From: Lineus longissimus
Lineage: Eukaryota > Nemertea > Pilidiophora > Heteronemertea > Lineidae
Length of the DNA stretch: 64,000 nt
Reading direction: 5' to 3'
Assembly: GCF_910592395.1 (NCBI RefSeq)
Contig: NC_088317.1
Location: 3,038,001 to 3,102,000, forward strand
Translations under genes and position numbers: made by a program
Part shown: piece after piece, positions 1-64,000 of the stretch
Layout of the letters: every line of letters begins with the position of its first letter
Numbering within the stretch: the first letter of the stretch is position 1
Notes under the pieces: model-generated
What the model was told of the DNA's origin: nothing
The model's database searches: none
What the model saw: the letters and a program-made list of their open reading frames with translations, nothing else

Positions 1-147
1 AACAAGGGACAGAATATTTCCCATCAACCCGACTAAAATAACGACAGCCACAAATCCTCCTTGTATGTAACCAAAAATATCGTAGATGGATGAAGTCTCT
101 TCTCCGGGAGGACTTAAAGATGTCTGATTCAACATGCTTAATGTCAT
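1..147 (-). CDS. Class A (rhodopsin-like) GPCR, N-terminal fragment
   Basis: The minus strand opens with an ATG at 147 (second in-frame ATG at 135) and stays open to the window edge (49 codons). The short N-terminus carries an N-glycosylation sequon (N-Q-T). It is followed by about 24 hydrophobic residues containing L-x-G-L-M-G-N-I-L-S-L-V, the TM1 signature with the conserved Gly-Asn pair (N1.50) of rhodopsin-family receptors. An in-frame TGA lies upstream of the first ATG, supporting this start. The Tyr-x-x-Ile-Q-G lead-in before TM1 is reminiscent of the FMRFamide/peptide receptor-like expansions of lophotrochozoans; that is family knowledge plus inference. TM2-TM7 lie outside the window, so the ligand cannot be assigned. 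Confidence 0.72.
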   Translation of the reverse strand, partial: MTLSMLNQTSLSPPGEETSSIYDIFGYIQGGFVAVVILVGLMGNILSLV

Positions 148-1141
148 TTCTTGTGAGGTGCCAACGTTATGTGGTCCAGCTCAAAGATGGGAGCTCAACA
201 GGGGTGGGACCATTGAGCTCCGACCTTTCATCTTCGAGATGATTTGCAAGAATAAGAGAACTAAGAGCCATACAAATAAAAGATATCTGTCGCAGCGTTC
301 TGAAGTAATTATCACAAGCGGCAAATATCTTTTATCTGTTGAGGTCGTCACAGTTGCCTCTAAACTGTAGAATCGGTTATCGTAAACTCATAAGTTACTG
401 GTTTTTACCTGTAGACTAGATCCTTTCATCGTTCATTTGTAAGAGGCACAAAATTCTTCTTGGGTAGTTTTCGAACTTTTGGAGTCTGTCGAGTTTCTAG
501 TTCTTTTCGGTTTACAGCCATCTGATGTAATTTGCGAGCCTTCGTTCGTGAGATTTGAAATAATCTAGCTATTATAAAGCTCGGGTCCTTATTTCTGTGT
601 CCATAACAATTCAATAATTCAAATAACACACAGATTGTCTAAAGTTCTTGAATAATTTGGTTTGACATGGGCTGTGTGGCTTCTGGGTTTGTGGTGTAAG
701 CACAATGGCTGTACATTTCTTTTATTGGCTAATTAAAGCTACAGGTAATTATGGAACAAGTTATATTGAGCTTCTCTTCTCATGAAGCAGATCATCTAAC
801 GTTCTAAACTTAGAAAGTTCATTTTTAGCCAAATATTGATATTGAACAGAGTTATTTTAATAACTCATTGTTCTTCGAAGAACAGTGGGTTATGAAAATA
901 ACTCTGTCATGGACTTTGGGCAAAAACACTGTCACATTTTTTACCCTGACTCTTGGCTTCAAACTTTGTACTCATGAACTCCTGGTTTAGATGACTTCTC
1001 GACACAGAATTTTGGTATGACTTGAATCTTGACTTGGCCACCAGGTGGCCAGAAATGAAAACAAAGAAAGTGCCAACATAAAAAACTAAAAACTAAAAAA
1101 ATTGGTGTCCTATAAACTATGTCTTAATTCTATCGTCTCAG

Positions 1142-3219
1142 CTCGATTCCAAGCAATCAAAATTGAAAGATGCCCAGGAACTGATGTCCAGTAAGAAGAA
1201 GAAAAAGAAACAGAAGGGTCAGATGTCTACTGTTGGTGCTGTGTCCAAGATACCTCAGAAGGGCAACCCAGAGCTCTGTTCAAAGGCACTTCAAGGTAAA
1301 TGGGCAGTTTGTGACTTTGTAACTTATGGGCTGTCATGTGATAGAGAGAATCACTTTGTTCTCAAGTGAAAGTTTCTCAGAGTCTGGGCCAGAGTCAAGT
1401 AGGTTTAGAAAAATGTCATTCTTGCTGGTGCATCCTGTATATCTATCATTGGCTGATATGAATAAAGTCTAGCAAATGCCTTTACTTCAATTTTGTACAG
1501 AAAGGCTTGGTGTAAATGTACATGGAGTTTTAGCTAAAAGCATTTGCTAGTCTTTATTCATATCACCCATTGTCTTTGCAGCTTTGAGGCAAATATTATT
1601 GTCAGCTGGCCACTGCCTTAAGACCCATACTCTTCAAAACGTGGAGGAATTCATCATGCCACTCTCATTGAAGATACAAAATGGAGATGGCTTGCCACCC
1701 TACTTGAGTGCATCATGCCGGATGGATCTGTATCGTGTCCTACAAGCCATGGTTCTGGTTTCACACTCGTCGTGGCAGCCGTCTGTCCACTGTATCATCA
1801 GGTTGTTCAGTACTGGCCAGAGAGATGCAAATATTGAGGTATGTTGAAGTTTTAGAAGGATTTTGAGGTGCTGGCGAAAGTTGACTGTAGCTTTGACTTC
1901 CGTAGATTGGTCGTAGAAAAGCTACATCAGATTTAAAAGGAAAATCTAGCTGGCTTTTTTAGATCCGTTTACTTAATTTTGCCTACAATTGTGCCGAGCA
2001 TCTGCATGACCACGAGCCACTAGCATCTCATGATATGGTGCTAAGCCGTGTATTTGAGTAGTTCTGATATTTCATCATCTGTAGGTTCTTTTGCTGAGTT
2101 GGAATCAAAATAACCTCTGAATAGGACGGTGCTATAGTTCTTCTGAAAAGAGCAAGATGAGGTAGAGATCAAAATTTCACCGACTCTCACAATTTTCTTC
2201 CAGATTTCAACCTTTGCCATGGAATCGTTAGCGCTATGTACGGCCCTCATTCACCCAATAGTGCCAACGTTGTACAGACCGCCACCTGTAGTCAAGAAAG
2301 ATAATGACAACGTTGCTATTACTGTGTCCTCAATGGATTCAACGGTCTATTCGCAATTGAATACAAGTTTATTCAGGACGAATGGGGCAACTATGGGATT
2401 ACAATCGGGAGGTGGGGATACTAAGACATTTGCGATGTCTGCTGGAGACTTTGATGACAGTCGAACGGGTTTGAGTCCTGGTGTACAGCAGGTTGGGACT
2501 AAATCCACCCAAGGTGGACAGGGGGATGCTGAGGCTGGGGTTGTAACTTTCACTGTGGTGGACAATGATAGTGCTGATAATGAGGAGGAAGATGCCACGG
2601 TTGATGAAATGTCTGGTGTTCAAGTAGTCCAGGTTACTGAGAAGCTAGTGGGTGTGGAAAATACATCTCGTAACAAAACTTGTGAGGTCGAAATGGAAGG
2701 ACAAGTGGCAGTGGAACAGACCATTTCAAAGGTAAGTTGAGAATTGAAAAAACTGGTTTGGGTATTGAGATGATCAGAATATTTTGCAGCATGATATATG
2801 AAGATTATCATAAGCACCCTCGCAGAATGAATTCTAACCAATTAAACTTTATTTTCAGAAAAGGAAGTTTGAATCTGACGCAGCGGAGAGCCAACCATCT
2901 GAAAAAGTCAGTTGCCCATCACCAAAGCCATGTTCTAGCAGAACTGAGGAAGGTGGCAGCCCTGCAGGAATAGTAAGCATGATCAAAGTGCATTGCACAA
3001 TAACTTTGATAACCTCTATTTAAAGTGGTCTTATACCAGCATTGTGGTTGTGACTTTGTCCTAAAAGTGATCACTTAGACTCGAATAGAAATTATAATAG
3101 AGCCTATCCATCAAGGACATGGGGAAAAGACCACAAGGAATATTTCATGGTTCTTGTTTATTTTCCAGGTGGACTCTATGCTGATGTCCTTCGTGGATGC
3201 TGGGCCAGATTCTGAGTGA
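1142..3219 (+). CDS. PELP1: PELP1-like Rix1-complex scaffold protein, last five exons
   Basis: Exons 1142-1295, 1582-1838, 2204-2731, 2859-2972 and 3169-3219 are bounded by AG/GT sites with matching phases (0, 1, 0, 0, 0) and end in TGA. The first carries a Lys-rich basic tract. The second and third align with the last helical repeats of PELP1: L-P-P-Y, then G-Q-R-D-A-N-I-E across the junction into A-L-I-H-P, matching the vertebrate G-Q-R-E-D-S-L-E ... A-L-T-H-P. Exon three continues into a low-complexity acidic stretch (D-N-E-E-E-D), and the last exon ends S-M-L-M-S-F-V-D-A-G-P-D, like the PELP1 C-terminal M-L-A-D-F-V-D. In vertebrates PELP1 with TEX10 and WDR18 acts in nucleolar 60S rRNA maturation and as a nuclear receptor cofactor. 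The N-terminal RIX1 exons are not in the window; if the gene extends left, the GPCR at 1-147 lies in its intron on the other strand. Confidence 0.8.
1451..1568. mobile_element. MITE family 1 (GGTGATATGAATAAAG hairpin), copy 1
   Basis: About 118 bp whose ends are near-perfect inverted repeats of roughly 35 bp (left TGATATGAATAAAGTCTAGC, right its complement). It lies in the intron just before the PELP1-like exon at 1582. Related copies sit at 3597, 10374 and 27567. No transposase is present, so it is non-autonomous. Confidence 0.85.
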
Positions 3220-3310
3220 GCAGCTTCAAAAAGCTAATAAGACAAATCAAGATCAATTCAGGCGGAAATCGGACTCCAGTCATTTCTCTGTTACAAGGTC
3301 TTATTACTGT

Positions 3311-3316
3311 AATAAA
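3311..3316 (+). terminator. Candidate polyadenylation signal of the PELP1-like gene
   Basis: AATAAA lies 92 bp after the TGA at 3219, a usual spacing for a short 3'UTR. No other AATAAA occurs between. Confidence 0.45.
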
Positions 3317-3369
3317 TTCCTTTTATCAGTATGAAATCATGTTTATACCTTCTGATTGACAATGGAGAC

Positions 3370-3990
3370 CATACTGGTTGTGACTAACGAACAATCCTCC
3401 TCAACTTGGTGGTGTGGTATCTGATGGCTCATTTGATTGTGATGGTTGAATCACATCTGATTGCGAGTCAGATTCTGGTTATTCAGACGACCAGGTTGAG
3501 CTGTCTGGTTGTGACAATCTGATGGACCCATCTGATTGTGACAGTCAGATCATCCCATCTGCTTGAGACTGATTGTGACATTCTCGTAGACCCAATGGGT
3601 GATATGAATAAAGACTAGCAAATGCTTTTACTTCAATTTTGTACAGAAAGGCCTCGTGTAAATGTTCATGGAGTTTTAGATAAAAGCATTTGCTAGTCTT
3701 TATTCATATCACCCATTGGCTTGTAACAGTCTGATACACCCAACTGGTTGTGATAGTCTTTATTTACTTGTCTGATTGTGACAGTAGACCCATGAGATTG
3801 TGACAATCTGATATACCCAACTCGCTGTGACGGTCCGAAAGACCCAGAAAAGTCTAGTCTGCTGGTTGTGACATTCCTAACTTGACTCTAGTTGTGCCAG
3901 CCCAATCGGTTGTGATCGCTTGATAGACTAGTTTTGAAAGGCTAGTTTGTTTCCCTGTGATAGCCCAATAAATCAAGTTATTAGATTGTG
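3370..3990. repeat. Degenerate minisatellite (TCTGATTGTGACA-type unit)
   Basis: Many diverged copies of a roughly 25-35 bp unit containing (T)CTG(A/G)TTGTGACA(G/A)TC and GACCCA. The array is interrupted by a MITE family 1 copy at 3597-3714. It lies between the PELP1-like 3' end and the convergent zinc-finger gene. Confidence 0.65.
3597..3714. mobile_element. MITE family 1, copy 2
   Basis: GGGTGATATGAATAAAGACT at the left end and its complement at the right end. The interior matches copy 1 in the same orientation. The flanks read CCAAT and ATTGG, extending the palindrome. It is inserted inside the 3.4-4.0 kb minisatellite. Confidence 0.88.
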
Positions 3991-4411
3991 ATACTCTAAC
4001 TAGCAGACGCTTTCTGCTGGTGTCGTCCGCATCCCTGATTGAACAAATAAAACAGGAACAAAGATATTTGTACAAATACAACTTGGATGATTGGTAATAC
4101 ATGAAATTGTTCTATCCTGAATAATCATGAATTCTATTTACTTAGAAGAAGAGTTTACATCACCCTGTCCATTTATTTGATGAATAGACTAGTCTTGTGT
4201 ATGCTTTTGACTGAAAGGGGACTGATAACGGTTCAGAAGAATAGCAACTAACATTCACTATTTATACAACATGTGTCTCACTAAAAGATATCTTTCAAGA
4301 CGGTTTGTAACAGCAATGACCATCTCTGTCTCAATAAAAACTGTTTCTTGCCCTGGGACTTTCATTCCAGTTGGACTCGCATTTCTGTCACACTGGTTGA
4401 TAACGTCTGTC

Positions 4412-5407
4412 TCAACATATGATGTCCCGTTTCTTTAGTGGGAGTCTGGCATTCGCTATGGTGGTGATATCTTTCCCTTCGGCGCCCAGAACCATGGGCG
4501 GGGTCTCGGTTCTGAAGTGTCTTCCTACAGGGAAAGGAAGTGTCCTCCTTTGCCTGAGAAAATTTGGCACAAAATATGGGGTGCGGTGAATCCGACAAGC
4601 GTCCAACGAAAAGGCACAGAGAGGACAGTCATACCAGGACGTCGCGATGTTCCCTGCGCAATGAGGCCTCCGAGACTCGTGTACTGGATCAAACATCGCT
4701 ACCAGAGACTGCTGGGAAGGACGTATTGGTGGAGGTACCAAAATGGACGGGTAATGCCAAGGGTTTGATTTCAAGCCGAAATATTTGTCCGAGAAGTTTG
4801 AAAAGGGAATAACAGGTTTTGTCCTCTGGGAAAAACCTTCGGGCAATCGCGGGATAGGTCGCACAACCTGCATCCTGTTATCGGAGACATGTTGCGTCAA
4901 AGACGAATCGTTGTCACTTTTTGGAATGGCGAAAGTTGTTTCCCTATTCGTTTTAGCTTCAATAAGAAGATTGTTTTCCCTATGATCAGTTTCAGATGAA
5001 TCTCGATCGTGAACTTTTTTGTGTCTTTCTAAATTGCTTTTGTGGCTTGTGGCATAGTCGCACATGTCACAAACGTGCTCCCTGACGCCGCTGTGCACGC
5101 TATGATGTCGCCGGAGCAGTGCCTTTCGACAGAAGACACGGCCGCACTCTTGGCAAGTGTAGCCATCCCGGTGGCAGGCCCGAGTGTGCTGCCGCAGCGC
5201 TGCCTTGTTTTGAAAATCTGTCCCGCAGCACCGGAGTGGTATCGCAGTCTGGCTGTGCATCGCCTGTATGTGTCGCTGGAGGTTGTTCCGACGGTTGGTG
5301 GAATACCGGCAGTGGTGGCATCGGTGTCGTTTTTTTGGCGGGGTAATCATGGCGATCGTCGTCTGCTTATCAGGGGAAATTACCCAAGGCTCCTCTTGAT
5401 TGAACAT
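4412..5407 (-). CDS. C2H2 zinc-finger protein, single exon, 331 aa
   Basis: An uninterrupted 331-residue frame. From about residue 28 it has four consecutive C2H2-type fingers: C-H-H-C-R-Y-S-T with H-x4-H; an atypical second finger with adjacent cysteines (R-C-C-G) and H-x4-H; C-Q-E-C-G-R-V-F with H-x3-H; and C-D-M-C-D-Y-A-T with H-x3-H. The rest (residues 140-331) is low in motifs, apart from C-P-L-C-A-F-S-L-D near residue 270, which could be a decayed finger. Protein-level function would be DNA binding in the nucleus. There is no KRAB, BTB or SET domain, and the target and orthology cannot be set. It converges with the PELP1-like gene. TTTATT on the plus strand at 4154-4159 (AATAAA on the coding strand) is a possible poly(A) signal. 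Confidence 0.85.
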   Translation of the reverse strand: MFNQEEPWVISPDKQTTIAMITPPKKRHRCHHCRYSTNRRNNLQRHIQAMHSQTAIPLRCCGTDFQNKAALRQHTRACHRDGYTCQECGRVFCRKALLRRHHSVHSGVREHVCDMCDYATSHKSNLERHKKVHDRDSSETDHRENNLLIEAKTNRETTFAIPKSDNDSSLTQHVSDNRMQVVRPIPRLPEGFSQRTKPVIPFSNFSDKYFGLKSNPWHYPSILVPPPIRPSQQSLVAMFDPVHESRRPHCAGNIATSWYDCPLCAFSLDACRIHRTPYFVPNFLRQRRTLPFPVGRHFRTETPPMVLGAEGKDITTIANARLPLKKRDIIC

Positions 5408-8400
5408 GGTACCGCTGAATAAAGATAAGGTTCAGGCTAAAACAATGAACGAGTCTCATCATGACAGTGTAAACAACATGTATAAAAACCCGTGCTCAAA
5501 AAGACGCATTACGAACATCATGAATTCGGTGTCTTTATCTCATCATCTGATTGTGACACGGACATAGCTAGAACACAGGTCTCCTGGTGTCCGTGTCTTT
5601 CCCCAATCTACAAACAAAAACCAATAATCTCGTCTGCTCTTTGGCTACGCTTATGTGATAAGGATTGTGATATAACAATAAAAAGAAATAAACTTACTGT
5701 CACGAATGTCATCCAGCCCCCGCCGCCGTATTGATATCCGGATGTTACAGCTGTTTTGAAGGGATACTGTCACAATATTGTTCTTTTGGGCAGTTGTCGA
5801 CCGGTCTCTTCCTGTCACCCGAAGAGGTGATCACAATGACGAAATGGATTGCCCCGGTAGTCTATCCCCGGGGCCTGCGAGTGTCCCTTGATTTCAGATT
5901 GTCTTTCTTAATGTCCGTAATGTCCAGGTTCGTGAGTGTCTTCTCATGTGCTGTCCCTCTCGGCTTCTCCCTCAAACTGGCTTCGTGGGACCACAAAAGT
6001 GCCTTTTTACGGCCCGGCTCGCCAGCGTATGGCACCCGCAACCTAAAAATCATGAGAAACTTATCATGTATTTCTCCCATTGCGAAAATCACCTAACCGT
6101 GACATTCTAATGACTAAATTACAACGATTATCTCCGAACTTTGATATACCTTTTGTGAGATACGTGTAAAAGGGACAGTTTTGGGTCACGTGATATGTCG
6201 TCTGGTCATGACGGGGCCGCTGGTTGTGTTTTTCCTTCTTTATGTCACAACTCACGAAACTATAATTTGATTTTAATTTTTGGCTGTCACTCTTGGTTCT
6301 GCTGTACATAATTATGATATGTGCTGTGAACTGTGCGAAATATCGCTAGAGTTCTTTCTGTCCAAGTCTTTTATTTAGCGGGTTGTCAGTGTGTCTTTTT
6401 GAATGGTTATCGCATGTATCAGGATTTATTGGCTTTTCTCGTGACTGTGTTGTAACTCGATTTAAATAGCTGAAGTAAGCACGAAACCGCCGCCACCTAA
6501 TTGCGGAAGTTTTGTCAACAGATGTGAACAGAGAAGCGAAGAGGGAAGGTCTTCGTTGGTAACAGAAATGTTGTGAAATAATCAAATTGATCAGGAACCG
6601 GGTCCAGATGTTGCCTAAAACTGGCCTTTGTTTTGACGGCTGAAACAGAAAATACTGAGGCACAATGAGCAGAACCCGCCCTGGAAAGACTCGAAGACAT
6701 ATTTCGTATCCGCTTTCTATCTGAACAGGACCCAAGGACTGATTTAAGGCCTGATATTTAGAGATATAGAATATAACTTTCGAAATTTGCCTCTTAGCTT
6801 GCGGACTACATTGGTGAGTGCTTTCCGGGAGTGCAACTACCCCTTTTCGCTCTCAGCCGAGGCATATTTTACCCGCCACCTTGCCGTTAACTTGGTTGTG
6901 CGACATGTTCAAAGACATAGGAACAACCTTCTTTTGCAAGACAGAATGTCATCGACATATGGTAAACACAAAATAATTGTTATTCGAAGTTCATCACAAC
7001 CTTTGCTTTGGTTCGTGTCTCATGCAAAAAATATCCCATGAGCTCAGAGCCGTATAATGAGGACTGGACAAGAGCTACGCAACATGGTTAGAATTTGTCA
7101 TGGGTTCGTGGAATTGATTGAACTCGCCACCACGAGCTTGCACGCAACACACTGCGCCGCACGCAATTTGACAAAGAGAGAACAGGGTTGGTGTGGGACT
7201 GGGTGTGGAGTTGCTCTAGCCCTCTTGTCAACCAACCGTATAGGCCCTACGTGAGAACGCCAGGCTTTAGCTCGTCCCTCATAGCGAAGGAAATGTCAAG
7301 AGTTGAAGACAAAATATCAATTTGATAAAACGTCTATGGACTTGCGCTAAAAGTTCTTTGCGATTTTTCGCTCTTTTCCGTTTCGGGTGCATCGTGTCAC
7401 TTCCAATATTTCCAAGTTTAAGCAAATACTTCAACTTAAAGCTTTCTCAACATAAAATCCAGCGTCATTTTCATTACACTTTGAAACGACAAGACGAAAA
7501 AGATAATTGAAGGACACGACGGTACTGACTGAAAACGGGCCCGGGTTTTCTTTAGACCAATGCAGTTTCAATATCTAACTGTTTAAAACTTGCTCCACGA
7601 CTACGCCCTAAAGTAGATATTATCAAAACGAGATGGAATCTGGGTGTTATAACAATTATCAGTCCAACTAGGGCTCAATAGTGCAACATTTAGGGAGTAA
7701 CAATCGCGCATTCGGGTTTCAGGACGAGTTCATGACATTCAATGCAAGAGACTGAAATGATTGAGTTGTGAGGAGCTATTGAGACCGACCCCCAAGTAGA
7801 GTTAGTGTCCCTGAAACCGGTAATTTTAGACGAAAAGTAGGGCAATTTGGCCACAATCCCACAGCAAGGACGCCTCCTCTCTGCTGGAGACGTGAGCTAA
7901 TGACCATATCATTTCGCGTCACATTCGATCCTCGGTTCATGTTGTGAGAAATTTGATAAATTTTGATAAATTCGCCTAGGATATTTTTAATGATAAAAGA
8001 TTTGTGCGGCCAATTAGGTTGAAACTCGTAGAAATGTCTCCAATGTTCCTTCGAGATTCTATGTTGGTGCATTATTAAACTGGCGGAGAATAATTGTGCG
8101 AGTTTGTGGTAGTTTTGGGGGTGTTTGTCCCTAGGTCGGGCCCAGCCCACACACTGCGTGAGTGAGGAACATCGTGAGGGAGACCATGCCAATTACTGTA
8201 AAAGAAATCATGTGATAAACTCAGTACCGGTGTTACAATTCTAAATGTCATAGGATATAGAGTGTCCCATAGAGTTTTTCATAGGTCGATGATTAATATT
8301 TTCCCGCTGACTTTCGTATCTATACTATCTTAAGTATTTCCCATAAACATTTCTGAGAATATCAGGCAAGCTATTGCAGGTTCACCAAAATCCAATGATT

Positions 8401-8730
8401 GATTTGGATGATAAACCTTTAGCATAACTAGATATCCCGAAATGATTTCGGAGGATTGGACGATTGGACGAGGAAGAATCACTGAGTTGGAGCGAAAGTC
8501 TCATCTCCCACGCAATGCTGTCATAATCGATCTAACATTTGATACAAATGATGATCAAAAGATAATCATATAATGAGAGGGATTGAAAGTCAACGATCTC
8601 AAGGGATGTCTGGAATATATCAAAGTCAAAGCATTGGGAAAGGAAATTCCAAACATGATACGAAGAAGGAAGTTTTAGCATTGTTGAAAGTAAACACTTA
8701 AAAATGATTGCAATAACATGAAACGTATGA

Positions 8731-9075
8731 GGACAAAGTCACAACCAGAAACCAGGATAATCAATGTCTCAGAGTTCCTCCTTTTCCGACGATGCGACGG
8801 AAAGGAATGAAGGAAGTGGAGGAAGATAGTTGGAATTACAATCAATGGGGAGTATTGTCTTCTTCTTCTTCTCTTTCTTCTGAAGAATCCCTGACCAATA
8901 CTTCACTGAGTGGTTTCGGTCTGAGTTGGCCAAAGAACCCTTTGGCAGTTGTTTTTTTTTGGGGGGGGGGGTGGGTGTCAGGGATTCTGCAATTGCCCAG
9001 TCATGAAGATGTTACCTTTCATCGCTAATCGAACTCATGAGGACAAAGTCACAACCTGAAGCTGGGACAATATCA
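8731..9075. repeat. Direct repeats flanking a purine-rich segment
   Basis: A 40-45 bp unit with GAGGACAAAGTCACAACC followed by a diverged ATCAATGTCT occurs at about 8731-8775 and again at about 9037-9080. Between them lie GGAAGTGGAGGAAG and CTTCTTCTTCTTCTC tracts and a T9G12-like homopolymer junction. Confidence 0.5.
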
Positions 9076-10109
9076 ATGTCTTCAGTACGAGAGTGTCACA
9101 TGAAAGATTCCCATAGCAAATTAACCTATTAGCGAAACTATTTCAAGCCTACTTACAAGACGCAAATTGACCTCAAAATATTTTGTTGACTATGCAGACA
9201 ATCAGACTTTTTCTTTGGATTTGACAATGCGCTCTCCCGACAAAAGTAACCAAGACACATTGAAAAATTTAATTCTTGTAATATATCATTCCGCACAATG
9301 CCCATTATTGGCATTATGCCTCTTCAGATATTATCAAGAAATGTTTATATTTTTGGACAAAACTTAGGGGATTCCAAAACCCACCGCTCGGATTCGTACA
9401 ACATCAAAGTAGCCTGCCATTGTAATTTTAAAATGTTTATGCTTTTTTAAATGTAAGTCAAATATCTTGAATTGTCGGTATATCCTGATCCCTTTGATGC
9501 TTTCTTCATAAAGGAAGTCAGAAGTAGGTCTTTCTATCCTTTTGGAATTGTTTCTTCGGTATATCAAAGGAAGTGAAGACATGATTAGGAGCTGATAGGC
9601 CTACGCAAGAGAAACACAACGAAACCTGGAAGATATCAAACTTTAACTCTTCCCCCCGAACCGAAGCCAAACAAAATGCGGTCGAGGGATGGGAGGTTAG
9701 GAATGGTAGGGCCGAAGACACCCGGGGGAGGAAGGGGGCGATTGAGGGATGAGACTGCTTTGCCAGTGACGAATACAATTACGTTTTGGAGTTGTCAATT
9801 CCCTCCCTACTCACCATGGAGACGTCCAACTCATCCCCTCAATTACGCCAGGACAAAGCAAGTCACCAGGCAGTTGTGGAAACCACAGCCAATCAATTTC
9901 GATGTCGTTAAAGTTGCGTGATGTTACTGCGCAACGCCGACCCTCAGGCGAGATAGAGGCTGTTATCACAATCAGTTGTCACACAGGACAGTTCGTCAAA
10001 TTGAAGGCTACACAATTGTATTTGCCTCGTCTTTGCTGTCTGCTTGTTGGGACATGGACATGATTTGTCTGTCCCTTCAAGTCACATACACGACATAGTT
10101 AAAAGATTG

Positions 10110-10545
10110 CCAAAGTAGTGGGCCATGGGACATTGCCTCGATACTTCATAGCCAAGGGACAGTGTCTGAATTCACCGAGAAACTCTTGCCTGTTCCTTGA
10201 AGAACCAAGGACAAACGTTTGGATAGGCCTACGTTCACTTGGACAAGGTCTCAACATATACAGGACGAAGGGACAATTTCTCAATACATGTACGTCCAGG
10301 ACGAAGGGATAATGTCTCAAAGTGTCCTGGAAGAAGGGACAATGTTTCAAAGCGTCCAGGACAAAGGGACAATGGGTGATATGAATAAAGAGTAGTAAAT
10401 GCTTTTATCTAAAACTCCATGTACATTTACACTTGGCCTTTCTGTACAAAATTGAAGTAAAAGCATTTGCTAGCCTTTATTCATATCACCCAATGTCTCA
10501 AAGTGTCCAGGACGAAGGAACAATGTCTCAAAGCTTCCAAAATGT
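10110..10545. repeat. Degenerate minisatellite (GTCCAGGACGAAGGGACAAT unit)
   Basis: Roughly eight diverged ~30 bp units of the form GTCCAGGACGAAGGGACAAT plus GTCTCAAA. The cluster is split by a MITE family 1 insertion at 10374-10491. No coding potential. Confidence 0.7.
10374..10491. mobile_element. MITE family 1, copy 3 (interior inverted)
   Basis: The terminal repeats match the other copies, but the unique interior (CCTTTCTGTACAAAATTGAAG) is on the opposite strand relative to the copies at 1451 and 3597. The element was therefore inserted in the other orientation. Confidence 0.88.
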
Positions 10546-11796
10546 ATAAATTCGGAATTTTGCAAAATACGGTTCTATTTTATTTGCATCATATTTACAT
10601 AAATTAAGCAATTTTCCATCTACATTGGTTTATATTGTGTACAAGATATGATACGAATACATAATATTTCTTTAATCCTACAATAATATTAGGAATAGCC
10701 AATTGTACTAAGGCAGCAAGTTCTGTAATTGGAAGCCTTAATCTTTGACTGTTCATAAAAAAATATAGGAATATTTGTCTATAGAGAAAAAGGATTCTGG
10801 AAGTTTTTCGAACATGGAAGCATCTTCTGTCAACCAAGTCAGTATAAAGGTAAAAACTTCATGAAAAGTGCAGATCATAAGATTTCAGTGGATGGACTTA
10901 TAAATGGAGGAGGGGGGTGATCAATATTCCATTGATTACGACCTAAACTACAGAATCAGTAGACCTTTACAACTAACTTAGTGATAGTTTTAAGTTTTTA
11001 AAGTCCAACAAAGAGAGTATTCACCTTACCACACGCTATCGAAGACTGTTGTAGACACAACAGCAGATAGTTCATATCCATGCATCGAAATTAAAAAAAA
11101 AAAAACAGTAGTGATACACGGACCAAATTTACGAGAAACATATCACGCAGACAAAAGTTACTGTAAAACTGGTCAGGAGCTGTCCAACTTTCATAAGCAG
11201 AGCATCATTGAGCTGTCATTTCAAAAGCTGTAAAGCCACACCAATTTCACAGTAATACAGACAATCAAATGCTATTCATCAACATAATTATAAATGGCAC
11301 TTAGGAAATGATAATAGACGAAAATATGAGAACTAAATGTGTTCACATTCACACATACATAATACATTAGATACAGTAATCTCAACCAATACATATTCTT
11401 TTTCATTATAGTAAACTAAAAATAGATATACAATGTACAAGGGATCTTTATCAGTGTGGCTGATAGTGAACTATAACCATGTCTTGAATCTTTTGAGTCA
11501 GTCTCAAGTTTTGTAGCACATCAATCCAAACAAAAAACGTATTATACCATGACAAAATTCTGGAACTGGAATCATGCCACAAGAGAATTTTGCCTCTAAA
11601 AATCACACTGCCTTGTCATACATTAAAGTCTTTTAATACAAGTAGGTCAAATACTATCACAGACAATAAATATTGGAAGGACTGCCACTGTGCCAAGCCA
11701 TGACTGGTCAAAATATGCATGGAGAATCTTTAAACAGGACACCTCAGCAAGTTCAGAATTTGTTCAGATATATAGTGCCGACACCAGTCCCATGTG

Positions 11797-11945
11797 CAGT
11801 GGAACCTCCCTGAGAAGGCACCTCTCTATAAAGGACACTGGTTTTGGTCCCAAAGTGGTTGTTTCCATACAATTTGACCTCTCAAATCAGGACACCTCTC
11901 TATTAAGGACAGCACTTGTCAGTCAACTGGATGTCCTTCAAATGA
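11797..11945. mobile_element. MITE family 2 (CAGTGGAACCTC), 3'-truncated copy
   Basis: Starts CAGTGGAACCTCCC and shares the interior blocks CACCTCTCTAT, TTTGACCTCTC and GGACAGCACTTGTCAGT with the full copies at 18259 and 42916. The right terminal repeat is not recognisable. Confidence 0.75.
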
Positions 11946-12014
11946 GCTACGTCTTTCATTGCAGGATCCATATCTCATTCTAAGGTATGAGACCAGGTAT
12001 AATTATGTCCTACA

Positions 12015-15000
12015 CTATTGTAAATCATCTGCATCTCCAGTGTCAGGGGGAGGTCCGTCATAATGGGCCGGTGCAAAATCACCTGGAAGGTTGATCGATA
12101 TATCTGGCGATGACTGCAACAGTGGCTCCACCTGGCCGTAAAGCCACGTATGAATATTTCCCGGTGCTCTGAAAGAGGAGAAGAAAGTTAGATACTAACA
12201 GGTCTGGTTGGGAATATCATACGATGTTTGCTAGGATTGTAACGTGACTAGTCATGGGACTGACTTCAAATGGTTGTATTAGTAGGTTGGTCGCATTACT
12301 GAGGTGTTTGCCAACCAGGTTTGTACAGCATTGATACAAAATGCAAGTATCACAAGTAGATGCTATGACTTCTGTGACAAAGCCTCTAAACACCACCACC
12401 ATCTCAAGCAAGAGAATTTGAGTGCAGATAAAAAGAAAAGTGCTGTACCAGTGAAGAAGTACTTTCATCTATCACATAGTTCTCCTTAACAAAAGTGCAA
12501 ATCAATCCCGTACCATCAGAGAAAAACCACTGAGTGGAATGATCACACTAACATTTTGTGCTAAAAAGTATTTTTTTCGACCAAGTATAATGGAATCTGT
12601 ATCAAAACAACAACAACATTCTACACCAAATACCTTACCACTGACTAGGCTGAGGAGCTAAACGAATTGAGTAGATTGGAATTAGGATACTACATGACTG
12701 TACATCACAACAACTTCTGGAAGCTAGTCTATAATGTCTCTATAAGATTACATGGATATCAACTAGGGTTTACTATTGGATAATATTGCAAATTAAACTA
12801 CGATTACTTTTCAGGAGAAGGGATGTACTTCTCAGGGCCTATACATCAAGGGTTGTGTGTCATATTGTTCAGCACACTACCTGTGTTGAAGGTAGGTCAT
12901 CATATAATACTCGAACGTAAACTTCAGTCCTATGAACTACACGGTGTCTGATTAAAGTCAAAATCATTTCATTCACTTTGTCTTTGATTGGAGACCATGG
13001 AATAGGTAGCACATGTCTAAACAAGACAATTTCAGAATATAAGGTCTTGACTTACGCCTCGTCTGGTAATCCTCCGACCTCATGCGTGTCCAACTCTCCC
13101 AGATCCTCATCCAGACCCTGACAGAGCTCATCAAGCAAGACGTCCAAAGCCTAGAATACAAGAGAATATATCTTTTAATCGAGACTGAAAATGTCCAAAC
13201 TAAGTTCTGCCTCACACATGAGAGAGGATTCCATTACAGGAAACCTTATCACAAAGCATTACCAGTACATCTGGAGCTCGAGTTTGGCCAGACAGACATG
13301 ACCTAATCGCTGAATTTTCAAGGTGGCTACAGTATGGCCAACTCTATCGACATTCAAGTTGATGTCAAGGTTGGACCAACCTGAGGTATGTAAGTTTTTG
13401 TAAGCTTTTTGTTACATGCCCAGACAGCCTGACAACTGTTCCAGAGACTGCATCAAGAATCTCTTTGATAGCCAATTAATCAAACCTACCACATCAGTGA
13501 CCATCTTCTCATGGACCTTCCTAAGCGGGCGATTATCAATGGTCTTTTGCTTATTGCCCAAAACATCAAGATACTCATGCAGCAGGACATCAGCGACCAA
13601 ACCTACAAACAAATTCACAATTAAACCAAGAGAATACAGATTGATTACTCTCCTTATTAAAGTGTTTAGTTTCATGATTAAGGCAATACACTCCTATAGT
13701 TAGCCCTGGTAGAGTTTGCTTCAAAATGCCTGAATCCTAGTTCACTTACTGTTGAAGACCTTGTCCATATACTCCGACTCAGTCCAGATCTTGGCTTGGT
13801 GAGCAATCCGTCGGAGGATGTCGTTCAGTATGAGAGATTCAAGCAGCTTGTCACGACCGAGGCGGTCAATCTTTGAATGAAAGTGAAAATTGAAAAGGGG
13901 AAATCTAGCAAGTGATGGAACTGTAGACATTTTTGAAATGAGAGGAAGAGTGATTTCTGTGCTACTCTCAGGAAGTAGTAGTGGTTGACATTCACAAAAT
14001 CGGTGAAAACAACAACATCAAAGTGTTTGAGGGCAATGCTTTTTTACTGTCAGCACTACATGTAAATAAGATCTTCTTATAATGCTGTATTGAACAATTT
14101 CTTTAAAATGAGGTCCCATATCGAGTAAGATTGAAAGGCCAGCTTACATCTTTGACTGTTTTCCTCCTGAGCTTCGTGTCGTACTCTGTGAGGACTTCAT
14201 GCGCCACCTCGAAGGCTTCCTCTTCTATAAGTTCTTCCACAAGCTCATCATTGACAAAGTCCTCCAGGATCATCTCCTCCAGGGCCTCGTCCAGCTGAAG
14301 TAAAAAGGTTTGGAAATTAAAGTTAGACCTGATCCCTCATGAAGAATAGAGAGGAATACTGGCCAAAGGATACTACCCTGACCACAAAACTCATGGGCTC
14401 TGTGTTGGTTTGATTCATTTATAGCAACTTCAGCAGTTTGGTGTCATTTTTGCAGAAACATACCCATTAATAACATTAACTGAACCAGTTGTGTAATATC
14501 TGTTACATAATAATCCCGTCATCACCAGGGACAAACATTCCCTGATGAAGTAGGAGTGTTTTCGTTGACATCCAGATCCAAATCAAATATTTTGACAGCA
14601 GAATCAAAATAAAAGTTTGGTTTCCACTGCAGCGGGGAATCGCATAGGTGCTACATTAATTTTTATGTAACTAATTGGGTTGGCATTGCGAAGTGACTAT
14701 TAAAACCTGTGAAAGCAGCAAAACCGCAGCAGTAAACTACTGTAGTGGAATCAGACCTTTACAGTTAAGCAAGTATTGCCAAGTGTGGATATAGAAATTT
14801 TCACAAAAAATAAAGACTCAGACCACTTTGAGATGGCCATTCAACGGAAACTAAAAAACTTACCACTGAGGCTGCTTCCTCCCGAATGATCTCATCAGTA
14901 ATCAGGAGGAGGTAGTCAAAGATCGATGAGTTCATGACGTAGATGTCGGCAAGTTCCAACACCGCCTCCCGCGCCGCTTCAGTCGCGCCGTCAAACACCA

Positions 15001-18000
15001 CCTCGTTGAAGAGGTCATCCAGAAACTCCTCTAGGGGGTCCTTCTTCTGATTGAATTGTTCCTCTAAGTAACTGGAAGGAGATTTCATCATTTCATTTCA
15101 TCTTACTGGTGACAGTTACTAACAATTCCCAAAAGTCAAGTAACCCGTTAATTTTAATGTCATCATTTGTGTCAAAACGCTGGGAAGAACAGACCTTTTG
15201 CATCATGTAAATATGATCAACAGGGAGAGATTCTCAAACTTACCCATCAACAAATTCTCTAGCGACTTCTCCAACGATGCCCTTTGCCATCCAGATAACT
15301 TCAGTATCGACAATGTCATTGGCAACTTGTTTGGATGGGTGGAACATCGGGTGGGTAGCAGGCTGTAGGGGAGGAGTGATGTTAGTTTTGTTTAGTCTTT
15401 CTAGCCTCTAGTATTTTTTAGGCATTTGACAGTACAGCTGAGTTTCAGACCACTCAAGTCTCCAACAGCCACGAGGGAAGTGAGAATGTCACTCCCTCAG
15501 ATTTGGTACACTAGCTTAAGAATCTTCTCACACAATCAATGTTAAAAATTCACCTTCCTGTTTCAAAATCAAATGGTCCCTTCAATAGTTGTGTATTTCT
15601 TAATCTCTCTTTGACCAAACACTTTTTACAATGCTTTAACTCCTTACAGACCCCTGACTCAGCGGCCTGTGATGTTGCAGTTGCGAAAGGTTTCAAACGC
15701 TTTTTAAGTCCGGATGATCATTTGGCAATCTTAAAGTTAGGGATATATCTACGGGTATGGTTAGACTAGATACACACCAAAGTGTTCATGTGAGAGATGG
15801 TCTCAATTAGAACATCAGGAATGATATCCTCGTCGAGAAAGTCAGCAATGAGAGCCTCAGTGAATGTGTTAGCAAAGTCCGGGTAGTCAAGGAAATGCTT
15901 GATCATCTGAAGGTCCTGAAAATGCACACAGGTTACATGTATGTTATGAAAAACAAACCTGGAAGACATTCACACAGGACATGGTTAGAAGATAGGCATA
16001 TAAATATTCAAGGTTCAATCCAATATTTTTGGCCCTGTGATTGTTAGAGAAGAGACAGAGTAATCGATACAGCCTAGTTAGAAAGTATTATTAGGACAAG
16101 ATGTGAAAACAAGAAAGGTTATTTGATATAGAGTTGGAAAAGGTCAACGAATTTTCACTTGACAGTGGGGTCAGTGGATAGAAATATACAACAACCTCTT
16201 TCTTTTTTATGACAACTTTGGCTGATGCATTTCTCACTTTAGCTGCTACACCCTTTTTGTTCTGTTGAAATAAATATTGAACTTATGACGATTGCTAATA
16301 TGACTTTAAGATGACAGGAAAATGCAATCAAACTTTCATCCATTTTGCTAGTATGTGGATTCCACTTCTTTTGTGTGAGATCCAATTGGACCATATCAAT
16401 AGAAGATTCCCAACACAGAACAAGGAAATGAACAAATAAAGGCATACTAATGCCTATACTCTATTATTAGATCATGGTCTGATGCCTTAAATCCTTACCC
16501 TGGGTAGGTTGATGTCAGGTGTCTGAAAAAAAGAGAAGAAATCACATTGTTGCATTCATGAAATAATGATTCTCAGTCGAGTGGAAACTAATGAAAGTGT
16601 ATCGAGTAATGGGCTCTCATTCAAATTAGTCTTTTTCAATCTGATGAAGTCATTGTGACAGGTTCTTGTGATGTGAAGCGATGCTAAATGCACTTCTAAT
16701 AAAAACTATCAGGGCATGTTACACTGACTTACCACTCGATCAGCGATGAGGTCAGTGCCGTACTGAAATATACAAATAAAGAGTTTACAAGTCACAAACC
16801 ACAAACTATTTCAAGAATATGACGAAAATGTAGAAATTTCTCTCAAATATGAGCTTTTTAGTCTGGAGACTGCTCTTATTGTTTGACAGCAATCCTCTTT
16901 AGCCATAGCAGACCGTGCGTTGTCTCTCGATTGTGACTTTGTCTCCTGATTGTGAATTCATCTCTGGTGTGTCTCGCACAACAAGCAATGACCCAATTCC
17001 ATCTGTCAGCATTTCCCACTCAGACTTTACCTTGTATCGCCTCAGCACAGAGTTTGTCCTCTCATCAAAGAGAGCATTCCTATCCTGAAGATAGCGAGGT
17101 CTCGACTGCGTGTAATGATAATAGAACTTGGGTCTTCGTGACGGACCAAGAGTCTGTGTGCTACTCATCACATCAGAACCGTGAATATTTGGCACAGGAA
17201 AAGAAATCTCTTCATAACTGGTTGGACGGTATTCATCTTCGCTCAGAGGTGGCGGATCCTGGGGGTCATTTTTATAACTAGCCGCAGGAGAATAGACTGA
17301 CCCTGAAAAAGATTTCACAGACCCAACGGGGTGGCGACTATTCAATGATTTGGCACTGTTCGACTCATTGGAATCATAAGGAGATGAGTTTTCCCTCAGA
17401 CGCCGAGCGACATCAGCAGGGACAGGATCATCAGCGACATAATCTATCTTCTTCTGTCGTGCTTTAAGTTTATTGTACAAGTCAGAATGGCCTTCAGAGC
17501 TGCTGTCGTTGACAGACTCATTTCCAACAAAGTCTATTTCACCCTGTCTTTTCTTACGCGCTAGAATGCGTTCACGTTCTCGGGCCATCTTTTCCTTATA
17601 AGCTTGATCACGATCTAGTGCTCCCTTTCTTTCCTTATAAGACCGATCCTCATTTTCGCCCCCTCTTTCGCCCTTTTTCTCCACAAAGGACCGATCACGT
17701 TCAGCTAATTCCCTATTCCGCCGATCCTGCTCCAAGCGACGCTGCATTTCAAAATCGTGATATTCCGCGCGCTCGCGCTCCCACCTCTCGCGATCTTGCC
17801 GTCGCCGCTCGCGCTCACTAGCAGTAGTCTTATAAGACTTATTTGACATATTTGACATTTTCGTATCCCCACGCCTTACGTCAAAAGTTCCCACAGAACG
17901 GTCGGTCATTTCAACATACGGGTGCATGGGGTCAATCCCGACATCCATCAACTGGCCAGCCTCAGGATCATCCCACTGTGTTGCTCGATGATCAATCGTA

Positions 18001-19861
18001 TAAGTTGCTTGATCCATCGTGTACGGTTTCGGCGGTTCCCGGATGACAACGACTTTCTTTTTGCGCTTGCGATGTCGCCTGGGTTGGTGGTAGTACATAG
18101 GTTGTGGGGCGAACATTGGCTGTGGCTGGACGTAGATAGGGTACGGGTAGGCTCCCATGAAGCCGTCATCGTCGTAGGAGTCGTCACTTTCTGTTTCGCC
18201 CCAGCTGTCTTCGTTACTCTCATCAGTTGGTCTGGAAGCAGAAGATTTGCATGATATACAGTGGAACCTCCCTTAACGGGCACCTCTCTATCAAGGACAA
18301 CCTCTCTATCAAGGACACTAGTTTTGGTACCAAATTACTCATTTCCATTCAATTTGACCTCTCTAACCAGGACAACTCTCTATAAAGAACGACACTTGTC
18401 AGTACCGGGGGTGTCTCTAATAGAGAGGTTCTGCTGTACTCTTGTTCGCCAATGAATAGCAGACGATTTGACAAATATCTTTCAACTTAACTATTCTAAA
18501 CGCTTGGTTATGTGGCAACAGCAAATGAGAATAGAGATGGATGTTGGTTTACAAAATCTTATCAACAACATGATCAACTTACTGATAGAAAGCTCTCCTC
18601 GGGGGAACGGGTGGCACAACATTGTACCTTGATCTTGGAAGCCTCTCCTTTTCATGTCTTGGCTTTGATTTCATCCTTGAACAAACAAAAATATGCTGGA
18701 CTGTAGGTTTTAAAGATGAAGAAGGGGTGGGGTGGATGTACATTAGACTGCTTTTAGTCAGAGCTCAGCTTTTTAAACTCACGATGTTAGGCCACTGATT
18801 GCCTTACCAGGCTCTAGAACAAACATTTTCGGGAAAACATCGCAAGACTTCCTCAATCAGAGGTGAAAATAAGCCCCCGACTCCATTGGTTAAAAAACAA
18901 CTATCAACTATTCAGTCGCCCTTATGGAACAACTGTGACTAAACGTCGAAGACTTTCAAAAGAAAAGTTTCACACCTTGGCAGCTGAGAAGGAGGAGTAC
19001 CATTTCTCGGCCCTGGAGACCCATTATTCACCCTCCGGCCCGGAGGCGTGTTGACCTTTGGCTCCGGCACTGGCGGCGTCTCTTTCCCCTTGAAGGCATC
19101 TGGTCTTCCAATCAGGACTTTGTGGGGGACATTGTCCTTTGTGATGCTGGGGCTGCGGGATGGAACTCCTGCATAGCTTATTTGACTCCCAGACCTTTCT
19201 GAAGGGGACCTATTGGAAAGGTAATGTACAAACAATTAGATAGCGTTTAATGAAGATGCACGGTGGTATAGCAGAATACCTATCTGCAACTTCGTGTAAC
19301 CTAATCTGGCCCACCCAGCTCCTGCCTATATCATCTCCCTTTATTTTAACACAGAATCTTAACGTACCTAGTTGGGAGAGACGCCCTTCTCACAACTTTT
19401 TGCGCCTCTTTTTCCCGATCAGCTTTCGATAAGGAATTTGCTCTGCCACCAGTTCCATTGATAGAGTTTGCTCGGCTGTTTGCCTTATTCAGCGAGTTCT
19501 TCTTCAGGAGATCTTTCCTAATTCTTGTGAGGCTGGAAAGATGAAGTAAGAGTTAGATACAGGCAGTAATCTGAAGTAAAATGTTATTATTCATTTCTCT
19601 GCAACGATGCCACTCATCGTAATTCCACCATCAGCAACAGGTCAGAACCGTAAGTAGTACCGGTCAACAAAATAGATAGACGATAACTGATAAAAGAAAT
19701 GTGTCAAATATAGGTTGTGTACTAAAATACAAATAGTAGTGTAAATGTACATGAAATGTACACAAATTCCTGTATATTGCTTTGACAATGTCAACAACCG
19801 CATACCCATCTCTCTGGTGGTCCCAGAACCTTTCTTGTGGTGTCGCTGGATTCGCCATCAT
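12015..19861 (-). CDS. Uncharacterised ~987-aa protein, 16 exons (disordered N-half, acidic helical C-half)
   Basis: Exons in order: 19806-19861, 19368-19532, 18976-19209, 18583-18675, 17031-18231, 16739-16768, 16501-16524, 16197-16262, 15778-15915, 15244-15362, 14864-15071, 14148-14294, 13750-13870, 13490-13602, 13056-13150, 12015-12168. All joins are GT-AG with matching phases, total 2964 nt. The N-half is Ser/Pro/Arg-rich (N-S-R-A-N-S, P-P-V-P-P-R-R), then acidic, then a Tyr/Pro/Gln patch, a basic H-R-K-R-K-K-K cluster and a long Arg/Glu-rich probable coiled coil at roughly residues 290-400. The C-half is acidic amphipathic helices with repeated L/F-x-x-E/D-x-(I/V)-(I/L) patterns. I do not recognise the family; the composition suits a scaffold or cytoskeletal protein. 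Weakest points: the donor at 17030/17031 (AAG|GTAAAG) and the three small exons after it. Reading through that donor gives a stop at 16899. Confidence 0.72.
14338..14405. repeat. Dispersed repeat fragment shared with 47.44 kb
   Basis: ATGAAGAATAGAGAGGAATA, then CTGGCCA and CTGACCACAAA, also occurs with small differences at 47441-47510. It sits in an intron of the 12-20 kb gene. Confidence 0.5.
18259..18436. mobile_element. MITE family 2 (CAGTGGAACCTC), full copy flanked by TA
   Basis: A 178 bp element with terminal inverted repeats CAGTGGAACCTC and GAGGTTCTGCTG, bounded on each side by TA. This is the target-site duplication expected of Tc1/mariner-type transposition. It has no coding sequence. 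It sits in an intron of the minus-strand gene. Confidence 0.88.
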
Positions 19862-20050
19862 CTGCTCTCAGCAAGCCACTATCCCCCATTCTATATTATT
19901 CATAATTTAGGTAGATATTTAACAAAATATTGAGGTTGTCATTCCGTTTCCAAAGTCAACAACTCCATTTTGGATTTCCCGGAAGTATTTTTGCAGAGCC
20001 CTCTTGCGGGGTAGAGTGGAACTGAAAGATGGCAGCCCCAATAAAAATAA
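19862..20050. promoter_or_regulatory. Probable bidirectional promoter
   Basis: Only about 190 bp separate the ATG of the minus-strand gene (19861) from the start of the plus-strand transporter (20051, or an ATG at 20029). No intervening gene and no clear TATA box near either start. Head-to-head spacing this short usually means a shared promoter; that is inference from layout. Confidence 0.45.
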
Positions 20051-23000
20051 ATGGGGCAGAGCCTCTTCTTTCTCTTGAAAAACACCCACAAATTATCGCT
20101 TCTAAAAAGAAAACAAGTAAAGGGAGCTTGAAATTGATATATATACAATGTTGTGAGTATGTAGGAATTGCCATTTTAGTTAGCTTACTTGTGTGAAAGC
20201 TGATAACAGTACAGATATTTTTCTTGACTTTCATTTTCAGATACACAGTTAAACACACTCAAATGTTGGGCACAGCATGGAGGTATTTATACCTCCATGG
20301 GCACAGCCACAAGCACAGGCACAGTGATGTTAATTTATTTTCAATACAGGTGCACTCATCTTGCATGTAATATATTGCTTAAAATTTTCAGAATGTGTCT
20401 GATTATATTCATGTCGAGCCATTGAATGAATCGGGTAAAGTCAGCTTCAAAGTTCAATGCGACAGTTCAGGACTTGGTCCCGGATATGACGATGAAACGG
20501 TTTTCACATAGCTATTGCTAACTGGTCCAGTCAGCATGGCTGGGCTTGATTGGCTGACTCAAGAATGGACCCGGCCAAAAAAGCAGCACTAGCATTATTT
20601 AATGGACTGAAAATTTATATAAATCATGATCTGGTATAACAGAAATTATTGTTTTTATCCAGTGTTCTAAAAGTAAAACGAAAGAGATCATTGAATATTT
20701 CAATCACTTTGTTTATTGACAAAGAAACCCAACAGTTTTATTGGTCATCATAAACTACATTGAACTTTCTGTGCAGTCCTTACAAACAGTTGTGGTGATT
20801 TATGCGTACATATGTTGTAGGCCTACATGTATGGACACCTGGCACCATAAAGTTAGACAACCGAAAACATGGAGATAAAATCTTTCATTTAAATATCATT
20901 TGTCCTCTACTTGAATTGCAGCTGTATTTCTAATAATTTTTTTTTCCTTCTTTTGTAAATGAGTGAGTGAAATGAAATCAGATTGGCTTTGGAAACATAT
21001 ACTTGACTGTGAACATCGCTGGAAAAACTGTGAATTTACATGATTATTTTTGTATTTGCAGATTTTGTGACCATAGCAACTATTCTTGGGACTGGTATTT
21101 TAGGTAAGATTTACATTTTTACAGAGACCTACATTAGTAGGAAGCTATGACTGACTGAGACAAGCTAGATAATCCACACATACATTAGAAAGGGAGTGTG
21201 GGTCCTTTAAAAATCCCACACTTTGAACGCCCAACCTTGAGTGATACTTTCTTTCCACTTTATAGTTAGTAAAGTGGCCAAAGTTGAAGCTAGGAGAGGC
21301 CATCATACATGTATGACAACTGTCTGTCATGTCCGATAAAGAATAAGCAACATATATTATCTAAAATACCTAAGAAATGCATTTTCAAATATACGTCTTC
21401 CTGAACAATCTCCCCCTTCATTAAAATTCAGTTGTTGATACTTTTCCTTTGCAGGTCTTCCAGTGACGCTCTCCCGTGCCGGCCTCTACCCTTTCCTAGT
21501 CTCATTTATCATTGGATTCTTCATGCAGGTGAGATCAGAGTTCACGCTCCACAGCTTTAGGTTCTAATTGACAGCAATCATTGGCCTCTAACTATCAACC
21601 TTTACACCCCCACTTTTCCTTATGGACCTGTCTAGTGCACCAACAGGAAGAGTCTATACAGGGAAGTGGGGTGAAGAAAAGGTTGAGTTGAGACGACTTT
21701 TAGAAAAATTGAGTCTAATGCAACACCAATTAGGGGGGCCTCGTAGACTACTGGCTACCACAAGATAGGGCCAGGGTTAGATACCAGGGATTGGTAACAC
21801 CAATAGCTTTGGGACTTAACTTTAGATCTCATAGGTCAGCAGTTAAAAAGCTTTTGTAAAATCCACCCTTTTACTACATCATCTTTAGTCTTGCACTTGC
21901 CTCATGTATGTGCTTCAATATCCTTCTAGGGCCTCCTGATATGCATATTCACAGACCTACTCCAACGGACCTATGCAGTCCAGCTCATCAGAAGGGTAGG
22001 TACTTGGATAAGTTTAGAATGGGGTATTCACTAAAGCATCAGAATGTTTGAGTATTTCTGCTTGAATAAAATTGCATTTGGCTTGCAAAATGAAAAGGAA
22101 GTCATTTGCAATGACTTGAAATAAGATATATAAACCTCTAGATCCCTGCTGGTCATGTAAGTTGGTTCAAGCACCACCTGTGCATGTACGCAGTTGTGAC
22201 TCTGTAACAATCACTAGTGCCGCCCTGGCACTAGCTACATTGTAGAAACACTTCTCCTTTAAACTCCGAAACTGGTGTAGAACTAGGAACTCTCCGATTC
22301 TTTCTCCTCATCAATTGACCTTGACCTTTCAGGAGCATGATGAGATGATACCGCTGACGGAGATCGACCTCGATGACGACTCATTCAGCGATGCGGAGGA
22401 GGAAAATGAAAATAGTGGTAAGCATCAGAAAAATATTCCTTGTATGCCATGGAGAATGTTTCGAATTCATCAGAATGGTTTCCTGTACGCTGTAACGTCA
22501 GTGGACCAAGTAGTGACTTGGCCACCGGTCGACCCTCAATCATGAGGCTGGCGTTTTTCTCTGATGACCTTTTCCATTTTCAGGTCCTGTGTTGGCGGGT
22601 CATGTGATCATCCCGAAGGATATTGGCGTAAAGGAACCAAACTTACACCTGATGGGCCAGCTGTTTCTTGGCTGCGGTGTTAGGCAGCTTTTTGATCTAG
22701 TCTTAATTGTCCAGTTGTAAGTATAGGAATATATCTGAGGAGCCAGAGTGGTCTGGTGACTCAGGACCATTGGCTTGTCGCTGAGAGGTCTCCAGTTCAA
22801 TCTCCCTGTCGGTGGGAGACTGGGTAGATTTCTACATACTGGAAGGTTTGAACTTTTTGCCTGATAAGTTGAAATCCAAAATGGCGTTAAACAAAAATAC
22901 TGTATTCATAAGACTGGGATTGAAGAACAATTTTTCGGTATTGTTCTATTTGATGAGAAAAACTTCCCAATATCCTATCTACTGGTATCCATCCTGTTGC

Positions 23001-26000
23001 TTTACAAGATGTTCTCTTCATTTCAGTATTTCCCTGTTGATCAGTTATACCCTGGCTGGCAGTGAAGCTTATGCCCAAGTGATAGGAGTTCCGTAAGTTG
23101 ACCTTCTACCATAGCCTTTAACAAGGTATTGATCTAGGTACAGAGGGGACATCCAACAGCTGTATGAAAGAGTTTTCCTTTGAGTAAAAAAGTTTGAGTC
23201 AATGCATCTCCCTTCTCTCTGCGAAATTTGCACATGAGCAATTTATCAAAACGAATTCACTTCCAATATTTTTGTTTTGTCATTGTTTGCCTGAATTGCA
23301 TTCCCCTTTCTTTCCTTTTCAGTTATTTGTATGTGATTCCAGTGTTCTGCGGCCTGTTGACAATGGCCATAGTGTTTGCTCTCAATCTCATTCAACCAGT
23401 CGTCTCCATCCTCACGCTCGCCAAAGGGACACTTTTACTTGGAACAGTAAGTCTTGTTATCTAGCAGACCTCGCAAAAGTTCAGGTTATATCAAACAAAA
23501 CTCACAAAGGTTAAAGTTAAAGTTAAAGTTTAGGGTTTATAGTCTGATATCAACTACGATACAGGTTATCATCCGACTTTACACTTTAACCCCAGTCTGT
23601 CCTGAAACCTTTCAGTAGACCTCAGATGAGCTGCTCAACCAGCGCTACAATCTGAGCATTTCTGACCGGTACCCATTTATACACCTGGGTGCAGAGCGGC
23701 AAGTAAGACAGAGAGACCAGCCTACAGTCTCACGCCGACAGTGGGGATCGAACCCGGGACCTCTTGACCGCTGGTCGAGAGTCCAAGCCACTACACCACA
23801 GCGGCTCCTAAGGTTCATGTGATATGAAGCTGCACTCATATCTAACAACTTGTCATCAATTTCAAGACCAAAACCCACTTGTAGTCTTACAGCTAGCTAT
23901 TTCTAGATGACAACTCGTCTTATAAAATCCTGTCATAATTTGCAGGTGATAGTGACCTTTTATGTCGGTGCTGAAATACACCATGAGATCACCAATGACT
24001 TCATGTACACTGGCGCCCCCTTTCTCATGGGAACGGTGGCCTTGGGCGGCATCATCAACGTGATGCCGTTCCTCTACAGCAAGATAGGCCAGAATCCACA
24101 ACAGGTCCAGAGCTTCCGGTTCGCCATCATCATGGGACTCCTGACGTGTACTGTCCTCAACGTATTATGGTGAGTTGGTTGTTTCATTGACTTTCAAAGT
24201 CAATTTCAGTCTGTCTCACCCAGCTAGGAGGCAACAGGTGACGATCTACCGTCCAGGCACAGGGCGCTGCAGTCAGAAAACACCTTCGGCTTCACAGAAT
24301 AGGGTTGAGAGAATCTGCTGAATGTGTATGTGGAGCTGCGTGGAGCTGGAAACCAGACTCCTGCTCATGGGAACTGAGACTTGATGTTAAGATGTACATG
24401 CATCCAGATTTCGGAGCTCAAATTCAGTGGAAATGACTTGATTAGGACCAAATGCGGTGTCCTTCATACATGTATAAGAGAGGTGTCTGCTGATGGAGGT
24501 CCCACTGCCTGTTAGGTAATCATTAAAACTTGTCTCATTTTATTTTTCAGGTGCTGGGCTGTGCTAGATATCGTACCTCAGTTAGATGCAGTAACGTGTG
24601 TGAAGGGTTCCTTGCCAGGGAACCATAGCAAGATTCTATTTACAAACCCAAGTAAACCTGATATGGTCTGCTTGCAAAATATCTCCTTAGGAAGGTTAGT
24701 TTATCTATAGTGGATACAGTAATCTTCTTGGGTGACGGGCGTTATCATGGATTGTTGCCCCGGGATCGGTGTTCTTGACCAAACACTACTGAGAAAACAA
24801 GGTACTAGTATCAAGTTAGTAGTCTCAATGTTCAGTGTTATCCTATAGTTTAAAGTCACCCCATGTGACAGTACTTCAATCATTGAATTTAACATTTCGT
24901 TTTGCAACAAATCCTTTCAGTCGCTGGGACTCTGGTGAATCTTTTTTCAGGTCTGCTGCTAATGGAGAGATCTCCACTATTCCCTTGACACAGATGATAC
25001 AAAATCTCTACCCAGCCTATACATGGGTCGCATTCCTAGTCGAACTCTTCATCATGGTCAGCATCACCGTATCCTACCTCACAATAGGAGCAGCGATGCA
25101 TCATACATGTAAGTCTTCAGATTTGTCTTCTCAAAGTCACAATCTGCCATTTTCGTCCTCGGGTAAGCAAGTTCTAATTCATGATACTTGCTCTGATGAT
25201 GACCAGTTTTGCAAAATGCCCTCGAGCGGCATCTGGGAAAGTGGTCTCTCAAAATGCAGATGTTCTTTTCGTAATTTGAAGCCCACAGAGAAAAGTGGCC
25301 AAGGCATCTTTCTCATTCAGATTTTGTTGTTTTTTCCCAGTAAAAGGCTTAGTCGAGTCCATGTGGTCTTCCCAGGATCGATTCACAAGTTACATGTCCA
25401 AAATAAAAGTGGCTGCCTCGAGATGTCGGAAGTGTACCACTCAATTGTAAGTCCGGTTAAATCTTTCATTCGTGTTCGGCCTTTTACATTCTGCTGTAAA
25501 GTTTTAACTAACTATTGTTAAAATTGTCACCAAGTCAAACTTCGTTGCATTTTATAAGATCAGTTGATCAAACAAACAGTGCAATACGTGTTTTATTTTC
25601 TTACAGTGCTTTTTTGTTCATTTTTCAGTCTTTGCAGCACATTCCTGTCTCTAGTTGCATTTAGTGTTGTGTTTGCAATAGCTATGTTAAACCCGAAGGT
25701 AATTTACTCAATTCGTTTTACTTAGCATGAATTATAGCTGTCCTTAGTAGCAGGTAATGACCTAACGGGTTGACATGCTTTTGAGTCTTGTGTTTTAGTC
25801 GTTGTAATGAACATTTGATTTTTATGCGAACTTGTTTGGACAGTTAGGTCAGCCCCATGAAGCTTGTCATTAATCTTGAGCAGTATTGAAACTAGTGTCA
25901 TTTCTAAGATATCTAATGTCAATCAGTTTGGTCTCTTGGCTGGTTTAGTAACTAGTGTCATTTCTAAGATATCTAATGTCAATCAGTCTGGTCTCTTGGC

Positions 26001-27033
26001 TGGTTTAGTGACTAGTGTCATTTCTAAGATATCTAATGTCAATCAGTTTGGTCTCTTGGCTGGTTTAGTAACTAGTGTCATTTCTAAGATATCTTATGTC
26101 AATCAGTTTGGTCTCTTGGCTGGTTTAGTAACTAGTGTCATTTCTAAGATATCTAATGTCAATCAGTTTGGTCTCTTGGCTGGTTTAGTAAGTGTGCAGT
26201 ACAGTGCTTGATTTGGACTCGATGTCTAACATGTCTTAGCATTCTTATCATTATGAATATCAAAATTGTTGTTTTCGTTTCAGGGGTTTGTTGACATGTT
26301 AGAGAAAGTAGCATCATCTGTGATAAACATTGAAGCTGGCTTATTCGTCTTCCTTATGCTGCTCAAGGCAAGGAACTCACAAAACAGGTAATAAAAGGTT
26401 GTAATAAAAGATCTTGCCGCCAGCCAGCACAAACCTTAACTTGGGTTAGCTTGGGAGTGGCCACTGTCCCACTAGAAAATTTTGTCAGAAACTTTACTTT
26501 GGGACAGATCTGCTGTAGAATATCAAGAAATAATAATAACTGCTGATGCTTTTCCACGTTTTGCCATGTACATGTATCAGTCCAATATCCTTTTCCAAGC
26601 AAAGTTTTTGTGTAAAAGAGTTTTCCATGGCATGATAGTTTTCTTCCTTTTCAGGAGAGCGCTTATTCCCCTGCCTCTCCCAAACTGGGTCTACTACCTC
26701 CAAGTTCTTCTGCCAATCTACTTCTGTTTTGCTGTCGTCTACGATGTCTTCAACGCAATCGTGGACATCCTCGCTCGTTACGGGATATCAATATGGCCGC
26801 CAGGGGCAGGACATTCAGAAATCATAAACGGGACAGTGTTTCAGAATTATAGCGGAATTACGGACCCAGCGGTCACTCTCCCAACAAACATTCTAAAAAA
26901 TACGACGGGGAGAAATCTTGGGGATTTAGTTTCGACCACAATGACTATGGTAGTTCAAAATACTACAGGAGTTATACAGAATGTTTCCGCAGTTATCAGA
27001 GACGTAAAAATTGAACAAGACGGTAATGGATGA
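20051..27033 (+). CDS. Multi-pass amino acid transporter-like protein (APC/AAAP type), 15 exons, ~583 aa
   Basis: Exons: 20051-20116, 20392-20434, 21062-21103, 21455-21528, 21930-21995, 22333-22417, 22584-22716, 23027-23092, 23323-23446, 23946-24169, 24551-24694, 24951-25108, 25655-25698, 26284-26387, 26655-27033; phases agree throughout (1752 nt). The first helix contains A-T-I-L-G-T-G-I-L-G-L-P, the unwound-helix signature of APC-fold transporters, so sodium- or proton-coupled amino acid transport is the best guess; substrate unknown. About 10-11 hydrophobic segments are visible, with an acidic loop (D-L-D-D-D-S-F) after TM2. The C-terminal tail after the last TM has five sequons (NGT, NYS, NTT, NTT, NVS), implying a lumenal or extracellular tail. 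Oddities: the exon at 25655 uses a TAG acceptor behind two AGs that would give a stop. An ATG at 20029 with a better context reads another frame that cannot join exon 2. Confidence 0.82.
20276..20299. repeat. Perfect short palindrome in transporter intron 1
   Basis: CATGGAGGTAT and its exact complement are separated by TT: 11-bp arms with a 2-nt loop. No flanking repeat was found, so this may be chance or a remnant of a small inverted-repeat element. Confidence 0.6.
22735..22832 (+). repeat. tRNA-like SINE head (fragment)
   Basis: GAGCCAGAGTGGTCTGGTGA resembles an RNA polymerase III A box, and GAGGTCTCCAGTTCAATCTC a B box, at tRNA-like spacing; a variable-arm-like stem lies between. It sits in a transporter intron. 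It is too degenerate and extended to call a functional tRNA. Confidence 0.5.
23513..23809 (-). mobile_element. tRNA-derived SINE with TTTAAC-type tail
   Basis: Read on the minus strand, a tRNA-like head has an A box (TGGTGTAGTGGCTTGGA) and a B box (GGTTCGATCCC) about 45 bp apart. It is followed by a conserved-looking body with CACCCAGGTGTATAAATGGG and ends in a short tandem tail of ACTTTA units at 23513-23532. About 297 bp, inserted in a transporter intron between exons 23323-23446 and 23946-24169. Confidence 0.85.
25888..26187. repeat. 60-bp minisatellite, five copies
   Basis: Five nearly identical 60-bp units containing CTAGTGTCATTTCTAAGATA and CTTGGCTGGTTTA, in the transporter intron between 25698 and 26284. 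Because the unit is 20 codons and contains no stop in one frame, it creates a spurious open frame of about 115 codons. Confidence 0.95.
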
Positions 27034-27211
27034 TGTTTGAATGCCGTAGGGATTGATGTCGGGACACAATATCTTTTGTAAACCACGCTTGTTATAGAGT
27101 GTCGTTTGACAAATGGTATTTGGCCTGAGGTCAAGTCGGAATGAAAATGTGTGTTGAGTATTTGGCGTCATTCGTGGAGAGCAGTATTTGTTCAAGTCGA
27201 GAGTAATAATG

Positions 27212-27342
27212 CAGTAGAACCTCTCTATTAGGACACCCTTGGACTGGCAATGATGTCCTTAATTGAAAGGTGTCCTAATTGCAGTTGTTCTGATGTTCTG
27301 TCAGCTTTGGCCCTCATTCCATAGGTGAGAGGTGTCCAAAGT
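27212..27342. mobile_element. MITE family 2, diverged fragment
   Basis: CAGTAGAACCTCTCTATTAG, GTCCTTAATTGAAAGGTGTC and GAGAGGTGTCC match blocks of the CAGTGGAACCTC family but are rearranged and degraded. It lies in the 3' flank of the transporter gene. Confidence 0.55.
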
Positions 27343-27566
27343 AGTATAATTTTTCAGTGTATTGTGCAATGTTGCCTGCAATACGGTTTTCAAATTGCTG
27401 GTGGAGGTATTTTTTGGACTTAACTAACCGTCTTTCCTAAATCTAAATTGACTTATTTATAATTTGAGAGGTTATATATATGATTTGATTTATATATTTT
27501 GAAAGTTGATAAAGATGAAGCTTCATATTTTGATTATGATGTAATTTAGATCAATTCAGGTTTTTG

Positions 27567-27683
27567 CGATATGAGTTCAGGACTAGTAAATGCTTTTACT
27601 TCAGTTATGCACAGAAATACATATGTATAAGTGTACATGAAGTTCTCAGTAAAAGCTTTTGCTAGTTTTTATTCATATCGCCC
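27567..27683. mobile_element. MITE family 1, diverged copy 4
   Basis: Ends GCGATATGAG ... TTCATATCGC and the interior block AGTAAAAGCTTTTGCTAG match the 1451/3597/10374 family, with more substitutions than those copies. Same orientation as copies 1 and 2. Confidence 0.78.
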
Positions 27684-27956
27684 AAATGCATGAATAGCTG
27701 TGGCGCTGATAATGCTCTCCTCTGTGGAATACCAATAATGCATGGCTTTTTCTATGCCAAAACAGTTGCTAAGTCATCGTATGAAAGGAATCAAGACCAA
27801 ATCATGAATTTAAATTATTTAAGATAATAAATATATTTGTTAAAGAATACACATTGTTCTAATGTTTGTGGACCCATAAGTGGCCCATTGACTTTAACTA
27901 GAATGCATCGCTTAACAACTATGAGCTGGATAGTTGGTGGGTACCTGGCCCTAGTT

Positions 27957-28570
27957 GTCACATCCTGTCATTTACTCCAGTATTGCTAGGATGTGACTAT
28001 GTCCATGGAATCCCAAGGATGCCAAACTGTCCCCATTTGAAATGCTCAGATCTTGTCACTGTCACATCCTGACATTTACTCCAGTATTGCTAGGATGTGA
28101 CTATGTCCATGGAATCCCAAGGATGCCAAACTGTCCCCATTTGAAATGCTCAGATCTTGTCTCCGTCTCTGTCCTGACATTGACTCCACTTTGTCCATGG
28201 AATCCTGGCCACAAAACTTTCTCTGTAATATATCATCTCATAATTCACGATTTTTCCACCAATGTGGTCCCTGTCTGGTCGAGACAATGTTACGAGATGG
28301 CTTGTGAGGCATTGAAGGCAGGTCTCTTTAATATCTGCCCTCGTTTTCCAATGTGTACTATAGCCAAGGATAGATTACTGAAAATGTCACATCAACACAT
28401 TCACTCCATGACCAGGATGTGGTTTTGTCCATGGAACACGTAGGACACCAACCTCCCCTCTGTCACATCCACACATTCACTCCATAGTCGGGATGTGGCT
28501 TTGCCCATGGAACACGAGGACACAAAACTCTCCTCTTAAACTTCATCTCAAAAATGACCATATTCAATGC
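27957..28570. repeat. Tandem duplication (104 bp) plus decayed relatives
   Basis: A block starting GTCACATCCTG at 27957 repeats almost exactly at 28061 (period 104 bp). Weaker copies with GTCCATGGAA and CACATC(C/A)ACACATTCACTC continue to about 28550. It lies between the 3' end of the transporter gene and the convergent PAN-domain gene; no coding signal. Confidence 0.85.
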
Positions 28571-28773
28571 TTGTCAGGTTGTGACACTGTTTATAGAACG
28601 TCCTCTATGGTAGTGATGGTGGATCCCTGGCCCGAGTGTTCTCCAGTTGCAATAGTTCTCTGACTGAAAGGAGAATGACTACATTCAGAGACAGATTGTT
28701 CCAGGGGTCTCGCTGCGCTTTCGTTTCAAAAGCCTGCCCTATCGGTGTAAGCAGTGTCGTTGGCATTACGTCC

Positions 28774-31700
28774 TTACGCAACTAGTAAATCAAATTCTGA
28801 AGGAGATAGCGCTTGGTTGGGCCAAGGCTGGCGTTTGTCTCCAACGCCGGCTGAACAACTGGAATTTGGTCTCAAAAGTCCTGCCAGGAGCAGAAAAATC
28901 TCAAGGTAACATACTAGGATGTGACTGTTACGGCTGAATGTCTGAAGACCTCTGTTTGCAGCACCATGAGGATCTAGCCAAAGCTTTATTGACTTCCGAC
29001 GCCCCGATGCGAAGTATGGCGGGCGTCCATATTGCACGTACGCACCAAACCACCGATTTTCACTGACGACACTCACTGGAAAGACAAGGCGCTCGGCGCG
29101 AAAAGAATGTCTCTGCGGCTGACGCTTTGGGATAGACCTCCTCCCCCTGTACTCACATCGTATGCTCTGGCACCAACGCCCTTCCTGCTCGGTGCGTACG
29201 TACTTTATGGACGCCCCTCGTCCCGTTACACCCGGACTCGATTGTCCTTCACTACCAAGACGTTGTGCTACCGAAGTCGTATCAGACAATGTCCATAGAT
29301 ACACTCTGGTGGCTAGTCTTATACTTACTCCCGTCTTCCAGTTTGTGTGCTTCTATCACTAAAAAAGAAAAGAGATAGGGTGAAAAATGTATGGTGTATG
29401 AGGCCAACCATGATACAAGACAATCATATTTGAATAAGTATTACTCCATGAGGAGCGTTTCGGAGACAGGACAACCAAACGGTCATATATAACCATCTCG
29501 CAGAGACCTTTGCTGGCCAACTAGCTTGCTGAGAAATATTGGGAACAAACACTCACTGATGACAATATTGTCATCTTCGAGACGGGCTTGGGAGCACCGC
29601 GAGACCGGTTGTGAAACTGCCCCGGGGAACAACGCCAGCCAATGACAGTCGCAAAGACAAGTTCTCCAACGGATCCACGACCGTGCCGCCGAGAGGACAA
29701 ACCGTTCCGTGAGGACAATGTCACATCATGACTGTACAGACAGCAAACTGAAGACAGTTTGGGAGCCAAGACACGTACAATGCCACACTAAATTTGCGAG
29801 CGGACATTTCTTAGGTAATACTGCATAGCCAGGATAACGTCACATTCTATCCCAAGACAGAAATGTGGTGACTAGTGTTTTAGATATGCGAGATACGTAC
29901 CTTGACACAATTCCCCGTTCACTATCGAACCTTTAGGACATTTTCCCTCAATCATCGTCAGATGCCCGTTGATAACCTCAAATCTCCGCACCTCTGGAAA
30001 TACACCCATAGAAGTAGGAATAAATGTAGTTGTGACATGACAGTAAGTACGAGACGGTGCTCATGAGGTTGGTTTCTCTCAACAATTTGATGCCGAGTGT
30101 CTGGAAGTCAAGATGTGTCTCCTCTCACCTGACGTCTCTAACAAGAGGCACATCTTATCCGAATTCGAGGACAGACACTACCATGATGGAGACACCAAAT
30201 GGGTACATTTTCCGTCCCGAAATTGCAATTATCTGCGTCACCAGCTGGGTCGATAGAGTGATTGCTAACTATTGGTCGTGAGGAGTTAGACCACGACCGC
30301 TTTGCCGTACCGGCTCTGGTACCTCTCTACCGTCTTCGCTGCATTTCTTTACAAGACTTTACAAACCTTTAGCCTGAACTTTGATCTCTTTGTGGACTGT
30401 CTTCTTATTGATCAGTACTAAAAGAAGGAAATAGAGAGAATGAAATTCTCTACAAGGTGTGTGTGTTTGGGCATTCTTTTAGTCCGGGAATCTGTGTGAG
30501 GCAAACCCGCTATCAGCCAATATGATATGTCGTCTTCAGCGCATCTCGCCTTGCACTTGTTTCGAGAACTCCTCAAGCTCTCAATAAGGAAGGTCTTATC
30601 GTGATACTATACAAATTTCGAAGATTGTCAAGAATGACACTGCTGTTGTGTAGCACACTGACCTTCTAAGTTATACTCTTTAAAGACTGAAACGAAATAA
30701 ACTGATTTGGTGACACTGGCCCTTGCAATTTGTAAAAACTCAGCACAACAGAGACTCACGGAGACAGTGTTAGTCGATTTAAAGTCCTCGATAAAATGCA
30801 GATAGAAATTTCTGCTGATTTTATCGTAACTCTGACTCTACTTAGATCAAGCGTCCCCTTGTCTCGGGTTGTGATGTCTTTAGATTAAGACGTCTATTGT
30901 CTCAGGTTGTGTCTTCTCTAGATTGAGACGTCTCTTTGTCTCAGGTGGTGACTTCTCCGTGCTAGACTTTTGATCTGTCTTCGCCTGATAATTTTGATAC
31001 AGATAGCGACAGTCATGGCTATCGGATTACACAACTAACAAGTTTCGAAACCAGGGTATCTGATTGCTATGCATCAAGTGGCCTCACTATTCAAGAGGAC
31101 AACGGCTTACCAACTCAATTAACAAATGATTTCGCCGGATAACTTACAGAAATCCCTCAACATCTCCACGTCCTCAACTGTTGCCGAAAAGGAAACAAAA
31201 TGGGGTTCACTCATGATGTCTTTGAACGAAACATGCTAATTGGATCAATCGGAGACCTTGATCGAAAAGCCCACCCCTCAAATGTGAGCTCATTTCGTTA
31301 GCTTCGGCGGACTATCGGAGACCCGACCATGAATGCAGGTGAATAAAGTCAAGAACAATCTGGTGTCCCAGACAGTTGGTTACACTACTTTTAGTGTCAG
31401 TGTCGCCTACCTACAACTGTTTCATTAAGGTCGTATCATTTTTGTTCTGTCCCTGTCTTTCACTGTCTGACACATCCACGTACAAACATGTCCTAAGACA
31501 CGTACATCAACATGTGGTCGGCGACCTGACGACACTTTATCCTCAGAGACAGAAAATCTAGTGACGTGCCATGCCGAAACCAGACTTGGACTGTCTGGTT
31601 CTGGCCCCAGCCGTGGACGTGAAAGTGTCAAAACCCGAGGACCTGCCACTATAAAAAGGCACGTGCGATAATTTCAATGTCCCGAAAGTTGTATCTAATT

Positions 31701-34700
31701 CGTTTCATTCGGACACACCAAAGATGGCGTCTAGGGCATCCAAAGTTGAAGACAAGTCGCAAAAGCAGACGACACTTACGGCGACACCAATCATTCTTCA
31801 AGTCAATTGTCCCATCCGGGCATTTCTTGTCAAACTTCTTGATGGCGTTGTCCTTGATCTGAATATTGGCTAAGGAAGAAAACCAATCATTAGAACGATT
31901 CTATGAAAGCTAAAAAAGGAACCGCGCTTGCCGTACAATTGTGTCATTTTCGCATTCGAACTGAGACAGATCATTGTCCGTTACGCAGTCAGAGTACACT
32001 GTAAATCTTATAGATAGGGATTGTTTCCCCGGGACTGGGTGATCGACGACCAATCTAAAGGACAACCCCTTAATTTTGAAACTGTCTAGGCTACTATATA
32101 TGTTAAATCCTAACTCGATACTAGGAATTTGACGTGTACCGAACCTTGCTATCGGCACAATCGGGCTCTGCGCAGTGTGCACCGTAGAATGGGTGTCGTT
32201 CTATCGTGAAAGAATACCGAAACCGCTGGAGGACAAGTGATAAATAGATAGGTATACATACGCGTTCCTCTTTTCCCAGTAATTCGCTGAACTGAAATGT
32301 TGATGAAGTAAAATACATCGTATATGCTGTACTACCCGCCATGACATCTCATTGCTCCCTCCAGGTGAAATCATCAAGACCCTCACGTTGTGGACTCCAC
32401 TACGCCGTATCGAACTTCGTTTTAACAGCTTACAAGTATGTGAGGGAGGCCATACCATTGAAATGCTAAAGATTGGCTCTTCTTTGGACAACTCGTCGTA
32501 GGTTGTGCCCAAGGACTTTTTGTCACGACAAAGGCACAACGGGGAAGAGGATGTTTTCCAGGGGGTCATGTTAGACTACGACACTACCGTCTTGTACCTA
32601 CGCGCTTTTTCAAGTTTTCCCCGACTTGTGACTGAAATAGAATGTCTTGCTGAATTATCAGTGGGTACACGTACGTTATTTTCAGGATGCATTTATGAGG
32701 GTTTGTATTACAAAACCTTATTCTATAGCCGTCGACAATGCTTTTATTTTTGTGCATTGGTTATCAAATACAGGGAAGAACTGAGAAATAAAACCAGATG
32801 CAACAGGCCTTAGCGGTTATGTCTCTAATGGATTACGATGCGCGTCATGACACCTTCGGGATGATCACTGGCGTATGGAGGAGTAACTTCACACTACGTA
32901 CTGGTACACCATGTGTCGTAAATGTGTCTCTTTTCGCTGCCTTCCAGACATCGTCCATTCACTTCACTCACTCTGGTACCATCAATCTTGATACGACCTT
33001 AATCAAGAAAACTAAAGTAAAGCTGGGGAGGGGTCGCTTGGGGCAAAACTAGGGAAGCATCGATTCGAGGACTGCGCTGCCACACGATTTCCTAACTTGC
33101 AATGTTGCCAAAAAATAGTTGGACAAAGAATTACAAAAGTCCGTAACCTAAGTAAACTTCCTGGACTCCCGGTATTAAAAATCTCGATCAGACTGCATCC
33201 AGCTTCATAGTTCATCGCAATACCCTTTAAAATGTTCTTACCTTTTGTGATACCTGCAAAGAAAGTACTTGGTTAAAAGAGGTGATGCAGATTAGCACAC
33301 GATCGCTTCGACTTTTTTGGTTCGTGTGTCTTCATGACAAATTGTTGTCAAAAGTTACGGGGAGATGTCACGTCCTACAAAACCAACTTCATATGTCCGA
33401 CTTGTGTTTTCCAACGACTCATCATCATTCCAGCCACCACGGTTTCTGGTGTCTGACACAATTTCTTCTCTTCATCATTTTAATATCCAGTTGGTTGTTT
33501 TGTCTGATGTCCACTAAAGCACAATCGTCCGTCTGCCTGCGGACAACGCTTTTTTAGTTCCTTCATTTGCCATTGGAAGGCGACACTGAATATAAAGCGG
33601 TGGCTTGGCGATGCATCATCCCACACAGTGTGCCACGAGACAGACTCAGATAAATCAATGATGAAGTGGTGTACAGTAGCGGTGATAATAATATACGTTA
33701 TTGAAGATCGCTTCGGTAACTAAGCAACGGTTTAAATATTTATCTCGTTGGCCATATTGATATGGCTAAGCGTGTTAAATTAGCAGCTGGTCATTAGCGA
33801 ATGTTATTCAATGTTATTCTAAGATAACAATCCAGGGTCCCTTTAATTGTTGTATTCATATCATCGAATAAGCATACGGGATCGTATTGCGGAAAGAAAT
33901 GTTTGGTCTGACATTCCCTTTTCCTAAGGCCGCTTCATACTTTCCCCGTTCCCGCATCGCCAACAGGGCGGGGTATTTTTTTATCAAGATGACAGAACTC
34001 CCAATACAGGCAGATAATTGCAGAATCACAGCGACGTTCCGTTCATTCGCCATTTTGTCGACGCATGCGTTTGACAAACGCTTCTAAATATGCAACAGTG
34101 CAGCATAAACGTGGTTTTGCCGCGTGCGTTGACAAAACGGATTTTTAACCGTGCAAACGTGCCGGACCTTAGCTGCGACGTTCAGTTTGGTTGCTTGGTG
34201 AAATCAATTCCATTTTTGTTGTAACAACGTTTTGGTATGATCAATTGTCCTTACACACACACGCACATTTACTTAGTATTATTGAACGATACTTACTCAT
34301 TTCAACTGAAAGTAGAGGAGAAAAAAGGATTAGGAATCGCGCTGCTATCAAGAGCCGAGTGCTTGTGACCCGGCATAGACTAGTCCAGTAAATATAAGGA
34401 GGAACCTTGAATAAATTGAGAACTGAAACGTTAAGAATCGTATTTGTTATTGTTCAAAGAAATTTGAAGTTTTTCTCATTACTTTGAAACGCAATCAGTA
34501 TTATTTTCAACTATATTGTCGTTCTTTGGTATAAACAATAAAACATGCCAAATTTCATCACGTCTTTATAGTAAAACAATAACACATCAACAATATGCAC
34601 GAACAAACGAGACCTTGAATCATATAAGGCATGCGACTACATCATGTAGGCCTAATTCGGTCAATAACCTACTTTGTATTGTAAATGGGATGAGAAATCG

Positions 34701-37700
34701 GAATTTATAGCATGTGATGTATGTAATTGATCATGAGGGCACAGCTCTATCTGATTCTGGATATCTACGATCGATCTTTGCTCTCATATACAGCTTTCGA
34801 TGCCCGGGAACGGTCTAGAAACATCATCAGCTGGCGCATTTCCGATTCAGTCTGGCCACGTGAAAAATATGCTTATACAACAGGGACGTTTATCAGTCGA
34901 AAGGTCGAAAAATGTCAGCCGAGTTTGGAGGGGTTGTCCTTCACCAAGAGAGGCAATGAATCATCCTCCCAGCACTGGCTTGTATGATAAAAGTGATGAT
35001 ACCGAAGACAGTGGGGCAAGAATTCCTATCAGTGTGCCCGCATGAACAGTGTTCAAGTCCGAGCAGTGTTCCCCACGTGACCAGTGTTCTCACGTGATCA
35101 GTGTTCCTCAAGGAAGAAATTCGCGTTCTCACCTTTCTTTTCGTATTTGTGTTTCACTGGAAGAAGACAGAAATTGAACTTTAATAGAAAAATGAATAGA
35201 AGAAACTGTTGTGTTGTTATATAACAAGAATACACTTCCGAGAGATCATGAGAGACTACGTCGGTGTGCATATTGAATGCACTGCATCAACAGTATAAAG
35301 CAGTTGGGCTGTGCATGTAATCGACCTCATTTCAACTGAATAAGACTGTTATGTCGAGGACTATATATATCTACATGTACGAGCAAAAAAACCAATACTT
35401 CAAAAGTAATGGGTTTTTGCCGACAGATCACCGACATGTTGTTGGTAATACATGCAGTGGAACCTCCCTTAATGAGACACTTCTCTATCACCGATAGCAC
35501 CTGTCAGTCTAGGGGTTTCCTTAAAGGGGGGCTATAGGCAGGAGCGGTGGGGTTAAATTGGCCATCTTCGGGTGACTCATATGCGCAGTAAGGGCAATGG
35601 GTCATGTTAGATTCAGCTCTTCATGTATACGTTGTACAAGCATGAATAGTCTTGACGTGATGTGAGATGGGAGAGACCCCTATTGCCGACATTGTGTAAC
35701 TTTATCTTGCCTACCCAGCAGCTGCCTATAGTGTCCCTTTAAGTGAGATTTTACTGCAATGTAATATTTGCGCTGCTTTCTTACTTTCCTTGTCCAGTTC
35801 AGGCACGTTGACAACTGCAATTAAAGGATGAGTTGGACATCATATCGACATATGGTACTTTAATGTACCATGTACATGTGTGTTTAAAACAACAGCAAAG
35901 ACAATAGCTCTTCGAAATCAGCATGAGGGAAGTATAAACAGAATGACAAATGAACTGCCTCAGTCGGGAGTTTACCATGATCATTTTTATCAACAACGCG
36001 ACAATGTTCTAAAATGAATGCTCTTCTGGTCGGAAAGGTTGAAGGAAAAACTATAAGGTTCAATATCTGTTGGTTTTCCATTGAGAAATGGCCTCCAGCA
36101 GGACTGTACGTTACTTCTCGACAAAAAAGCTTTTTCTGCAATGTCCTTGAGTGCCATCGTATGTTGAAACCTTCCTTTTACCTAGGGATCGCCTCAAAAG
36201 TGATTGATGCCTTGAGAGATGAAAAAGTTAACGAAAAGAATGGCATCAGGATGTCAGAAGTTTGAACACCCCGAAACGTTGGCAGAGAAATGGCTATAAC
36301 CCCTCCCCCAGATGAACATATCATTCATCATCTCTCATCGGGCATCAAGCTATAATTTCGAAATGATCCCTTACCACTGCACCAATCATTCTCCCTCTCC
36401 ACCGTTCCTGCGGGACAGCTTTCGCCAACTTTCTTAACTTTGTTGTCTTCTGTGCGAAACGTCATCGGACTAGCTGCAAGGTCAAGGAGAAAGGACATTA
36501 GAGAGGTTGCGCAACGTCCCCCCCCCTCTCCCCCAACTTGGATGAACAGCATGAACGCAAATATAACGTCATAACTGCAACAACATCTTACCTTTGTGTT
36601 TAAAGCAAAACTGCAAGTAACAGACTGACTTTTCCTCCCACTTGTCTGTCCAACACATACTATTAGAAACTATCTTACAATGTGCATGCATGACATCACC
36701 GTACGAATACAAGGCAACTTCCGCCGCATCCAAAATGGAGGCCGATGACCCAGTGACCTTGATCCCAACCATGTCCGACTCCACATTTGTTTTCTTCAAC
36801 CAAACATATGTGACGCATGACGACATGTGATTCTCTGACGTCATACATTTCCCGCTGTATAGTTTCAACTTTTCACCAGCCTCATCACCCCATTTGTACA
36901 ACTCCTTCAGGGCCTTTTCACCTACTAAAGTCTCGGCCAGCTGTATCCCCCCGATGATATTATAGTGCTTTCCCCTCGTCTCAATCATTTCAAATCTGAG
37001 GTAGACGTAAAGGTTTTCTATTGTGTGCCCTAGTCCGACTTCAAACTCATCTTTTTCCTCGGCACTGTAATATTGTTTTGTTTTCTTGAGGACGGTAGTC
37101 TTCAGCAGGTGATTGGAGTTGCCCGTGTATAAATAGCGACTGATCCCAGTGATGTTGAGTCCACCTACTACGGAGGACTTCTTCTTCGCCGAAACGTCCT
37201 TTTCCTGTTTATGCCGATCCTCCTTCCTCTTGACATACATCTCAAACTGTCTCGTGTTTTCTCCTCTGCACTCATCAGTTTTCATGATGCAAGCGGAAGT
37301 CACGTGACCCGCGGAACCCACATGACCAATAGTCCGGGAAAACAAGACGCCATAACACTCGTTTGTCTTGTCGCATGCTTGTTGACATTCGATGATGGAG
37401 AGGTCGTTGAGTGTCTCCAGGTTGTGTCCAAGACATATTCCGTCAACGTGAAAGTACCGTCGAGTGTTTTTCTCTGCCACCACATGTACGCCTGGAATGA
37501 GGTGAAGATTTGACAAGCGTGTCACAAGCATACGGTGACGTACCCCGGGTGACATACAGGAAGAACAGTCCAATGGCCACATCCTTTGTTATTAAATTCG
37601 GACAAGTACTGACATAACTGCATGAAAAAATACTAAGATCAATGGACTCGGTCTTCTTCCACAGTATACCACTGCACGCGTGTACACATACTGCTGCAGT

Positions 37701-37897
37701 GCATATTAGGGGCGAATAACCAATAAGAATCTACTGAATTACAGAAAAACGGTATGAACCTTACTGATGGCGATGTTGTTCTTATTTCATGACCTGTCAA
37801 AGAAAAACAAAGATGAAGAAATATCCATACCGATTCCAATAAAAACAATCGCAATTGCTCTACGGAGGACAGAAACGGCGGCCATGTTTGGTGTCAT
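28774..37897 (-). CDS. Secreted PAN/apple-domain protein with a run of phase 1-1 micro-exons
   Basis: Exon 1 (37831-37897) encodes a signal peptide (hydrophobic A-I-A-I-V-F-I-G-I) after an in-frame upstream stop. Exon 2 (36592-37491, 900 nt) has a PAN/apple-type Cys pattern (I-C-L-G-H-N, E-C-Q-Q-A-C-D-K-T-N-E-C-Y-G, C-I-M-K-T-D-E-C), then about 180 residues of unrecognised, probably beta-rich sequence. Then come small exons: 36375-36473, 35976-36008, 35785-35814, 35133-35156, 34297-34305, 33242-33253, 32262-32291, 31780-31869, 31148-31177, 30663-30686, 30367-30417, 29901-29993, 29557-29574, 29329-29358. Each starts and ends in phase 1. Those of 99, 90 and 93 nt encode related modules with C-P-x-G-(T/S). 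PAN domains bind protein or carbohydrate, so an extracellular role is likely. The 9- and 18-nt exons and the terminal exon (tentatively 28774-29075) are the weakest calls. Transcripts could include any subset. Confidence 0.68.
29901..36473 (-). repeat. Three diverged protein modules (Cys-Pro module) within the PAN-domain gene
   Basis: Exons 36375-36473, 31780-31869 and 29901-29993 encode about 30-33 residues each with a shared plan: a polar start, D/N-N-x-(V/I)-K-K, then (S/K)-C-P-x-G-(T/S)-(V/I), then (N/G)-(D/E)-(W/L)-C near the end. The first two share N-D-W-C exactly; the third ends G-E-L-C. Sizes (99, 90, 93 nt) and phase 1-1 borders agree, as expected from exon duplication. Confidence 0.75.
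35455..35528. mobile_element. MITE family 2, short internally deleted copy
   Basis: CAGTGGAACCTCCCTTAA followed by CACTTCTCTATCA and AGCACCTGTCAGTCTAGGGG. The middle of the full-length element is missing. It lies in an intron of the PAN-domain gene. Confidence 0.7.
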
Positions 37898-39297
37898 GGC
37901 TGCCTCAGGTCACGTGATTCATTGTGACTGGCGAAAGTGCACGATAAGAGGCCTTCGTGTGGATGCTCGTCCACATCGCTTGAAATATCAACTTTACCCA
38001 TTATTGGCAGTTATTATGCATACACCGATGTCCGATGGATCCGGACACGTTGCGATGAAACGACTAGGACACCCTTCATCGATTTTTGGTAAACTCCAGC
38101 GGTAATTAAATTCATTGATTTTATTTTGGCAACGGAGATATATTTCGGTAGCTGACCACCAGTGTTCTAGGGCGCTCAACATCGATCGACCTCAAATGTG
38201 AAACTAATTTCAATTCTTTGAGATCGTTCTAAGTTAAAGTTCTGGAAGCTATCCCCCGCGCTATTCTTTTCCAATTCTACTCGAAACAATTACGTACACG
38301 GACGTTACATTTTAATGTATAGCCTACATATGTACCATAAAACTGGCAAAAATTCGTATCGGTAGGCCATCCGCTTTTCGGTACACCACAGTCGTCGAAA
38401 TAACCCGGTCAGTGTAAAAGTATTGGTTAAAAGATTTGAAGGGAATAACTTCCAGGAAAAAATAAAAACGAGAGTTTACAATGGCAAGCAGGTTTAATCA
38501 TGTCGGTACCATACATAAAGTGACCCTGAAGCCTTTAAAATTGTAGAGATAATATTGCAAGTATGTGCATGTAAATAAGAATATGAAGATTGTCTCCTCA
38601 ATAAGTAATGGCCTTATTACACGGAATTTCATTAAGGGGACAACAGGAAATAGTTATAGGTAAAGGTTGTCGTCAGGTGACCAATATACATATCAAGGGA
38701 ACTGTAGGGTCTAGTGTGACTAAGCGACCCTCGTGGTAAAAGAGTGATACTTGTAGTAGACGCCAATCAGCGACTTCGTGTTATGTAACCAAGGCGACCT
38801 GACTCCTGCCTATTGTCCCGCTTTGAAGTTCGACAGTGACAACACAAAAATACGATGAAATCCAAACAATTGGCTAAAGATGTTTTCAGGTCTCCAGCCA
38901 TTTTAAAAAGAGTCATTTAAGTCATTCCATTGGTACATGTACTTTTTAAAACCTTTTCAAAATTCGTTATTGCTAAAACGCATTCGTTAAAAGGAATTTT
39001 ATTCACAAAAGTTATTCTCTCTGCTGAAAGTCATCGTAAAATAGGAATCACAAAGTCAATGTTCTGTGAGGAGATATCCTCGACTGCTACCCGTACTACC
39101 AACTCTGCCCAGAATTCACCAACCAGATCCAAGGGACGAACCACCTTTAAAAAACTGTAATCCTGACTAACCAGTGTTTCATATCAGCTCATTCCGAATA
39201 TTACAAAATGAGGGGACAGAAAACATTGGTGTCCAAGGTACCACGGACCCAGACGCCAACGACCGGACCCAGGACACTGCCACTTCACGTCGTAGCT
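37898..39297. other. 1.4 kb intergenic stretch
   Basis: Lies upstream of the PAN-domain gene and downstream of the SLC16-like gene ending at 39298; both are on the minus strand. TTTATT at 38998-39003 (AATAAA on the minus strand) is a possible poly(A) signal for the SLC16 gene. No coding signal otherwise. Confidence 0.5.
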
Positions 39298-41747
39298 TCA
39301 TGTAACCAGATCCTTTGCCTCTTCCTCCTGTTCCAACACAATCTCATCTACCACCACGGGAGTTTTTCTACACTTGACTGAGATGAACAGAACCATCACA
39401 AGACCTGCTGACGCCACGCACGTCAGACCGCCGAATACGAAGGACAAGGTATACGACTTGGTTACATCGAAGACAAAACCTGTAGAAAGAGAACGAAAAA
39501 CGGATTAGGAATGTATCAAATGGTATAGGCCTACAGTATATAGAGCATCTTTCCAAAGCAATTGATTAGCGCTGATCATTTGAGCTCACTGGCGAACCAG
39601 AAAGGGCACTGACCCAACAAGGTAAGGTTGGGGCCAACAGCAAACCTGCCAACCTGGCAGAGCATGATCAGTCCTCCAAGAAGTTCGTGCTCAAAGTAAA
39701 ATAATTCGGGAGTGTACGGTGACTAAATCTATGAAGTGTTTGTTTTGGTTCTGGAGCAGTTTTGGTTATAAATTCCATGATTCCATCTGCCTCCCAGGCA
39801 CAACCTCTTCAGCTTGTTGCTTCATTTTCCCCTGCCATGTACAGCATCGTGGATAATTTTACTCTACCTCCAATTGGTGGTCCAATGAGAGCGCCAATAC
39901 CATCACCCACCATCGCGTAGCCGAACGCGCTGGTCAGTCGACGTAATCCGAACAGTTCGAGAATTATCACAGGTAGTAATCCTAACTGAACACCAAAAGA
40001 AAACCCGTAAAGTGCACAGTAACACACCAAGGCGGCATAGGAGGTGTCTATTGAGACCAGAAACGAGGGTACACCTGAAAAAAATATTGCTGTGGCGAAG
40101 ATCAACAGACGATTACAGCACAGATGTTTTGAGAGAAATGCTATGGTAAGTTTCCCAAGTACCCCTCCGATCCCATCGACCGTGGCCAACAGAGCGGATT
40201 CTTCCTTCCCAAATCCTTCGACTATAGCGTGGTCCACGACCAGGGTGACCCAAGTCACACCCCCAATATTCCATAAAAAGTCAACCAAAATGAACACCAG
40301 GAGTCGCCAGTCTTTCAGCAACGAGATCTCACAGATTTTATCCTCTTGCTCTGCTCCCGCTGTGATGAATCGCTTCGGAAGCGGCCGGAGGAGCGCACCC
40401 ATCACACAAATGTTCAATGCAATACCCCCCATGATTATGAGACAGCCTCTCCACCCGAGAACATTGATGAGATATGTCATAAGAGACGGGATCACAATGC
40501 CGGCCACACCAACACCTGTGACTGCCAGCCCGTTCGCAAGACCCTTCTTCTTGTCGAAGTAAAATCCTACCATGACCACACCGGGAACGTAGGCCATGGC
40601 CATTCCTGTACCTGCAAATAGAAAAAGAAAAAGGAGCTGACCGAAATATATAAGCGTGCCACGAGCCCAACAGAAATACACGTAGATAACGCCAAGGTTA
40701 GTGACCAAAAATATGTTTTAAACAACCAGACCCCGAGTATACATTTAGTACTTTGGAGATGAAATGGAGGGAAAGTAATCAGGGACATCATGCTGATTTC
40801 AGTTCAAGGGATTTTGTCATAAGTTCGTTGTCGAGGCTGAAGTGGAACAGTACCTGCTAGAACACCATACGTCAGGTTGAGCAAGTAGATATTGTTGACG
40901 AAGGCACTGGAGAATACGCCGACAGCTGTGAAGACTCCTCCCGCTATACACGTCGCACGGTGGCCAAACTTATTACATAAGACACTCGCCAGGGGTCCTA
41001 AAGAATATAATACATAATACACATCAAAAACATATTACTCCAAAGTAATGTGTTTTTGATAACATTCATATGAAAAAGTGGTCGAAATGTTTTCAAATCA
41101 CTGGGTGTTCATTGTTTGTCTCACCAATACTGCGAGGGTAGAGCGACAATCTAGGCCGATATCGAGGCAGCAGCAAAGGTTTTGGCCGTAATGACTGCCC
41201 CACCCAGGCCAAGTGGTGTTTGGTGAGTCAACCAATACCGATAGTGCGGCATCAACGTCTAATCTAAACAGCTCAAATAAAACATCGAAAAGTGATTTTG
41301 ACTGCCTCAAAATTTTGTACCAACCACAAGCGGTAATGGTTATCGCTGCCGCAAGAACGAGGCACAGTGCTCCATACACTGTGAACAGAGTTACATTGTA
41401 ACCACGATGTTTTGGGATAACCTACCAAGACCGAGGGCAAGGCCAGTTGCAATCGAACCAGGCCAGGCAGTATCCGCGTTGCTGCTCTCGAACGCCTCCA
41501 ACAGTTCGACGTACAGTACGCCATATACCATCGGTAATGAGATCAGAAACTGGATCCAAAATGAGGCGAAGACGATCACCCATGCGTAGCCCCCGTCGAG
41601 GGCCTCCACATCAGTATGACCTTCATCTTTGATCTTGACCTCCGTTGCCACCGCACCGCCATTTTTAGACTCTAAGGGATCTGTTTCCTTGCTGATATAT
41701 ATTTCTGCCTTTCCATTGCTATGGTGCGCAGAATTGGAAGAAGTCAT
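39298..41747 (-). CDS. Monocarboxylate transporter-like protein (SLC16 family), 463 aa
   Basis: Four exons, 41426-41747, 40854-40997, 39868-40611 and 39298-39479, with all internal junctions in phase 1 (1392 nt with TGA), a complete gene. After a ~50-residue polar N-terminus comes the SLC16 TM1 motif D-G-G-Y-A-W-V. Exon 3 starts before the second family motif Y-F-D-K-K-K-G-L-A-N-G-L-A, and twelve hydrophobic segments are expected across exons 1-4. The C-terminal tail is short and acidic (E-Q-E-E-E-A-K). SLC16 proteins are plasma-membrane major-facilitator transporters, some proton-coupled for lactate and pyruvate, others for thyroid hormones, aromatic amino acids or unknown substrates, so the substrate is not assigned. 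Tandem paralogue of the gene at 45364-49229, same strand and same intron positions. Confidence 0.9.
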
Positions 41748-42915
41748 CTGAAGTATCAATGGCAGGAAACACACGAATTATATCTGTAGAATGTCCTCCA
41801 TGGCAATAAGTACATCTTCAGTTCAACTTAAATAGGGCAATTAGGACAACATTAGGCATGCGGGGAGTTAAGGTCATGAGGTTCTAGATGAGGGTTACCA
41901 CGCTTCCCGTATGTACCAATGTCGTGTCTTTAGTAAGGATAGTGCATGAGAAGGTTGGTTTAGTTATTCCATGACTGGGCTTTTGCAGGGAAAGCTTAGC
42001 TGAACCTTAGAGTAAACAAATATTATTGGGGAAAGACTAGCTTCAAAAACAACTTGAAGATGGAGATCCTTTATTCTTGTATATTCCAAATTCTTCCAAA
42101 TACAGCATTTATATAATGGATAGTTACAGTCACAAATACAGATTGGCGAGTCCAAATATGTGTGTTGCCAGTCTGGACCGTGAACACTATAACAACACAA
42201 AATCACCAAGGAGACATAATACAATCAAACACGTTTCTGATTGAAAGACTTATACTAATTACACTTGCCAATCAAGCGTATCCAACTTGTCTGAACACAC
42301 TTGAGTAATATAACAATGACCTTATAGTGAAAGAGTTAAACCCTCAGTAACCATTGTTTTCAGAATTAGCTAACTAGTATGTGTTTTGACATGTTCCATT
42401 TGTCATATTTTAATAATAAATAAATAAAAAATATTCACCTTAACATTGATAACTTGTAAATTTATACTTTTGATGAAAAGTACACCATAAAAGACCCAAG
42501 GGTGATTACTCTATTAGGCTGAACAGGGGCTTTTTGACGACCTGCACAGTGTTGTCACGTAGACAAGAATTAGCACCAATTTGTCAGCCGGGACACGGAT
42601 GTGCATGTATACCCAGATTAGTTGATTTATAAGTTCAGGCTGTTCCCGGTAATTATCGATAGTGTGCATAAAAAATGGTAACATTAGACAGGTGGGAAAC
42701 ACGATCTGATATACATACATAAACCAAGTACCAAAAACACTCTACACATACATGTATATGTGAATATCGGGTGTATGTAGTGGTTGCCTTGTTTTTGTTG
42801 CCAAATCAGTCTGCACCCGATGTAGAAGTAGAAAATGTCCTCCTGGAAAAAAAGTTCCGGGCCCCAGGCGTATTGTATTCTGACGGATGATTGTATAGCC
42901 TATAATAGTATAGTA

Positions 42916-43092
42916 CAGTGGAACCTCCCTTAGCGGACACCTCTCTATTAAGGACAACCTCTCTATTCAGGACACTAGTATTGTCCCAAAGTGTTTGTTT
43001 CCATTCAATTTGACCTCTCTAATCAGGACACCTCTCTATTAAGGACAGCACTTGTCGGTACCAAGGGTGTCCTTAATAGAGAGGTTATATAG
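42916..43092. mobile_element. MITE family 2 (CAGTGGAACCTC), near-full copy flanked by TA
   Basis: CAGTGGAACCTCCCTTAGCG at the left, AATAGAGAGGTTATATAG at the right, TA on both sides. The interior aligns with the 18259 copy throughout (CACCTCTCTATTAAGGACA, TTTCCATTCAATTTGACCTC). Confidence 0.85.
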
Positions 43093-43472
43093 TACATGGT
43101 TCCTAACCGATCTAGAGAGCTTTCCTCGGTACCACTGTTGTGAGTTTGGTAGGCCTATCAGCAGATTGGTTTAGCAATCCCAAGGGCTTTTGCAAAGCAG
43201 AGCTCTACTGCTGAATGGTGGCTTAAGGTCTACATATACATGTATATTAATAACGCCCAGGCACGCTGCTTTTGTTCAGAAACCTGGGGATAGAAATAAC
43301 ATGGAGGAAAGCCGTACGGGTGTGCATACCCCTTCTATGGGACAGAATCCCCTGGGCCGGTATTTCGGTCTCGAAGGTCTTATCGAGCATAAAGCTAAAA
43401 AAGCTGTACTGTAGCCTACAGGCTATACTGTAGCCTGTACTGTATAGGCTACAGAATCTCTCCACTGACTGG

Positions 43473-43524
43473 AAGGAGGAGACTTTAGGACTGACATATT
43501 CACTGCCGGTAAGCAGTCGGCATG
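43473..43524. promoter_or_regulatory. Element shared with 49520-49565, upstream of the first SLC16-like gene
   Basis: AAGGAGGAGACTTTAGGA(C/T)TGAC, then CGCCGGTAAG or TGCCGGTAAG, then GTCGGCATG occurs here and again at 49520, each upstream (5') of one of the tandem minus-strand SLC16-like genes. It may be duplicated promoter/5'UTR sequence or a dispersed repeat. Confidence 0.4.
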
Positions 43525-44509
43525 ACCGACATCGGTGATCAGACAGAAAGCAACAAGAATATAATAGGCTAAACATCAAAAGTAGGCTACGTTGCATGCG
43601 CATATTACACACAATGGAACAGAACAAATCTTACCTCGTAATGTCTCAATATCGAGTGTAGCCTATGCTGCCATCGCTAGCTGCGCTGTATTAGCATGCA
43701 CACTCAAGACCACGTGTGAGAGTGACGCTACACCGCGATCAATGGCGGGAATGACAGAGCCACCTGATGGTTATGTGTATAACTACGAGAATGGTGATCA
43801 TGTACATGTCCTGCGGTTAATAATCAGTTATAAATCAAAAAGTAATACGTCAATTACCAGTTATAAAAAATAGAGGCAACATATTTATCGATAACTTGTA
43901 AAACATGAAATGCGTACATTTAGCCCTTGTGGTTTGGGAGATATTCTTGTGTAGCCTATTTTGTGTCTTTTTACTTACATGTATAGATAGCCTATATATA
44001 CAGCGGAAACTGTAGTCACAAGGCTTTCTCGTGGTATTCATGCAAAAGATGACAGTGTTCGAAATGATGCTTGGTGTATGAGGTTTATTCAAAATAAGGT
44101 CATTACAGGCTAGATGGTTCCCGGAAATGGTTGATACATGTTTTCACCATGGGCTGATGGCCTACAAACATGAATAAAGAGTTTGCAAGTTCAAGCTAGT
44201 TCCCTTAGAAACATTTAACATCTAGCGGTGATCGAAACTACCGAGTAGGCCAAAGCCTACGGAGTATCGTCTGTATTTACAGACAACACGCGGAGTACCT
44301 ACATGTGACTCAAGGCCCATGTATTAACATCCTGGCTCTCATGCGTTTGCGTCACCGCTATCGCGCTTTGGGTGAGTGAGTAAAGCTCTGTACACACTGA
44401 CAACATGTTGGGCAACATGTTGTCCAGGTGCGAAATTGACCAAGCAGAGCTATAAGGTCAGCTACGCGACTGCGCGCGCAAGAGTCCATAAATAATAAAG
44501 GAAGTGACT

Positions 44510-44692
44510 ACTTGGCAAGCCCGGCTTACCAAACAGCGACTTTTTCTTGTCCTGAATGGAGAGCCGAACTCATTAATATTAAAGTAAAGTCTCCAGCTCG
44601 CCAAACAGGTGGCTTTTTAGTGCTGTTTGGCAAGCGGCTCTCCAAACAGGACAAAAAAGATGCCTGTTCGGCGAGCGGCTTGCCAAATAGAC
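44510..44692. mobile_element. Foldback element, ~180 bp
   Basis: CTTGGCAAGCCCGGCTTACC at the left and its imperfect complement (GAGCGGCTTGCCAAATAG) at the right. Internal arms, CTTTTTCTTGTCCTG...GAGAGCCG against CGGCTCTCCAAACAGGAC, extend the hairpin. No coding sequence. Confidence 0.6.
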
Positions 44693-45363
44693 CCGGCCAT
44701 AAATAAAACACGCATGTATTATTTGATGAATGAACCTGAGGCGGTATATTTGCATAGGCTTTTTGTCAATAGCCTTTTACAAAATATGAATTGCAATCAT
44801 TATTTGTATTGGGTCTACACCACCAAAAGTAGAGCACCTTTAGTCTACAATATAGTATGTATCACGGATGTATTCACTATAATTCACCCGATTTTTCTAC
44901 AATACAAGTTGTCTCGGGCTGTCCAAGCTACCTTTCTGGTCTCTGAGGGGGGGGGGGGGACAAATACGCTTTTCAACTAATACGTACATTCTCATATAAG
45001 TAATTTATTGGATTTCAATATCTTATCAGTACTCAATACTGTACCACACTCTATATAAATTTAACAAAAAATAAACTCAAAAGCCTGTCCATGACAGCAA
45101 AAGCTGCTCAATGTAGTCCCACTCTTGCATAATGTTGAATATCACAGTTTTTTGCATACAGTGTGCGCTCGGCTCCGTGGTCCTGCAAGAATGTAAGAGA
45201 ACCATCACAGATCATGACGTCATCTTCAGGAAGCCAATCACAGCACCGTCAGCACCAAACGTCACCTTCTGGCTCATAAAAAGTTGTCCTCTGAAAATGG
45301 AAGATATAAAATGTATATCAGCGACAGCGACTCTTAAGGACACCCCCTCTATTGTTTCTAGAT

Positions 45364-48300
45364 TCAACTTGAACTCTCTACTGTACCTTCAATATCTGGT
45401 CTTCCTCTCATTTCGCCTCCTGTTTTGTGTTGTAGAAACTGATCCACCACAAGGATGAAGAATATAACAGCGGCTAGGAGGGACACCGATGCTCCGAACA
45501 GGAGAGCTGGGAAATACATTTTGGAATAGTCGAACAACACCCCTGGAGTTAAAGACAATGAGACTATTTCATGTCCTTATATTGTATAACAAACATCAGG
45601 GCCCGGTTGTTCAAAACATCTTTCGTCACTAACGCTGGCATCAACTTTACTTTGCGTTATCTCCTCCAGTGAATCGAACAGTCTCAACGCCAAGTCAGCG
45701 TTGGTGACGAAACTTATTTTGAACAACTGGGTCCAGGTAGCAACGAGGTAACGGTGAAACCCATATCATGGTCATACTAGTTTTGGCAACACTTCAGTCG
45801 ACCTTCCGGAAATTCCCGAAGATGACACGGCGAAGATGACGTCTTGATCAAATAGGTTACTAAGTCACCTTTAGAACAAAATTCAATTGACCACCTTTTT
45901 GCACGAACACCTTCACCTGATGATAATGCTAATTTGAAAAAGCCACCCACCTGTTACAAACGGCCCAATAAAACCTCCAATACCATCCGCAAACATTACA
46001 TATCCATAAGCACTGGTAAGCTTCTCCAAGGTGAACAGCTCCGCAGTCACAACGGCAAGAAGGCCAAGTTGGAATCCGAATCCAAGACCGTACACGAGAC
46101 AATGGACAGCAAGGACCGAGTACAAGTCACTCACCGTGAACAACGCCATTGGAATAACGGTAATCAAGGTTGCTACAGCTAGACACAAAGGTCGGTTGCA
46201 GTTCCTGGGATTTGTGGCGAATGCCATGACAATTCGTCCAACGAAGCCTCCGATGCCGGTTATAGAAAGCAAAAGGACCGATTTGTCATCACTTTTTCCC
46301 GTTAAGTTCGCATGATCTGCGGCACTGGTAAGAAATACTAAACTTCCAATGTTCCATAAAATTTCAGAGAGACAAAATAAACAGAATCTCCAATCGGAGA
46401 GCAACGCACCATTCAAAATACTTGTCTTTCCTCTTCTTCTAAAGAGCTTACAGTAACGTGTCGGGCGAAGGAGCAACCCGAGGACACAACAGTTCAACAT
46501 GACTCCACTGAGTACAATCATTGCACCTCTCCATGTGTAGGACACAATTAGCATTTCTATCAAGAGCGGGTAGACCAACGCCCCGGCGGCCACGCCTGCG
46601 CAGGCAATGCCGTTTGCCATGGTCCTTCTTTTGTCGAAATAGTACCCAATGATGACCACTGCGGGAATGTAAGACATACTGACTCCGAGTCCTGGAAAAG
46701 GAACACTGGAGTTATATATCTGCTAAAAGAGACATTGCCTGTTTATCATTTACGACATAAAGCAAATACTAGTATTGGCCCTCAAATGTAGCGATGATTG
46801 AAATGGATAGGCCTCCGTCGACGCACCCAGCAAGGGAGGTATAAGTATTGGGTCTCGATCAAATGCTGAAGTGGTGTTCACGTCTAGTTCAGGATGGTTG
46901 ATGTTAGCAACCTTTGTACTCTGCACTACTTTAGAATTCATCAAACACTGAGAAGAGGTGTTCGTTCATCTGACCGACCATATCGGTCATGTCTGGTCAT
47001 AAAAGTTTCTACAGATAAGAGCAGGTCACAAATTATTTTCACAGTTCGAGCAAATAGATGTACTAGCTGATAGAAACCAGCCATTACTGTACATAGCACT
47101 CATTGATTACCGTTTGCTGATATTTATCTGAACTGTGAAATTAGGTGTAGACGGTTTACGCAGACTTATATCAACAAGACAAATGAATAACACTTAGTCC
47201 ATTGTTGATAAGACTAAAGATACATAGTTGTCATTGGTGGACTTTATATTCATAACGTTTGACCAATGTATACCGTAGTTGAGGTGTAGAATTATATATC
47301 TAGCGATGATTAGAAAATTAGACGATTAGACGAAGAGAACTGCCTCAAGAAAAAACTCATTCACAGAAGAGACTTACGAGAATCTACGTGGAGTTGATGA
47401 CCGGGCTCCAGGTCACCTTCTCCGTACTCGATTGGTCGTAATGAAGAACAGAGAGGAAATACTGGCCATCTGACACCAAACTGACCACAAAGCTTTGGGG
47501 CGCTGTGGGCCCTGAAACTCTCTAGAACAGCCGCATTCGTTACCAAAAACGGACTGGCTGTCTAGCTAGTGTGCATCTCAAAAATTCCTAACGTAAAAGA
47601 ATGATGAAAAGAAGATATGAAAATGTAGCGACATGACAAGTCTTTTGACATCCAGCTCAGCTGAAACAAAAGTGTTGGGCAAAGAAATAAACATTCTTCA
47701 CATAGTGAAGCCCTTTTATGATTAACCTTACCTGTGAGGACACCAAAGCTTCCACATAGCATATAAACATTTGGCGCAAACGAACTGACGAAGAGACCAA
47801 GAGCCGCCACCAAGCCTCCGATGATGCAAGTCAGTCTGTACCCAACGTAGTTACACAAAATGCTTGAAATAGGCCCTGGAATGGAATTAGTCGAAGGTGA
47901 ACACGTTTAAAACCAGAAGAAGTAATTTCCCAATTGCAATGCATGAACATATAAATGTACATGTATATTAGCGGCGACAGATTTTGAGTTCGCTAATTCC
48001 TCGAGCTACAAGGAAAGCCAAATACGAGTGTCACGTCAATGACCTCGTGCAGATCTTAAGATACTCTTTCAATTCTAACTGACTTATACGTTTAAAAACA
48101 TTATTCAAGAAGCATCTTTGACATTCCCTGTCTCAAGATGGTTGAAGCTAAGCGTTCCGAGTTTCTCACCTGCCCCAAGTCCGAATCCTGCGGCAATGGA
48201 ACCAATCCACGCGGTTTTCGTATTAGAATCCTCAAAGTAGCTAAGAAGCTCCAAATAGAGCACCCCGAACGATAATGGCAACGCGATAGTAATGCCCTGT

Positions 48301-49229
48301 AGAAGGAACGAAGCGGCAAGAACAACCCAGGCATATCCACCATCTGGAGCAGTGAACTTCGGAACCTCATCTGGGTAGTTGGGAAACAGTTTGTCAACTA
48401 GCTTCATTTGCTCTTCTTTCCGATTTAAGGCTCTTATGGCATCATCAGGTGTGAAATCATACGACCCGCTTTCGGATGTTGAGTCGTGGTCACCATATGC
48501 CCCGTCTGTCTGATCCAAGGTTCTTGGATGAGGACAAGACATTGGAACATCTACCTCTACTCCAGTTGGTGTCCCATTCCCAACACTGGTTTTTCCAGGC
48601 CCATGCTTCTGTTTACCGGCAAACACATTATCCCTTGAAACAGACAGGTGTGTCGCATCCTTGTCTGTTGGTGCAGGACAAAGTAACAATCTTGGTTCGT
48701 CCATGGAATCGCGCCAGTTATGTTCGGTTACATTCCGCTTGATATCTACCTCACCTGTACAGGAGTTCGGCAGGTGGGCAGGTTCACCGACAATATCATT
48801 TGGAACCCCATGATAACCTGGCCTATTGATAACTCTTTGTCCATATTCTGGTAAACTGAATGTGACCGAATTCCCTGGCTTTTGGTTCACTGATTGCGGG
48901 CTTCGATTCGTTTCTCCTGCCGAATTTGATACTAAGCTCTCATGTGTATTTCCCTTTTCAGTGTGTGATAGGGGATTAGGCTGTGGGACATCTGGTGGTT
49001 TTTGCTTGAGAGATGCCACAGGGGTATCTGGATGGCTCATGGACAGTCCTGACTTCTCAAGTTGAGGGTCGGTTGAATGACCAACGTGAGCGCTGCGATC
49101 CGGCGACGAAGTAGGTAATGAGGTGACGGACCCGTGATCCGGATCACCTATAGTCTCCAAAAGTTGTTGAAGACCCTCCATGGCCTTATCTATATCCGCA
49201 CTCGGAGAACATGGGGCTTTAGTGTTCAT
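45364..49229 (-). CDS. Monocarboxylate transporter-like protein (SLC16 family) with long N-terminus, 707 aa
   Basis: Four exons, 48170-49229, 47732-47875, 45951-46691 and 45364-45542, all junctions in phase 1 (2124 nt with TGA). The 144-nt second exon and ~740-nt third exon match the neighbouring paralogue exactly in position. The first ~295 residues are hydrophilic and low in complexity (Ser/Pro/Asp/His-rich), probably cytoplasmic. TM1 then starts with the SLC16 motif D-G-G-Y-A-W-V. Exon 3 carries Y-Y-F-D-K-R-R-T-M-A-N-G, the second family motif. The remaining membrane segments follow the 12-TM major facilitator plan with a large loop after TM6 (R-R-R-G-K). The substrate is unknown. The long N-terminus separates it from the 463-aa paralogue and could be regulatory. 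Confidence 0.9.
45599..45734. mobile_element. MITE family 3 (GGGCCCGGTTGTTCAAAA)
   Basis: About 136 bp with inverted ends GGCCCGGTTGTTCAAAACAT and TTTTGAACAACTGGGTCC. A second inverted pair lies inside: TTTCGTCACTAACGCTGGCA against GTCAGCGTTGGTGACGAAAC. It lies in the last intron of the 707-aa SLC16-like gene. Confidence 0.85.
47441..47510. repeat. Dispersed repeat fragment shared with 14.34 kb
   Basis: ATGAAGAACAGAGAGGAAAT, then ACTGGCCA and CTGACCACAAAG, also found with small differences at 14338-14405. It lies between exons 2 and 3 of the SLC16-like gene. Confidence 0.5.
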
Positions 49230-51802
49230 CTCACTTCGATTCGACCACTGTGCCGCGTGCTACTATGTCTCCCCGATCAATCACAGCTTCTGTAACAGCT
49301 GCACGATGATCAGTGTTATTTCCATACCGGTAGAATGCGTTGGCAGATCACACATTCTGTCATCAACTTATCATTCTGTAAGGAAAACCAAACAGACATG
49401 ACAGACTAAACTAAAATACCATAAAAGGGTTGGTTGGTTGGCCGACTCAAGTAATGGCAGTAGCTGTCGCACTGGCTATACCATCTACCGGCGTTGCGCG
49501 TCTACCAAGCTTTCGATGAAAGGAGGAGACTTTAGGATTGACGTACACCGCCGGTAAGTCGGCATGGGTACATGTACTTCTTGCCGAAGCGAGACTTGAC
49601 CTGCAGGGGGAAATTCTCCGTCGAACCGTTTGTCGAATGGCTGTCAAGCGTGCACACTGCTCGCCACATGACAGGGCTCGACCAGAGTCGAAACTTGAAA
49701 AACTCTGGCCCCACCATCAAAAGGTTTAGTGCGTGTGTATGTGTACGGGTAGTTTGGTTTATTGTATTCTAAAGGCCTCAAGAGCTTTCGAGCCGCCAAC
49801 ACACAGACCCAGCCGATATTTTCCCGAGAGAATGTAAGCCTACTTCAATTGTATGACAGAACTTACCCCCAAACCTCCATAATAATGTTTTTAGCGATAC
49901 TTCTGCGTTGCGAGTCGCCGGCCATCTGTACTCGTGCCTCTAGTACAACACCTGCTAAGCATATATCACGATTTATACACCAGTAAACGATGTGCGCATC
50001 CATGCGCAACGTTAGATTGTGCCAAATGGAGAGCACTTTGTGCACTGAGCTCGCAGATGGGGACGATCGGTGATATCAACGACACTTCAGATTATTCTTT
50101 ATCTGCCTGGGCCAAAGTTCGTTCCCTATTACCTAATCGTCCCGATCCTTTAATGTAGAGTCGGACCAAAGTGTAACTTATATCAAATTGACCCAGTTGC
50201 TGGCAGATGATAGCCTCGGTCAGCATAAACTGAACCGCCCACTAGCTTACTTTGGCCTATTCTGCACATGTTTTGACCAAGGGTGCACCAGCACTACATA
50301 TGGGGAACCTTGGACGTATGATTCGCGGATAACACCAAGCCACGCGCACCAAGGCTGTATTCTCAACCATCAGAGTTACTCGGTCCGTTAATCCCTCCCC
50401 TCACGGTGTAACGGAGTCCGGGTCGGCGGAATGGATCCAAGGCTTGAGGGTCAAGATGGTAATAGGCTACTGCTACTGTTATCCTTTGAGGCCTTTGGAA
50501 CGGTATACGGTAAAAAAAGGTACAGGAAAAATAGGTACACAAAATGGCATTAATAGGTTAAAAAAAGAAGGCTACTAATTCACGTATTATTTCGCGGACT
50601 TCGTTTATTCTGTTTAACCCGTATTTAATCCATAACACGAATATTTACATCTATATATTTACAGTCTCGATCTCATACATGTTTACACATCACATCAATG
50701 ATGCAAATATGCTTGAAACTTGAGCACACCGATCGTCGTCATTTCCGAATCGAGTCCTAGACACACCCATGATAACGTCTTCGAGGCGGACATTTAATAC
50801 TTCGTACTTCGTCGTTCGCACATGTAGCTCTTCGTATGGTTGGCGAAACCTGGCTAATATCAACCATCTACTAAAGGCGTTATATCAAGAGATTATTTCG
50901 TCATGATTACTCATCCAGATAGTGAGTCGGTTACTGTGGGTACATCGTAAACTTCTGATAATTTCGTGCGCCTTTTTAACCTTTTGCCGGAGACACGCTG
51001 TGAAAGGGGCGTGACAATTATCGGCTGAATCAGCACGTTTCGTTGCACCAGGACCAATCTCCCAACGAGAGGACTAGCTTCCATTTGCTGGCCGGAAGTG
51101 ACCAACCAGAAGAGGCCAAATGAACGTTGGTAAACAGAGCTAGTGTCACAACACTAAGCAACGGTTACCAATCTCGAGGCTAGGAGATTGAACCAGGACG
51201 CTTTGCCAACGGTTTGCCGCGAAAGTTACAAACAAAAACTTGCAAGCGAGAAATGTAAAATACACAATAAAAGCACCCTTTTTTATTGAAACATTAAATG
51301 CAGGCCTTGAACATCACCTCCTGTTTTTTTCAAAGGTTTGAGATCACCGAGTCATACCTCATCGATTGGTAGGGCCTCTACTGGACCTGGCAGGGCATGA
51401 AAGGATGAGAGTCTCAAAATAATGCCGGATTAGTTACAGAGCTCCTGTGCCAGAGGCACGATATGCATAAATCCCGAAGTGCCACGTGCATGCAAACAGT
51501 TGGTGGAATGTTTGACAATGTGTTTCTGAAGGAGCCAAATGTTGGCCCTTTTTGTAAAGATTTAGGAACCCTCACGATTAAGCATGATTCAGCATGATCT
51601 TGAGCATAATCTTGAGACACTCTTACTTTAATGTTAGACGAAACAGTTAAACATCTGTAGGAATAAATTTCATCCCTGTATCAAAGCTCAGTCCAGAAAC
51701 ACCTAACAGTAAAAGCACAGGAATTGACGCAACACTTAGAAATATTTGATGTAGCATCACACTGATGAAGTAATAAATAAGCATTCTATTCAGAGCTCTG
51801 TC
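49230..51802. other. 2.6 kb between the SLC16-like and BCOR-like genes
   Basis: Holds the element shared with 43.47 kb (49520-49565), shortly upstream of the SLC16-like start. TTTATT at 51282-51287 could be the minus-strand poly(A) signal of the BCOR-like gene. No exon-like stretch was found. Confidence 0.5.
49520..49565. promoter_or_regulatory. Element shared with 43473-43524, upstream of the second SLC16-like gene
   Basis: About 45 bp nearly identical to the block at 43473, here 290 bp upstream of the minus-strand start codon at 49229. The minus-strand text is open in one frame in both copies and would encode a shared P-K-V-S-S-F, so a translated 5' exon cannot be excluded. Confidence 0.45.
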
Positions 51803-54800
51803 TCATGAATATGGCGGAAGGCGATCAGGTCTTGTCTGAACATGCGCAGGAACGTGCGGATGTGGAGGTGTGCCGATGCCATTCACCAGTGATGGCGGAT
51901 TTCGTTGGTGATGATATTGCGGGGAATTGTTTGAATTTAGGCGCTGTTTATACGTCATGAAATATTCCTCAGGCGTTGTGGCGACTTTTAATAGGTATGC
52001 CGACTCCATTGAGTCAGTTGTCCGTTTTGCTTCTGCCAGGGCCTCCATTTCTTTGGAGTGGGCAGCCCCCAAATGTTGCGAATGGTCTCTATGGCTACGC
52101 TGTTGTTGCATTTGGAACAAATTATGGCAGTTTTGCGGCATGGGATGCCTATATCTGCGAGAGTAGTAGTCTGTACGTGTCGTAGGCGGATGATGAGGAT
52201 GCTGGTGTCCAACAGGGTACTGTTGGGATGCTGGGTGGGGCAGAGGGTACTGGTGAACCGCGGGCACGTTACCGCGCATGTGACTATGATGTGGCGTCTT
52301 ATACATATACGGAAAGTTGTGATAGTTGACTCCCGATTTAGACATCTGTTCTCGACTTGCAGCCACCATTTGTTCCCTGCTTACAGCCAACTCGGCAGGA
52401 TGATGCGTCATGGCCTGCGTAATTGATCTATGCATTGCACTGTTCAAATCTAAAGTCCCCCTGGAGTCCAGCTGCTGCACATGCGGCAACGTGCCCCGAA
52501 CCACCGCAGGCATTGAGGTGACAGCCGCTGACGAAACCCGACGATCTAATGGGTAACCCTCCGGTATGGCACGAGGTAACTGTCTGTAATAATCTGGCAT
52601 TTGTCGGGGAGGTTGGTCCCTGTTATACCGCGAACTGAGAGGTACCCTTTCCTGAGTATAGTCTGTTTCAGGCCATTGTCTTTGCTGAAGTTCTGAAAGC
52701 GGAGATGCAGTTTCAACAGCCTCTGGACTTTTTTCCTGTTTTATGACCAGACACTCACTCGCAGTTCGTTCAACTTCCTTTGGAATAACATTGTCATGAG
52801 AAAGGGTTTCAACGTCAGTTCTACGCAAAGTGTCAATATCACATGACGTAGTAGCTTCCGGCTCAGCAGACGGCTTTTCCTCATCTACGTCAGCCTCGTT
52901 CCCGAGATCATCAGCATCGTAAATCACAGTATCCTCCGACATGACTGACTCGACATCTTCTTCTTGATCAGAAACACGGGGCGGAATTTGGACAGTTTCC
53001 GTGACATAATCCATCAAAACAACAGGAATGTCAAGCAATTCGCGAACGCCGCAATCAAGACGTAATAACTCCGTAAACTGCGCCTGCCGCCGTGAATTCG
53101 AACCAGACGCCCCAGTGATGTCATCAAAGCACGATAGTTCCACCTGTTGACGAAATATGGCACTACGAATCCTTTTGGTGCCGACACAGATTTTGGGGTG
53201 GCGTTCCATGAATTCTTGTCTCGACAGCTTCAGCTGTTCGAGGACGTCGGTCATCAAAACATAGTTCTTCGGCCTGAAACGGTAACGAAAAAAGAAGCGT
53301 TGTTATTTGCAGTAAATTTGTACGAGGGAAAGCGGTGGGATATTTATTCATTTACGACACTGATGACGACATGTTGATAAGTACATTACCTACCCATTTT
53401 CATTCTCTAACTCCAGTCGGTAAGTTCGAATGTGCGGCTGCGATGAAAACTCGAATTCAAGGTCATGGTCACCATCCTCTGGGTCTGATGGGAGATCGGA
53501 GAATATCGCAAAACCCGTGTTTGTCGTTGGATCTGAAATAAACAATAGATTTTTTTAGAAATAGTAATCATGGTAAACGTTACTTCACTCTTGCTTCCTT
53601 TTTTGTAGCAAATTGCGAAAATTAGTTGCTTTATCTTATGTATAAATGGACCTGGCACAGAGATGAACACAATTTCCCTTGTGTCAACAGATGCATTAGA
53701 GGCTTTGTTGTTTTACGCCCGAGCTTTAAAAGAAGCAGTAAACGCACTCATTGTACATGTAGGTAGCGGCATACTTTTAAAATGTCCGAAATGCAGCAAC
53801 CGTGCAGTAAACAACGAATCAAGGAAATGCTCAATACATGTATTTTGATATCTAGTTTACCTACCCGAATAATAGCTTGAGCCATTGAATTCCCAAGGAG
53901 TTGGCGTTTCTCCTTCCTCCTCGTTCGGCCCGTTCAGATCTGCCAGGAATCCCTTGAGGAAAGCCCTCATCTTTGGGTAGCGGGCGGCCTTCATGGGTGT
54001 CCGCCCAGAGTAGGTGGCCAGGAGCGGGTCAGCCCCGTGGGAGAGGAGCAGGCGGACGACTTCGAGGCGATCATGGTCTACGGCGTCGTGGATTGGCCTA
54101 GAGGACAGAGGCATGGGTATTGCTAGACGGAGATTCTGAATTTCATTTCTCGTTTAATTAAATTCGATTTCGAACTTTTATCCAGCTAGAATAGCATATT
54201 TTATCAGGTGTCCTGGTTTTAATTTTGTCATAGTCCTTGACACGCAGAAGACCTTTCTTTTTATGCTGGGTGGCCCCTTCTATGTGGACAGCCTTAACTT
54301 GATAGTTTCACTGCTTTTTAGTTATAAATCAAAACAATTCACTGCTATCCCTACCTCGTTCCATCAGTGGCACTACAGTTCACATTGGCTCCGTAGTTGA
54401 TCAAGTACTTGGCGATGTTGAGGTGACCTCGGACGCAGCACTCGTGTAACGGCGTATAACCGGCGTTGTCTCGGGCGTTCACGGCAGCGGTGCCAGTCTC
54501 CAGGCAGTAGATGACAACATCCTGAAAAGAAGGGAATGAGACATTTAGGACCGGTTAACAAAACACTAGCGAGGCAACACCCAATTAATCGAAGAGCCTA
54601 TCATTGCCATTAGTCTGATGAGGTCAAAATGTAACACTCCATTGAATAAAACAACGGTACGATTATGGTAAATAGCGCTAACTATCCGTATATCATCTCC
54701 TTAATAATGACCCGGAACTAAATACCAAGAGCCTGGGCCATAAATTGTCGTTTTCCGCTCACCTCGTATCCCAATCTAGCAGCACGGTGCAGAATCGTCT

Positions 54801-57800
54801 CCCCAGAGTTTTTGTTGACAACCATCCGCTTCATTTCCGGCGGAACCTGACGTGTATCCGGCATCTCTGGGCATGCGTCGTCGTCATGGAAGTCGTAAGT
54901 GTCATCACCCTGAAAAAAAGTAATGGAGTTATAAATCGTTCCGGCAGATGATGATGATAATAAGCATTTTTTTACGGCGTTCGTTCGTATGCTCTTGCAT
55001 TCTGTCAATGCCGGAGACACGCACTTAATAACATTGAACCATTCTGCAGGCTATCTTCATCGTCTCAAATCATAACAATCATATTTTAGCTCTAGGTTTC
55101 AAAATTTGGGAATCCTATAGCGGGCATTCTCAGTTTTATCATTCCATTATTCTAATTCATCTAATGAAATTAATTGAACTTGATACGATTCAAGAAAGAC
55201 AAAACGACTTATAAATTAGACCTTTTTCCATGAGATACGATTATGTTAACGATAATAGCGCGGAAATACCGCCAAGCCATGCGACTGTCCTAATCGATAA
55301 GTCTGAAGAGTACTTCGCGCAATAAATAACGTGTACACATAAATTGAGTCAAAGTTAGCTTGAACTGGATGATAGTGGAGTTCAAGTTAACTAATTGGCC
55401 AGAAACAGTGTACATCATGCACTACATCATGTACACAAATTAAACCCGAGTTATAAATAGATTTTGACTGTACCAGTCGCGTGTGCATGAATTGCACGTG
55501 ATAAAGACAGATGGCGTCGCAGGCAGGCACAGGAATGATATTATATCATCTTGAGTTGGGAACCCTTGCGCGAACATAATGTAATAGGAAAATATACAGC
55601 TATAACGGGCAACTTAGCATGGAATCACTTGACAGAAAGCTATGTACATTTTAGTATTGGTTATACATGATAGACTAGAAAGTAACAAAGACGAGCGTTA
55701 GAACTGATGTGCACGCGGCGATCTCATGTTATTGGCGACGGAAAGGAAAGGCTAAGACGGCATTGACGTAAAAAGGTTAACTCTCTTTGGACCATGAATA
55801 AGTTATGTGCTTTCACATAAGAGTACATGTATTACGTACAAGACCCTTAGTTCCTAAGCATCCGACCGCGGCGGAAGAAACAAAGGCCCTGTGCGTGGGT
55901 ACGCACGCTTACTCGTCAGATAACAAAGCCAAGGGCACTGGGCATAAAACGCTCTATGAATAACTCCGTGGAGGTTGGCTTTTAGCGGGATCGTGAGCGG
56001 GAGTGCCTGTAAACGTTTCTTTATCTCCATTCTGGCTAAAACACACTTTCAGATGTGTAGATGATGTAGATGATGTAGATGATGCAATTCTTTGAAAACC
56101 ATGTAGGAGGTACGTTCGTGTCTTATATTTACACTGCACTTGACCCCGCCAGTGAGTGTGTAGGTCAACATTCGTGCGCGCGGGAGAGCTTTGGAAAGTT
56201 CATTCAAGAAACACGGTGTAAATCAATGTCTAATAGATTAACTCACTCCGCCTGGCAACTGCAGGTAAACTGAGCGGCGATAGCCTATGTAGACGTAACG
56301 ACTGACGCTATCGACGTAAAATCATCGGCGGCGGTTGTAGACTACATTGAGTGTCAAAAGTGTCAGAAATAAAACCTTCGAAATATCTAAGGTAGCGTTT
56401 TACATGTGGCAATGAATCTTGTTATATTCATATCAAAATGAAGCGTGTTGGCCTCATCAAGGTAAGAAATGTCGGGGATGGGTCGATCACTAATTAATCT
56501 GTTGATTCCGACAGTCTTTCAATACCCGGTAACACTCCGATTCGGATCACATCACGCGCCTGTCCCACATCCGGGACCTCCCGGTGTAATGAAAGCCTTT
56601 GTCGGCAGAGCGCATATCGTTCGATTTGCTTGGCTATTGATTTTCGAACAGTCTGTAGTGGATCGGCATGGCTCTCGGCCAAATATACCGCTTACAATGG
56701 TCACGTAGTATGTTATGCTTTATAGATCAAATACCGACCGCCATTATAAAGTACACACTTTTATTCAGCGAATATTGATAACCAGCACCTGTGTATAAAA
56801 CCAATCGATTAAAGAGAGAGTTCGATATGGTATCCATTCCGAGAGCCATTCTAAGCGGTGTCGATATCTTAAGACGACCGTTTTTCTCAAATTAATACGT
56901 GCCTAACGGATAAGGTACGTGAGTGCTAGCGATGCTGCACCTGTCATGACTGCACCTTAAAGGTTCAGTGTATTGGTTTGGTCTCGTTTACAAGTCTACC
57001 GCCAGATCGCACTACGTGTAGGCCAATACCATAAAATCGCGGACGGCTCTCTAAAAAACAAAACTACAAGCAGATAAAACGTAATGATTCTGAAATATTT
57101 AAGTTACATAACTTTCTTTTTTTACAAGCTTTATATAAGGAGGTATCATGTGGCCAGGAATTCACCAAATTTCTGTTATACGCTTGGATTTCCACATCGG
57201 CACCAACACAATGGATTCGTGCCAATTTACGGAATCGAGAACGACGTTCACTCTTCACGAGGCTATAATTACAACGGCCTCGCCGACAGGCCGCCATTCT
57301 ACTCATCGAACATCGCCCCACCAATACAAAGAGCAAAAGATCGTCGATGATGGAACATGGAGCGGAAAATGGATGGATATGAATTATATATTCGCTGCTA
57401 GCGATTAATTTGAGCGTCTCGACAGCTCTACTGCTTTGTTCTATTCAATGTGTTTATGCCCGTGGCAAGCGGCCGCGTCAATACTAGTATGTTTTTACTT
57501 GGTAAATCACATTATGACGCATTTGTGTGAGCATTCCCGTCGTAACACAGAATGTGGTATCAAAAGAACATTAACCCCCTGTGTCCTGATAACAAAAATG
57601 TGACGTCAGTTGCCATTGCGACAACATGGCCGAGAACGCAAGAAAACAATAGTCATGATAAGAGGACGAGAAGAAGAAGAATAAGACTGCCACAACGACG
57701 ACGTTGCGTCCCTTATTGCCTCACCTCAAAGAATTGAAATGCCGCCTCCTCTTCCCGAGCAAGCCTGGCTGACCTTGACTTCCGTCCTCTGCAAAACTTG

Positions 57801-58173
57801 ATCCTCTTCGTCCTTGACCTTCGCTTCCGCTTCCCGCCGACACCCTTGACAACGGAGTTATAGGACCACTGCTTGGCTTGTTCAATCCTACGCCGTTGCC
57901 ATAGCAACCTGAGAGCAGCGGACCGGGATTTATTCCGGAACATCTTCCGCGTGTCATCATCTTCTGTTTCCCTTTCAATATCCGGTTCCGGTGCGTCATT
58001 TCCGGTGTCAGGGTTTTCGGTGTCTTGATCGACATCTTGTTCCTCGGCCTCCTTGTAGAAGTCCTTGGTTCGTTTTGCTTTGAGGACTTTGGCCTTGATT
58101 TCCTCTCGTTTGAGTTCCCTTTCGTAGGCTGCGTTCCTGTTGTAGGCGGCTAGGGGCGGGCCAGTCTTTGTAG
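51803..58173 (-). CDS. BCOR: BCOR-like Polycomb co-repressor, C-terminal half (ankyrin repeats, PUFD, extended tail)
   Basis: Exons 57725-58173 (tentative), 54763-54909, 54355-54521, 53865-54097, 53394-53532 and 51803-53273 join in consistent phase and end in a stop. The ankyrin block is close to vertebrate [23 protein letters not shown], then [11 protein letters not shown], then L-L-L-S-H-G-A-D-P and A-T-Y-S-G-R-T. The next two exons correspond to the linker and the PUFD domain (N-Y-V-L-M-T-D-V-L ... R-Q-Q-V-E-L-S-C-F). In vertebrates this domain binds the RAWUL domain of PCGF1 and anchors PRC1.1 with KDM2B in the nucleus. About 370 residues follow PUFD: an acidic segment, a SUMO-consensus I-K-Q-E and a His/Gln/Pro-rich end. 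In vertebrates PUFD is at the C-terminus. The 5' exons, including any BCL6-binding region, are not seen. The 57725 exon (charged, K/R-rich) is assigned only by phase and position. Confidence 0.85.
54910..57724 (-). other. Large intron of the BCOR-like gene
   Basis: 2.8 kb between the tentative upstream exon and the first ankyrin exon. It contains a short tandem array of GATGTAGAT units at about 56057-56083 and no recognised exon. If the 57725-58173 exon belongs to another gene, this is intergenic. Confidence 0.45.
56057..56083. repeat. Short tandem repeat (GATGTAGAT)3
   Basis: Three 9-bp units in a row within GTGTAGATGATGTAGATGAT and following bases. Confidence 0.8.
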
Positions 58174-61100
58174 CTAAAAAGAGAAAGGAAAAACATTTTC
58201 TTATAATTGCAAATAGCCACGAATAGGCAATAGTCAGCAGTGTCAAATCACGCTATCGTCCTAGACCTGATGTCGACATCCGCGCGAGTTTTACCTGAGA
58301 AGGAAAAGTATTATCTATACGGTATTTCGAACACTGGAGTTGGCCACTTTTCACCGACATGACCGAAAGCCAAAAGTACGTGGATTATTAAAGGAGACGT
58401 AGGTTTTTTAGCCCACACACTACGCAGTATTGCTATGCAAACCCCAAGGGGTTAACTCTACGGGAGAGTGTACTGAACAATTTATCACGAAGAGATGTAA
58501 CCAGATGATAGATGAAGACGGATGGAAATCGATCGGTCTGGCCAACGGGCTGCAGCGCCATTGATGGAACAGCCACCCAAATCGCTCGGATTCCTTTCGA
58601 CTCGCCAGGGACACGTGGAGCATGGTCGGAATTTCAGAACATCGGAAATAGATCGGGAAATCAAGATCATTCGCGTCAAGACGTTTATGACTTCAAATGC
58701 AGCGAACAATCAAAGATAAACGAGTACTGTTTTTGCGAAAAGGACAAAACTGAGGGCTTAAACAGAGTGGCACAGCGCAAATCAACATTTCAGAAATTTA
58801 TTTGACGAAAAGCTTTTAGGAGAAAACAAATTTGATGATTGAAAAAGCGGAAAGAAATTTCGTAATCCGCAAAATAAAATCCTTTTTAAAAAAGAAATTT
58901 TCGCGAATCGCAAAAATAAAGAGTCGCAAAAGTTTGGGGGTCTACCGTATAACCAGGGGAAATGAGACTCCACACGAGTACGTTAATCTGCGGTACTTTA
59001 ATGCATTCCTCGAGCTGTTGTGCTTATCGGAATCACAAAAAACATGCTCCGAGGCACGACGTAAAAAAACCCACATTAGGCAGCACTGTAATGCACATGT
59101 AACGTTATCGTTTTTTACCGCTGATGTAACATTATAGCACTTGCTATAGAGAAAACATACAAAGACTTGCAAGTATAACATCTTTTTTTTCAATTATTAA
59201 TTCTATCTCAACGCGGGCGGTACAAAATGTAGCAAATGTTATGAGCGTCGTTAAAGGGACACGCACGACCTGCTCGGGAAATGTTGGTCATGCATGTACG
59301 TGGATAGCTTACAATATAGCACATACTGCAAGGGCGAGAGAGGGAGGTTCGCCGATGGGCGGGAGAATGTCCAATTGATAGAATGTCATGCACGCATTGT
59401 CTCCTGATACAGGCGGTGCAGGCATTGACGTAACATAGCTCAATTTGCATAGGAACTTTATACAGAGGCATGTGGTCGATATACAACTGACAATCATCAC
59501 TGATGGTATAAGGTGAAGGCACTGAAGTAACCTACATGTAATTTATTAATGTCATTATATAAACAAGTTCCCAGCACTAACGTGACCAACCAGCGAATAA
59601 GAAAAAAATACCCATCAGTTGCCACTGCAGCCCAAGTTTCGATTTTTCCGCTGCCGTTAAACGGAACTACTTCAGGGTGGATCGTTCTCTGGTTGCTAAG
59701 AGGGAATCTATACCCAGTTCACGTTGTGGCTGGTAATATTATGGTTACCGCGGCGTTCAGATAAGGAATGGAAGAAAGCGTGGGCTGAATGGCCGTGTTC
59801 GAAGATCGTCAGTTACTCTGCGGTGACGTTCGAGGTGTCGTTTAACCAATTCTTGGTCCGAGTCAGATGCTGACGGAAAGGTGTATGGTGATGACGCATG
59901 AAAACCGCTATTATCACTCTCGTTAGTTCTAATCAAGTCGTACACATGTGTAATTTGAGTCGTACTCGTTTGGTATATTTTCCATCTGAAATTCGCAACT
60001 TCCATTCTCTGTGTAAGAGAAGCAAGCCAACATCGGCAAAATATGAGAAAAGATGAATCAACGATGTAAGCACCGCGTTATTCCAGTATTACAAAACGAT
60101 ACGAGTGGGCGCCATGATATTTATCACGGTGCGGAGAAACGAAGCCCACACTTCCCGCTGTTTTCTTCGTACTGGATACCCTTTTTGCACAATGATGTAT
60201 GTTTTGGTCGGGAACTGATGTTTGTATGAGAGTAGTAGATCTGTCCGCAGAAAATAAATAATGATACGAATGGCTCTCATGGAGGGAGTTTGTACTTTAT
60301 TCTCAATAGTACATGTAATCTAAATCGCCCGTGAAAAAAACCCGGTGCGAAGACTGGCATTACGCCGGCATAATACACTCAGTCTCGAACAGACAATAAT
60401 TCCATCACCTTTTTTACCTATTCACGCCGAGCTCCGGTTGTACCCGAGACGCTCCCGCGCCATCTGAGAGCACCAGGGCCCCTTTATCACGAGCGCTGTC
60501 ACGGCGAACTCATCAATAGGCAAGATGATAAAGAGCTGATTCTAACAGCACGCATATCCGGGTACACCAAGGAAAGAGAGGTGAAAATGCCACAGTTTGA
60601 CTTAGTGCTGTGGCAGAGCGACTCGTAAGAGAAAAAAGGAAAGAAAGCTCCTATATACACAAATACATACCCCTTTGATCAAGAATGGATGAATCAGACG
60701 TTTATGGAGGCTGTGACTGTTCTGAAGTAGGCCAGTCTTATGTCTAAATGTCTGTCTCCCCATTTAAGAGTTTGACGACGTGTTTTCCCACATTTGACAC
60801 GCGATTGGCCAATAGTCATGTAGTTCTATTATACAACAATTTCGGTTAAAGCCATTGGCAAGAGCGAACATCGCATGTAGTACGAAACGAAATGTTATCA
60901 TGCAAAAAATCAGGGCTGTTTGCTAAGAAAGGTAAACTCTATCACCAACGCGATGAACCCGCCATTGCTTTCTCGGCAATCCGGCCGTTCACAGACAGGT
61001 CATATAACAAATCGTTCACAATCGCCATATACCACGAACGCTGATAGAACGCTTACACAAAGAAACAGCCGTTAACGTAGATGTGTACTTAACCGAATTC

Positions 61101-64000
61101 TGCTTCCCGAGAGTGGAATAGCGATCAATTTGTGAGCGTTTCATCTGAGAACGCTTGGCCGTCTATTGCCGATTGCCCCGCGCTTTCATTACCAGAGATG
61201 GACTTGATGGTGCGTTGAGTGCGGAGTGGTGAACGGAATAACAACCGACGGATCTGAGACCATTGCTAATTTCCAATAAATTTATGTTGTTTCACGTTAC
61301 AAATGCCTACTCTGTTCGTTCAAAGATTTGAAAATTCAACTTGAATTTGAAAATTTATAATTTTGTAAAAAAAATACATACATGTACGCACTATATTTAG
61401 ATTTCAACACAATTTTTTCATTTTTAATTATTATTACCAATTATTCGTACACATGTGGTGCATTTACAATAAGGAGTGCAGGTGCAGGCAACGAAGTACT
61501 AACTGACTATACACTGTAAAATTTAGTTGTGCGGACAAATGCACAAATACTACCCAAAAAATCATCGTGCAGAAATACGCATGAATCGGCATGGATTACC
61601 ACATAGTTTTATCAATAGCGCTTTTTCCAATTAACTATCTTGATTGTTTGAAAAGGCTACTTTGCACGAAATGAGAAGCTGCGTGCCTCCATCAGTCTCA
61701 TCTGATGCTATGCTGGTCCCCGTATCTAACCCAGCGGGATTAGATTGGTTTACGGCATGTATGGAGCGCTCGGTACGAGCACGAGTAATGTGTTTCTCCT
61801 TAGGAGTTCTCTTCACGGTTGCAACAGAGGTATAAATAATTCGGCAAATGGATACAACGTACACAAATCTTTTTGCCTAAATGATAGACGTACATGTAGT
61901 TTATGTACCACTCGTTTACATGCGCCCTGGGGGTGATTATAACTAGACTCGGACATGGCAGTCATGCAAATATTCTGCACACACAAATGCGACATAACTT
62001 GGCACTGATGAATATTATTTCTCTCGAGTCTGTACCGCAATCGTCGGGTTATCGCCACGAAATAAGGCCATGATACTTTCATTTGCTGGCCCTAATAAGG
62101 TGCTTGTATCTCATGGTTTGTTACCGTGGCTCCGTCGAGAAAGGCCGACCATGACCCAGAGGCAAAATCATCGCAAAATAACGAAGCCCATCGACAATAG
62201 AAATTCAGAGTATAAAAAAATAGGTCGAAAGAACCCCGGGTTTGTCACACAAGCGAGTGCCTGGGTATTTTTTATGTCCTTGTTATAATCGAATAGATTA
62301 GTTTTTTGAGGCGAGTAGGTAGTTTTTGGTCACCGGGGGGCACGCTTTGGTGTTCACCACAATATCCCGATGACCTCGTGGTTTGATAAGGCGAATGTGA
62401 TTAGTTTCAATCCAAGTAAACCAGCCCGCATGTACATTTTGATGTACAACGTACATTTTTATCTACAGCACACCCTGGAGTGTTCAGTCACGCAACTGAC
62501 GAGTTATCTCGAACACTGGCTAGAAGCACAAAATACGGCATCATCCAGTAGATCAACTCCAAGGGAAAATATCGCTTATGCAGGGAGCGGTTCAACCGTT
62601 CTCTCGTCGGATTCCCCAGGGCACACTGAGCCATATCGCCTCAGCGATATCGCAACTAGCGCACTAGGGTATATCTGACGATATGGTCTCACATTAACTA
62701 TTGAGGGGTCGCGGCAAAGGCAGTCAATTATATAATGTCAATCATCTCAAGCTAATTTGCCTGTCAGCACTTTCCCACCGATCAAATATCTTCGGAACGC
62801 ACTATAGACATCCTAGATAAAGAAAGGTGATGCCAACATTGATAGGGACGATGTTTATGGCCGTTCCATCTGTCGAACATCCTACCTCTGCTATCGCTGG
62901 GAGCTATCCGTAAATCAATGGTTAACCAGGTACGGAGTGCGTTGCCCTGGCTCCCTTGTTACATTCTAAAGTTATTATGCCAGTTATCATTACCAAGGAA
63001 CGTACATACATACACATGTGAATATTTTGATACTAGAACGGGGTGATTTTTTTCTTGTTGACGTCATCAAGTCGATCAACGCGACATCGGCGGTCAAAGC
63101 GCCACCTCGATTTCGGACCAAATCTGAACTTCTCTCTTGGTAAACACACGTGTCAAAAGTCAAACATGTCAGACGTAGGTTTTAATCGATTGAAACTTGA
63201 GCCAAAAGCTGATTTTATACAAAGATCGTGCGATTTTAACAAACAAGTTTTGCAGAACTCGCTGATATGTTGTCATAATATTTTATTCTCATAGAAGGCA
63301 CGGCAACATTTTCAAGATGAACGTCTGCCCACACTTTAAAAAATGTTCCAGAACGCACCTTGATACCATCGGTTAACGTCTGAGACGCCACCATCGCCTC
63401 CGTATCGTGCCTTAAACATCAGGCAGAGGTGACAGCCATGAATCGATGGTCCGTCATTAGAAATGAGAAGCTGTCAAGAACATTACAAGCAGCTGTAAGT
63501 TATCATTTCTTGCCAATGGCAAAAGAAGCCAGGTCTGGTAAACCCCTACAATATCACGGAGATGACAACAAGCTAGTCTGGAGACCCTGGCCTCTGCTAG
63601 ATTCGTAATGTCTCGTGTCTCCAACCCCTAGCAGTAACCCGCGCGGCATACATATTATCGTGAACACCTACGTAGCAATTAGTCGGCCCTTTGATGGGGC
63701 TAAGACGTGCCGTAGCTAAGATAATGCTTATTTCCCCGCGCCAGGAGATAACGCTCCTGACTGCGTGACCGCCATGCTGATGACCTTTGAGCGACCATGA
63801 CCTTTGCGAAGGTTGTTGATGGCATTGAGTGAGTCACGTCAGCACGAAAAGTAAAAGTTATTTATGAGGCGTGCCTCAAGATTGTGGTGTTTGTTTAGAA
63901 CACTAATTTGTGATGAGGTTGAGAATACAGCTTTGAATGTTCATGGCCAACTTTTTCATGTAACCGGCAAAGCAGGTAGTGGTGCGAAAGTATTTTGACA
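58174..64000. other. 5.8 kb without a recognisable gene
   Basis: No family motif or consistent exon chain on either strand. Probably upstream or intronic sequence of the BCOR-like gene. An AT-rich segment lies at 61330-61450. Minus-strand 59757-60005 is open with a moderately protein-like composition (Ser/Asp/Arg-rich) but has no supporting splice context. Confidence 0.5.

Follow-up and report, generated by a model that had tools for sequence, protein, structure and literature searches.

In the papers cited here, genes with an abundance of tiny 3n exons figure as effector genes of flatworm parasites and of aphids. According to the description in PMC10526429, the exons of the S. mansoni micro-exon genes (MEGs) measure 3-81 bp, mostly 15 bp, and the proteins of that set reach at most 189 aa. 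The aphid bicycle genes, as described in PMC9168663, code for putative secreted effectors, and their numerous small internal exons begin at the second codon position. Moreover, class 1-1 modules, that is, symmetrical 3n modules with internal phase-1 introns, are presented in PMC8001218 as the rule in animal extracellular proteins. A gene in which the cassettes can still be read as copies would show how such genes can originate in ordinary module duplication, and whether variable splicing follows would become testable.

The window analyzed here, the whole 64-kb stretch of DNA, holds a candidate gene on the minus strand (28774-37897), with a signal-peptide exon, a 900-nt exon, a series of small exons, and a probable terminal exon (Table 1). 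The spliced model has 16 exons and 1692 nt and forms a single open frame of 563 aa, the exons being open and all internal boundaries lying in phase 1. The locus probably is a true orphan gene, and its architecture is a variant of a known one. The first-pass annotation had pointed to at least eleven confident small exons of 12-99 nt, and eleven good ones were located, all in phase 1, the strand being minus. It had also listed two weaker exons of 9 and 18 nt; the former is present but weak, whereas the latter is absent from our candidate list at its thresholds. The second weak exon of the present model is one of 30 nt, adopted in place of a 33-nt version of the exon at 32631, which has no usable donor (-8.3).

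The window is probably animal because it contains MFS transporters, zinc fingers, a BCOR-type PUFD match slightly below the cut-off, and spliced genes. The two MFS genes are neighbors (39809-41777 and 45913-49259, both minus), each with one open frame and an MFS_1 match (E=1.1e-24 and 2.1e-23), and they are monocarboxylate-transporter-like by eye. The PUFD match (27.3 vs a 29.5-bit cut-off) belongs to an open frame at 51803-53302 minus. Also, five near-identical 60-nt tandem copies at 25890-26191 plus are open as a 20-aa repeat (SVISKISNVNQFGLLAGLVT). Neither Rfam matches nor a tRNA were found in the window.

Table 1. Features of the candidate gene and of its introns, with exons in 5' to 3' order. 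Lengths in brackets mark the two weak small internal exons; the other eleven between exon 2 and the terminal exon are the good ones. E values of modules are from profiles of the other modules (leave-one-out).
Feature	Position	Strand	Length (nt)	Peptide or sequence	Remarks
Exon 1	37831..37897	-	67	MTPNMAAVSVLRRAIAIVFIGIG...	ATG and signal-peptide-like stretch; phase-1 end at GTATGG
Exon 2	36592..37491	-	900		Open; PAN-like stretch inside roughly the first 100 aa, then a region of about 190 aa without assignment
Module exon M1	36375..36473	-	99	...SCPAGTVERENDWCS	Splice-score choice; E=3.1e-5
Linker exon after M1	35785..35814	-	30	VVNVPELDKE	Splice-score choice; similarity to 31177-31148 ranks third of 12 candidates
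First 24-nt exon	35133..35156	-	24	VKHKYEKK	Splice-score choice; of 8 candidates, the most similar to the second 24-nt exon
9-nt exon	34297..34305	-	(9)	VEM	Good acceptor, donor GTAAGT; splice-only choice favors a 39-nt version
12-nt exon	33242..33253	-	12	GITK	Highest splice-site sum in the set
Module exon M2	32902..32997	-	96	...RCLEGSEKRHIYDTWCT	Seen by eye in the candidate list, then tested
Linker exon after M2	32602..32631	-	(30)	VTSRGKLEKA	Weak splice sites; retained because it follows a module and resembles two other 30-nt exons
Module exon M3	31780..31869	-	90	...KCPDGTIDLKNDWCR	Splice-score choice; E=6.1e-7
Linker exon after M3	31148..31177	-	30	VEDVEMLRDF	Weak by splice sites alone
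Second 24-nt exon	30663..30686	-	24	VFKEYNLE	Splice-score choice; of 10 candidates, the most similar to the first 24-nt exon
51-nt exon	30367..30417	-	51	VLINKKTVHKEIKVQAK	Strong acceptor; weak donor GTTTGT (score 0.2)
Module exon M4	29901..29993	-	93	...KCPKGSIVNGELCQ	E=0.27, top segment outside the training set
Linker exon after M4	29329..29358	-	30	VIEAHKLEDG	Splice-score choice; best of 8 candidates against the first and third 30-nt exons
Probable terminal exon	28774..28880	-	107	SSCSAGVGDKRQPWP	Ends with TAA at 28774
Transposon-like element	29021..29216	.			26-nt inverted ends; intron before the terminal exon
Second element	35520..35743	.			22-nt inverted ends; intron between the first 30-nt and 24-nt exons

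Splice sites were scored with general animal splice tables. The main chance test considered AG..GT pairs that are 9-120 nt long and do not overlap, on the minus strand of 36590-28900, with an acceptor of at least 0.5, a donor of at least 1, and a sum of at least 5. Choice by splice score yields 13 pairs, 10 of which have a 3n length, and 9 of these 10 are open in phase 1. In contrast, 100 first-order shuffles give means of 6.87 pairs, 2.16 3n, and 0.81 open phase-1, with a maximum of three open, and none of them reaches nine. On the plus strand, the same criteria give eight pairs, four of them 3n and three open in phase 1. Seven of the nine open pairs correspond exactly to proposed exons, whereas 34305-34267 is a longer form of the 9-nt exon and 29075-29046 falls inside a transposon-like element. 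With stricter thresholds, only two exons passed, a number equalled by the best among 22 stretches taken elsewhere in the window; with looser ones, seven phase-1 candidates vs four in phase 0 and five in phase 2 represent a modest excess.

Single exons were evaluated in 300 shuffles, counting only exons of the same length. An exon as good as the proposed one appears in none of the shuffles for the 12-nt exon (33253-33242), in three for the 9-nt exon (34305-34297), and in four for the 51-nt exon (30417-30367), and the count rises to 31 and 57 for the 30-nt exons at 31177-31148 and 32631-32602, respectively. An extra 9-nt phase-1 candidate with a strong donor (30137-30129 minus, ETS) lies in the intron before M4, outside the model; one as good is found in 1 of the 300 shuffles.

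In exon 1, hydropathy peaks at 2.91 (11 residues, residues 14-24), and the product would be secreted. The likeness of exon 2 to PAN/apple proteins consists of a weak match within its first 100 aa (PAN_1, E=0.0025; PAN_4, E=0.0032), below the curated cut-offs of both PF00024 and PF14295 (18.1 bits vs 21.4 and 17.9 vs 27, respectively). A signal-peptide exon followed by a 900-nt PAN exon had been proposed before; both exons are supported as candidates, but the PAN match does not reach the Pfam cut-offs. Aphid bicycle genes are not known to carry a PAN exon. The sole Pfam match in the remainder of exon 2 is to NF-YA, at a chance-level E=0.1.

A protein search with exon 2 retrieved one partial relative, P0001 (196 aa, from a metagenome contig of 5169 bases), with 71% identity over 60% of the query, which lends support to this exon. 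Up to KHKG, 23 of the last 30 residues are identical between both sequences, whereas none of the six comparable read-through residues beyond it is, and this supports the 3' boundary of exon 2. A profile built from the two sequences gave no additional relatives. Moreover, a 521-aa version of the spliced model, lacking M2 and the linker after it, has no homologue among 7994 scored candidates, in a database that may hold few animal proteins, and no relative appears in viral or genome contigs, an animal gene not being expected in either. Searches of the PDB by sequence gave nothing for exon 2 plus flanking sequence (E <= 1) or for the two-sequence profile (E <= 10). The predicted structures of exon 2 and P0001 are unusable (mean pLDDT of 31.2 and 32.8). 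A discoidin/fucolectin-like fold was considered for the 190-aa region and rejected: P0001 has no Pfam match up to E=10, and exon 2 has only that to NF-YA besides PAN.

The four exons of 90-99 nt appear to be copies of a single module of 30-33 aa, each with two cysteines separated by 10-13 residues. M1 and M3 are a clear repeat, with a local score of 85 that none of 5000 shuffles equals. Similarity between the other pairs is weaker and points to the same origin with less force (uncorrected p of 0.0024 for M1-M2, 0.0028 for M3-M4, 0.0060 for M2-M4, 0.0116 for M2-M3, and 0.029 for M1-M4). Leave-one-out profiles recover M1 and M3, and M4 comes first among segments outside the training set (Table 1), whereas M2 is not among the best eight matches listed for the profile built without it. 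However, the summed similarity of M2 to M1, M3, and M4 is 96, the best values being 82 in 300 shuffles and 75 in 22 other stretches of the window (candidates of 75-110 nt). The motif CPxG[ST][IV]..C, which was derived from M1, M3, and M4, does not occur again in the six frames of the window; the tryptophan is missing from M4 and the motif proline from M2. The terminal exon resembles M1 and M3 (uncorrected p of 0.0066 and 0.039) but not M2 (0.26) or M4 (0.83), and perhaps it is a degenerate fifth module. The Pfam CC domain was discarded as the identity of the module, with matches below the cut-off (E=0.019 and 0.013).

The order of the short exons follows that of the modules. In all four cases a 30-nt exon comes directly after the module, and a 24-nt exon is next after the first and third 30-nt exons. 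The mutual similarity of the four 30-nt peptides is above that of shuffles (p=0.0017, a post hoc value since one member was picked after seeing the others); for the trio without this member p is 0.03, and one pair scores below zero. When the 31 open 30-nt candidates of the region are ordered by mean likeness to the set, the four linkers rank 1, 2, 2, and 6, the one after M4 being first and the one after M3 sixth. Interval by interval, the exon after M3 is third of 6 candidates in similarity to 35814-35785 (see Table 1 for those after M1 and M4). Each 24-nt exon is, among its candidates, the one that best matches the other, yet the permutation p is 0.35. We read this linker pattern as the probable trace of an old duplication of an exon cassette. 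The copies would not be recent because the longest direct repeat listed between one intron or exon of the gene and another has 21 nt and 76% identity.

The 3' end of the gene is uncertain because one AATAAA, at 28990, precedes the terminal exon, whereas others, at 28332 (ATTAAA) and 27673, come after it. The possibility that the open frame 28774-29352 forms one long last exon was rejected, its 29021-29216 part being the inverted-repeat element. This element carries a good splice acceptor at 29075 and could supply an exon.

Taking these data together, the explanation that we favor, and consider fairly likely, is a secreted animal protein with a PAN-like head and a tail grown by duplication of phase-1 exon cassettes. 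Our confidence is held down because the boundary evidence from P0001 comprises six residues and the ranking of the linkers is mixed. The order along the protein would be signal peptide, PAN-like head, the region of about 190 aa without assignment, and a lysine- and glutamate-rich tail (K 15% and E 12% over 164 aa, excluding M2, its linker, and the terminal exon). This tail would contain four, perhaps five, small two-cysteine modules joined by short, mostly charged linkers, and the two cysteines of each module would close a disulphide hairpin. The cassette, formed by one module exon of 90-99 nt and a 30-nt linker exon, twice also with a 24-nt exon, would have been duplicated in tandem through phase-1 introns, and growth of the tail by this route is probable from the sequence. 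The protein may work as a binding head carried by a beaded stalk. The length of this stalk and its linkers would change over evolution, and alternative inclusion of 3n exons may change them as well. The duplications themselves would make the tail vary in evolution; its variation by splicing is possible.

Two readings of splicing can be accommodated inside this cassette-duplication explanation. The first, to which we give about an even chance, is a constitutive gene where all or nearly all the small exons are always included, their phase-1 3n form mirrors the duplication of extracellular modules, and one or few isoforms are produced. This agrees with the modules being diverged copies and with the rule described in PMC8001218, because of which phase-1 3n exons do not by themselves imply variable splicing. 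The skipping of exons bears on this reading in both directions. None of the 13 small internal exons introduces a stop when skipped singly, which does not favor constitutive inclusion; however, when all the combinations of skips are considered, 768 of 8192 contain a stop, so free skipping is incompletely protected. Two junctions account for the stops, those that join the 30-nt exon at 31177-31148, which ends in T, to M4 or to the terminal exon. The earlier proposal that every small exon can be skipped without a change of frame agrees with the single skips, and some combinations of skips make a stop. Also against a constitutive gene, exons of 9-30 nt are often regulated.

The second reading, possible but unlikely, is a combinatorial locus similar to micro-exon genes, in which inclusion and skipping of the small exons would generate many variants of the tail. 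The small exons are symmetric, and on paper 7424 distinct stop-free proteins of 357-563 aa could be formed. Also, the longest introns (827 and 1043 nt, flanking the 9-nt exon, vs 118-732 nt elsewhere) fall within the first half of the series of small exons. The working definition of these genes, as given in PMC7653826, asks for at least seven exons, and the model has 16, or 13 without the three least certain; a further criterion of that definition takes in 9 of the 16 exons, or 7 of the 13. However, the longest run of micro-exons is four with the 9-nt exon and three without it, and the locus qualifies under the definition as described there only with this exon. The MEG logic that the first-pass annotation attributed to the locus thus depends on the 9-nt exon, and the 900-nt and 90-99-nt exons are unlike those of the S. 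mansoni MEGs described in PMC10526429. A micro-exon gene arisen independently of flatworms and aphids is a still more doubtful proposal; its PAN-headed secreted protein would have a cysteine-module tail assembled combinatorially from the duplicated cassettes (module, 30-nt linker, and optional 24-nt exon), with the two stop-making junctions forbidding certain skips. Finally, a decaying or partly false tail, where the weaker micro-exons are due to chance or dead but exons 1 and 2 are real, as are some modules, would be in line with the weak splice sites of several exons, the tryptophan and the motif proline missing from M4 and M2, respectively, and the transposon-like elements in two introns, but it is improbable given that the 16 exons make one open frame, though selected as open, and that the open phase-1 exons exceed those of the shuffles.

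A literature search on micro-exons with PAN or symmetric exons found no match, and we do not claim absence from print. With the flatworm MEGs, as described in PMC10526429 and PMC7653826, the locus shares a putative signal peptide, a large number of small 3n exons, introns that are longer in the middle, and a predicted secreted product. In a comparison by description only, it differs from them in the 900-nt exon, the module exons of 90-99 nt, and the repeated cysteine module. For example, in relation to the schistosome exon sizes given in PMC10526429, the 900-nt exon and the four of 90-99 nt exceed the range and no exon has 15 nt; 3n exons below 70 nt account for 240 of the 1692 coding nt, and the model protein of 563 aa is well above the maximum of that set. 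The aphid bicycle genes described in PMC9168663 have the same exon phase and small exon size, the two features compared, although they are an aphid family. On the other hand, exon 2 and all 13 small internal exons have phase-1 introns on both sides, as in the class 1-1 modules of PMC8001218; as a difference from such proteins, a module of this locus has no more than 30-33 aa, and the linkers between modules form exons of their own, of 9-51 nt. We therefore file the locus as a variant of a known architecture and as a member of neither the schistosome MEGs nor the aphid bicycle genes.
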